Source: Owenia fusiformis (lineage: Eukaryota; Annelida; Polychaeta; Sabellida; Oweniidae). Taken from it: a stretch of 64,000 nt of DNA. The notes below the pieces were generated by a model, which saw only the letters and a program-made list of their open reading frames with translations, was not told the origin of the DNA and did not search any database. Below, in pieces: positions 1 through 64,000 of the stretch. The stretch lies in the NCBI GenBank assembly GCA_903813345.2, contig CAIIXF020000007.1, forward strand, positions 38,028,759 to 38,092,758. The letters run 5' to 3'. Position numbers and translations under genes: made by a program. Each line of letters starts with the position of its first letter. Within the stretch, counting starts at the first letter, position 1.

Positions 1-3000
1 GTGGGATTGAAATGCAAGTCTGATGATCTGGGGATTACAATGCAATGATCTGTGGAATTGAAGTACAAATCTGATGTTCTGGGGGATTAAAGTACAAGTC
101 TGGTATTAAGGGAGATTAAAATTCAAATCTGATTTTCTTTCTCAATTTAATTGGTTCCTTATAATTATGGAATTAGTCAATATATATCTAAAAATCACAG
201 TTCCTAGATGCTCATTATTTGTACAGTCTTTAAATGACCCTGACTGCGTACAAATCTGACAAAGATCTTTAGCGAATTTCACCTTGATTGTTCAATCCCG
301 ACTTGGGGAGAATATGGAGAATAGAAGGCTTTCTAGTAATATCACAAACTCTGAGTGATGAGTGATTTGGGAAATGAAGACTACAGCTCCTTTCATTTGT
401 ATAATAGAATAAAAGTGACAAATTCACTCTCTGGTTCACTAATTTGTACAATTCCAAAATGAAATTGGCAGTCCGATGAACTACCGAGTTGCCAATATTT
501 ATAATATATGGCTTGGTAGTTAGTTTATCTATGGTATGGCTGTCTCTATCATGGATATATTGCAATTTTGGGATTGCTTAAGCCAGATTCCAATATTTAT
601 AACATGAGATGGAACTTGAGTATCTATGTCTCCAGTAGAAATTGCCATTTTGGGATGAGATTGCCTTTTTATTTTCATTAAGTCAGTATGCAGACCCTAG
701 GAGGTCATAAAGAAACCCCCTCCGACTTCCTAACCCCCCCCCCATCCATATTTTACACAAAAAATTGATAAACATAAAAATAAGATAATGAATGAAGGCT
801 TAATACATAGTATATCCAATGACAATAAATGTTATTCATGATCGGGCATCTTTTAACCCCCCACCCATATTTTACACAAAAATTGTAAACATAAAATAAG
901 ACAATGAATGAATGACGGCTTAATACATAGTATATCCAATGACAATAAATTTTATTCATGATCGGGTCATCTTCAGAACAGAGAGTGTCAGCTCGGTATA
1001 AAATCTAATAGCTAGTTTTCTGCTTCAACTGTTGTCTTTCCTTCCCCAGCAAATTACACCATTACCCATACGATAAATCACAACCCGTAGACAGCGATTT
1101 TCCTCTTTAGTCTACTTCATTCACAAATGCCCTCCCATATGTGTATTCAAGACTTTGATGTTCTGCACTGATGACGTGGTAGTCAGTATGTGGATTTTAC
1201 CGTGGGTCGTTTTAACTTCCAAATTTATTTTCGTAATACCTGATTTTAGTATTATTTTCTTCATCAGAGTTGTGCTTAATGCTAGTGTGGAATCTGAGGA
1301 AATTAAATCATTTCTTAAAATGAAATTGTTTCCACATAAATGCTCATTTGAGTGACACAATGCATTATGAGATGAATAATATGAGAATATACAACAAATT
1401 GAGGGGTTTGTCAGCCATGTTTGTATTTTAATGTCAAGGTCATGTGTTTTAGTCACTAGAGGGTGCTGAATTTAAAACAGATTTATCATTGTTTCAAATC
1501 AGATTTGATTACAAAGAAATTGATAATTTAGAAATTTATAAATTAGCAAAATTAAAATAATGGTTCAGGATCTGAGATGATAATTAACAGAAAATATTTT
1601 TAGTGCTACACTATTATAGTGCTCTCTTCAATTATACGTCAGAATATATATTAACACACTGTATTTAGGTGTGTATTTTTATGAACTTCACTGGTGTCGA
1701 AGTGCAAATTTTATCTTGGAAAAGTAGCACATAAATAACATATGTGTGGAAAACAATGTTTATAAATTGCAATAAAATCACAAAATTGCTTGGAGATAAT
1801 TTTGCGAAGACAAGCTAACTGTGATACCCATTCTCGAAATGAATAAAAACAGAACAAAGTACACATTAGGAACATAAATTCTTACTTAATTATTACTGTG
1901 CAAACTAAATCCTCATTTTTCCATCGATTGGTTCATTGTTCCATGTGTCCTTTGAAGGACGCGAGAAAACCTAACGTGACATATACTCAGTTTGAAACAA
2001 GATCAAAAATCAGGTTTTTCATTTAGTCATATTTGATGATATTTTATGGCGGTTTTACATTTTGAATTTGTTTGACATACAGGTCTATGGGAAATTAGAA
2101 CATAAAGTGTTCAAATTGACTGAACAAATTGTTAGAATGTAGTCAATAAAAATTCAGCTACCAACTGAATTTTATACTTTTGTTTTAAGGCCATGCCAGA
2201 TACTCAATGGTCATTAAGATATTTCAATTTTGCACATTTTCCCCCTATTTATCTCATTTATTTAGAGCCTAGTATACCAGCAGGTCCTGATATTCAGGGT
2301 GAAATGATATCTCTATTACAGTGTAATTATGAACTACCAAACAATTAACTCAAACACAACTCAGGTGTAAATTGATTAGAAATCAATTAGCCGAATGTGA
2401 AGCCCTATAATAATAACAAAGAGATAGCACTATGCTAATGTTTATTAATATCCATTTATAGCAAAGCATCAGACGTGGGTGGCTATTAAACTGTTAACAG
2501 CTTTGAATGCTAAAAACTACAAAATAGCTATGGATTAGTATTACTGTATGCATAATGTGAGTCAATGATAAGATGATATTGCCGAAGAATATAGGATGCA
2601 ATTATAACTGTTTCTAAACGAAGGCTTCCGATATATAATTGCCATATTTGGATAAGCGTGGCTAAACGATTGGAAAGTATGTCAATGAGAGGGTGGTGTA
2701 TCATGTTATTAATTAAGAGATGTATGCTATATCATGAAAATATATTGTGTATGTGTATTTATAAGATATTGAATATCTTATGAATGAATAAAGTTGATAT
2801 CATATGAATGCTTGATATTGACTGTAAATGAGAGACAAATAATATCATATTGATAATAGATATTGAATATCATAAATGATATGATATGATGTAAATGATG
2901 TATATGGAATATCATATATCATGATATTGATGATAGATTTAAATAATAGACATAAAATATCATATTAACAATATATATTGAATATCATATAAATTATATG

Positions 3001-4357
3001 TATCAAATACTAAATATCATACAAATGATAGTCATTGAATATCATGTAAATTTCAGATATCAAATTTCATGTAAACAAGTCATATTGAATATTATATTGA
3101 AAAAAGAGATATTCAGTGAATAATAAAATATGAAATATGAAAGATAAATATGATAAATATGAGAGAAAATACATCAATATGAACATACAGTGCATGCATA
3201 ACCTCCAAGCACTGAACAAGTATATACGACCTGATGTGAAATCACCGCATATAAGCCAGGTTTAACATGCATTGTAGTTGATTGCTCTGCCAGTGTCACT
3301 CTCTGAATGATATTAAAAAAAGGAAATAAACGTAACGGCATATTGGATGACAGCCGCAAGTAGTTGATAACATACAACGTGACTCTCAGCTGTATATCGG
3401 AATCTGGATCATAATCTAAGCAACAACTCACATCTCTATCTCGAATCATAATCAAATTCAAAATTGCCAAACGTCGTAAATCTAACGTGAGTAGTATGAA
3501 AAATGAGTGTTCCAAATTGGAAGATGTTACGCTAAATTGTTCGATATATAAGGAAGACATCTTAAGTTAATCAGCATGGCATTAGTTCCACTAGTCAGAT
3601 TTGCTATAAAGGAAGGAGAACTCAGAAGGAGGCAACAATTGGGATATTGTCTACATTAATACACACACCAGTAACGTCAATCCTATAGCTAAGAAGTTAT
3701 AGACTATGAAAATCATTTTGCGATCTATATTTCATTAAGGGGCTATTCAATGATGCCTGACTCAGTTTACAAGGTATTTATGCATATTTGAGACCTGACG
3801 TGCAGTGGATACAGTTCAATACGGGGTAATAACGTCACTGGAGCAGATTGCAACATACATCTACAGTGGACTTATAAACTACATCGCAACAAAGCCTAGA
3901 GCTGAGGCTGCCTGCTCAATGCATAATACCTAGCATTCGATTAATGGCATGGATTTAACTGTGTTAAGTTGGGAACTAAAAAACTGTTTACCGGATTATG
4001 AGATTGCATAGTATTATCGCTGAATGATCCATCGGAATGTTACACTGGATGTAAATGAGGAAAGAACAACGACCAACCGGATTATGTTTTTTAGAATTAC
4101 TGTTAGGATAATAATACGACTTCAAATTAACCTATATTAGAAACAGCTTTAACCGATAAAAGAACAATGGAAAATATGTTTAGTGTGTTGCATTAAAAAG
4201 ATCATAATCACAAATGTTTTAATTTATTATGATGTTTATTGAGTGAATATAAAATATATGGTGCTTATGGATATATGATGCCAATAATGATGCCAATGTA
4301 TGTTATGCCAATTATAATGATGCCAATGTTAATAATACCGAGTGGCATTGTGCTATA
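1..4357. other. Region upstream of the recognised PDE1 exons
   Basis: No coding region recognised. 1-140 is a degenerate minisatellite of about 36 bp (GGGGATTAAAGTACAAGTC type). 736-972 is a two-copy tandem duplication of about 120 bp containing CCAATGACAATAAAT. 2700-3170 is very AT-rich with repeated GAATATCATAT words. 4265-4340 repeats ATGATGCCAATG. The stretches 141-735, 973-2699 and 3171-4264 show nothing I can assign; upstream exons or the promoter of the gene could be here. Confidence 0.6.
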
Positions 4358-4689
4358 ATGGTACTAGGCAAAGCAGATGGGATGACAAGCCCAAATATGG
4401 ATAATAATATATCACCAGCGAGCCCCCTGGGTGTAAGCCCACCCACCATCATAGGCATGCAGCTTATGCCAGATCTACCTCCATTGGGGGGCCGGTTGTC
4501 CCCGGTAAACACTCCCCCTATTGACAGGAGATATCTCTCACCAACAAACATGCCACCTTTAGGAGGACAAATACACTCGCCGCCAAATACGCCACCTAGA
4601 GGTCGTAAAGGGGACTCATCGCCTACACAAATTAGAAAACAAAAAAAGGAAACTCCGGAGAAAAAAATCATAATTCATCACTCAAAATG
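4358..4689 (+). CDS. PDE1: PDE1 exon 1, Pro-rich N-terminus
   Basis: Open frame from the Met at 4358. The frame is also open further upstream, back to a TAA near 4245, so the true start could lie in an earlier exon. It is rich in Pro, Ser and Gly with repeated MPPLGG/SPxNTPP-type motifs and ends in a basic stretch. Donor TG|GTAAAA leaves phase 2, which fits the exon at 7442 and rebuilds a Trp codon. The joined sequence HHSKWLRHLVRHIE resembles the first calmodulin-binding helix of PDE1. If the intron is not removed the frame reads Trp then TAA. The sequence is more GC-rich than its surroundings. Assignment rests on phase, position and the rebuilt helix, not on recognised homology of the Pro-rich part. 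Confidence 0.55.
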
Positions 4690-7600
4690 GTAAAATATTT
4701 AATTTAAATCAATATTAAATTTTTTTATCATAAAACTGGGTCTATGAAATACTGAAATAAAACTGGATTTCCATCATTACGAATGATTCTCTTAAAGGAT
4801 GACAGTGTCTCTTTTCATTCCTATTTTGTAATAATTCCTTTGCAGTTGATCTAGTAGCTTTTTACTGGTACATTCTGGTGCATTTTACAAGCACCAAGAT
4901 TTTGATAATCTGGTGCATTTTTACAAGCAAGATTTTGATAATCTGGTGCATTTTTACAAGCAAGATTTTGATAATCTGGTGCATTTTTACAAGCGCCAAG
5001 ATTTTGATAATCTGGTGCACTATGTGCGTTCCAGGTAGATTATTCATAGCTGCTGCAATGTTAAAGTGCATTTTAATTGCTAGTATATCTGGCAATGTCA
5101 TGGTGCTTTTATAGGAGCACTGCTTAAACAAAATATACTGTTAATTGTAACTAAAGTGAACATGAAATGTGCTGTTGGTTTAATACATGGTACCCAACCT
5201 AGAATATACAGTAAGCTCTTTCTAATTCAAATGCAGCTGTTCGCATCCTTAGGTTTTTCAATAAAGGAGTCTTCAGGTTAAAAATGGGACCAAAAAGTGT
5301 TCACGTTGAGAGATGTTAGTGTTACAGTATGTTCGAAAAAGCAACCAGCAATTCTGAAAAATGTTCGTGATTCTTTTTTGAAATAATTGCCCCTCTTCGA
5401 ATAAGTATGCTTATTTAAAGAATTAAGATATCCATATTTAGATAAAATACCCCGCTCGAATAAGATAACCATATTTAACCATATAATAAACATATGTTCT
5501 CATCCTATTAAGCAACAGCTACCTTTTATTCTGAAATTCAGAAATACTGGTACATTTACAAAAAGTCATATTTTTAGTTTTCACATTTGTAATGTTAGTA
5601 CTAATAGTTTATGAGCTTCTTATCCATGTATTATAGTTAATAGTTAAGTTTCTGATTTATATACTATAACAACTACAAAATGAAAATAGCCCAGCATACT
5701 TCGCAACTTTCATTTCATAAAGCATCCCTAGATCTCAGGCCTTTACTATCTGTAATTGCAATGATAATATAAAGGAGTCTTTTTAACATCTTGACGACCT
5801 GGAGTGACGAGATTTCTCGTCACCTCAGATATGGCCTTGAAACCAAGAGTGACGAGAAAATCCATCACAAAATGTTTCACTAAAATTGCTCTCATTTAAA
5901 CAGTTTTCATCCAATTTACACCAAAATTGTTTTAAAATGTGTAAAAATGATCTCTGCCATCTGATTTTACTAAGTTGAGCATCTAGGTTGTATAGATATG
6001 TAGTAAAAATGTGGCAAAAATGTGGCAAAAATGAAAAATTCTCAGGTTTCAACCGATTTTTTAGCTTGGGCTCAAAGAGGTTAATAAAAAATGAAGGCAT
6101 TACCAAATAAGTCAACCTGCTCATTCCTTATACCAAGTAAAAAGAAATAGCAATTCTCATGTAATAATTGGCTAATTTTGGTCTAATAATTATGCATTAT
6201 GATAAAAGGGCTAATAGTACAAATCAATTACATAATTATAATAATATAAAAATAGTTATTACAGTAAAACCTGTCTAATCCAAACACCATTTGGACCAGT
6301 CAAACGTATTCAGATTTTGAGTTATTAACATGGGGATCTATGGCTGATTAACAAAATGTAACCAAAAAGTGCTCACATTAAGAAGTGTTCAGATTAGAGA
6401 GGTGTTCAGATATACAGGTTTTACTGTAAATGTGCTAATATATGCTATTGTACTAATATAACACCCACCTCCTTAATTAAAGCATGTATACTAAAATAAT
6501 CTCTGCTCTCTAAGACTTTCATGTTGTCATGCAAACACTCCTCTCTCTGTGCTTTTTGGTGGTAATACGATAATCTTATTGAATTATTCTTACGCAGAGG
6601 CACACCAGGGGGGGGACATAACATGCGATTGTTGTTCAGAATTTTACTGTCAAAGTACGACCATATAATCAATTTTATAGACCAACTGTGTCCATTTTAA
6701 ACCTGCAATTAAAAACTGAGCTCTTCAACAAGGAGGTTAAGTGGATTGGTCAGAGGGGGTTGGGTCATAACTTGATGCAAGAGTAATTGCCCCAAGGGTC
6801 TGAGTGCCCAGTACATCAATTGCAGGTGAAGCTCTCTTTTGAAGAAGTAAAATCAAATTTTCGGGAAATGAAACAGCTTCAAATATTCCTTCAGTGGGGG
6901 GGGGGGGTATTTTAATCTGGCAGATTGCCAGAAGTGTTCAGATTACAGATGAAGCTCTCTTTTGAAGAAGTAAAAGCAAATTATTCAGATTGCCAGATGT
7001 ATTCAAATTCAAAAGCTTCCTTTTATATTATATTTTTTCATAAATGCAAGCATACATATGGAAAGAAAGAATTTGACAGCTTCCCTTTTTGCAGTTTAGG
7101 TGAACACAATTGTACATTTTATTACAAATGCATATATATTGAACATCTTGTCGGTCTCATCCTCATTATTCCTCTTTTTCCTCTTACCATAATTCTCATC
7201 ATCTTCACTTTGCTACCTTCTCCCTCATCATCATTGTCCTCCTCTATGTCTCTATGCTTCCTTCTGCATTTCTCCTCCCCTCCTCCCCTCATCCCCCTTT
7301 TTCTCCTATCCTCTTGTCTGCCTCCCCCTCCTCCCCCTTTTGAATACTGTTTATATATATTAACGGTTGGTATTGACCCCTGATGTAGGATAATGTATAA
7401 CGAGTCATGCTTGTTATTTAGATTTACTTTTTTACTTTCAGGCTTCGACATTTAGTGCGGCATATAGAGAACGACCAAGTCAGTAAAGCAACTTTAATAC
7501 AAAATCTCGAGTATGCAGCTTCAGTTTTAGAAAAAGTATATAAAGATGAAACCAGGTATGTGTGTTATATATTTTGATTTATATAATATTCACTTTAATG

Positions 7601-10600
7601 TAATATTGTAATTCCATAACACTTGCACTTGTATCATGGTATATATAAAGTATGGTCGTTGTTATAGACCATTATCCCAGAGATTGTATGGTCAAAAACT
7701 CTGCAAAGTGGATTCTGACACTTTTAAGAATTGTTTCAGAACATCACTATGAATTTTCGTTGCTTGATCATTTTTTCTGTTATGTAAAATTCAATATTTT
7801 TATTTGTTGAGCCTGTTTTTTATTTCTGTGTTTTGTCTACTCCACATTTATGTTCACATTGGGATTTTTATCTGAAGGTTCATCTTGGTATAGGGCAGGA
7901 TTCTAAATTAATGATCTATGCATTATGTTTGTGTATCGTTGCTTTGAATCTGCTTTGTAGATGTTTTTCCTTCATCTCTTGGGATATGGTTACCTCCTGT
8001 ACATGCTATATTGTACCAAGCACTTTTTGTGCATTGTAAAATTTTATTGTATAATTTTATTGTAAAATGTCTGCATCATGTGCCATTGCTTCTGCACTCA
8101 TTTAAAACGGCACTTTTAACATATTTGGCATTATCATGTTCTTCGTATTTTTGAATTTTTATTATAAGATATTTTGCATATAAAATATTTTCTAACATTT
8201 TTCTTCATAATGTGCATTTTGATATGATATTTCTCAATTTTGTAATTTCAATTCTATATAGAAAAATAAAAAATAACATAATTGTTGTTAATAATATACT
8301 TTTCATCCATTGAATATTTTCTAACATTATTCTTCATAATATGCAGATTTTTCTGTTGTAAAAAAATAAATACAATATTTTTTATCTGAATTCTTAACTA
8401 CAATGTAGTAACAAATTACGTGAAACCAATCAAAAATGAATTCAAGTGTTTTAAAATATATTTATAAGATACATATATTTTTTCTCAATGCCCTATATAA
8501 TAATATCTTTAGGACTTTTGACATACAAGCTCTATAAATTGTCACACCTTTATTTACACTTTTGTGTCACACCTTTATGTCACACCTTCTGGTACAATTA
8601 ATGAGTCAAGGATGTTAAATCTTTTCATTTATCTTATTTCATTAAGCATTAAGCCACCTCAACAGAGACTGGAACCTCCGAAACCACCTCCAACTCATAT
8701 AGAGAGGTTGATTCGGTAAGACGTAGTGCCGATCCAATTAAAACATAATTTTTCTATCTCATATCCTATTAGGTTTGAAGTAGATACCTATTTGAAATGA
8801 AATTATTCATACATTGCTGATCGTAAGATTCACTCGCAATTTCATTTAAATTCCAGAAAAGAGAAGTAAAGAATATACAGTTTTTGTATATCGTATACTG
8901 TAGTGACCAATATGCTACTATTATGGAATTGGATATTCAATAAAAAATATTTATATATTTTTAGAAAATAAATGTGGCATAGAATACTGAGGCAAAATAT
9001 ATTGTAAGGTTGTGAAAACTTTGAAACTTTCAAACATAATTCAAACTCATATTTTTGACCATCCTCCGATCACAAGGCTTCAAAATCCAGAATATATTCT
9101 TTCTTTTTATCACACCATCGGTGGGATATAGTCGTCATACTGGTCGTGATCGTGGTTGTGATCGTGATCATGGTCGTGATCGTGATCGTGGTCGTGATCG
9201 TCCCGCTTTTTGTCATCGCCGTTTAAGGAAAACTGCTCATCAGATTTTCTCCAAATTCGCAGAGATGATAGAGCATATGAAGTACTAGAGCTGATTAACT
9301 TTTGGGTGGCCATCTTGTTTTCTGGCAGCCATTTTGAAGGTTTTTCGAAAAATCTTGTCATCGCCATTTCAGGAAAACCGCTCATTTGATTTCCTTCAAA
9401 TTTACACAAATGATAGAGGATATCAAGTACTAGAGCTGATCAACTTTTGGGCGGCCATCTTGTTTTCTGGCAGCCATTTTGAAGATTTTTCGAAAAATCT
9501 TGTCATCGCCATTTCAGGAAAACCACTCATCGGATTTCCTTCAAATTTAAAGACATGATAGAGGATATCAAGTACTAGAGCTGATTAACTTTTGGGCGGC
9601 CATCTTGTTTTTCGGTGGCCATTTTGAAGGTTTTTCGAAAAATCTTGTCATCGCCATTTCAGGAAAACCGCTCATCGGATTTCCTTCAAATTTATACAAA
9701 TGATAGAGGATATCAAGTACTAAAGCTGATTAACTTTTGGGCGGCCATCTTGTTTTCCGGTGGCCATTTTGAAGGTTTTTCGAAAAATCTTGTCATCGCC
9801 ATTTCAGGAAAACCGCTCATCGGATTTCCTTCAAATTTACACAAATGATAGAGGATATCAAGTACTAGAGCTGATTAACTTTTGGGCGGCCATCTTGTTT
9901 TCTGGTGGCCATTTTGAAGGTTTTTTGAAAAATCTTGTTTCTTGTTCTTGAAATTTGTAAACATAATAGGAGAACAGTTTTCCTGGTTCATAGTGTCTGC
10001 CTATTTGATGGTGTGATCTCGTTCACGTCCTGTGCCTTGTTACCCCCTGCGATAAGCAGTAAGCATTTCCCCGATTAAGAACTCACAATCTGATTGGTTG
10101 TTGCGATTTTTTACGATAAAAGCATTTTTATGCATGAAACATGAAGAGGAATGATTTGAGTGAGTTCTATTATAAAATTGGGACAACTTCTCAAATAGTT
10201 TCATATAAATTGTCCCTATCTTTTACATCTACTTTAATAGCACCAAACTATCCTAAATTGACCAAAAGGGTGGATTAATATGATTGGAATAAACGAGTGA
10301 ATCTTTTTCATCTGTAATTATGAATAACAATTTCTTTCACGCCCTTTTGATTGAAATTTTCACCAAGTCAGTCACCCGACAATCCAATTGAGAGATATCA
10401 ACACAGAAAATATAACACCATGTGTCCTTGTCACCAGTTATGTTGCGTGACACCATTTGAGTGTGTGTTGTGACACCATTTGAGTGTGTGTTGTGACACC
10501 ATTTGAGTGAATGTACCAAGAATCTGCTATCACGTTGTTATTGTAATTATAAATTTTAGCTCAATTCACATATTAAATACGGTAATACAGTTGGTGTATG

Positions 10601-13600
10601 TATTCACTATTTTCACACAATTTACATAAATAATACAGTCAGTATTCACTATTTTCACACAATTCACATAAAGAATAAAGTCAGTATATTCACTATTTTT
10701 ACACAATTCACACAAATAATACAGTTAGCATATTCACTATTTTCACACAATTTATACATATGATTATGTACACATGTATTATGTAAACATTATTTAAATT
10801 AACTTTTAAATTATACAATAAATGAATAAATATTAATTTTCTGTGCCTAGATCTAAAAAATTACTTCTCCGCTTCATTAGTTAACTAATTTGAATAAACG
10901 TTTTATCAAAATCTCATTCAACTTCCCTGTAGAATTCCCAAATTGTCTGTAAATATTCAAAACACATTAATTTTGATTAATAAATGTAAACAATATTCAG
11001 CCTGAAAGGTCAACTGTCAATGTTTTCCATTAATTTTAAACAAATTTGTTTTTTTTTCACGAGGGACCAATTTTTTACTTTGAGTTTTTGAGAATATTGA
11101 CATCTTCACATGTAATGTAGACATTGTCTGTACTACTACATTGTATTGTGATCACCATGTAACGTAAATGTGTTATATATAAAGTATTACCATACCAACT
11201 GTTGCTACGCTGTGATGGTTGTCATGGTAACTATTTGTATGTTCGTCTGTTGTAATAGGTGGAGTCCGGGGAGCTGTAGCGTAACAGACAGTGCCTATGA
11301 TGCCCCCTCTAGATTGCAGCCATCCCCCTCCCCCACGGGGACCCACCCAGGGGCTCAACAGCGCAGCAGGTGTATTCCCTATCCCAGAACGCCTTGTTTA
11401 TAGTTGCCTAGCGCTAAAATTCCCATACATAAAACGTATTGTTACTCATGTTTCTTCTACTATATTAAGAGGAATTAAAAAAAGTTACAAAGAATTGCAA
11501 AGACATCAATCATTAACTGGATCCCTTTAATGAAATGACCACATGGTTACATTGACTTTTTATGTATGGGTGCATTCTAACCAGCCTCAGCTTTCTTCAC
11601 CACAACTCAAGGCTCAATTCTGCAGCTGACCCAATAAGTTATCTGTTCACAATGGTCATTGTTTCATATTGGTTTAAAGATGAATTTTATTTTCACAAAA
11701 ATGGAATACCGAATATCAGAATTATGAAAATTATATCTCAGAATCATTTGACTACTGAATCTCAGAATCATTTAATACTGAATCTCTGAATTATTTGAAT
11801 ACTGAATCTCAGAATGATTACTGAATCTCTAAATCATTTGAATGCTGAATCTCTGAATCATTTGAATAACTCTCAGAATCATTTAAATAATAAATCTCTG
11901 AATCATTTGAATACTGAATCTCTGAATCATTTGAATAACTCTCAGAATCATTTGAATAATAAATCTCTGAATCATTTGAATACTGAATCTCTGAATCATT
12001 TGAATACTAAATCTCAGAATCATTACTGAATCTCTAAATTATTTGAATACTGAATCTCAGAATGATTCCTGAATCTCTAAATCATTTGAATGCTGAATCT
12101 CTGAATCATTTGAATAACTCTCAGAATCATTTGAATAATAAATCTCTGAATCATTTGAATACTGAATCTCTGAATCATTTGAATACTAAATCTCAGAATC
12201 ATTACTGAATCTCTAAATTATTTGAATACTGAATCTCAGAATGATTACTGAATCTCTAAATCATTTGAATGCTGAATCTCTGAATCATTTGAATAACTCT
12301 CAGAATCATTTGAATAATAAATCTCTGAATCATTTGAATACTGAATCTCTGAATCATTTGAATACTCCATCTCAGAATCATTACTGAATCGCTGAATCAT
12401 TTGAATACTGAATCTCTGAATCATTTGAATAACTACTGTTGTTTCTAAGGATAAATAAACCTTACGGCTAAGTGCACAGGAACTTTTGAAAGATGTAACT
12501 TTAGATGGTTGATATTAAATCTTTGACAAGAAGGGGGAACAGTCCAGAATTCAAAGCCGAATCATCCTCATAAGATAAACCTCTTGGTACATCTTTACAT
12601 AAAGATTAGCTTAAAGTTCATTGTTGAATTATGGGTAATTCCCTCTATTGCTTTTGACATTATCGATTCTGATAACCATTTTGGCCAAAACTTAGGGATA
12701 TAATTTTTAATAACAAAATCTGGTCATCAAATTTCGGATTTGATTCTACTTTGTAAAACTGACCAAATGGCAGTTGACTGACAGTGCGTTAGATATGGTA
12801 GGGTAGATAAGCTTGTTGATGCTGACAGAGATCTGACTCTGAGAAATCAATATTCTTGAGCGCTTAATGAGAAAGAGAATTGAATGGCGTATACTGTGTA
12901 ATATGGAGTCTATTGTATGAGTTGTAGAAATTCTAGAAATTTGTTTTTAATAGGAACTCAGGTTAGCGTGCTGGTTCTTGCATTATTGAACTCCAATTAA
13001 ACCTATATAGGAACACCTCTCTAATCTGAACATCTCATTAAACTTTGAAATGTGAACACCTGCTAATGTGAACACTTTTTGCCAGAGTCCCAGTAGCCTT
13101 GGATTAGTGTTCTCCGTTTTCACTTTGGTCCATATTATTATATCACCACCAGAAGAGGTGACATATTATATCACCACCAGAAGAGGTGACATATTATATC
13201 ACCACCAGAAGAGGTGACATATTATATCACCACCAGAAGAGGTGACATATTATATCACCACCAGAAGAGGTGACATATTGTTATTTTAGTCTCCAACCTT
13301 TTTGTGGACAGTGTTCGGCATCTGTAATAGATGGCATCTTTAACAAAGTACATCATCTGTAACAAATAGCAGGTGGTGACATTTTGTATGTTAATGCCTT
13401 GTTTTATATACTTGAATTCATCACATTCTTAATTCACTATTCCATGTAATCAAAATCTACACATCAGCCAACATTATGAAACACAATCTGAAAACCCTCG
13501 AAGCTATCAGACTGAATTGCTCCAGAAATGATATCTTAGCTGCTATATAATAGCTTTCCTGCAGCCATTCGGAATTCCCTTTCTTTTCTCTGTCTCCAAT

Positions 13601-16600
13601 ATTCATAGGAAAAGAGATATAAGAGTTAGCATCTTAACCCCAGCTATTAAATCTTCCTCCCTATCTTTAAATTACAATTTATCATCATGTTAACGATATT
13701 GCTGAAAAACAAATCTGGAAAATTTTCACAAATGTTCAATTAAGGAGCACTGGCTTATTTTCTTGATTGGAGCTCACTTTTCTTGCAATCAAACATTCAT
13801 TGAGAGACACATTTTGGGTTCATTGAGAGGCACATTTTATGTTCATTGAGAGACACATTTTATGTTCATTGAGAAACACATTTCATGTTCATTGAGAGAC
13901 ACATTTTGTGTTCATTGAGAGACAAATTTTGTGTTCATTGAGAGACACATTTTATGTTCATTGAGGGACACATTTTGTGTTTATTTAGAGACACATTTTG
14001 TGTTCATTGAGAGACACATTTTGTGTTCATTGAGGGACACATTTTGTGTTCATTGGGGGACACATTTTGTGTTCATTGAGGGTCATATTTTTTGTTCAAT
14101 GGAAGATATATTTTTTGTGCATTGAGAGATACATTTTGTGTCCATTGAGTGAATCAATTTGTGTTCATTGAGAGAGACATTTTATGTTCAATGATAGATA
14201 ACATTTGTGTTCATTGAGAGACACATTTTATGTTCATTTAGAGATACATTTTGTGTTCATTGAGAGATACATTCATTATTTTGTGATCTTGACTAAAATT
14301 CATTCTATCTTATGAATACTATGGGCAAGTACTGTAAGTCTTAACATGACTTCTGAATCCAGATTATTGGTAACTAATTTATAAAACATGCGAGCCATAT
14401 TCTGATCGCGAGATAGCATGAGAATGAAAAAATATAGAAATGTGTATGTCATAAAATATTCATCTAAAGAATGCTTTAATAAAACATAATGCACTGCTGG
14501 CTAAGGCTTCACAAACATAACCCATGATTTTCGTAGAATTATTACACTCATAATTAAGAAATGATTAAGTGAACTTCCATTTTGCAAGGAAATCATAAAT
14601 GTTTTATATTCTATAGATAATTAGTTGTATAGATTATGATTAGTATTAATTATGAATAGAAATAATTTATTTAATTAAATTTTATTAAAGCTCATATCTA
14701 ATTTGTAATTCTCAAGTTACTGCCTGGGGCAGTACAAATATCTACCATTCATTCAGGTTACATCTGTTTTATTTATTATAATATACTATTATGCATATAA
14801 AATCTAATTACATGTGCTATTTACAAGGTACATAGTATATTTATTAGGAGGCCCCAACGGGGGGCCTCCTATTAATTTTATAGATATTCTTATTATTATT
14901 ATTTATTCTTCCTAAACCTTTTTCTCCTACTTCCAACTACCTTTCAACTATCTACTATATGCACCTACTAGGGACCTTGGCTAAACTTGGCGGGAAAGGA
15001 ATTTTTATCTAGGTCAAGGTCGAAGGTCAAAATCAAGGTCAAATCTAAGTTTTTTTCAAGTTTCTCAAATCCTGACACTACACTTCAATATTTTTGGCTG
15101 AATTTTTGCATACAGATAGATATTAGTATTCTATTAGTCTTAGCCTTTTGCCGTCTAGAGAAATTTTGCCTAGATTTTGAGATATTGAAGGTCAAAAAAG
15201 GTCAAAAAAGGCTTTTTTTGAACTTGCTTCAAATTGACCAAATTTTTTTTTCAAACTCATCTACAAGTTGTCAGGATTCTAAATCTGACCTTACTTTTGA
15301 CCTTTGACCTTTGGTTGACCTTCAGTGACCTCCGAAAGGTCAAAAAAGTTGATTTTTCAAATCGATTTTCTGGATTCAAATTTAGGTATATTTATTCACA
15401 AAAGACCTACTGAGGTCTAAAAAGTAAAATTTGCAAGGTCAAAGGTCAAGGTCATCAAAAGAAATCACAAACTGTGTTTTCTAAGTTTCTCAAAATTGGA
15501 GACTACAAATCAATTTTTTTTACTGAAAGTCAGAATATATATTCCTCTAAAGGTTCTACACATATTAGCAATTGACTATTTATTAAAATTTTGCTCCAGT
15601 TTTGAGATATTAGAACTCAAAAACTGAAAAAAGGTCAAATTTCAAAATTTTTCAAGGTCAAATTTCAACTTGCTCTAAATTGACCAAACCTTTTTTTAAA
15701 AAGCATCTACAAGATCTCAGGAACTCAAATCTGACCTTAGTTTTGACCTATGACCTTTAGTTGACCTTCAGTGACCTTCGAAAGGTCAAAAAAGTTGATT
15801 TTTCAAATTGATTTCCTTGATTCAAATTTAGGTTTATTCAATCAGAAAAGATATACTGATGTCTAAAAAAGTAAAATTTTCAAGGTCAAAAGTCAAGGTC
15901 ATCAAACAAGATCACAAACTGTGTTTTCTAAGTTTCTCAAAGTTTGTGACTACAAATCAATATTTTTGAATTAAAGTCAGGATATATATTCCTCTAAAGG
16001 TTTTACACATATTAACAATTGATTATTTATTAAAATTCTGCACCAGTTTTGAGATATTGGACCTCAAAAACTGAAAAAGGTCTAATGTTGAAATTTTTCA
16101 AGGTCAAATTTCACATTGCTTCAAACTGACCAAACTTTTTTTTTTAAATCATCTACAAGATGCCTGGAGTTCATATATGACCTTGTATTTAAGATTTGAC
16201 CTTTGGCTGACCTTTAAATGTTCGAAAAAGCCTACGGGGCCTCCGTAAGATTGCTTGCAATCTTATACATCTAGTTATTCTATAAAATTGCTTCTAATTA
16301 TGCTCAATTCCTAACATGAATAGAGAAATTTAATTAAAGGTTATATTCCTAAAATGACTTTGAATCTGATAATGGTCAGAAAAATCGATGCACATGTGTT
16401 AAATACCTTTAGAATTATGGTCTGAGAGACTGCGTTTCTCTTACTTAAATATGAAATAACTTTTTAAATAAACGTGAAGCCTTTAATTAGTGCTAAATAA
16501 AGGTCATGTACTGTGAACAACTTGAGTTGTGGTTCAGACGGCTGCAAAATATCCATTCATTAACTTTCTATCTTTTTATTCCCGATAAATTGCAGGCCAA

Positions 16601-19600
16601 TTGGCGCTGGTTTATTTCAGTCGCCATGCAACAATTTCTCAAGTAATTGCATTACAAAATTAAAAGCAAGAAATCCCCTTTGTGAGTCGTTCATCACGAG
16701 ACGTGTATGAATAATTTCTCTGGCGAACCCCCGAAGCTGCGGTATATCATTAAATATTGGAATAATGCAAAGATCAAGGCCAGATTCAAATGCCTCTGGG
16801 TTATTATCAATCAAAGATTTTCTCTCTTCGTAAAATGTTTTCTATTGAAATTGAGAGGCGGGAATCTTTACATGCAAAAATGAAATCTCGCTGAATATGT
16901 TTATAGCAACGAACTTTTACGGCATGAAATTCTTGCAATAATGTATCTTCTAATCTTGTTTTGGTTTCTATAAATATTGAATCCCCCTCACTGATTGCTC
17001 CACAAATAAACCAGCGCCAAAATAGCCTTGATTTTATATTTAGATATAGCCCTGAGAAGCCACCTATTTGTTTTATTTCCTGCGCATTTTGCTATAGTTA
17101 CCATGGTAGTGTGGTGCCATTGTGATGTCATAATGCTGCGGCTTGCAGATTTAGTTTAGCTGTATATAGAATACCATGGTTATGCCTAGATATTTTTGTA
17201 GCTGCGATAAAATAATTAAAAAATCTTCCAACAGTTATTTCTCTGGATCTCTCATCTGGATCTCGAGTCCATGCATTAAGATTAAACTATGAGCTCTGGG
17301 GGTCACTGTGGGATTTTTTTAAATTACAAAAACCTCGAAAAAATCAGGCATGACTCTCAGGAGGCTGTTTCTCTTAATTTAATTTTCATGATCAGTGAAA
17401 TTCAATTGGCATTTCCACATGGAGTTACACTCCCCTTCATAAGTTTGGCAACGTTTTGTGATTAAAGAAAATCATCAACTATGTCATTTTAATCTAATCT
17501 TATGCAATTCAGAGACAAAATTATGATTCAAATGTTCACAGGCTTGCTATCCAATAAAGACTTTAAGTTTTCAACTTATGGAGGGGAGTGTATATCTTGA
17601 CAAATTGAGAAAATCTTCGAGAAACAGTCTACTGCATAGTAAAGAGACATACAGTTATATGTGAGATTTAGAAGGTAATGTTACTAACTGTATAGATTTA
17701 CATGTTTGTTTTTGATCGGTGCATATATACAACTAACTCCATTTTGATTTGATTTTGCCCTTGATATTTAATTTAGTTAATATAGCCAATGATATCTCTT
17801 TAATCTAGAGTCATCATTGTTATCCTCCATCAAATTGCTCCAGATTATCTTCCTATCTTAATTAAAGAATGCAGGATGTGTTTGATAAGCCCTTCAGCTC
17901 AGAGGGATGATGTACAGTAAAACTTGTATATACAAACACCTCTAATATGAACACCTATGAATGATACAAACACCTCTAATATGAACACCTATGAATGTGA
18001 ACACTTGTTCTAAGCAGTCCAAAATTTGTCATCTCCCATTGATTCACATATTCAAAAAACGTTAAATGTGAACACGTAATTTGAACACTTTTGGTTGGTG
18101 TTCAGATTACACACGTTTTACTGTATAATAATGTAGATATTCCTATGATTTTAATCCTAACAGGAAGTGCATTGATGGATTTTCATTTATATTAATTATC
18201 TGTACCATGGTCAGACCTGTGCCCTGAGATAATTTTCATTTGCGTCAATTCCTCGATATTTACTCAAGAGGTATTTTACTCAATTAGGTATTTTACTCAA
18301 TTAGGTATTTTACTCAAGAGGTATTTTACTCAATTAGGTATTTTACTCAAGAGGTATTTTACTCAATTAGGTATATTTTCTTAGGCTCAAAACTAGACTT
18401 CGGTTATCATCATCAGCAGTATATCTAGCAGAAAATATAGCTTGAGTTCCCTTTGGGATTGACTTTGAGTCAAATATGAGACACTTGGACAATTGGTTGA
18501 TTGCTAAATGTATTATTTTGGCATAAGTGTTGACATCTTGTTATAACTGCCATTTGTGACAATCTTTACATTTTGTACTGAAATTTTGTAATGTTAGCAG
18601 TGATCTCCACATGAAGTGGGTGCAAAATTCTCATTTTGACAATTCAGACCAAAGTATGCCAATTTTTTATGATTTTTCTCATTTTCAAGTGGGTGCAAAT
18701 GAATTTTCAGGTGGGTGCAAACCTATTTTCAAAATCTCAGGTGGGTGCTGCACCCACTTGCTTTAATGCTAGGGAGATAAATGATTAGTGACTTGTTACA
18801 TTTATGTGACTACCTAAGTGCAATTTTATGATTTTATATCACATGATGACGTCAAATTCAGGAATGGATTCCTACTGTCCTCAAATTGATCTATGATGAT
18901 CATATATATAATGTATACCCATATATAATATATATGACAATATTGATAGTATTATCATGTAGACCACATGAAGTAGGATGTCATATGACATCATGTGACA
19001 TCAGTATCAATAAACCATCAGTTGAGGACAATTTGTACGGCAGTTCAGCTTTCAATATCACTACACAATCATCTTCATTTGAAACGCTTTTTATACAACA
19101 GGAGTTCAGCTTGTATCACATAATTTGAATCCCTGAAATCTGACTTGTGTGATTAGGCCCGTAGCAAGGGTTGATTTCTCGGGGGGGGGGGGGGATGAGT
19201 TGGCTCAACCCCCCCCCCCTACCCCCTGGCTACAGGCCTGGTGATGATGATACATCAACCTCTTCAGATTTATTATTTAGAATGTGAATCATGTAATGTT
19301 TGCTCTTGTGTTTTTGACACATTTGGCTAGAAAGCTCTTTGTCTCATGAAGGAGAGACACATTTGGTTAATGAGCTATTTGTTTCCTGAAGAAGACACAC
19401 TTGGTTAATGAGCTATTTGTTTCCTGAAGGAGAAGACATGTTTGGTTAATGAGCTCTTTGTTTTCTGAAGGAGAAGACACATTTGAATAATGAGCTATTT
19501 GAGTCCCGAAAGAGAAGCCCTCTCAGACCAGTAACAATGATCATTTGTGGTATTAAGAGTGTAGTATGTTAATGTGATTTGAAATCAGGTTATATTTATC

Positions 19601-22600
19601 AGATATCAAATTACAGTCCTCCTTGATATAGTGTCTCAAATAGAAGTAAAATTTATCATAAAACGTAGATGATTCCAGATATTAAATTAATCCAAATTCA
19701 GGCTTTCACAAAATTGCCTAGATTTATTTTAGGGTCTTTAGGGTATTATATATATTCTGAGTGGCATTATCTCCAGTTTCCAGTTTTATGGTTAACACCT
19801 CCCTGGGTGACAATCAAAATATATGGTGCAAACGAAACATTTATTTCTTCCTTTAGAGTCTAATAACTTTCCATTCTCCCAGAGCAAGCCTTTCACCCCT
19901 ACTTATCTCCTTGGTTGGAATTAGTCAAAATGTTGGATTTTTAGGGAAAGCATTGCATTATGTAACATTAGCAGTGAATAAATCTTAGAGGGATATATAT
20001 CTTATCCCCCTTTGTATGACAGTCATAACTGCAGTGAAATATGATAGTTTGAAGAAACATCTTTGAAGGGACTATTTTCATCATGTTTGCAATTAATTCG
20101 CCATATTGAAAATAGTCCATCAGATATGAACAGAGGGCTGCAGAGAGAATGCATGTTCTTGGAGAATGATAATTGAAGATCATAAGGCGGCAACCTTAAT
20201 GGTAGCAGTGTATATAAAACCTCGTGAACTCTATTTTTATTAAGTATAGTTGTCACATCAAATATGCATAATAGTTAGTGATTTTGAATTTTCTAAATAT
20301 AATTCAAAGGAAACAGTTTCGAACTACACTACCCGAAAAAAGTTAAATTCTCGTCAATAAATACAAGAATGTTTCCCACTTTTAAAAAATGAAAAAATAC
20401 AACGATTTGTTAAAAAACATTAACTATTACCAATTAATCACAATAGATGTAGTGATTAACGTTTATGATAGAACAGTTTTGCGCAAAAATCGTTTTTTTA
20501 TGTGAAAATTGAATAGTTCTCTTAAAATTGAGTTAAACCATAATTAAGGCATCTTAATGGTTACTAGAATTAAAAGTAGTAATCTTTAATATGATAAAGG
20601 GAGATTTAAACTGTTTGATTTTTCAAATCTTGTGAATGTTTTTTGTAATTTTTTGTTGTTGCATGGCAAACACTGTAAACAGTTGCTCATGTAGGTCTGC
20701 TTATAGTTACCCATGCATTATCTTACAACCATGCACGGGTGCAATAATATTGAGTGTGTGTGAAGTAGATTTTTACAGTTTATTGCTATGGCATGGATAT
20801 GAATATATGTTGTTTTTTATCGTTGTTTCTTTGCACATTATATACTGCATATATTGTATACTGTATATATTGTATACTGTATGTATTGTATACTGTATAT
20901 ATTGTATAAATGTTGTATACATATTTAGTGCCATATTGTATATTGCACATAATACACACTTCAAATATTGTATACTGTACATCATATGCTGTACATATTG
21001 TATTGTGTGGTTCTATTATATACTGGATATATTGTGCTCTAATTGGATATATTTATGTGATAGATTCATATTAAGAAAAGAAGAAGTAAGGCAGATGTGG
21101 GCAATAAAATATTACAAATTTTATTGAATTACGTAATGTTACATAAAAGTTACAATAAAATAATTTTTGGTTGGGGCAAAAATTCCCGCACATATATGTA
21201 CATGTGTATAACAATACATGATAATGAGACAAGGGTGGTGGCTGGGGAAAATGGGAGGAAAAGATTTTTACTATAATATAAATCTATATATATATATATA
21301 TAATGACTATGAAAATCAGTTAAAATCTATTTTATAAATGTATAGATATCTAGGCTCTAGGCTGTAAGTTGAAATATCTGTGAATGAGACTAGGTAGTTT
21401 GTGAAAACAGAAACCCTAGAGCCTGGAAGATTCTGATTGGTTACTGATGTTAGAAGTTTAAAAGGTTAAATATTGCATCACCACACAAATATCCTAATGA
21501 AGCATTAGGGTCATTTACTTGTGTTGCATACTGTGTATATTGTAAACTGTACATATTACATATTGTGAATGTCTTTGCAGGATTCAATGTTAATGATTTA
21601 TTTTGAATCAAAACCCAAATTTTGAATTTTGGTTTGACGATGTAGCTAGTTATTCATTTGGCATTTATATGTTCTTGTTCTACCTCAATGTTCTTTCTGA
21701 TGGTATATCACTTTTACATAAGATGCAATTTAACTGTTGGAAAATTAGTCTTATATGTATTTTAAAATAACCTGAACATGAATCCTTATTCTTCTTTTAT
21801 TGTTGTTTACTTGTTATTGTATATCACTAAAATCATACATCTTTATGTCACCTGCACCAAGATGTGATGGCATATTGTCATCACATGCACTTTTGTAACC
21901 ATTTGCAGGTGGTGACATTTTGTCACTTTATACCCTTGTTTATTTCTATTAAATGCCCTCCCCTTTAACTTACATTGCATATATTGTACTTGTATGGTTA
22001 ACCAGTGGACCTGCATTCTCACTTTAAAAACATAATTTCCACTTGTTACCAATATCTATTAAAACAGACAATAATTTATCTAAATAGATTTTACGATAGG
22101 TCAATTAATGAGTTATCAATATAAATTTGCATTTGTGAGTTTTGTTAATTTGTTCAAAATAGCTTCATTCAAAATGCAAAAATTAGCTACATATGCTGTA
22201 TACTGTATACTGCCAATGTAACTGGTATACATGCATTATGGCCAAGACTTCTTATATCATATTCATACATATCTCTAATCTTGAAAGCTCAGTTACGCTC
22301 AGTTACGTTATCTCCTTATTTGGAATTTTACTGACAGTTCAACAATAAAACTCGAACAATTTGAATGTAAGCTCTTAGAGAGAAAGTATACTCGACAGCA
22401 TTGTAATTTGGTTAGCACGTTGACGGATATCCCCAGGGACTTTGGTATTTTCACGATTACACTTTGCTATAAAATGGAATATTAAAATATACCCTTGAGT
22501 AATAATTAGCACGTCACGTTGAGTGCTTCGCTGAATACTATTATTTTGGGATTATTTTCGCGTAAATATTTTGATCTATTTTGAATGGAGATTTAACCCT

Positions 22601-25600
22601 CTCTCTCTGGACTCCAATAGATAATTTTCATGTTTAAAAATGAATTGATCGATATTTAAATCAAATGGAAATCATTACTTCAATTCATAATTAGATTTGA
22701 TAAGCTAGGTGATTCATTGCTTCTAATCATATATTTAATATATAGCTATAATATTTTAGCATTGTATGTGTAGTTACATAATCTTCAAGTTCTGAAACAA
22801 TGAGAGAAATATGTGAAAAAATAGCAAAATGAGAGCATTTTTATCAGAATATATGGATCGCCCCTTGTATCAGTGCAAAAACGCTTAAACCTGTACATGT
22901 GGAATGTGTTTGATCCACTTAAAGGTGTTCCACCTACAGTAGTGTTCCACTTTACAAGTTTCACAGTGTCCCATCATCCAGTGATTTGCTTGGCACCCAA
23001 CACCGCACCGCTACCCTCCGCCTATGTTTGGGTATTTGTTAATAATGAAGAATACACGCTACATTAGAAAAACATCAAAATGGAAAAACCAAATTTAAAA
23101 ATATTTTGGCAAAATTATTTATGGTTTAAATTCTACATGATTGCTCGATGAACAAACACGGGGTGCCATCGAATAATTTTGGCAACGTACCGGAGAACGA
23201 CATTTTACTAAGAAATGGCAATAATTTAGCACAATATATTTTTAAACTAGAGTTCTATTTTGATTTTGACAAAAGTAAGTATTCCATGCAATAACTATTT
23301 CATTCATGAGTTTGTAGGAATTCTGTTGGAACCCAGTTCTGATCAAGTACGAAGTTATTGAAATCGGCGCAGACGGACTTTACTCCGAAAGATGGTTTTT
23401 CGATTATAACTTTTCACAACATTTAAGTATAGACTTTTGAAAAAAGTACAGAATAGTCCTTATACTTTTGAATAATTCTGTTATTTTTGATTCACACGAC
23501 TCTGATTTGTTTAATTAAAAAAAAAGTTTTAAAAATATTACTTAGGAACGTAACCGGAGCTGGGAACGTAACCGGAGCAGATCAGTTGAATTATTTAATC
23601 AAAAAAACTAAAATATATGATTTAAAGCACATATACTAATTTAAAAACATACGGGATTGTTCGAATGCGTATTTATAAATATATATGCTTTAAATCATAT
23701 ATTTTATTTTTTAAATTATATAATTCAACTGATCTGCTCCGGTTACGTTCCCAGCTCCGGTTACGTTCCTAAGTAATATTTTTAAAACTTTTTTTTTAAT
23801 TAAACAAATCAGAGTCGTGTGAATCAGAAATAACAGAATTATTCAATAGTATAAAGACTATTCTGTACTTTTTTCAAAAGTCTATACTTAAATGTTGTAA
23901 AAAGTTATAATCAAAAAACCATCTTTCGGAGTAAAGTCCGACTGCGCCGATTTCAATAACTTCGTACTTGATCAGAACTGGGTTCCAACAGAATTCCTAC
24001 AAACTCATGAATGAAATAGCCATTGCATGGAATACTTACTTTTGTCAAAATCTAAGTAGAACTCTAGTTAAAAAATATATTGTGCTAAATTATTGATATT
24101 TCTCAGTAAAATTTCGTTCTCCGGTACGTTGCCAAAATTATTCGATGGTACCCCGTGACAAACAGATGCTATATGTCGTGCCTATTTGCCTGCATATATT
24201 GCCCATTTGCTGCATATATTGCCTATTTGCCTGCATATATTGCCTATTTGCCTATATGTATTGCCTATTTGCCTGCATATATTGCATATATGTCTTGCCT
24301 ATTTGCCTACCTGCCTATTTGTATCCATGAGTAATATTGACCTAAAAGACCTGTCTTCGTTTTTTTCTCATATATTAAGGGCACATTTTTTTTTCTTCTC
24401 ATATTTTATGATCCTTAATGATAATTATTTTCCTATCATCCTATTATTATTTATTTAATTTTTTTTATTTCATACTGTTTTTGGGATTACCCAGAGCCTT
24501 GTGTTTATCAAGGGAATTATTTGACATAAAGCCAAGTTGGTAACTGATATATTTTATAACACATTCACAATACCAAGTTTATAATTTGCTTGTTATGTTT
24601 GAAATCAGTTTTTATGTGAGCACCACTTGTTATAGTCTCAAAATATTTGGTGGATGTTGTTCAGTAGCTGGCTGTTGGTGGTCAGCATTCGACAGTTGGT
24701 GTTCGGCATCTGTAACAAATGGAAGGTGGTGACATTTATCATGTTAATGCCTTGTTGTACATGTGACGGTAATTTCTACCTCATTATTAATTCAGATACT
24801 TCCTGCAGCACAGCATCTTTATGTCACCACCAGGAAGTGGTGACATATTTTTAAAGTGGTGACATGTTTTTAAAGTCACATTTTTATGACTGGGGTTGAT
24901 GGTGAAATATTGCTACACTATTACAAAATAACTAGCTAGGTGATACCATTTTATCACTTAAATGCCTGTTGTTCATTTGTAAGATGTTGTTATAACAACT
25001 GATTTTTGTGTTGCTAGGCGACTGTGTGATGAAGAAGATGAACTCAGTGAAGTGCAACCCGATGCAGTCCCATCCGAGGTCCGTGATTGGCTGGCCTTGA
25101 CATTTACCCGCTCAATGAGCAATGTGCGGAAGCGAGGAGAAGAAAAGCCGAAGTTTCGCAGCGTTGCTCATGCTATACGGGCGGGCATTATGGTCGATAG
25201 GTAAGACCAGATTGGTTTGTTATATAATTGCGTTTTTCTTCAAATCGTACAATTCATATTTTATAAAAAAGAATTTCTAAGCACAGTGAAACCTTTATAT
25301 CTGAACACCTCTCTTATCTGAACACCTCTCTTATCTCTCTTATCTGAACACCTCCTCTTATCTGAACACCTCTCTTATCTGAACACCTCTCTTATCTGAA
25401 CACCTCTCTTATCTGAACACCTCTCTTATCTTAACACCTCTCTTATCTGAACACCTCCTCTTATCTGAACACCTCTCTTATCTGAACACCTCTCTTATCT
25501 GAACACCAATCTCTGTCTCGATCCAAACACTTTTGGCCAGTCCTAGTGGTACGTCAAATTATCCGGTTTCATTAACTAGATGAACATTTTATGATTTAAA

Positions 25601-28600
25601 CAGTCTTATGAAGTTTACCCAAAGCAGGGGTTTCATTAGCAGCATGCAACGGGCGATTTTCACTTGTTGTTTTCACAAAACACCTGTTGTTTTTAAGGAC
25701 TTTTCAACTTCTCCATGTTAAATATGATTTCTATTAATTTTGCCTGTTGTTTCCATTTATTTAGCCTATTATGAAAAATTATAGTGACACCCCTGCAGAG
25801 TATATTTTATTAAGCATCCACAATGTGTCTATCTTTTTATGGCTCTAAATGTATTTCCTACACAATATACCAGCATAAATGTATCTCAATGTCATATTTT
25901 GATTCACTATTGATTGTCATTTTAGGATCTACCGCAGAATGTCAAGCACTGTAGGGCTACACATCCCGCCTAATGTATTAATGCAATTAAAAGTAAGTCA
26001 TTCCATGTTCATTCTAAAAGTACAACTATTGCTCATTAGTAAACACAATGTCACATATGATGTTAAAGCCTATATTGTTGATAACATTGAGGAAATGTCA
26101 CATTTGAAGTTAAAGCCTATATTGTTGATAACATTGAGGAAATGTCACATTTGAAGTTAAAGCCTATATTGTTGGTAACATTGAGGTAATGTCACATTTG
26201 AAGTTAAAGCCTATATTGTTGATAACATTGAGGTAATGTCACATTTGAAGTTAAAGCCTATATTGTTGGTAACATTGATGTAATGTCACATTTGAAGTTA
26301 AAGTCTATATTGTTGATAACATTGAGAAAATGTCACATTTGATGTTAAAGCCTATATTGTTGATAACATTGAGGAAATGTCACATTTGATGTTAAAGCCT
26401 ATATTGTTGATAACATTGAGGAAATGTCACATTTGATGTTAAAGCCTATATTGTTGATAACATTGAGAAAATGTCACATTTGATGTTAAAGCCTATATTG
26501 TTGATAACATTGAGAAAATGTCACATTTGATGTTAAAGCCTATATTGTTGATAACATTGAGGAAATGTCACATTTGATGTTAAAGCCTATATTGTTGATA
26601 ACATTGAGAAAATGTCACATTTGATGTTAAAGCCTATATTGTTGATAACATTGAGGAAATGTCACATTTGATGTTAAAGCCTATATTGTTGATAACATTG
26701 AGAAAATGTCACATTTGATGTTAAAGCCTATATTGTTGATAACATTGAGAAAATGTCACATTTGATGTTAAAGCCTATATTGTTGATAACATTGAGAAAA
26801 TGTCACATTTGATGTTAAAGCCTATATTGTTGATAACATTGAGGAAATGTCACATTTGATGTTAAAGCCTATATTGTTGATAACATTGAGAAAATGTCAC
26901 ATTTGATGTTAAAGCCTATATTGTTGATAACATTGAGGAAATGTCACATTTGATGTTAAAGCCTATATTGTTGATAACATTGAGGAAATGTCACATTTGA
27001 TGTTAAAGCCTATATTGTTGGTAACATTGAGGAAATGTCACATTTGAAGTTAAAGCCTATATTGTTGGTAACATTGAGGAAATGTCACATTTGAGGTTAA
27101 AGCCTATATTGTTGATAACATTGAGGTAATGTCACATTTGAAGTTAAAGCCTATATTGTTGGTAACATTGAGGAAATGTCACATTTGAGGTTAAAGCCTA
27201 TATTGTTGATAACATTGAGAAAATGTCACATTTAAAGTTAAAGCCTATATTTTTGGTGACATTTTTTAACACAATTGTTATTAAAAACCTTTGGTTAAAT
27301 GATGTCATGACACAATTGTTATTAAAAACGTTAGTTCAATGATGTCATAACTAATTGCTATTAAAAACTTTTGTTGCATTGATGTCATAACCCAATTCTT
27401 ATTGAAACCTTTGGTTCAATGATGTCATAAAACAATCATTGTTAAAAATATTTGGTACATTGATGTCACAATTAATTGCTATTAAAACTTTTGTTGCACT
27501 GATGTCATAACCCAATTCTTATTGACATCTTTGGTTCAATGATGTCATAAAGCAATCGTTGTTAAAAATATTTGGTACATTGATGTCATAATTAATTGCT
27601 ATTTAAACTTTTGTTGCATTGATGTCATAACCCAATTTTTATTGACATCTTCGGTTCAATGATGTCATAAAACAATTGTTGTTAAAATCTTTTGGTACAT
27701 TGATGTCATAACTTAATTGCTATTAAAAACTTTTGTTGCATTGATGTCATAACCCAATTCTTATTGAAACCTTTGGTTCAATGATGTCATAAAACAATCA
27801 TTGTTAAAAATATTTGGTACATTGATGTCACAATTAATTGCTATTAAAACTTTTGTTGCATTGATGTCATAACCCAATTCTTATTGACGTTTTCGGTTCA
27901 ATGATGTCATAAACCAATCTTTTTGTACATTGATGTCATAGCTTAATTACTATCAAAATATTCTGGTGCATTGATGTCATAAAACAATTGTTATTAAAAA
28001 CCTTCGGTACATTGATGTCATAACCCAATTGTTTTAAATAAATTTTGGGACATTGATGTCATATAACAATTGTTACTAAAAGCTTTTAGGACATTAATGT
28101 CATGAGACAAAGGATATTAAAGACTTATTGCATATTGATGTCATTACACAATATTAGTTCTTAAAACCTGGTAGTACATTGATTGGTAATATCATTGTCT
28201 GTTAATAAGGTATGTTTGGTAGTACATCACTTAAAATTAAAACTTTCCATTATAAGTTTTTCATGTACTTTTCAGTCCAAATGATTGCTATAGGTTGAAT
28301 TAATATTCACGGAACACTCACATTCTCCATTGGTATTGCATACAAAAATTAATTTATGGAAAACCGTATATGTGGAACGGCACACATCTGAGTTCTCTCT
28401 CTAGAGAATCTCCTAAAAATAAAGGGCAACATTTGAATCAAACTAATTGACGAAGAATTGTCCTTTTTGACTTTGAATGAAGTTTGTGCGTTAAGAATGA
28501 ATAAGCATTCTAGGCGGGACAAGTCTAATTATTGTACGGCTGGCGGTGATGGCATCATTAAGGGTTTTGTTTGATAGGAATATCAATTGCATTATCTCTG

Positions 28601-31600
28601 TCAGCCTCAGCTTTTGTGTAAATGTCTGTCAAGAAATGATGTGAATTTGTCCACGCACAATATGATGGTTCAACCTACACAATATGAAGGTTCAACCTAC
28701 ACAATATGAAGGTTCAACCTACACAATATGAAGGTTCAACCTACACAATATGATGGTTCAACCTACACAATATGAAGGTTCAACCTACACAATATGAAGG
28801 TTCAACCTACACAATATGAAGGTTCAACCTACACAATATGATGGTTCAACCTACACAATATGATGGTTCAACCTACACAATATGAAGGTTCAACCTACAC
28901 AATATGATGGTTCAACCTACACAATATGAAGGTTCAACCTACACAATATGAGGGTTCAACCTACACAATATGAAGGTTCAACCTACACAATATGAAGGTT
29001 CAACCTACACAATATGAAGGTTCAACCTACACAATATGAAGGTTCAACCTACATGTCATTCATTTTCTGCAATGTTTTACATGCATATACTGTACTTGTG
29101 TTTTCCCCATATTATTCTTCAAGTAGTTTGTCCTAGTCATTTTAGAATTGCTCCAAAAAGGGATAAAGATGACGAAAGTGCCATAAGGTCAAGGAAGATT
29201 GGCATAAGGTCAAGGAAGATTAGCATAAGGTCAGGGAAGATTGGCATAAGGTCAAGGAAGATTAGCATAAGGTCAAAGAAGAATGGCATAAGGTCAGGGA
29301 AGATTAGCATAAGGTCAAGGAAGATTGGCATAAGGTCAAGGAAGATTGGCATAACATCAATGAAGATTTGGTTTTGCTATTTTGTATACTCAATTCTAAA
29401 ATTTTTTTCACTCAAGAAAAAATCAAAAATAACGATGTAGATTTGTGATTTTTCAAATTATACAGAATTTGGTTTGTTTCACTCAAATCATATTTGGAAA
29501 GTCCTAGCAGTCTGTAAAACTTTGAATTTGCCAGTTTTCGCACACCATTGTACTTCATGTTTGCACTTACTGCAACAAGATTACGGATTATATCTAAATA
29601 TTTCACTATCTCACACGATATACTGTTTCCAATTTTTACAAGATTACAATATCCCTATAGAACTTAAGTTGTATTCTTTAAAACACCGCAGGAAATTGAG
29701 AATGAAAGGCATAAATTTTGGTTAATTTGCGCTAAGCCTATCTATACTTAAATGCTAAATTAATGCTGATTGTGTACAATGTAATTTCCTCACCTAATGG
29801 ACCTACATGCTCAAAGTTGTATTCACATTATGATGCACAGAGGGTTCTCTTCTTGTATAGGGTTCACTTCTAGTACAGGGAACTTTTCTTGTATAGGTTT
29901 CTATTTTTGTATAGGATTCACTTCAAGTACAGGGAACTTTTCTAGTATAGGGTTCTCTTTTTGTATAGAGTTCACTTTAAGTACAGGGAACTTTTCTAGT
30001 ATAGGGTTCTCTTTTTGTATAGGGTTCACTTCAAGTACAGGGAACTTTTCTAGTATAGGGTTCTCTTCTTGTATAGGGTTCACTTCTAGTACAGGGAACT
30101 TTTCTAGTATAGGTTTCTATTTTTGTATAGGGTTCACTTCAAGTACAGGGAACTTTTCTAGTATAGGGTTCTCTTTTTGTATAGGGTTCACTTCAAGTAC
30201 AGGGAACTTTTCTAGTATAGGGTTCTCTTCTTGTATAGGGTTCACTTCTAGTACAGGGAACTTTTCTAGTATAGGGTTCTCTTTTTGTATAGGGTTCACT
30301 TTAAGTACAGGGAACTTTTCTAGTATAGGGTTCTCTTTTTTGTATAGGGTTCACTTCAAGTACAGGGAACTTTTCTAGTATAGGGTTCTCTTCTTGTATA
30401 GGGTTCACTTCTAGTACAGGGAACTTTTCTAGTACAAGGTTCTCTTCTAGTACAGGGTTTACTTCAAGTACAGGCTTTGCTTCTAGTACAGAATTCTAAT
30501 CTCGCATATTGTTTTCTTTGAGTACAGAGTTCTCTTCTAGTACTAGGTTCTCCATTGTTCTCAACCAGAACTGGATTCTATATTAGTACAGAGTTCTCTT
30601 CTAGTACATGGTTTTGCTTCTAGTACATGATTCTCTTAAAGTACTGGGTTCTTTTTTAGTGCAGGGTTTTATTCAAGTACTGGGTTCTCTTCCTGTACAT
30701 GGGTTGCTAGTCAAGTCTTCTCTTTTAGTACATGTCTATCTTAGGAGAAAAGATGGTGTTCTATGTCATGTTTCCAATCCCTGCATCTTCCAGGAAACGA
30801 CAAATCTATTTCCATATACAGTATACACATACATACATTACCATACTGCTTCATCATTTAGCTTTCATTCTTTAAGGAACAACTTTAACATGCATGATTA
30901 TCTCGTCTTATTGTCCCTGATGTATATTAAATCATGGTACGCATAATGCATATCTATATGAATTGTGGTTATGCTTAAACTGATAAGTAGATTTTTTATT
31001 TCAACTGGTACATTTGTACAATGCGCCTCATGTGGCACATTGTTTCAGTTGTAACCATGACGATTTCAAGTTCTAGCTGGGTGGAATATACATAATTGAG
31101 AATGAGGTGTATTTTAAATCTATATCATGTGAATGATGTGTCATTGTAGATACATGCTGAGAATGATGTGTCATTATGTACAAACACATATTGTGAATGA
31201 TGTGTCATTGTAGACACACAAATGATGTTTCTTTGTACTACAAGAATGATCTGTATAATAGACAAAACTGAGAATGATGTGTCATTCCAGACACAAACTG
31301 AGAATGATGTGTCCTTAATGACACATTCTTTGGTAAATATTTATGATATATAAAGTAAAGTAATTAATCCAAATATAAATGAAACCTGATATAGGTGACA
31401 GGTCATCTCAACCCAGTAAAACTCAACCCTTGTAAAACTCAACCCAAGTCAACTCTGGGGTTGAGTTTTACTGGGTTGAGTTGACTTAGGGTTGAGATGA
31501 TCAGGAAGCCCTGGTATTCATCTTAGTTTATTGACCCAAAATCTTAATATTTCAAAAAAATTTGGTGATTTTTTGTTGTAGAACATGGATGAATGGTCAT

Positions 31601-34600
31601 TTGACGTGTTCACTCTGAACGAGATAGGTGACAGCCACTCCCTCAAGTACGTAGGCTACGAACTGCTACAGATAAAATATATGATATTTGTTGTAGAACA
31701 TGGATGAATGGTCATTTGACGTGTTCACTCTGAACGAGATAGGCGACAGCCACTCCCTCAAGTACGTAGGCTACGAACTGCTACAGATAAAATATATGAT
31801 ATTTGTTGTAGAACATGGATGAATGGTCATTTGACGTGTTCACTCTGAACGAGATAGGTGACAGCCACTCCCTCAAGTACGTAGGCTATGAACTGCTGCA
31901 GAGGTTTGATCTCATAACAAAATACAAGGTAAGATAATTAACAATACTACACTTTAATGTGTGTGTGGTAGCCAATCAGATTGGCAGTATAGCTTTACAA
32001 TTAAGATAATTAACAATACTACACTTTAATGTGTGTGTGGTAGCCAATCAGATTGGCAGTATAGCTTTACAATTATCAATAAAAGCTGAAATAGAATTGT
32101 GGGTCTGGATTTAATCTTGTTTCGGCGTAATTTCTGAGGAAGTATGATCCGAAACTGATGTATTAAGCCTTTCTGACTGGTTGAAACTAAATGACCAGTT
32201 GAGTCTTTCTCACAAATTGAGTCTTTATGACTAGTTGAGTCCTTATGACTAGTTGAGTCTTTCTCACCAATTGAGTATTTATGACTAGTTGAATCTTTCT
32301 CACCAATTGAGTCATTGTGACTAGTTGAGTCTTTCTCATCAATTGAGTCTTTATGACTAGTCGAGTCTTTCTCACCAATTGAGTATTTATGACTAGTCGA
32401 GTCTTTCTCATCAATTGAGTCTGTCTGACCGATGGATCTTTCCTAGTCAATTGAATCTTTCTGATCAGAATTGAAAAATGTACTCGCTGTATATGTAGAG
32501 CTCCTTTAGAGGCAACCTACTCGGAGCAGTCATTTATTTAAGGAATAAATAATGATAGGCCATTCAATATGGTGAAATTCAGCACAAGTTGGACAGAATG
32601 TTGTACAAAGCACAAACCGAAGGTGAGTGCATTTGTACTGACATTCTGTCCAACGAGTGCTGAATTTCACCATATTGAATGGCCTATCATTATTTATTCC
32701 GATTCAAACATAAAAATTAGTAAAAGCCGTGTCTGTGGAACGGGCATGAAGGAAGAATACGCATGCTGTCAAGATTCTCGGTCGGAAAAATTTTAGAATT
32801 TGTTTGGGCTGTTCTATTTTACTCCCCGTTTTAGATTTTATACGAAATAAAAAAAATATAAACTGCAAACTTGAAGTCAGCCATAGTTATTAAATAGTTA
32901 CAGTAGTTACGGAGGGAGTAAAAAAGAACAGCTATACCCGGACAGAGCCCCAGATGTGCAGCTGAGATGTGACGTCACTCAAAACAATGCAAATTGCAGA
33001 TTGAATAAAGCATGGTCGTGCATCTATGGAGAATTAGAGAACGTTCTATATTGGCTATGCTGCATTCTGATTGGTTGGGAAATTCGAATAGAGCACGGTC
33101 ATGTTTGAATTAGATATACATGTACCTGTACTGTACCTGTAATATACCTGATATACATCTTCATTGTATATCATCAGTCCTCAACAGTCCTATGTCTGCA
33201 CAGGTCAGTCGTATCATTAGAATCAGGTTAATTAGTAGCATCAGTATAGGGTCCAATGATTTATTTCCATATTGTTTGTTATTGTCTTTAATGAGCCTGC
33301 CTTTAATCCCAGAGTTGGCTTTGTTTCAACATGAGGATGTGAGTGAGGAGAATTATACTCACCAGGAAAGACATATTATTTTGGTCATGCGAAGGCGGCA
33401 CTTTTGAAATTATTGTTTTATATGTTTATTTTGGTGAGAAACACTTTACATTTTTTGGTGTAGAAATGGACACAAACAAAACTGTTTTATTTCTAGTTTT
33501 TGCAAAGGGCATGATATATTTTACAGATAAAAATTGGCTAATTCAGCATACTTTGCTGGGAGGGAAAGGGGGTTAGAACAAGCTTAGCTAATACCACATA
33601 CACATAAAAGGACATACATGTTGAGGGTTCTGTTGTTATATGCAATGAATCTTTAAGTTTAGGGTTCTGTTGTTACATGAAATGAATCTTTAAGTTGGGG
33701 GTTTTGTTGTAATAGCCTATGTAATGGATCTTTAAGTTGAGGGTTCAGTTGTTACATGTAATAAATCTTTAAGTTTAGGGTTTTGTTGTTGCATGTAATG
33801 AATCTTTAAGTTGAGGGTTCCATTGTTACATATAATGAATCTTTTAGTTGAAGATTTTGTTGTTACATGTAATGAATCATTGAGTTGAGGGTTCCGTTGA
33901 AATATTTAATGAATCTTTAAGTTTAGGATTCTGTTGTTCCATGTAATGAATCTTTAAGTTTAGGGTTCTGTTGTAACATGTAATTATTCTTTAAGTCATC
34001 ACAACAGTGGTATACAAACATGTAAGATTCATAAAAGTTAATGTTATTATATTAATTGTACTTGTATTTCAGGTTTTCGATTTTTTTAACAGCCATTAAC
34101 TCTGTGATTGTCTGAATAATTTTTAGCGTCCCCCTCCCCCTGAAAACACTGAGAGAAAGATAAAGGTAACAACTGCACCACACAAAGCCATGCTCAAGTG
34201 CACCTGCTCTTGTGCCTGAAGCCTCTTACCACAGGTGGTTTAGCAATCCCATAATACCCTCTGCTCTTGCCTCACATTAATACAATCTGATTGGCTGATG
34301 TAGGTCACCAGTGCTAAATAGGTCTCTTGGGATTGAACCTCCTTTTATTGTATTGAAATTAAAGGTCTTAACACTTTGAGTTATGTTCTTGTACAAAAGA
34401 ATTATAGAAAATACATAATATGGCGTGTATCAGAATATATTATTCTCTTGTAAAAATGAAACTGCACCAAAATTTGCTAAATATTTGATGCACCCACGCT
34501 CTGACCAATGAAATCCTTGTTCAAAGAGGTATGGTAATGACGGTAACAGTCACAGAGCCAGCCATTTATTTTAAAATCATGATCATTACTTAACTGAAAC

Positions 34601-37600
34601 GTGACTCAAATTGCTAAGATCTGTTGTACATAAACGTGATGTATGTACATAAACGTGATGTATGTACATAAACGTGATATATGTACATAAACGTGATGTA
34701 TGTAACATTGTTTATTTTGTCAGGTTGGTTGATGCACTAATTGTATACATTTACATACACACACATGACAGCATTTAATGGTTGAAATTAAATATCATGC
34801 ATGGTTTCATTTGCCAATTAGATTCTTCCACATATAGAGTTAGGGTATTATCCATGCTTAAGCTCACTCTGTAGTCAGGGTGCATTCCAGTTCTGTACAA
34901 AATAGGGGTTTGTGACTAACCTGTTACAATTTTAACCTTGAGCATAAAAATGGGCATTTTTGGGTCTCTTTGAGACAGTATCCAGTTTTGGGTCTCAAGT
35001 TTTGAAACAATGGGTCCAAGTTTTCTTAGCTGAGACCAAAAATCGTCACTAAAGAGCCATTTTTTGAGATTTATTAAAAATTTGGCAGTCACTTAATTTG
35101 GCTGTCATTTAAATCTACCAAATTAAAACGGCCGTCAAATTAGAGCAACTTACAGTAGTTTAAGCATTGATACTACCCTTTGATTTATTGTCAGCATGAA
35201 CCCAGCAACTGTTGGGTCACATGATCATATTCAACCAATCATATCAATGAGATTCCCTCTTTGATGGTTAAATGCTGGTATATGTAGTGTATTCTCTATT
35301 GGGCCAACCTCTTTTGGGATAACAATGAACTGATTGTGACATCATAGAACAATCAACTGATCGCTTTCTCAACAACGAAACAGCATGTCATCATTCTGTC
35401 ATTTTGAGACCCCCGCCCCTCTTAACAAATTAATATACAAGCATTAAAGTAGACTAATACTATTTTTAACCTACATTAGAAGTAACATAGAAGATTGGTG
35501 ATCAATTTTATATTTTGGTCTAATATATACCTTTGAAGATGCCTAGGTCTTTTGAGAAAAAATCACAATTCAAATGACAATGGAATGAAAAATAAAAATA
35601 GGTGAAACAATCAAATATTGAAATCATCTTATGGTTAAGCCTAATATAAGTACTAATATTTAGTGACGGTGAAATCCATATAGCGATCTGAATAACTCAT
35701 GTGTGACGCAAACATATCCCATATTTTCACTCTGTCTGATATAGGATCTGATTACTCTCTGACGTCACTGTATCACATGTTTTAAAGTTCAAAACATAAT
35801 TTTCCGTTGAAAAACCATTCAAAACACCAAATACATGTATACAGTATGATATATTTATACGCTCACACATTCTTACAGTTAAGTCATATGCTGTACATAC
35901 AGTACATGTATTTAAAGGACCTTTGTTTATTTTTATTAAATATAATCAATAAAAAATTTATAAAGCATATTCAAATCCCTTAATCAATAAGTCATCGAGT
36001 AATGCCCTTCTGTTATACTATCGCATATAGAATATTCAATATTAAGCGTATCTTCCCCAAAGATTTGTTTGCGATGATCAATAGATTCTATTATTACAAA
36101 TATTGCTCGCAATAAATCTTCAAAAATGATTATTTTGGCAATCTTGAGGATTACAATCGAAATATGTCCAGGAATTTAACGCTTGAGTGTGAATGATATA
36201 TTTTTATATTTGTCCCATTTATGTCTGTAGTAATCAATTATTTGTTGAGATATATATGATCTTTAAATATTAAAGGCTGTGTGTATATAAAAATGATTTC
36301 GCCAGATTATACAACATTTCCTCTCCATTTTGTACATATGAGTTTTTGCTAGTAATAAATCATACGATCCATTTGATGGAAAGAAAATGAAAATTGCTAA
36401 GTAACTTGATCAATTGGGAGTGTTTTGAATATGGTTTCTTTTAGGATTTTTTGTTTGCCATATTCAATATTTAAAGCCTTTTTCCTAAAATATAAAAACT
36501 ATATAAAAATATAACACATAAAATGTGTATAACCGATCTAAATGTCATATAAAACATGTCACGTTCAGATACATTTTTACGACATCCAAGACCGCCAGGG
36601 AAAAATTAATGGATACACGTCCTTTCCTAAACTGATACATATTTTGTTCAGAATATACACAAAAAAATCTTTGTATTTTTTTCATATATACAAAAAATGA
36701 TAAACATAGTTCTGTCTTCTAACGCATAATCCCCTTCATAAGTTTGCATGGCAACTAAAAGTTTTTATTGGATAGAAAGTTTATCAAAGCCAAAATGGCC
36801 AAACATCAACCGGCTTAATTATATAAATTGCCAAACTTATGGAGGGGAGTGTATATATACAGTATAATTCACAGGCTTTACGCTTCCACATATTTTGCAA
36901 TGTATCGTTTTTTATTGTGATTTAGATGAAATTGTATTTTAGATTTTATCAGCAGTACTGGCATAGGATGTCCTATTTGTAGTTCCATATTGTATATGCT
37001 ATTGTACATATATTCAAAAATTTATTGTACAATGTTATTGTACATGTATGGTCATGTATACAGTGAGCACTGAAAATAGATTTAAAGCACTACTTGAGGT
37101 CAAAATTCTAATGGTATATAACTCGTTTTTACTGTAAATTGATATATACTTATAAATTTGGCATCTGGAAGTCATCTTTGGACATCTCAGCACAGACTGT
37201 TCATCTTGGGCAATTTAAAAATCAGCAACGTCATAAATTTCATAGATAAAGAACAAAAATAAAATTCAGGCGTAATTTGGAGATAAAAGTTTTGATTTAT
37301 TTATAACCCTACAATGATTATTTTTCTAGACAACAATTTGTTAACATCAATTATTTTGTATGAATTTCTTTAATTTATTTACCTCAGGCTGGGAGTAGTA
37401 AAACATTAGCTAGGAAATGGAAAATAAATAATTCATGGAGTACATTTGAATGAACAAGCAACTGTTCCATCAGAAAAACTACGAGGTGACACTGAAATTA
37501 ATGATTATAAAAACAGTGAACTCCCCAGCATTGAAGCAAATGGGCGCAGCACCCACCTGAAAATCCAATTACACACAATGGAAAATGAAAAAATCATGAA

Positions 37601-40600
37601 AAATGGGCATAATTTGACCAAATTTGGTTTGAATTGTAGAAATGAGAATTTTGCACCCACTTGAAAAATCCTGTAGAGATCACTGAAAAATAAAAAATTA
37701 TTCAGGGTCAAGTTCTTTTAAATCACCCTGTATATAAGAAATTTTCACTTTTCAGGTTAACACCCAGACGCTGGAGAACTTTTTGATTGCAGTACAAAAT
37801 GGCTACAGCAAGCATAAGAACCCGTATCATAACCTCATCCACGCGGCAGATGTCACGCAGACCACGTACCAGATATTGTCCAGTAGTGGCTTAGTGGTAA
37901 AATATTAATTTTTCTATATTCAGTTATAAATAAAATGTTAATTCATCTTAAATCCATTTTTCTGTTTTGTCGCCTTATAGACGTATGGGCATTTTATTTT
38001 TCAATAAAACCTTGTGATTGTATCTGTGTATAAGTGCACAAAAAGAACATAGCACCCCTCCAAGGAGGGATTTCTGGCTCTGTCTTTGAGTATAAACAAT
38101 TGTAAAAAACATGTAAAAAACAAAATATACCAAGAAGTATTGCTCGCTGATATATGGCGGTAATTACCTACCTACATAGGTTAATGAAGGACATAGAATG
38201 ATGAGTTACATGTAGAATAGAGGTTCACTTGAAAAGTATCAAACATACGTACCTGCCATCTTTCTAAATCAGAGAAAGTTCACATATGTTTTCAGTTAAA
38301 TCATTTGTAGCGTAATCTATGTCACCCCACATCACAAGAATATGCAATTTACACAATGATATATAGAGTACACTGAAATCTCAATAAAACACTTCTCAAT
38401 GTAAACACCTCTCAATATAAACACCTTAATGAAAACACATCTTAATGTAAACCTTAATTAATAAACATTTTTCATTGTAAGCATCTCTCAATGTAAACAC
38501 CTCTTAATATAACACTTCTCAATATAAGCACCTCTTAATGGAAACATTTCTTAGTGAAAACACCTCTCAATGTAAGCATTTCTCAATGTTAACACCTCTT
38601 AATGAAAACACCTCTTAATGTATACACCTTTTAATGTAAACACCACTTAATGTAAACACCTCTTAACAGAAATACTTCCTTAATGGAAACACTTCTTAAT
38701 GTAAACACCTCTCAATCTAAACATGACTTTGATTTTCCTCTCAATCTAAACACCTCTCAATGGAAAAACCTCTTAACAGAAACACTTCTTAATGTAGACA
38801 CATCTTAATGTAAACACTTCTCAATGTGAACATCTCTCAATGTGAACACCTCTTCACATGAACACCTCTCAATGTCAACCTCTATGTGAACATTGCAAGC
38901 TAGTGCCAGTGTTTGCTTTAGATGTGTTAACTCGTATATTTTACACCCCCAATCTGCAATATCATCCTGCAGCACTGTAAACAGTACTGAACAGTGCAGT
39001 TCGAGTACTGTGCTTTACAGCGATGTACAGTGTTATTCTAGCATCACCTGGTAGTACAGTACTGTTTTTACAGAGCTGTATGGCACTGTTTTTGAAAACA
39101 GTGATGTACAGTACTGCTTTTTTTCAGCGCTGTGCAGCACTGTTTCACGAACAGCGCTGTTTGATGCTGTTTGAGATTGGCAGTGTAATAGAACATTGTT
39201 TTATTTTACAGCACTGGTTAACAGATCTGGAGATATTTGCCACAATTATAGCAGCTTGTATACATGACTTTGAACATACTGGGACAACCAACAACTTTCA
39301 CATTATGACAGGGTGAGTTGAAAATATTTCGTCATCAGCCTCAATACTTGAGGGGAACACCTATCTAGGTTCATATTTACATGGAGATAGGTTATTCTTT
39401 GAATTCTGGGAGACTTCCTCCTGTTACATGGTTCCTCTATGAATCCTTGGAGAGTTCCTCCTGTTACATGGTTCCTCTATGAATTATGGGAGAGTTCCTC
39501 CTGTTACATGGTTCCTATATGAATCCTGGGAGAATTCCTCCTGTTACATGTTCCTCTATGAATTCTGGGAGAATTCCTCGTGTTACATGGTTCCTCTATG
39601 AATCCCGGGAGAATTCCCCCCCCCCTGACTTTAATGACTATAAATGACTATAAATTACCAAAAGTGTAAGTCTTTAACATTATAACAGATTGAAAATTAT
39701 GATTTGATATTCGTGGATGCAATTGAAAGTGAATTTCAAGCAAAATTGTTCAAAATGTGGATTCATATATGGATCTAATACCCTGACTTTAATGACTATA
39801 AATGACTTTAAATGACTATGAATTACCCAAAGTGTAAGTCTTTGACATATAACAGATTGGAAATTATGTTTTGATATTCTAGAATGCAATTGAAAGTGAA
39901 TTTCAAGAAAAATTGTTCAAAAAGTGGATTTATATATGGATCTAATACCATGTTCCTATGGTTACTGGTACAGCTGTAAGATCTATATATTTGTAAAAGT
40001 AAATAATTAAGTCATTTGGTATTTAAAACAATCAATTTGCAAATGCAGGTAGAATTAAAGGGGACTTAAATCAGGGGGGCTTATTTAATGTGGCCCCTTT
40101 CAGTTCTGATTTTACTCTCTTGTATATCTGATGTTGCTATGTTGGAGATCCGATGTTGCTATGTGAAATAAAACAATGCTGTGTTGCTATGTTGTAGGTC
40201 TGATGTTGCTATGTTGTATAACGACCGAGCTGTACTTGAAAATCATCACATAAGCGCTGCATTTAAACTCTTCAAGGACGATGAAACAAACATTTTATGT
40301 AATCTTAGTAAAGAGGAATACAGGTTCGGGGATTTCCATTTTGATTTTAAACCAATTAATTATATGTACTACTACTATTATTATAAATAATAGATTGGTT
40401 ATTTTTGTAGATGTTATGTACTTGTTATTGCACAGCCTAAATATTGAATTGAACCTAAGAGGAGGGAAAACCCCATGATTCAATTGATGACATACAATTT
40501 CCTCCTTCACGCACCTCCTGGAAGTACTTACCCTCCATCTTGGTTTTCAAAGTTTTCAAATTGACCTAGTTTTAAACCAATCAACGATCGACTTGCTTAA

Positions 40601-43600
40601 CCAATCAGCGACAATGTCTCAATACAGATTTACATTATAAGCGTATGTCATCTTTGAACCCTGGGGTTTCTCCCCCTCTTATTGAACATGATATGAAAAA
40701 AGTTCTTGTCACATGAAATGAAAATGTTTATTGTAAGAAATCAATGATGCAACATTCTGGGCATAATTATGTGGACAATTGCAAGTTAATGACTAGTCAT
40801 ACTGCAAAAATAGAATAAAATCAGAAAAATTCAGTGACATGTGTGATGACGTTTTTTAAGCAAAAGTTATTTTATTTTTGTTTGAGAAATATGAAGAATT
40901 CAATAATTATGTCTGTTTTTTTATATTTTAGGGAGTTCCGGTCTCTAGTTATAGATATGGTCCTTGCCACAGACATGTCTTTCCACTTTCAGCAAATTAA
41001 GAATATGAAAAACTTGCTCAGCGTGCCGGAAAAGTAAGTCAGGGTTATCAGAGTGAAATCATGGGGTTTAAATTTCAAATAAGGAGGCTCTTGAAAGCCC
41101 AATTGGTTAAAGACTGGTTGATCACTTTTTGTTATTGTTACTTGTTTAAGCAAAAAATTATTTTATTTTTGATTGTGAAATACAAAATTTCTTTGAAAAG
41201 CTTTTTCAGTATAAATGATTAATCGACTTGCATTTTTCACAAAAACTGCAAATACAGATTACCCTGCACTCATGCCTGTACTTTACATTGCGTCTTAATT
41301 TGTGAACTTTAGGTTTTTGACTAAGAGCAACAAGGAAACTTCTCCAAGAATCTTTCACCAAACTTTTTCATATTAATTGTATCGAAATGTGTGTAATGAC
41401 ATCCTTATCACTTTTAACAATTTGAACCTCACTTGTCAATCAAGCTACATATGTAGTAAAACAATGGAAAAGGTGGATAAAACACATACGTAATGACCTG
41501 TAAATTCTATTATTTTTCAGCATAGATAAATCAAAAGCATTATCCCTTGTGTTACATTGTGCCGACATCAGCCATCCCGCAAAAGATTGGAATATTCATT
41601 ACAAGTGGACAATGCACCTACTTGAGGAATTCTTTAGACAGGTATGACAAATATTCATTACAAGTGGGCAATGCACCTACTTGAGGAATTCTTTAGACAG
41701 GTATGACATATATTCATTACAAGTGGACAATGCACCTACTTGAGGAATTCTTTAGACAGGTATGACAAATATTCATTACAAGTGGGCAATGCACCTACTT
41801 GAGGAATTCTTTAGACAGGTATGACATATATTCCTTACAAGTGGACAATGCACCTACTTGAGAAATTCTTTAGACAGGTATGACATACAGGGTGTTCCAA
41901 AAGTAACAGGACTGGTGCTGGCATTTTGTCAATTTTGCACTGAATATCTTCAAATTTTCACAAATTGTACTTTGAAGTATTGCAACTTAAATTATAAAGT
42001 TTCAGAAAAAATAATGAAATGCGGTTTGAGTAATGGTTACTATAGTAACATGACATTCCAATACCCGGGGCTACTTTTTTCCTGAAAATGTGATATCTAA
42101 CATTTTTGTATTACTGAAGAAAGTATCTAATTCATCTATTATAATACAACATTTCTTGTTTATTTTATTATTTTCTTTGTTGTAAAGGTGTTGCTGTACA
42201 ACTCAGATTCAAGTATAATATCATAATGGTAATAACATTTATTCAATTTCCCGGAAAATCACTATGAATAACAGTCTGAACAATTCACGGTTGAGTTTTT
42301 GAAAAGACCCAATTTGAAGCCAGTCATCTACCTTGATAGTGTGCCTGCCCGCAGGTCGGCATTAAAGACCATGCAGCTATAGGAGAACTAGGTCTTGAGG
42401 TCTAAAACCATGCACCATACTCCCCTGATCATGCAATATCTAATTTTTACTTATATTGAGAACGGAATGCTAATCAGTGCTGTAAGACCTTTAAAGATGA
42501 GAATGACCTTCCCCAAATTGTCCAATCGACCCTGCGTGACATGCCCTCAAATGGGTTCACTCATGTGTTTGGGTCATGGATACAGAGTACTACTCTTGTA
42601 ATGACTGCAAAGAGGAGCCTATTTTCAAAATAGATGATACATAAGAACTTCAAATGATGTAAAACAAATGTCACTCCCACCAGTTGTTGCATTTCTACTT
42701 TGATATGGCATGTACAAAATGATATGGCATGTACAAAATGCTTAATGTCTCTTTAACTTTTTGCTTGGAATGTTGCCCCGGGTATAGTGATGTCATGTTA
42801 CTATAGCAACCATAACTCTACATGAGTTTCATATATTTTGTAGAAACTTTGCAGACTTAATAACAATGCATAAAAGTACATTATGTAAAATTTTAAAGAC
42901 GATTGGTGCATATTTAACAAAATGCCAGCACTTGCAGTCCTGTTACTTTTGGAACACCCTGTATATTCATTACAAGTGGACAATGCACCTACTTGAGAAA
43001 TTCTTTAGACAGGTATGACATATATTCCTTACAAGTGGACAATGCACCTACTTGAGAAATTCTTTAGACAGGTATGACATATATTCATTACAAGTGGACA
43101 ATGCACCTACTTGAGGAATTCTTTAGACAGGTATGACATATATTCATTACAAGTGGACAATGCACCTACTTGAGGAATTCTTTAGACAGGTATGACATAT
43201 ATTCATTACAGGTGGACAATGCACCTACTTGAGGAATTCTTTAGACAGGTATGACAAATTTGAAACAAACACCCCGTACTTTTTGATACCCACCCCCATT
43301 CGTCATCCCATTTTTGTTGCCACCTATACTTCAACAACTTACTTAATTCAAAGTTTTTTCTTCATCTACGATAACACAAAGATTGTATATTGATGCACAA
43401 AAGTAAAGTAAGAAAACGAGTGAATATTTATTTGACTACTGCCCCCTGTCCCCCCCCCTATTTGACTACTGCCCCCTGTCTCCCCCTATTTGACTACTGC
43501 CCCCTGTCCCCCCCTATTTGACTACTGCCCTCTGTCCCTCCCCCAATTTGACTACTACCCCCTGTCCCCCCTATTTGACTACTGCCCCATGTCCCCCCCC

Positions 43601-46600
43601 CCTATTTGACTACTGCCCCCTGTCTCCCTCCCCCTTATCACTGAGCTCATCTCCACTTGTACTTAGATAGTTAGTGAAAAAAGTTAAACTCATACATTCA
43701 GAGATGCATGATACTACCGTATCTTAATTGTGTATGTCACCATCCAGGGGTCACCACTAAAGCTAAGTTCACACCAACGGCGCTTTGATGACCCTTTAAA
43801 GTGGCATGCAAAGTGGCTTTGCACGGCGCTTAAAAGCGCTATCAAAGCACCATTGGCGTGAACTTAGCTTAAGAAGTGCATCAATGAATGAGAAGTGGAT
43901 TAGCTCTGAGGCTCTTTGTAGTTGGCATTTTGTGAATAGTGTTCATAACTATAAGGTGGTAACACCTTAAAAGACAAGAAGCATATCCTGAAATCTGTAA
44001 AATCTGTAGATTTTGAAAAATCTGTGAATTCTGAATTTGTTGTTTCCAGGGTGATAAGGAAAAGGAACTGGATCTCCCCTACTCCCCACTGTGTGACAGG
44101 GAAGGGACATTGGTGTCCCAGTCTCAAATAGGTATGTACATCGGTGTCCCAGTTTCAAATAGGTATGTACATCGGTGTCCCAGTCTCAAATAGATATGCA
44201 CATGTACATTGGTGTCCAAGTCTCAAATACAATGTAGGTATGTACATTGGTGTCCAAGTCTCAAATAGGTATGTACATCGGTGTCCCAGTCTCAAATAGA
44301 TATGCACATGTACATTGGTGTCCCAGTCTCAAATAGGTATGTACATCGGTGTCCCAGTCTCAAATAGATATGCACATGTACATTGGTGTCCAAGTCTCAA
44401 ATAGGTATGTACATCGGTGTCCCAGTCTCAAATAGGTATGTACATCGGTGTCCCAGTCTCAAATACATGTAGGTATGTACATCGGTGTTCTAGTCTCAAA
44501 TAGGTATGTACATCGGTGTCCCAGTCTCAAATAGGTATGTACATCAGTGTCCCAGTCTCAAATAGGTATGTACATTGGTGTCCAAGTCTCAAATAGGTAT
44601 GTACTTGTATCCATTAGCAATTACCAGAGTCAAGGAGGGTGGAGTGAGGAATTCATATTACCTTTTTTAGCCCAAACTCACAATTTAATTTAACATATAT
44701 TTCAAATTACAGTATTCTCACACTCGAATAGCCTGACAATGGTAAAGTCAGATACCGTTGTCATAATTTGGCGGACATAACCGTCCCTCCAATTAGATTT
44801 TAATGAACTGTAGATGTGGGTCAAATGTGTTGTAAAATCGAGGTGACAACGGTTATATTTGACAACGGTTTATGTAAAGGCAACGGTAAAGTGTCTTACC
44901 ATTGTCATTTTCCTATTTTCCAATGCAATACATCCACCATAGTCCATTGTCACATCTTACCACATGCCGTTGTCTTGGTAAATTATTTCAAATTCAGATT
45001 CCGTTGTCATTGACAATATTGAAGACGCTATAATGTGGCGATTCATGACCCCATTTGATAGAAATTGGGATTTCACACGAGCTTAACACATGCACAGAAT
45101 TAGGGACAATAAGGTTCCATGGAACAAGGACCAAGTGATTAAAGAGTTGAAGCGACGGTTATGTCCGCCATTTGTGACAACGATATCCGACATGACCGTT
45201 GTCAGGTTATTTCAGTGTCATTCTATGCATCATCAGAGAATGCGTTTAAGCTAAATTTCTATATACATAGCTTTTTACCATATTTTAGGATGCATTGATT
45301 GATTCACTTTATTGTTTGGCCAAGTTCCCATCTGAACATTTTTACGTATTTTAGGGTTCATTGACTTTATTGTTGAGCCAAGTTTCCAAGTGATGGGAGA
45401 TATGTTGGAGAAGATTTTGGGTCCGCTGCATCAGCAACATCTCAGGGACCAGTCTCTATTTAATTCCACTATTAAAGAGGAGGGAGGAAGAAGGAAGAGC
45501 TCCGGAGGGTCGTCAAGGTCATCAAAGTCACCTCTATCGCCAGGTAAGACATACATGTAACAAATGACTACAAGGCCAGGAGGGGGTGGTATTCAGTTTT
45601 ATGTTTTATTACATACCTACATTGAAGTAAATGGGAAAGCTAGGGGGCTATATTTAGCAGTTATGACCCTATCATTGAATATATGCCTGAGGTCTGTCAT
45701 CAATATAGCCCGAGCTTGCGAGTGCTATATTACAACAGTCCGAAGGCAAATATTCAATGATACGGACATAATTGTTGTAACATACCTTTATTTCCATGGC
45801 TACGTTATATCAATGACGTCACACGCCTGTTTGCGAGTGAAATTTGGACGAAGTGAAACATGATGTCATAAGATTGTCATGGTTAAAAAGTTTGGCGGCT
45901 ATACAGGAATATAAGCCGAGTTTCAGTTCCATTGACTTCCATACAAATGCTTCACTAGGTATGTAATACCCACTGATATTGCCCGATTACCCCGATATAG
46001 CCCAATTACCTCGTTTTGATATTAGATTTCTTTAATAACCGTGACAAGTTGTACTGGCACACAGATGTGTGATGTCATTGCCATGGAAATAAAGGTATCA
46101 TTAATACGTCAGTTATGTCACAATGACGTGAAATAAGCCTTCATTCTTGCTCAAATATAGAGCCTCCCAAGGTATATATTGGGAAAACACTGGCATATTT
46201 TTCACGTAATAGTGACACAACCTCTAAGTATCGTTAGAAATTGAATGAAGAATCCACTGTTTTCTTTCTTTATTTGCTGAAACTTTATCTGACCATGCAT
46301 GATCATTGCTTGACTGCACAGGATTTGATAAATTACATTTTTGTCACTGAATTGGGAATTCTACCAATTAAAGCATGGAGTCAACCTTGTTGCTTTCTAG
46401 CTAAATTAAAATTTCCAATACTAGTCCAACTTCGAATTCTTATGGTTCACTTAAGCTTGCGCTTATTCAACGAAAACTCCAGATCAGGAGTCAATGCACC
46501 AGATAAACGCAATTACCTTTATTTTACAATCAGAAACTTGTAACAAATTGTCCAAGCTGAAGATCAACTCATAGCAAAACTTTTCCACTTACACTGCCCA

Positions 46601-49600
46601 AAAAATCTTACTTTTAGTGTGATTGTTTTGGTGGACGATGGACAACACCTTCTGAAAAGTTTGTTTATGTTTTAGGTCTCACGTATGAGTTAAAGAGACA
46701 CTGGGCGGGATCTTTACAGAGCAACAAACAACAGTGGAAAGAGAGAGCACAGGAATGTAAGTCATCACAGCACAGTAAAACCTGTATATCTGAATACCTC
46801 TTAAAATGAAAACAAAGACTTCTAGTTAAAAAATTCAAGATGTGCACATCTGCTAATTTTAGCACTTTTGGCCTTTCCTCCTGCCCCAAAATTGGCGTTT
46901 ATAATAGAGCACATTGATATAATATAAATGACATGTTTCAGGCCCGTAGCCAGGATTTGCCAAGGGGGTGGTTCAGTTTTCAAAAATTTCCAGGGGGGTT
47001 CACATTTGACAATTTTGGCCTAAATATGGCTAAAATCACTTGAGAAGTGCTCAAAAAGGTGGAAAACTGCATGATTTTGAAAGAATTGTTGGCCAGGGGG
47101 GGGTTCGCCCAAACCCTGCGAACCCCCCCCCCCCTGGCTACAGGCCTGTGTTTTAAATGTTTTATTGTTGGTCCGAGTTAACTTAAGGGTCAGTCATATC
47201 AGATTATAATTTAGCCAGAATTTCTTGTGTATAAGACACTCTACTATACCTAACCCCTAGAAATGCATAAGATACTCTGTTTGTCTAATTGTATTGTTTA
47301 ATATATTTTTGACAGTACATTATCAACAACAGTCATTCGATAAACCATGAATAAGGAACAGTCAAATAAAATTAATAAGCCAAATGGGTTGCTATGAACA
47401 CCAAATGCAAGGTATAGCAGAGTGTAAGAGGCACTGATATGCCAACTTGCTCATGTACAACTGTGAATTTATTTTTCAAATATGCCAATAACTATAACAA
47501 CTATTTTTCAGTGGAAGGACATAAGTCTCCTAATGTAGCCACAACGGACACTAAAACCAACTCAGATAAACCAAACCATACACCAGATCACACTAAAACT
47601 GAGACAAATAGTAAACTTGAGATTTCCGATGAAAAAAAGACTTCACTTGATGAAAACAAGAAATTAGAGACTACACCAGAATTAGAGACTACACAAAAAT
47701 CAGAGACTAGTGCAGAATTAGAGACTAAAGACAGTAATGAGAATTCAAAACCTGATCTGACCCAACAAAGAACAATCATAGCAGATACTGGTGAGACCTA
47801 AGAGCCATCTATGTGAAGAGTATTGTACAACCAGTTTCCATTTGAGATATTTCCTGCCCCCCTCCATTTTCCTAGAATCAAATCATTACTTTAACGATAA
47901 CCTATGTATTCTAAGTTCCCCATCTCTCAATTTGTCATGCATACATACTGACATACGCAAAAGTGTTTAATTTATTTCTCGCTCAGCTCAGGAACATTAT
48001 TTCATTTCATTGACCCAGGGGATTTTTGCATTGAGCATTGTAAATAACATGTTAATTAATTAAAAATTCAAAACACTTTTTGTGGCCCGATGTCCAATGT
48101 TAAGTCCTGAACCAAAGCAGAGTCGCTTTAAGGTGGAGACTGGTATTTAACGTTCACTTTCATTATGACTCTGCATTGACATACTGTATTACCCTGTACT
48201 GTACTGTATTGACATGTAGTGTACTGCATTGACCTGTACTGTACTGCATTGACATGTATTGTACCGTTATTTATGATTGTGATAAAAATGCACAATTTCC
48301 TCAGGACTTTTTTTAGTCCATTTCACTATATGTTTCCATTACACGTGTTAGAGTATCTTGAACTTTTTGTATTATTTTGTCAAACATGTTCATACAGTGT
48401 CTGTCACAATTGTCACAAAGCTGTCACAGTTGTCACAAACCTGTCACAATTGCCAGGGTACCTCCCTGAGTTTCTCCCAATCTGTGTTTCCCCAAAATCC
48501 AATACATTTCACAAATACATTTGCAATTACCGTATTCTCTGTAATTAGCGCCCAGGGCGCTTAGAAAATTGAAAATACATCATTTAGACCATTCTAATTA
48601 GCGCCCATGTATGAAAAAATCAGAAATCCCGAGGAATTTCATGTATGGCATTTTTTCTTGTCAAGAATGCTCTTATTTTCAACATATTTTTAAAATAATG
48701 ATAAGTATTGTTATTGGAGAGAATACGGTAAAGATCGCTTAGACAATATTGACAGTCATTGAAGACCCGTTTATGCCTAATTTATTTCCGGCACGCCCCC
48801 TTTGTCATGACGCGAATTATATTCAATATTTTCACTAGAGACTGTTTGATATCGATCTAAAGTTATACCTTATTTTTTTAATTTGATGATAGATCATCAT
48901 TTTTTGTATAAATGTCGTGTAAAAGTCGAGAAATGTTAAAAATAAACAAGAAAGTTCACGACCTTTTGACATGCGCAGAACATCTGCGCAGAAGCTTTTG
49001 AAAATATCTGCCGATAAAATCTTTCAACTCGAACATCTCCTTCATTCATTATGGACTTTTTTGAGACAGTATTCGTTTAGTATGGTTTGGAAAGCATCCA
49101 GTGACAGATATTTATCGGGAGGATGCACCTAATCACAGCGTTATCACGTTTACAGCAGGTTAGTATAAGTACTCTATTATCGCCCACGGAAAATTCTTTG
49201 GAAATTAGATTTCTTCTGATATATTTGTCATTTCTTGGTCATTCCTCGATATTTCTTGAAGTTTGTGAAGCGGGATGGGCGCTTATTAGAGAGTGGGCGG
49301 TAATTACAGAGAATACGGTACTTTGAATTCAAAACTGTTACATGTATATGTATTTTATAAATGCATGGTATTTATATCTTACAAAAACTGTGGTATTTCA
49401 AGAATTGTTGTACTATTTCACATGCATAAGATATCTTAGACATATGTCTGACACCACATTTCACTTATGTATTATCTCTAAAACATGCCAAATGCAGGCC
49501 TGTCAACTTAGGGACAATAATCAGGTAAAATGCGTATTTGCGTGACATATTCTGTCACACAAAAAAAACTGGCGTGACTTCAAATTTTCCAGCAAATGCG

Positions 49601-52600
49601 TCACAAATATGCAAATTGCGGGACAGTTTGACGGCCTGCAAATGTCAGATGTGTAAGCTAAAAGTGACATTCTCTCACGAAAATGTATATAAAAAGATCT
49701 GAGTACCTGTATTGTTAAATTTCATTTCACTTGTTAGGTCTGCATGACAATGCATATTTGCTACATGCATGATATACACCGTATATCATGATGTACAGTA
49801 TGTTTCATGATATACATTTTGTTGTGTTTAATGATGTACATTGTGTTTCTTGATGTTCAGCACATGTCCCAATGTACCGGGTTTTTCATGATGCACATTG
49901 TGACCTATGACACCAGTGGGATTCATGATTTACATTGTGTTCATGATATTGTGTTCATGATGTACATTTTGTTCATGATATACATTTCATTCATGATGTT
50001 CAACTATCCCTGACAGTGTCATAAGCAGGAGTGAAACCAGTGTGAAAAAAATATCTGAATAAAAATAATTGTCTTCATAGTCGTATTTCATGTTTTATCA
50101 TAAATCTTTGAATCAATATATATTGTCATAAATATTTCAAACACAGTTTGTAAATGAGCCAGAACACAGGAAAAGGGGTCTCATCACATATTTTTCAATA
50201 ATTCAATGTTTTGTTTATCTTAAAAAGCACAAAGAAACTTTTCAAATGAGCCATGACTTATGTCTTAACAATTTTTTCTTATAGATATAGACCAAAAAGA
50301 CAGATTCGAATTAAGCACATTTTCTTTTTAATCTTCGGCACATTTTTGGCTCTGTAGCACAATTTTAATTTTTGTGATAAGACAGGTTTTCCTCTGTTGA
50401 GGCTCAAAAATTTCATACATCGTAACACCAAATGCCTGTAAATATTGTAAACATACGAGTATATAGTGATTCTATTCTTGTATGAGTATGCATGCGAGAT
50501 TGTCCATTTATATGGATAAGCATTGATGTTTCTCTATCAATTAAGGCAAAGATGAAATTATTGAGAATTACATGTGATGTCATAGCTGTAAAATCTTACT
50601 AATGTCTTAGATCTATAATGTTAATAAGTGTTAAAAACATCAAAAATGATTGAGAATTACAATGTAATTTTTGATTTTTGTCATTTTTGACATTCTTGAC
50701 TTATTAACATAAAACATCTAAAACATTGGTAAGATTTTACAGCTATGACATCACATGTAATTCTCAATCATTTTTGAAGGCAAAGGTGAGATATAGAAAC
50801 ATTATCAGAGTGAATCAAAGGAGATTATTACAAAGATACGAATGAAGGTTTTTCTCATATGACTGCTATGACATCATAATAACATATTTTGTCGACATGG
50901 CAACTAATATTACATCACAATAAATTCCTTAGAAGGTGTATAGCTACTCATAGCAACAGTGTTTAACTTGACATATTTTTGGAGTTTCTAAATGAGTGAT
51001 GACCAAAGTCATTTTATCTCACATACATGATTTAGATGATATGTGATTAATATTGAAAAACGGCTGTATCTTTATATTAAAAAATGGCTGTATCTTTACA
51101 TTAAAAAATGGCTGTGTCATGAAAAATTGCTGTATCTTTATTAATTAAAGAGGAATCTGTAAGTCAATCATATGAGAAAAACTTGTATATTCAGTACTCT
51201 GTATCAATGCAATTCATTCATTCATTACTTTGTAGTAGAAGACATTTCAAATGTACACCTTGACTTGTTACATTACCATATGCACAAATAATCATTAAAG
51301 GACCAATGCACTATAAACTAAACGGATAATACCTTGAAAAACTATTATAAAGATATAAAGTTTTGAAATTTGTGAAGCTTGAGTTGTTATTTCTAGTAGA
51401 TTATACTATTCCTTGTTATGGTCTAGTTTTGTTGAACTATGGTCCATGTAAAGAAATCAATTTCATATTGGTTTTATTTGGTTAGTTTATAATTTATGAG
51501 AGTTTCATCGTTTGATATTTTAAATTTTGAATTACTCATCATTTTAGTACATGGGTCCTTTAATGAAACTTTCTTGCTTGGATCATACACAAAGTTCAAA
51601 TTTCATCCATTTTTCAACTATTCATTTCCAATAATGTTGATAATCAAAAAACAATGCATATATAGTTCTATGTAACTTCATCTCTCTGGTTAATATATCA
51701 GAAACAAGTCAAATTCTTTACTTCAGAGAATATTTTTAATTTATTGAGACTTTCGACTAATATCCCTTAAAAATATTCTCTGAAGTAAAGAATTTGACTT
51801 GTTTCTAATGCATATATAATTAAATTATTCTATTATCTTATCATCTCAGGGCTTAGTCATTGGGAAATATTTATTCATTTGAGAAGGTTTGGTCATCCAG
51901 AAAATTTGAATTCAGGGATGTTAGAATCCAGGATTATGTTGCAAATCTGAGCATGCTAAGCAATTATTTTAGTAAAATGAAATTGCTTGTTTAGCAGAAA
52001 CCTCATTACTTTTCCTATTTTAAACAAAACTGAGAGAATTATGTTGGCTTTATCGCTTGAATTTATAATCTCTTTGTGTCTGATGTGTTGAGGTAAATGT
52101 GACTAACGACAGCCAGGAAATTGAGTATATCACAAAAAATGAGTACATTGCATGAAAATAGTATATAACATGAACATTGAGTGTAGAGCATGAACATTGA
52201 GTAAATAACATGAAAATTGAGTATAAAACATGGAAATTGAGTTAATAACATGAAAATTGAGTACTTTAACATAAGAATCAATTACATAACTTGAAAATTG
52301 AGTACTTTAACATAAGAATCAATTACATAACTTGAAAATTGAGTTCATGCCCGGTCAGTGGAGACATTATTCACACCCTTATATTTATCCTGTTTATGTA
52401 CCCAAATTACCAATTTCTAATGTTTGCTTTTAGTTTTTGAATTACAGGAGTTGTTTTTTTGTCAATTAAAGAGGACATTATATTTAACTTAAAGGTAAAA
52501 TGATTTTATGGGAGTTAAAAGTTGGTGACTGGTCCAAATTATATTTTTGAATTAAACTATTAGATGCATCCTTGAGAATAAAAATCTACAATGACAATCC

Positions 52601-55365
52601 TAAATCTAACCATGGACTTCAAATAGATTAGAAGTCCATGATCTAACTGATCTTGACCTCCTTTGCGAGAATTATGTTTATCTATAGTGATTTCGGATCA
52701 TTTGTAAATAGCTCTGAGCCTATACAGGCTCGTTATATCTAGTTGAATCAAAATCTGATGTACATGTATCATAGATACTTTAACATGTGATACTCTAATA
52801 TATACTTACCTATCATATACACATTTATACATATACATATATAATATATTCAGACTCTATGTTTAAGTTTCAGTTGATCTGAATTCAGAATTTGTAAATA
52901 ATGTACAGCGTAGTTATATACCACTTTAAAGCTTCTATAATATTATGTTGATGTGTAACTTACCTTTTAATGTACATTTTGCAGTATTTATATATAACGA
53001 TTCCTGTATATAGAGATATTACAAAGTACAGCTACCAATATTAGGACAGTTAATAAAAAAACTTATGGCACATTATTCAACAATAACTTTTGTTTTTGGT
53101 CACTGTATTGAAACCCCTCAAATACATTTAAATTGTCAAATACATTCAAATGATCAAATACATTTAAATGGTCAGATACATTTAACCTTATTGTTGACAC
53201 TAATATTTAGGAGAATGATGTCATTGATATAAATTATCTTATGGAATTGATTACTCATTTTTTATGATTCATCAATTAGTGAGTGAGCATGCTCAAAATG
53301 CATATGAATATAAAACACTATGATAACATCATATATTATATATTTCCATATCATGTCACGCCCAACATTGTACATTATCATATTTGCTCACCAGCAGAAG
53401 TGGTCACATATTGTTTGAGTCTCCATCGTTTTTGTGGACAGCACTCAGCATTCTGTTGTTGGTGTTTGGCATTATGTTGTTTGTGTTTGACATTCTGGTG
53501 TTGGTGTTTGTCATTCTGTTGTTGGTGTTTGGCATTCTACTGTTGGTGTTTGGCATTTGTAGCAAATGGCAGGTGGTGCCATTTTACATGTTAATGCATT
53601 GCTTATGAATTTTCATAGTCTTACGTAAAGTACACCCTCCAAATTATGAAAGACAATTATTTGCTCTTCTACAATCTCAGATACATAATATTTATGCATC
53701 ATTACATTGCTTCAATACATAGATTTACTTGAATGTTAATTTAGTGATTGCAAGCTTAGAGCATTATAAATGGAGTGCCCCAATGGTAACCAGTATATAG
53801 TGTTATGAATGGAGTGTCTAAATGGTAACCAGCATGTAGTGTTATAAATGAAGTGTCCCACCGGTAACCAGCACATAGTGTTATAAATGGAGTGTCCCTA
53901 TGGTAACCAACGCATACTGTTATAAATGGAGTGTCCCAATGGTAACCAGCACATGGTGTTATAAATGGAGCGCCCCAGTGTTAACGAGCACGTAGTGTTA
54001 TAAATGGAGTGCCCCAGTGTTAACCAGCACATGGTGTTATAAATGGAGTCCCCCAGTGTTAACCAGCACGTAGTGTTATAAATGGAGTGTCCCAATGGTA
54101 ACCAGCACATAGTGTTATAAATGGAATGTCCCAATGGTAACCAGCACATAGTGTTATAAATGGAGTGTCCCTATGGTAACCAGCACATAGTGTTATAAAT
54201 GGAATGTCCCACCCAATGGTAACCAGCACATAGTGTTATAAATGGAGTGTCCCAACCAAACCAGCACATAGTGCTATAAATGGAGTGTCCCAATGGTAAC
54301 CAGCACGTAATGTTATAAATGGAGCGCCCCAGTGTTAACCAGCACATAGTGTTATACATGGAGTGTCCCAATGGTAACCAGCACATACTGTTATAAATGG
54401 AGTGTCCCAACTTTAACCAGCACATAATGTTATAAATGGAGCGCCCCAGTGTTAACCAGCACATAGTGTTATAAATGGAGTGTCCCAATGGTAACCTGCA
54501 CATAGTGTTATAAATGGAGTGTCCCAACTGTAACCAGCACGTAATGTTATAAATGGAGTGTCCCAACTGTAACCAGCACATAATGTTATAAATGGAGTCC
54601 CCCCAGTGTTAACCAGCACATAGTGCTACAAATGGAGTGTCCTAATGGTAACCAGCACATAGTGTTATAAATGGAGTGCCCCAATGGTAACCAGCACATA
54701 GTGTTATAAATGGAGTGTCCCAATGGTAACCAGCACATAGTGTTATAAATGGAGTGTCCCAATGGTAACCAGCACATAGTGTTATAAATGGAGTGTCTCA
54801 CCCAATGGTAACCAGCACATAGTGTTATAAATGGAGTGTCCCAATGGTAACCAGCACATAGTGTTATAAATGGAGTGTCCCAATGGAAACCAGCACACCG
54901 TGTTATTAATAAAGTATTGTATCCAGTGAATGGTATGTGATCTCTACTATAAGAAATTCATCTCACTGTTGAATAAATTAGTGATGGAGAATATACATGT
55001 ATTTTAAAACGTCATTATGCTTAACCATAAACAAAATATATTACAAACTTGATTTGTGGAATGTACACTTGCTTGTGCATAAGTAATACTGTGATCTTTG
55101 AATATCGATCCCTGCCCCTTCTTATCAAATTTCAAATTCTATTTTAGACACTGACGTTGCTGGCTTTGATAACGTCTTTGAAAATGGTGTCAATGACGTA
55201 TCTGGAGATGAACAAGATGAGGGTACAAGTCAAGGCGAGGATGAATCTATTGGTTCGCTGGCGCCCCCTATTCTGAAAACCCAACGCTCCGTCAGTCGCC
55301 AAACCTCAACATCCGATCTTTTTTGGGGCCGCCCCCAATCTGAGAATTCTAGTACAATTAAGTAA
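4358..55365 (+). CDS. PDE1: PDE1-family calmodulin-dependent cyclic nucleotide phosphodiesterase (whole gene)
   Basis: Cytosolic enzyme that hydrolyses cAMP and/or cGMP to the 5'-monophosphate under Ca2+/calmodulin control (family knowledge). Fifteen exons with GT-AG borders and matching phases give 2253 nt, i.e. 750 residues plus stop. Seen in order: Pro-rich N-terminus (1-100), first calmodulin-binding-like helix around the exon 1/2 junction (about 100-125), AASVLE helix, second calmodulin-binding-like segment EVRDWL...EEKPKFRS (about 165-197), then the catalytic HD domain (about 235-530). Catalytic residues: general acid His296 and metal ligand His300 in NPYHNLIHAADV, His336-Asp337 in the signature HDFEHTGTTNNF, Asp443 in HCADISHP, and the nucleotide-binding Gln494 in SQSQIGFIDF. 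The C-terminal 200 residues are polar and low complexity, as in PDE1C. The spacing of conserved blocks equals vertebrate PDE1A/C without gaps. The 5' UTR and promoter were not identified. Confidence 0.95.
4690..7441 (+). other. PDE1 intron 1
   Basis: 4868-5023 is a 31-33 bp repeat (GATTTTGATAATCTGGTGCA) in about five copies. 6259-6429 is a MITE listed separately. A direct repeat of about 45 bp with GAAGCTCTCTTTTGAAGAAG occurs at 6827 and 6950. 7150-7345 is a pyrimidine-rich tract. The rest (5024-6258) is AT-rich with no assignable feature. Confidence 0.6.
6259..6429. mobile_element. Small inverted-repeat element, family A (complete copy)
   Basis: 171 bp bounded by TTACAGTAAAACCTGT and its reverse complement, with a second inner match (CAAACACC / GGTGTTC). 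No coding capacity. Related copies or fragments are at 13003-13080, 17914-18125, 25284-25540, 38368-38892 and 46768-46890. Confidence 0.75.
7442..7555 (+). CDS. PDE1: PDE1 exon 2, calmodulin-binding helix and AASVLE segment
   Basis: Acceptor TTTACTTTCAG, donor AG|GTATGT, phase 2 in and 2 out. It encodes LRHLVRHIENDQ, a basic amphipathic helix, then NLEYAASVLEKVYKDET, a block almost identical to vertebrate PDE1 (EYAASVLEAVYIDET). This places it in the N-terminal regulatory region just upstream of the autoinhibitory segment. Confidence 0.93.
8647..8715 (+). CDS. PDE1: Candidate PDE1 cassette exon a (23 codons, Pro-rich)
   Basis: A pyrimidine-rich tract ends in TTTCATTAAG, followed by 69 nt without a stop and donor CG|GTAAGA. 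It starts with 1 nt and ends with 2 nt of a codon, so it is symmetric phase 2 and can sit between exons 2 and 3 without shifting frame. It encodes SIK then PPQQRLEPPKPPPTHIERLI. Vertebrate PDE1 has no residues here: exon 2 to exon 3 splicing alone gives the family's normal spacing. Inclusion would insert a Pro-rich linker between the two calmodulin-binding segments. No transcript evidence is available to me. Confidence 0.6.
9141..9203. repeat. CGTGAT hexamer microsatellite
   Basis: About ten copies of CGTGAT/CGTGGT directly before the 145-bp tandem repeat. Open frames across it (Arg-Asp or His-Asp runs) are a by-product. Confidence 0.85.
9211..9942. repeat. 145-bp tandem repeat, about five copies
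   Basis: Landmark TCATCGCCATTTCAGGAAAA recurs at exactly 145-bp steps (9358, 9503, 9648, 9793); the first copy at 9209 is diverged. 145 is not a multiple of three, so the open frames seen inside (about 75 residues) rotate and are not a protein repeat. Confidence 0.93.
11259..11369 (+). CDS. PDE1: Candidate PDE1 cassette exon b (37 codons, Ser/Pro-rich)
   Basis: Acceptor TTGTAATAG, donor AGCAG|GTGTAT, 111 nt, symmetric phase 2, no stop. It encodes WSPGSCSVTDSAYDAP then a Ser/Pro/Thr-rich tail with SPSPTG and a basic end (QQRS plus a rebuilt Arg). It is clearly more GC-rich than the surrounding AT-rich intron. It lies in the same intron and the same phase as cassette a, so the two can be included singly or together (23, 37 or 60 extra residues). 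The SPSP motif could be phosphorylated; that is inference. Confidence 0.6.
11731..12436. repeat. 17-22 bp minisatellite with nested order
   Basis: Words GAATCTCTGAATCATTTGAA and AATCTCAGAATCATT alternate for 700 bp, with a longer unit of roughly 190 bp repeating three times. Confidence 0.92.
13003..13390. repeat. Family A fragment, then a 28-bp array and a family B copy
   Basis: 13003-13080 has the family A words AACACCTCTCTAATCTGAAC. 13135-13281 has five exact copies of a 28-bp unit with ATCACCACCAGAAGAGGTGA, itself a small palindrome. It runs into TGTGGACAGTGTTCGGCATC and CAGGTGGTGACATTTTGTAT, sequence shared with 24640-24860 and 53385-53600 (family B). Confidence 0.8.
13795..14272. repeat. 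23-bp minisatellite
   Basis: GTTCATTGAGAGACACATTT with TGT/TAT, about twenty copies with decay toward the right end. The frame through it is a by-product. Confidence 0.93.
14846..16272. mobile_element. 1.4-kb repeat element dense in AGGTCA hexamers
   Basis: Left end is a hairpin (AGGAGGCCCC...GGGGCCTCCT); right end is GGGGCCTCCGTAAGATTGCT with an inner palindrome AGATTGCTTGCAATCT. The inside repeats a block of about 450 bp two to three times; each block contains TTTGACCTTTGACCTTTGG or AAGGTCAAAGGTCAAGGTCA. Bounded ends and internal duplication suggest a mobile repeat, but no transposase or target duplication was recognised. Confidence 0.6.
16601..17020. other. Unique segment between perfect 17-bp inverted repeats
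   Basis: TTGGCGCTGGTTTATTT at 16601-16617 has an exact reverse complement at 17004-17020. On the minus strand 16617-16841 is open for about 75 codons between stops with ordinary-looking protein composition (for example REIIHTRLVMNDSQRGFLAF), but it has no recognised homolog and no in-frame ATG near its start. It could be a MITE, a conserved non-coding element, or a fragment of coding sequence. Confidence 0.45.
17426..17592. mobile_element. MITE, family C (copy 1)
   Basis: 167 bp with terminal inverted repeats TACACTCCCCTTCATAAGTT / AACTTATGGAGGGGAGTGTA. A second copy lies at 36727-36852. Confidence 0.8.
17914..18125. mobile_element. Family A element (copy 2)
   Basis: Starts ACAGTAAAACTTGTATAT and ends CACGTTTTACTGTA; inside it has repeated CTAATATGAACACCTATGAA. 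Confidence 0.7.
18597..18775. repeat. Dispersed repeat D (copy 1)
   Basis: Contains AGTGGGTGCAAAATTCTCAT and ends GGTGCTGCACCCACTTG. 37545-37690 carries the same sequence in reverse orientation (GAATTTTGCACCCACTT), in another intron of the gene. Confidence 0.75.
19160..19242. repeat. Short palindromic repeat E (copy 1)
   Basis: GGCCCGTAGC followed by a G-run, then a C-run and CCTGGCTACAGGCCTG. Similar structures lie at 46940-47150 and, partially, at 57100-57135. The homopolymer runs may be assembly-sensitive. Confidence 0.65.
23157..24157. mobile_element. 1-kb foldback element
   Basis: Arms of about 490 bp (23157-23650 and 23665-24157) are near-perfect reverse complements, e.g. AGGAACGTAACCGGAGCTGG in the left arm and its complement near 23750. 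Termini CACGGGGT / ACCCCGTG are flanked by ACAAA on both sides, a likely 5-bp target duplication. The loop is about 20-40 bases. No transposase. CAC ends with a 5-bp duplication are compatible with Transib-like transposition, but this is weak inference. Confidence 0.88.
24640..24860. repeat. Family B dispersed repeat copy
   Basis: Shares GTTCGGCATCTGTAACAAAT and GGTGGTGACATTTATCATGT with 13300-13400, and TCACCACCAGGAAGTGGTGA with the 28-bp array there. Related words are also near 21848-21930. Confidence 0.7.
25018..25200 (+). CDS. PDE1: PDE1 exon 3, autoinhibitory and second calmodulin-binding segment
   Basis: Acceptor TTGTTGCTAG, donor AG|GTAAGA, phase 2 to phase 2. It encodes RRLCDEEDELSEVQPDAVPS and EVRDWLALTFTR, then a basic stretch and EEKPKFRSVAHAIRAGI. 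These are the conserved DELSD, VRDWLASTFTR and KPKFRS blocks of PDE1. The exon lies behind a 13.6-17.5 kb intron, depending on cassette use. Confidence 0.96.
25201..25925 (+). other. PDE1 intron between exons 3 and 4
   Basis: 25284-25540 is a family A element in which the inner word TCTGAACACCTCTCTTA has expanded to about twelve copies. The rest (25541-25925) shows nothing assignable. Confidence 0.75.
25284..25540. repeat. Family A element expanded into a 17-bp minisatellite
   Basis: Begins CACAGTGAAACCTTTATATC, continues as tandem TCTGAACACCTCTCTTA, and ends with the family A tail AACACTTTTGGCCAGTCC. Confidence 0.85.
25926..25992 (+). CDS. PDE1: PDE1 exon 4
   Basis: Acceptor CATTTTAG, donor AAA|GTAAGT, enters phase 2 and leaves phase 0. 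It encodes IYRRMSSTVGLHIPPNVLMQ plus LK, aligned with the variable MYRK...VIVTLKDVD segment that leads into the catalytic domain. The 47-bp minisatellite starts about 40 bases after the donor. Confidence 0.9.
26030..27262. repeat. 47-bp minisatellite, about 26 copies
   Basis: Unit AATGTCACATTTGATGTTAA...GATAACATTGAGG, spacing exactly 47 bp. Variants GAGGAAAT/GAGAAAAT/GAGGTAAT and GATGTT/GAAGTT are grouped: the middle of the array is homogeneous, the edges are diverged. Confidence 0.96.
27263..28170. repeat. About 44-bp diverged array with higher-order units
   Basis: Every unit holds ATTGATGTCATAAC or a close variant. Three neighbouring subtypes (AATTGCTATTAAAACTTTTG, CCCAATTCTTATTGAC and AACAATCATTGTTAAAAATA) repeat as a block of about 125-130 bp. 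Confidence 0.88.
28655..29052. repeat. 22-bp minisatellite
   Basis: ACAATATGAAGGTTCAACCT plus AC, about eighteen copies differing only at GAAGG/GATGG/GAGGG. Confidence 0.96.
29180..29365. repeat. 21-bp minisatellite
   Basis: ATAAGGTCAAGGAAGATTGG plus C, eight to nine copies. The unit length of 21 keeps frames open (IRSRKIG on the plus strand), which is a by-product. Confidence 0.92.
29835..30470. repeat. 54-bp array, open on both strands
   Basis: About ten copies of two related 27-bp halves, GTATAGGGTTCACTTCAAGT and TAGTATAGGGTTCTCTTTTT. The length is a multiple of three, so a 193-codon plus-strand frame and minus-strand frames stay open. The peptide repeat (FTSSTGNFSSIGFSFCIG) shows no pattern I know. 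Lies inside an intron; I do not call a gene. Confidence 0.9.
31582..31786 (+). pseudogene. Two tandem partial copies of PDE1 exon 5
   Basis: Copies begin at 31582 and 31697, exactly 115 bp apart and 115 bp before the intact exon. Each has the same acceptor context (TTTGTTGTAG) and the first 90 nt of the exon up to ELLQ, then jumps to intron sequence ATAAAATATATGATA. Using either acceptor and reading on meets TGA just past the next copy's start. Copies differ by a few substitutions, so this is not simply one read repeated by the assembler. Confidence 0.9.
31812..31928 (+). CDS. PDE1: PDE1 exon 5, start of the catalytic domain (intact copy)
   Basis: Acceptor TTTGTTGTAG, donor AAG|GTAAGA, phase 0 to 0, 39 codons. 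It encodes NMDEWSFDVFTLNE, SLKYVGYELLQRFDLITKYK and the residues between, matching WSFDVFALNE...YELFTRYDLINRF of PDE1A. This third copy is the only one of three tandem copies that keeps the 3' end and a donor. Confidence 0.95.
34127..34165 (+). CDS. PDE1: Candidate PDE1 micro-exon (13 codons)
   Basis: AATTTTTAG, then 39 nt, then AAG|GTAACA. Phase 0 to 0, matching both neighbours (31812-31928 and 37756-37896). It encodes RPPPPENTERKIK. Exon 5 joined straight to exon 6 already gives the family's exact spacing, so this would be a Pro-rich insertion next to the substrate-domain entry. A 39-nt open stretch with splice-like ends can arise by chance, so confidence is lower than for cassettes a and b. 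Confidence 0.42.
36727..36852. mobile_element. MITE, family C (copy 2)
   Basis: Ends CCCCTTCATAAGTTTG and CCAAACTTATGGAGGGGAGT, matching the ends of 17426-17592; its left terminus has lost the first bases. Confidence 0.75.
37756..37896 (+). CDS. PDE1: PDE1 exon 6, catalytic His motif
   Basis: Acceptor CACTTTTCAG, donor GTG|GTAAAA, phase 0 to 0. It encodes TLENFLIAVQNGYSKHK and NPYHNLIHAADVTQTTYQIL. His296 (YHN) corresponds to the proton-donor His of class I PDEs and His300 (HAAD) to a metal ligand. This is strongly conserved with PDE1A (GYSKYKNPYHNLIHAADVTQ). Confidence 0.97.
37897..39211 (+). other. PDE1 intron between exons 6 and 7
   Basis: 38368-38892 is a degenerate 16-17 bp array (AATGTAAACACCTCTC) that begins like family A. 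38960-39180 repeats GTACAGTACTGTTTTT and CAGCACTGTTT; the last words resemble the real acceptor TTTTACAGCACTGG, so this array may derive from the exon border. 37897-38367 shows nothing assignable. Confidence 0.7.
39212..39312 (+). CDS. PDE1: PDE1 exon 7, class I PDE signature
   Basis: Acceptor TTATTTTACAG, donor GG|GTGAGT, phase 0 in and 2 out. It encodes HWLTDLEIFATIIAAC and HDFEHTGTTNNFHI, the PROSITE-type cyclic nucleotide phosphodiesterase signature HDxxHxGxxN with metal-binding His336 and Asp337. Confidence 0.97.
39313..40197 (+). other. PDE1 intron between exons 7 and 8
   Basis: 39370-39625 is a 40-41 bp array (TTCCTCCTGTTACATGGTTC), about six copies. 39625-39955 is a two-copy direct repeat of about 155 bp beginning CCTGACTTTAATGACTATAA. 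40120-40197 repeats the exon 8 border. Confidence 0.85.
40120..40197. repeat. Repeated acceptor border of PDE1 exon 8
   Basis: Exon 8 begins GTCTGATGTTGCTATGTTGT. The same words occur in the intron at 40127-40144 (TCTGATGTTGCTATGTTG), 40149-40165 and 40181-40196, the last one forming part of the acceptor itself. Confidence 0.8.
40198..40323 (+). CDS. PDE1: PDE1 exon 8
   Basis: Acceptor TATGTTGTAG, donor AG|GTTCGG, phase 2 to 2. It encodes SDVAMLYNDRAVLENHHISA and NILCNLSKEEY, matching SDVAILYNDRSVLENHH of PDE1. Its first bases repeat the intron sequence before it (see the repeat at 40120-40197). Confidence 0.96.
40324..41520 (+). other. PDE1 introns between exons 8, 9 and 10
   Basis: 40324-40931 and 41034-41520. 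AT-rich, no tandem arrays or elements recognised; ordinary intron sequence. Confidence 0.7.
40932..41033 (+). CDS. PDE1: PDE1 exon 9
   Basis: Acceptor TATATTTTAG, donor AA|GTAAGT, phase 2 to 2. It encodes EFRSLVIDMVLATDMSFHFQ followed by QIKNMKNLLSVPE; compare LVIEMVLSTDMSGHFQQIKN in PDE1A. Confidence 0.96.
41521..41641 (+). CDS. PDE1: PDE1 exon 10, second metal Asp
   Basis: Acceptor TATTTTTCAG, donor CAG|GTATGA, phase 2 in and 0 out. It encodes IDKSKALSLVLHCADISHPA and WTMHLLEEFFRQ. Asp443 in HCADISHP is the metal ligand. The last 44 nt plus the donor recur in a long tandem array directly downstream; reading past the first donor gives Val then TGA. Confidence 0.96.
41642..43258. repeat. 59-bp array derived from the exon 10 donor border, split by a transposon
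   Basis: Each unit is GTATGACA(A/T)ATATTC... plus the last 44 nt of exon 10 (ending TTCTTTAGACAG). Donor GT sites fall at 41642 (genuine), 41701, 41760, 41819, 41878 and, after the transposon, 43013, 43072, 43131, 43190, 43249. Any donor other than the first adds Val-stop. Units alternate between GGGCAATG and GGACAATG variants on the left side. Confidence 0.96.
41888..42961. mobile_element. Decayed Tc1/mariner-type transposon
   Basis: 1074 bp with perfect 27-bp terminal inverted repeats starting CAGGGTGTTCCAAAAGTAAC, extended imperfectly to about 45 bp. Flanking TA on both sides (41886-41887 and 42962-42963) restores the interrupted 59-bp unit exactly. Around 42475-42630 one plus frame reads FKDENDLPQIVQSTLRDMPS and then FGSWIQ, resembling the C-terminus of mariner/IS630-type transposases; the rest is degenerate, so it is not autonomous. 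Confidence 0.9.
43259..44049 (+). other. Rest of the PDE1 intron between exons 10 and 11
   Basis: 43435-43640 is a 28-31 bp array (TATTTGACTACTGCCCCCTG), seven copies with varying C-runs. 43761-43870 is a small MITE with inverted ends AGCTAAGTTCACACCAA / TTGGCGTGAACTTAGCT. Confidence 0.8.
44050..44131 (+). CDS. PDE1: PDE1 exon 11, nucleotide-binding Gln
   Basis: Acceptor TTGTTTCCAG, donor AG|GTATGT, phase 0 in and 1 out. It encodes GDKEKELDLPYSPLCDRE and LVSQSQIG. Gln494 (SQSQIG) is the invariant Gln of class I PDEs that holds the purine ring. The exon's last 20 bases are the seed of the downstream 31-bp array. Confidence 0.96.
44132..44606. repeat. 31-bp array derived from the exon 11 donor border
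   Basis: About fourteen units of GGTATGTACATCGGTGTCCC followed by AGTCTCAAATA; the second half is the exon 11 end and the first its donor. Some units have lost the GT (ATAGATATGC) and are longer (39 bp). Confidence 0.95.
44607..45354 (+). other. PDE1 intron between exons 11 and 12, remainder
   Basis: 44732-45206 is an element of about 475 bp with imperfect terminal inverted repeats of about 54 bp (CCTGACAATGGTAAAGTCAG / its complement near 45206) and repeated ACAACGGT words inside. No target duplication was recognised. Confidence 0.75.
45355..45543 (+). CDS. PDE1: PDE1 exon 12, end of the catalytic domain
   Basis: Acceptor TATTTTAG, donor AG|GTAAGA, phase 1 to 1. It encodes FIDFIVEPSFQVMGDMLEKI then a basic Ser-rich stretch (GGSSRSSKSPLSPG). 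FIDFIVEP is the last strongly conserved block of PDE1; the Ser-rich linker is variable in the family. Confidence 0.95.
45544..47511 (+). other. PDE1 introns around exon 13
   Basis: 45565-46215 contains nested short inverted repeats (TTACATACCT / AGGTATGTAA, and CCTTTATTTCCATGGC / GCCATGGAAATAAAGG), probably a decayed element. A 100-codon frame at 46241-46543 resembles no protein I know. 46768-46890 is a family A fragment (CACAGTAAAACCTGTATATC). 46940-47150 is palindromic repeat E (GCCCGTAGCCAGG to CCTGGCTACAGGCCTG). Confidence 0.6.
46676..46756 (+). CDS. PDE1: PDE1 exon 13, terminal catalytic helix
   Basis: Acceptor TATGTTTTAG, donor AAT|GTAAGT, phase 1 to 1. It encodes LTYELKRHWAGSLQSNKQQW and KERAQE. 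This matches the position and pattern of the PDE1 terminal helix (DYKSFKATW...NRERWR in PDE1C). Confidence 0.9.
47512..47790 (+). CDS. PDE1: PDE1 exon 14, charged Thr/Glu-rich tail
   Basis: Acceptor ACTATTTTTCAG, donor CTG|GTGAGA, phase 1 to 1. It encodes a polar tail rich in Thr, Lys, Glu and Ser with short repeats (LETTPELETTQKSETSAELE). If the donor is skipped the frame ends at TAA 47799-47801 after DTGET, so intron retention would give a protein shorter by about 70 residues. Not recognisable by homology; assigned by phase, position and similarity in composition to the PDE1C tail. Confidence 0.8.
48528..49320. mobile_element. MITE of 793 bp
   Basis: Terminal inverted repeats TACCGTATTCTCTGTAATTA and its exact complement, with GCGCCCA / TGGGCGG following. 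The TA at each end may be the target duplication. An internal copy of the end motif (AGAGAATACGGTA, about 48718) suggests a composite. Confidence 0.85.
53385..53600. repeat. Family B copy with an internal 21-bp expansion
   Basis: CACCAGCAGAAGTGGTCACA and TTTTTGTGGACAGCACTCAG match the copy at 13300; then TTCTGTTGTTGGTGTTTGGC repeats about six times before GGCAGGTGGTGCCATTTTAC. Confidence 0.78.
53765..54905. repeat. 39-bp minisatellite, about 29 copies
   Basis: Unit GTGTTATAAATGGAGTGTCC then CAATGGTAACCAGCACATA. Being a multiple of three it keeps minus-strand frames open (MCWLPLGHSIYNT repeated), up to 136 codons. I treat these frames as by-products because they break wherever a unit varies in length and have no start context or homology. 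Confidence 0.95.
55148..55365 (+). CDS. PDE1: PDE1 exon 15, C-terminus and stop
   Basis: Acceptor TCTATTTTAG, phase 1 in, stop TAA at 55363-55365. It encodes an acidic stretch (DVSGDEQDEGTSQGEDES) followed by a basic/Ser-rich end with QRSVSRQTSTSDLFWG. RSVS and RQTS look like basophilic kinase sites, which would fit PKA or CaM-kinase control of PDE1 (inference). The total coding length over all 15 exons is a multiple of three. Confidence 0.82.
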
Positions 55366-55433
55366 ATACCCTGAGTCTCTATCGCTTGATCATACTCCCC
55401 TCTGACTTTAACAGGTGATTTTATAAAATATGA

Positions 55434-55439
55434 AATAAA
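55434..55439 (+). promoter_or_regulatory. Candidate polyadenylation signal of PDE1
   Basis: AATAAA about 70 bases after the stop codon in an AT-rich stretch. Position and motif fit; cleavage is not shown. Confidence 0.5.
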
Positions 55440-55681
55440 TAATTACACTGTATGGACATTTATTGGAGATTGAATGTGAGATTAATGTTGGGTACTGATT
55501 AGTAAAATGAAGAGCTCTGTTTTTCCAACTGCACTTATTCTAAATGGATAAAGTTCATTGTACATGTACATAGTTAGAGCATATAGTGCATTACTTCTGG
55601 GACAACCCTCGTATATATATATAGAGAGAGAGCCCGGGAGAGAGAGCAAGGAGGATTGGCTCCAAGAGTGCAACATCGATA

Positions 55682-56800
55682 TTTTTGCCATATATGGGTA
55701 TGTCGTGATTACAAAATTCGAATTCAAACAGCCGCCATTTTGTTCATGTCAATGGGATGATCTCTAGTGAATTATTATCCCAACGAACGAAGTTCGGTAG
55801 GGATATAGTGAAGCCCTCCGTCCGTCTGTCTGTCCGTCCGTCAGTCCGTCAGTCAGTCAGTCAGTCCGTCTGTCCGGTAGATAACTCAAATATTAGTTGA
55901 CGGATTTTCTTCATATTTGGTGGAAAGATGTATATTGATGAATAGTTTTACGCAAAAAAAAATTTTTTCAAGATGGCTGCCGCTTCAAAAATGACGGGAC
56001 TTTTTCGCAAAAATCATAAATTTTTCATTCTAAACCAAAGTAATCAATATTATTGTTTGAAATTTTGGTTGTATATTCGCAACATCTATCTATTTCACAT
56101 ATATTCCGTGTTTTTCATCCTGACCCCCAGGGGCCGTGTATGGTGGGTCAGGAAAACAGAAATTTTCGCTAATTTTTAGATCTTTCTGAAGTATAGCTTT
56201 ATTATACTCAAATAAAAGGCAATTAAGAGTAGATTGCAGATATTGTATCCTTTTTCTGATTCCAGCCTCGTAAAATTCAAAATAGTCGTCTAATGTACGA
56301 TTTCGCAATAATTTTTCGATCCCTTCAAAGTATGGCTATATTATACTCAAATTGAAGGAATTTTGGAGTAGATCACAATTATGGTATTATTTTTCAGATT
56401 TGTACCTCAGAAAATTCAAAATGGCTGCTTTGCAGGAATTCACAATTCTAAAATCTAAATTTTTCAATTTTAACCAAAGTAATGAGTATAATTGATTGGA
56501 ATTCGGTAATTGATATATTGTTCGTTGGGATTTGCTACTCCGCGGAGTTGCCGTTATCTAGTTTAAAGAGTAAAGATGCAGTCCAACTCTTTTGAAGGGT
56601 ATGTTGTTCAATGTTCTTTGATTTATGTAAGTTTCATTGGTCTATTCCAAATGATCATGATTTGATATTTTGCCATATATGGGCATGTCGTGATTACAAA
56701 ATTCGAATTCAAACAGCCGCCATTTTGTTCACGTCAATTGGATGATCTCTAGTGATGATTTAAAGTGTAAAGATGCAGTCCAACTCTTTTGAAGGGTATG
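55682..56800. mobile_element. Duplicated locus with one copy filled by a repeat element
   Basis: A block beginning TTTTTGCCATATATGGG and ending CAACTCTTTTGAAGGGTATG occurs at 55682-56605 and 56672-56800. In the right copy the parts are continuous (CTCTAGTGATGATTTAAAG). In the left copy about 790 bp (55772-56560) interrupt them, starting ATCCCAACGAACGAAGTTCG, with a (GTCC/GTCA) simple repeat, and ending near TTCGTTGGGATTTGCTACTC. CCCAACGAAC and GTTCGTTGGG are inverted ends. Confidence 0.78.
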
Positions 56801-58547
56801 ACCTGTTGACTGGTTAGGTTGAAGTAATTTTTGATCTTGATTACAAACGAGGTCCCAAATATAGGGTAAGCCAAAAAAGGTATAACCCAAACAACTGTTA
56901 ATTACTCAGTAATCCAGTACGGGTTTCAAATTATATTTCGCACAATTGAACATTGTTCAATGTTCCTATTTTACAAAACACCCTCAAAATGCCGGTCTCA
57001 TATGTACAGGCTAATTTGAACGCTCCGGTGAAGTTGTTCTGATTACATACTCAGAGATATCTCTAATCATCTTTCTTATCTCTTGCTCTCAAATGCTTAT
57101 CCAAGGGAGTAGCCAGGGTTTACCAGGGGGGGGGGTCAATTTTTCCCTTGCCTGGGGATTCGTTTTATAGCGAAATGGGGGGAGGGGTCAAGGCAAAGGG
57201 GACAGGGGGTCGCAAGCCATGGGGTCCGCGCATTATACCGAAACCCATTATACCTACGCGCATTGTACCGAAACCCATTATACCGACGCGCATTGTACCG
57301 AAAGGGATTATACCAAATGCCATAATCACTGTTCCACAACTAGTAACTTTGACGGAACGTCAATGTAGCAAAATGGATGAACTTCCTGGTTACGAATTTT
57401 TTGCTTTCTCGATTTGAACCTACTAATACTAAGTCAAGTTGCAGATTATAATTTGGCCCAAAGATAGAAAATATAGCCTAGTTTTAATAAGTTTCTTCGA
57501 TTTGGAATTTTTTTCGTAAATGAAGCTGTAATTCATATACTAAGCCCCTCGCTTTTGTTACATTGAAGAAAGCCTGTTATATTACCAATGTATGTTACTT
57601 TATCAATGGGGATTTAGCCCCACCAATTTTAGAAAACTTGAAAATCTCTAGAATTTGCACAGAGGTAAATAACAGTGCAAAAGCTAACTTAAAGTTGTTT
57701 TGATAGAAAATTACACACAGAATTCAAATAGAAGAAAATGTTAGTCTTTAGTGGTTCAAAATGCAGATCTCCTAAAATCTTATTAAAATGAGACCTTAAC
57801 GAGATTTCAAAGCTCTATGGAAAAGCCACTATTAGATAGATGCCTTCACTAGGCTATTCTCTGTACTTGTGTCCGTGCCTCATTTTGAGTAGCGAGTGTA
57901 AATTATTTTCGGAAACATGATTATGTTTTCCCTGTAATATGAATTGGAGATATCTGACAAAATATGGATAGCCTAAAATATAAATTTTGTGTTTTTGAAC
58001 ATGCGGAAATACTTTCCTTAATAGGTCGTTCAGTTTTCTTGTTTTTGTTCTACACAATACTTGTGTTTAATAGCCACGCATAATTATTAATAAGCGTAAT
58101 CAGATTATTTCAAGCGACGAAATAGCTTATTTTCCTCGATGTATCTACACAAACCTATTCACTTACCGTTATATTGAGCGATCTAGATGCGTCAGTGAAA
58201 ATCGGCTTTAGTGCCCCGCGATAACTTTTATTTCATTCATTTGAGTCGCCATTGATACATTGGCAACAAATCAAATGTTCTAAATCATTCTTCTTCATTT
58301 TGGAATGTTTCTCCTATCCGATATTCAAAGATGTGTCTTAAATATTATACTTTACATTGATCACGATTCTTGTACTTTCTGTCTTTACGACTCCCGTTCA
58401 CATTTGCAAGAGTTGTTGATTGCATTGCCTTGATCGTTTGTCGAACTTCGATTCCAACTAAATCAGATTAATCAATTAAGAAATGCAATATCATGTTTAT
58501 CCAAGCAAATAATTGTAACAACTACATTATTTTTTTGCAGTTTTGAC

Positions 58548-58925
58548 ACCTAAGCAGGGTAGCCTAGTGGTGTAGACTGAGGCTACTTTGCGGTTGAACG
58601 TCGTGGGATACGGAGGTCCCGCGTTCGAGCCCCAGGTACGGAGTTGTTGATCATTGTCACTACGGACACCCGGTCCGAAGGTCCAACCGTTTACCGGCCC
58701 TTGGCATGGGTTGGTTCTCTGGCCGCTCTTGCCGGAGACAGATTGTGAGACTGTGGTTGGTTCCTCCACTAACGTGCTTTAGTAAACTCCGGGAGTCATA
58801 CAGTATGGTAGCGGGCCCCCACCAAGGGCAGTAGTGGAACGACGCGAATCGGTCCCAGTATGGTTGCCTTGCAACCGAAGAGACTCGAGGAAATCATGCC
58901 ATTCGCAGTGACCCAGAAAAGACTT
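58548..58925 (+). mobile_element. tRNA-derived SINE
   Basis: A-box-like TAGCCTAGTGGTGTA at 58559-58573 and B-box-like GCGTTCGAGCCCC at 58621-58633 have the spacing of a tRNA-type RNA polymerase III promoter. It is followed by a GC-rich non-tRNA body of about 290 bp, unlike its surroundings. Not a functional tRNA: the acceptor stem does not close. Confidence 0.75.
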
Positions 58926-59500
58926 TTGCTTCTTAAAATTGACGTTTTAATTCATTTATTTACATACTTTATTCATATTACTTTCAAGGCAGTTATGATT
59001 TTTATTGGTCAAATGAATGTACGAGACATATAGATACTATTAAATACGTCTAGATAGTATCAAAACCATAATTCGATTTGTCGGACATATATAAAATAAC
59101 ACTTGAAAACACAACACACATAGCTGCAATATCAAAATCAAATTGAGAATCAGATGACCTGCTATATATAAGCCTAGTATTGATTTGCCCCTAAATATAT
59201 ATTAAAGGGACGCTGAATATTGGACTTACTTAATTGGCACCATTTTAAACTGCCAATTAAAACATGTATTCAATGTTTCAAAATAATGAAACTGAAATAT
59301 TGAGCAAAATAATTGATATTTCGTTTGTTGAATGAAAACTGAAGATAGAGATTGTAAAGATTTAAAGTAAAACAAATGAATGCGTTTCTTACTATCTCCA
59401 TGACAACATATCTTGCTCTCTCTCCATGACAACAATTTTTGGCCCCATCAGCACAAGAGCGAAAATACGGTTATTATCAAGTTCAATAAGAAATGCGAAA

Positions 59501-60000
59501 NNNNNNNNNNNNNNNNNNNNNNNNNNNNNNNNNNNNNNNNNNNNNNNNNNNNNNNNNNNNNNNNNNNNNNNNNNNNNNNNNNNNNNNNNNNNNNNNNNNN
59601 NNNNNNNNNNNNNNNNNNNNNNNNNNNNNNNNNNNNNNNNNNNNNNNNNNNNNNNNNNNNNNNNNNNNNNNNNNNNNNNNNNNNNNNNNNNNNNNNNNNN
59701 NNNNNNNNNNNNNNNNNNNNNNNNNNNNNNNNNNNNNNNNNNNNNNNNNNNNNNNNNNNNNNNNNNNNNNNNNNNNNNNNNNNNNNNNNNNNNNNNNNNN
59801 NNNNNNNNNNNNNNNNNNNNNNNNNNNNNNNNNNNNNNNNNNNNNNNNNNNNNNNNNNNNNNNNNNNNNNNNNNNNNNNNNNNNNNNNNNNNNNNNNNNN
59901 NNNNNNNNNNNNNNNNNNNNNNNNNNNNNNNNNNNNNNNNNNNNNNNNNNNNNNNNNNNNNNNNNNNNNNNNNNNNNNNNNNNNNNNNNNNNNNNNNNNN
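59501..60000. other. Assembly gap (500 N)
   Basis: Exactly 500 undetermined bases, probably a scaffold gap of nominal size. Frames running through it are not real. Confidence 0.99.
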
Positions 60001-60569
60001 AATGTTTATCTAGTAGAAAAAGTTGATATTACGTGTAGAAGTATGACGAATCTATTGCCCATTTCAGGTCAGACAAGAATTTGCGTAATAGTTTTACGTT
60101 TTTATCGTGTGCCGTTTTTGTAAATGTATAAACATGTAAGTGTATGCTGTAACGAATGATCGATTTTATATCGACATTACATATTTTTATATTGACATTG
60201 CATATTTTTATATTGACAAATAAAACTACTTTCGAATGCTATGGCGTTTTTAAAATGCAAGTCAACAAAATGGGGCGGATAATAAATTTTGAAAAACAAC
60301 TATTCCCTTAAATAAACCAATTTTAAAAAGTTTAGCCCTATTAAAAAACTGAACTTCAATTTTTCCAAAAAAGCATTGGAATCCTACGACCCAAATCCCA
60401 TTCCATATCTGCCTATGATACAGTATTTTTCTGTATAAAATGCAGTATTTTCATCAAGATTTTTAATTCAAAGAAAACTTTAATCAATACCCGAGACAAA
60501 CGTACAATTCTGAGTCTTAGGTAAAAACTAAAGATATTGGAATCCTAATCTCGATATATCTACTTCCAG

Positions 60570-60743
60570 AGGCGTGCAAACATGAAACGTACTTTCTTAA
60601 GAAGGATTTATCTTCATGTGAGCGCTACTTCAGATGTACCAACCTCGGTCCTGACCTCGCCTACTTCTGTCCGTACGGTTACAGCGCTGACCCACAGGGC
60701 TATTACTATTGCAGATTCGATTACGGTTGTCGGGAATCGACAG
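60570..60743 (+). CDS. Gene 2 exon with CBM14 chitin-binding domain
   Basis: Acceptor CTACTTCCAG, donor ACAG|GTAGCA, phase 1 to 1. Six cysteines with spacing C-x13-C-x5-C-x10-C-x13-C-x5-C, plus the aromatic residues usual between Cys2 and Cys5 (CERYFRC, GYYYC). This is the peritrophin-A pattern. The phase 1-1 borders make it a shuffling-competent module. Confidence 0.88.
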
Positions 60744-63700
60744 GTAGCATAACTTATAGTGGCTTTCATGTCTTATATACATCATGACTTATAGCATTAC
60801 ATATAAAAGCTAACATGTTTTATGTCATGTGTAATATTATTACTTATAACAGCTAGCATAACTTATACACCGTGACGTATAGCATTACTAATAGCAGCTT
60901 CCATGTCTTATATTCATCATGACTTATAGCATTACATATAAAAGCTAACATGTTTTTATGTCATGTGTAATATCATTACTTATTACAGCTAGCATAACTT
61001 ATACATCGTGACTTATAGCAGCTTGCTTCAAGAAAGATGTCTTCGATTTTTTTACAAGGACTATGAGTCTGATTATGATACTCTTTTAGACAAATCAGGC
61101 CTGCCCACCTTAACTCTAGGTAGACAAAGGCAGATAGCAATAGAAACTTTTAAAATCATAAATAATCAGTCTCCTAGTTACCTTAACGACATGCTTCAGG
61201 AGCGTACATCTAGTTACAATTTACGTCACAAAAATACTCTAAATGTTCCATCTTTCAATACTGTAACACATGGCAGACACTCTTTTAGAGTTGATGCATG
61301 CTTTATATGGAACAATCTACCCAATGATCTCAGAAATTGTGTATCTCTTACAGAGTTCAAAAAACTAATTAAATCATGGAACGGTAAAAACTGCAAATGT
61401 GCAATATGTAAATGTAAAATGTAAACCTTTCAGATTCTCTGTGCCACTATGTAAATGTATTTTAGCATGACATATGATTTTTTTAGTATTATCTTGTTAA
61501 CACTGTTACATGTTTTAAAATTTTATTTTAAAGATTTCTATGTCTATATGTCGGTCAATAGCGCTTGCGCTAATGTTTATTGTACAAAAGTTATCCGACT
61601 TGAAATAAATATTAGAGAATTTTCGTTATAAGTTTTTTAAAAACGTATACGTATACTTATACTTATAAACCCAATAAACAAGGTGTTTCATAATTTCCTA
61701 ATTCGTCGGGAAATATTTCCTAGGACGGTAATAAAAAGGGCCAATGGCATACCATCCGTACCCCCTTGATGTAAAGCATTTTTAGTTGTGTCATATGTGT
61801 TTTCTAGAATCAAATAGGCTGATATAGCACACGGGTTTTACAGATTTATCTACTCTCAAATATATTTTTTGTAGATGATCGTTTTGAATCACCTTGTAGA
61901 AATAACGAAGGGAGAATTAGTTCAGCTAATGAATGAGTCGAGCTGTTTGATTGGATAGTATGCCTATTCAGCCGATTAATTTTAATAAGCCATTCTGGTC
62001 AGTAGGTCCACACATATGCTATGGGGAGATCCAACTCTGTAAGTTTATAATCTGCGTATAAAGGCCCTTTTATACGTAAAAACTTAAAAATTGACCTTAT
62101 AATTTCATGAGAACTTTGAAATGATCGACTCGTTCGTGTAGTGATTCACTTTAAAGGGTCTTGTTTATCGTACACTACAAGGACCCGTCAACTAGCGTTT
62201 AGTTTATCGTGTTCATAATTGACACTAGCACAGGACATTGTATTCGCAGTCCCTAGTTGATGATGGAGCTTGACTATATCGGGAATAGTTATGCCCCACT
62301 TGGTACAGATTATGAAAATCAATTTGAATTGATTTTAGTTCGACAAGACCCTTTAAACTATAAGTATACGTATAAGTTTTTGAAACAACTTATAACGAAA
62401 ATTCTCTATTGATATGATATGATATGATATGATATGATATAGCTCACGTCATATCATGTCTCATTTACTAAACGTCATGCCATTTATCATTGTTCGTAGC
62501 AGCTAGCACCTCTGATATATACACAGTATAATGATCACGATAGTCTCGTAGCCTTTAACCTGACAATCATAGAAAAAACATTGACAAACATTTAAATCAG
62601 CAAAAACTGGTACATATCACTAAATGTCAGTTCTTATCTGCTATGTTATGCTTGAGTATAATATGTGTACCTTCCCAGTTTATCTGGGATATTTTATAAT
62701 ACAAATTGATAAAAGAGTTTGATTTGTTGCAGATGCACCTACCTCGACAGCAGATGCGACAACTGAATCAAAAACGAAAGATGTTACAAGTGAATCTAGT
62801 ACAACAGGTATGACAACTGAATATGTTACTGAAGGTGTGACAACTGTATTTTCTACTGAAGATGTTACAACTAAATCTGTTACTGAAGAGGTGACAACTG
62901 AGTCTATTACTGAAGATGTGACAACTGAATCTGTTACTGATAATGTGACGACTGAATCTGTTACTAACGATGTGACGACTGAATCTGTTACTAACGATGT
63001 GACAATTGAATCTGTTACTCAAAGTGTGACAACTAAATATCTTACTGAAAATGTGACAACTAAATCTGTTACTGAAGATATTACATCTGAATCCGTTACT
63101 GATTTAACAACTGAATATGTAACTGAAGATTCAACAACTGAAACTGCTACTAAAGATGTTACGACTGCATCTATAACTGATGTTACAACTGAATCTGCTA
63201 CTGACGATGCAACAACTGAAACTGCTACTAAAACTATCACGACTGAATCTATTACTGATGTTACAACTGAATATATAACTGAAAATGTTACAACTGAATC
63301 TGCTACTGACGATGCAACAACTGAAACTGCTACTAAAACTATCACGACTGAATCTATTACTGATGTTACAACTGAATATATAACTGAAAATGTTACAACT
63401 GAATCTATTACTGATGTTACAACTGAATCTGGAACTGAAGATGCAACAACTGAATCTGTTACTGATTTAACAACTGAATCTGTAACTGAAGATGCACCAA
63501 CTGAAACTGCTACTAAAGATGTTACAACCGAATCTATTACTGATGTTACAACTGAATCTGTTACTGAAGATGCAACAGCTGAAACTGCTACTAAAGATGT
63601 TACAACTGAATCTATTACTGATGTTACAACTGAATCTGGAACTGAAGATGTTACAACTGAATTTGTTACTGATGTTACAACTGAATCTGTAACTGAAGAT

Positions 63701-64000
63701 GTTACAACTGAATATATTACTGATGTTACAACTGAATTTGGAACTGAAGATGTTACAACTGAATCTGTTACTGATGTTACAACGAATCTGTAACTGAAGA
63801 TGTTACAACTGAATATATTACTGATGTCACATCTGAATCTATTACTGATGTTACAACTGAATCTGTAACTGAAAATGTGACAACTGAAACTGCTACAAAT
63901 GATTTTTCAACTGAAGATGTTACAACTGAATCTGTTACTGATGTTACAACTGAATCTGTAACGGAAGATGTTACAACTGAAACTGCTGCTAAAAAGATTA
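60570..64000 (+). CDS. Chitin-binding (peritrophin-A) protein with Thr-rich repeat, partial
   Basis: Probably secreted and extracellular, binding chitin through one type-2 chitin-binding domain (CBM14) and carrying a mucin-like Thr/Ser/Glu repeat likely to be O-glycosylated (family knowledge and inference). Two exons are visible: 60570-60743 and 62733 to the window end, both phase 1 at the junction. The 5' end with the signal peptide is not seen and may be in the gap, and the 3' end lies beyond the window. A one-base loss at 63783/63784 breaks the frame. The final product could be a peritrophic-matrix, mucus or shell/cuticle protein; the sequence does not decide. Confidence 0.82.
61024..61610 (+). 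mobile_element. 5'-truncated LINE (CR1/Jockey-like), 3' end
   Basis: A frame to 61424 encodes LQERCLRFFYKDYESDYDTL, FKIINNQSPSYLNDML and FIWNNLPNDLRNCVSLTEFK, the C-terminal part of a non-LTR retrotransposon reverse-transcriptase polyprotein (class-typical SPSYL and W-x-LP motifs). It ends with a Cys-rich tail (CKCAICKC) and a 3' UTR closing at AATAAA 61604. The reverse-transcriptase core is missing, so it is a dead 5'-truncated copy. Confidence 0.85.
61613..62408. mobile_element. MITE of about 796 bp
   Basis: Terminal inverted repeats of about 50 bp: TAGAGAATTTTCGTTATAAG at the left, its complement at the right, and ACGTATACTTATA further in. An inner pair AAAGGGTCTTGT / ACAAGACCCTTT lies near 62150 and 62343. 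It abuts the LINE end directly. Confidence 0.85.
62733..64000 (+). CDS. Gene 2 exon with Thr-rich tandem repeat, runs off the window
   Basis: Acceptor GATTTGTTGCAG, phase 1 in. After DAPTSTADATTESKTKDVTS the frame becomes TTESVTEDV-type repeats (8-9 residues, 24-27 nt) with variants TETATK, TESITD and TEYVTE. The frame is intact to 63783, where ACAACTGAA reads ACAACGAA; the shifted frame stops at TAA 63791-63793. From there the same repeat continues in another frame to the window end. Confidence 0.85.

Follow-up and report, generated by a model that had tools for sequence, protein, structure and literature searches.

Minisatellites that span splice junctions were found in a phosphodiesterase gene of the annelid Owenia fusiformis and in other genes of its genome, and they probably arose by tandem duplication over existing junctions, in the manner of the "mirages" of amphioxus, with the exon-proximal site presumably the one used. 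The window, which is the whole analyzed stretch of 64,000 nucleotides (positions 38,028,759 to 38,092,758 of contig CAIIXF020000007.1, assembly GCA_903813345.2), contains a PDE1 (calcium/calmodulin phosphodiesterase) gene on its forward strand, identified through tblastn with a human PDE1A protein sequence. Fourteen exons were mapped by tblastn match (X1 to X14, 7442-47801), with the first coding exon or exons lying unmapped upstream, and when joined they form a single open frame closed by a stop. The initial annotation had counted fifteen exons, and its numbering works only when X5 (39 bp, in frame, 34127-34165) is left out. When the exon map was combined with Tandem Repeats Finder (TRF), 3 of the 27 splice borders of this gene were found inside tandem arrays, one at an acceptor (X4) and two at donors (X10 and X11), which confirms the main claim of that annotation, namely that splice borders of the gene lie inside tandem repeats.

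The array over the X4 acceptor (31572-31902, 115 bp x 2.9, TRF score 641) overlaps the intact copy of the exon (31812-31928), which was located, as were X10 and X11, by tblastn and the joined open frame. Each of its three copies carries an AG acceptor, as had been claimed for what was then numbered exon 5. Both decoys (the extra copies of the splice site) are intact, the last copy adjoins the intact exon, and the frame is kept by the last of the three acceptors. The copies contain 91 of the 117 exon bases and have no donor at the position corresponding to that of the real exon. Past X4, the initial annotation did not mention a 72 bp x 2 repeat (31930-32075, TRF) that begins at intron base 2, and the second copy of this repeat is without GT.

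The donor array of X10 (41521-41641) consists of ten copies of a 59-bp unit, in agreement with the ten donors reported for exon 10, and is divided into two blocks of five by an inserted inverted-repeat element. The first half (41592-41887, 59 bp x 5, TRF score 550) includes the frame-keeping donor followed by four decoys with GT, and the second half (42962-43256, five further copies, TRF score 562) has GT in 5/5 copies. The element between them (41888-42961, 1,074 bp, no strand assigned) has TA flanks and terminal inverted repeats that are perfect over 30 bp and then 73% identical over 163 bp. At least 40 near full-length places, including the one in X10, were found at 87-100% identity (40 of 762 first-look candidates were scored), and the element has no open frame of at least 100 aa among those listed. 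Similarly, the donor of X11 (44050-44131) lies in an array (44107-44604, 31 bp x 15, TRF score 598) where 11 of the 14 decoy donors keep GT, consistent with the many donors noted at exon 11. Reading of the copies indicated that both X10 and X11 repeat donors only, without an acceptor. The reading frame is preserved by the exon-proximal site, which is the first of the donors or the last of the acceptors, and the description of one intact border next to the intact exon was upheld.

The remaining two exons named earlier were supported in part. X8 (40198-40323, exon 8 of the initial annotation) is directly preceded by three additional copies of its start, which are intronic and run into the exon (40129-40216, by match count); the copy at 40129 is exact over 16 bp, and those at 40151 and 40179 have 3 mismatches. 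Six matches occur in the window versus 1.5 expected, a number reached in 1 of 100 shuffles. The extra copies are present, but the splice site is hardly multiplied because only one of them, by eye, carries AG. Upstream of X7 (39212-39312), which had been listed as a possible case, CAGCACTGT-like copies are repeated (8 matches in the window versus 1.7 expected, six of them inside 39053-39220), but there is no TRF array.

Outside PDE1, border arrays were found at 23 of 474 borders of 237 other exons, sampled from 74 gene segments of the myosin, PDE, and kinesin families. They occur in 19 of the 74 segments and in all three families, and about one in ten sampled exons (23/237) has a multiplied splice site. 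The number of similar consecutive sites per affected exon ranges from two to nineteen. One kinesin array (L123) repeats 127 exon bases in 17 additional copies. Acceptors were affected 16 times and donors seven times, a bias that is suggestive only (P 0.09). In one kinesin gene, all three sampled exons (L169, L170, and L171) were affected. The initial annotation had described a pattern clustered in one gene; the 3/27 borders of PDE1 are within the rate of the sampled genes (P 0.14), and clustering by gene was not supported among the 74 segments (P 0.18). Its suggestion of a local tendency to short tandem duplication stands insofar as duplication with an intact site fits the arrays, but the 23/474 borders elsewhere mean that the tendency is not local to this gene.

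The sample comprised 132 of 147 myosin and PDE matches, leaving out 4 in the window gene and 11 in a tandem run of myosin exons, and 105 of 144 kinesin matches. The 39 kinesin matches left out were 17 further copies of one array, 14 rows at the bottom of the ranking (E values of 5.6e-7 or weaker), and 8 rows with two to ten internal stops, a few retained rows also having two stops; the choice was made by eye from the match list before the DNA was inspected. Two TRF-straddled borders were dropped after reading, one with a weak repeat (L019, 17 bp x 2.2) and one that had been miscalled (L147), and a border at which the array begins exactly (L152) was left uncounted. Eight array-bearing exons (L053, L011, L012, L016, L051, L008, L097, and L114) had their borders adjusted manually on the basis of the reading frame, and the other exons kept their borders as called.

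Across the genome, splice borders were roughly four-fold enriched in such arrays, as judged by random-genome and shifted controls. The proposed genome scan of splice-border repeats against other positions, carried out here on the 237-exon sample, thus yielded an excess, but not when the introns of the window gene served as the null. A seed null, defined as the sum of unit lengths per base in 88 kb of random genome, gave 5.1 expected versus the 23/474 observed (bootstrap 2.4-8.6; P ~5e-6; units <=260 bp), on a small background of 30 arrays in stretches of random genome rather than matched introns. With units <=500 bp, the expectation was 8.5 (3.8-14.5; P 0.003), and it was 14.1 for random genome and window together (P 0.02). 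The first 20 random stretches were drawn without C3, C6, and C8, and the next 19 include them, with lengths guessed. A plain coverage null, which predicts 7.9/27 for PDE1, was set aside since it counts an n-copy array n times and over-counts, and the seed null was used instead, with shifted pseudo-borders serving as a separate check. Automatic, uncurated calls placed 8/264 (including the weak L019) and 11/210 real borders in arrays, compared with 18/1814 and 2/999 pseudo-borders shifted 120-500 bp into the intron, which overlap in the arrays they see and are not independent. GC content was rejected as the cause: the sampled exons have 42% GC, but repeats in the random stretches (34.1% GC) hardly differ from unique sequence there (34.8%), and the excess is therefore not accounted for by GC-rich seeds. 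Additionally, the repeat units tend to center on the junction: their exon share averages 0.54 (sd 0.20), a spread tighter than a uniform distribution would give (P 0.02).

If minisatellites are abundant, borders might merely be hit in proportion, with nothing special about them, and the window gene itself fits such an account. PDE1 alone has 3/27 real borders in arrays versus 15/239 shifted ones, which is no excess, while 29% of its intron positions lie inside arrays; when its introns are taken as the null, 19.8/474 borders are expected (25.0 with units <=500 bp) and the excess disappears. The lack of an excess in PDE1 is attributed to the location of the gene in a repeat-rich region. In contrast, random genome, the flanks of sampled exons, and pseudo-borders all gave about 1% or less per position, compared with 4-5% at borders, and 18/474 borders remained against the 5.1 expected after removal of five arrays with more than 60 exon bases, which are possible attractors of profile matches. 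Proportional hits are on this evidence an unlikely explanation, though the most serious of those considered.

A role in lowering or tuning expression, also raised in the initial annotation, would have the decoys divert part of the transcripts to unproductive splicing. Use of the nearest decoy would cause a frameshift in 17/26 arrays and a stop in 5/26, and would leave the frame open in 4/26, so the earlier claim that extra sites mostly give stops or frameshifts holds for 22/26 arrays. AG or GT is kept in 123 of 128 decoys, counted in 27 array blocks with X10 as two. However, the corresponding figure for nearby dinucleotides is 118 (P 0.105; P 0.04 toward conservation when X11 is removed post hoc), and selection on the 128 decoys, whether purging or keeping them, was not supported. 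An earlier count (119/124 intact, about 85% expected) was replaced, as its context extended outside the arrays and was unfair. A pattern search for GTAAGT pairs returned nothing useful on repeated splice sites. Unit lengths are multiples of three in 9/26 arrays, as by chance and with no frame preference, and the presence of arrays in all three sampled families also speaks against tuning, which appears very improbable. Duplicated alternative exons, mutually exclusive or cassette, are less credible still: the exon bases repeated at X4 and in kinesin L123 would suit them, but the X4 copies have no donor, the X10 and X11 copies have no acceptor, and inclusion of a neighboring copy would shift the frame in all three PDE1 arrays. 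The least probable explanation is an assembly artefact, against which stand the differences among copies within arrays, the interruption of the X10 array by a mobile element with TA flanks, and the 23 further cases in other genes.

The arrays are best read as tolerated by-products of tandem duplication over junctions. In the proposed origin, a segment spanning an existing junction is duplicated in tandem. The repeat units do contain both an exon edge and an intron edge, an intact junction remains beside the exon, and most extra copies carry AG or GT. The extra copies would be intronic and silent because the exon-proximal site, i.e., the first donor or the last acceptor, is presumably the one used, a choice that would be expected if a short conserved exon is recognized as a unit. 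Junctions may also be favored places for the birth or survival of duplications. Tentatively, and with somewhat less than even confidence, tandem duplications in this lineage could arise preferentially at junctions, leaving about one exon in ten with a multiplied splice site. On this reading, the roughly four-fold excess and the junction-centered units would point beyond repeat abundance alone, to some mechanism at junctions that is linked to splicing, transcription, or chromatin.

The initial annotation knew of no description of such a pattern, but the amphioxus mirages are repeats of this kind; they are placed in Adh3, the globins BflGb6 and BflGb9, and troponin C, with similar repeats in PGBD5 (PMC3087553, PMC3902484). 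Mirages are minisatellite-like repeats of 10-160 bp that span an exon-intron boundary at either exon end, RT-PCR suggested regular splicing despite their presence, and it was suggested that introns may be gained through them (PMC3087553). The Owenia units likewise span the boundary (X4, X10, X11, and the 23/474 further borders), both exon ends are affected, and many copies carry AG or GT. They differ in their annelid host, a group to which three matches to the annelid linker-globin family (PF16915) and a GC content of 34% also point, and in a frequency measured over 237 exons against background; a cephalochordate host is no part of what defines a mirage. Among titles and abstract openings of the open-licence literature, no report of mirages outside amphioxus was found, and an earthworm metallothionein paper, in its available part, discusses intronic minisatellites but none over borders (PMC12783039). 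Human genes in segmental duplications also have minisatellites over splice borders, with units of about 30 bp on average, whose variation alters gene structure and can make new introns in recent paralogues (PMC2812944), whereas the Owenia coding frame is kept with existing introns. In the Rogers model, an intron is gained when an exon segment bearing AGGT is duplicated in tandem (PMC4974935). Short tandem duplication multiplies splice signals there as it does here, but that model places a new intron within an exon, while the PDE1 units span existing borders and need no new intron; intron gain of this type was rejected, as the PDE1 frame is kept with existing introns.

These results probably extend mirages, known from amphioxus genes, to another animal group with a measured frequency. 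Splicing is usually held to be sensitive to nearby competing sites, and the arrays, whose frames mostly demand the exon-proximal site, offer a naturally occurring test of spliceosome choice among sites that are nearly equal. Gene prediction software could likewise be led astray by border arrays. Should the junction excess be upheld, it would show that tandem duplication does not act independently of gene structure, and it would provide a tangible origin for new introns and shifted intron positions. If junctions are indeed preferred birthplaces of such duplications, the genome would carry a reserve of additional splice sites on which intron gain and intron sliding could draw.

A gene for calcium/calmodulin-dependent phosphodiesterase (PDE1) was located on the + strand by tblastn with a human PDE1A protein query, and the matches join into a single open frame across 14 exons, from X1 (7442-7555) to X14 (47512-47801), with further 5' coding exons outside the map. 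Exon X5 (34127-34165, + strand; 13 residues, RPPPPENTERKIK) has no counterpart in the human PDE1A used as query. The reading frame remains intact with X5 in or out, and the exon may be alternatively used.

Tandem Repeats Finder (TRF) returned 120 rows for the window, where repeats covered 26% of the sequence and 30% of the PDE1 introns. Three of the 27 PDE1 borders were found inside arrays, namely the acceptor of X4 (31812-31928) and the donors of X10 (41521-41641) and X11 (44050-44131), which bears out the claim of the initial annotation that splice sites of this gene are multiplied by tandem arrays. Its further candidates were sustained only as repeats: extra copies of the exon start were present at X8, and weaker copies upstream of X7, but neither border is among the three. 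Position 2 of the intron 3' of X4 is the starting point of a 72 bp x 2 repeat, and the same intron contains an inverted repeat (32542-32700; 60-bp arms, 97% complementary, 39 bp spacer) that is perhaps a small mobile element. Elsewhere in the window, a 356-residue open frame with threonine-rich, DVTTESVTE-like repeats (62723-63793) overlies an array of a 27-bp unit in about 44 copies, and another open frame (60993-61424) resembles, by eye, the C-terminus of a reverse transcriptase from a non-LTR retrotransposon.

The ten donors previously counted at X10 belong to one array, divided into two five-copy blocks by a 1,074 bp element (41888-42961). This element has TA flanks and inverted ends of about 195 bp, composed of a 30 bp perfect inverted repeat (flanking bases included) followed by 163 bp at 73%. 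At least 40 near full-length places, itself counted, were found in the genome at 87-100% identity (40 scored of 762 first-look candidates), and no frame of at least 100 residues was among the open frames listed for it. Together, these features indicate an element, probably non-autonomous, that landed inside a pre-existing array; its putative superfamily is Tc1/mariner-like, with a TA target.

The genome searched comprised 498 Mb in 525 contigs (GC 34%), with C1-C12 measuring 31.9-62.2 Mb each and about 477 Mb together. It gave three matches above cut-off to the linker-globin family PF16915 (best E 5e-7), which we assume to be annelid-specific. The published Owenia fusiformis assembly amounts to 505.8 Mb with 12 scaffolds at chromosome scale (PMC9977687), with which the genome searched is compatible. 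GC content and the number of chromosomes argue against amphioxus.

Exons of the myosin head, PDE, and kinesin families were sampled blind to repeats, with borders assigned from a simple splice score together with the open frame (132 of 147 myosin head and PDE matches and 105 of 144 kinesin matches used). A TRF array spanned the border in 12 of 264 and 13 of 210 cases, respectively, and inspection of each left 11 (L017, L070, L053, L051, L011, L066, L008, L012, L037, L049, and L016) and 12 (L153, L169, L154, L149, L170, L129, L151, L123, L097, L117, L171, and L114) as genuine. Extra AG or GT copies (decoys) numbered 18 at the myosin acceptor L070, 11 at the PDE donor L037, and 17, all with AG, at the kinesin acceptor L123. 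The L051 array (oriented 2283-2418), at a myosin donor, includes just four exon bases; its 34-bp unit opens with GT and closes with AG, which makes the array look like a string of tiny introns. At the L123 locus (C2:23266100-23270035), 18 profile matches, all to one piece of a kinesin exon, recur every 159 bp, and the donor was absent from the one neighboring copy inspected. In a single kinesin gene (C8:26499926-26543609), all three sampled exons (L169, L170, and L171) carry a border array. Twelve consecutive matches to one myosin head exon (C9:37986009-37994334; profile positions 18-84) may represent alternative exons in a gene for muscle myosin, and pairs of PDE exon matches with identical profile positions, about 290-600 bp apart (C1:15897156-15899602 and C5:8035371-8035943), are possibly duplicated whole exons.

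Since every array begins as one unit, the chance of a border falling in a seed was taken as the total unit length divided by the sequence length. Against 23 observed among 474 borders, a random genomic background (39 stretches, 88 kb, 30 arrays, 9% coverage) predicted 5.1 for units up to 260 bp (bootstrap 2.4-8.6; P ~5e-6) and 8.5 for units up to 500 bp (3.8-14.5; P 0.003), and the sequences flanking the myosin and PDE exons in the sample predicted 3.8. Adding the window to the random background raised the expectation to 10.7 (P 7e-4), and extending the unit limit to 500 bp took it to 14.1 (P 0.02). The excess disappeared when the PDE1 introns, three to four times richer in repeats, served as the null (19.8 expected). 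The initial annotation had proposed comparing splice sites with shuffled positions. With an identical, uncurated pipeline on pseudo-borders moved into the intron, whose positions are mutually non-independent, an excess was observed in the sampled exons of myosin and PDE (8/264 real, including the weak L019, versus 18/1814 shifted; P 0.006) and of kinesin (11/210 versus 2/999, a control kept low by short flanks), but not in the window gene (3/27 versus 15/239). A border excess of about four-fold is therefore likely genome-wide, and is absent as a property of the PDE1 gene alone. Border arrays were spread over 19 of 74 gene segments without clustering by gene above chance (P 0.18), and the 3/27 of PDE1 is consistent with the sample rate (P 0.14); clustering in this one gene, as first described, is not supported.

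Nor is the phenomenon, of which the initial annotation knew no description, new in kind. Tandem repeats across exon-intron boundaries, named mirages, are described for the amphioxus Adh3 and globin genes, where splicing is apparently undisturbed and the mechanism is termed unclear (PMC3087553). They are also reported from troponin C and, in imperfect form, from PGBD5 (PMC3902484), and boundary repeats are known from human duplicated genes (PMC2812944). Titles and abstract openings in a literature search yielded no measured frequency of border repeats, no border excess, and no mirages, by that name, outside amphioxus.

An intact AG or GT was retained in 123 of 128 decoys, compared to 118 among nearby random dinucleotides (P 0.105). 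Decoys are neither being lost nor clearly retained; strong harm would predict a loss, which was not seen. Use of the nearest decoy would cause a frameshift in 17 of 26 arrays and a stop in five, in agreement with the earlier expectation for extra sites, and would leave the frame open in four. Hence, in most arrays the frame demands the exon-proximal site, which is the first of the donors or the last of the acceptors. Both would follow if the short exon were recognized as one unit.
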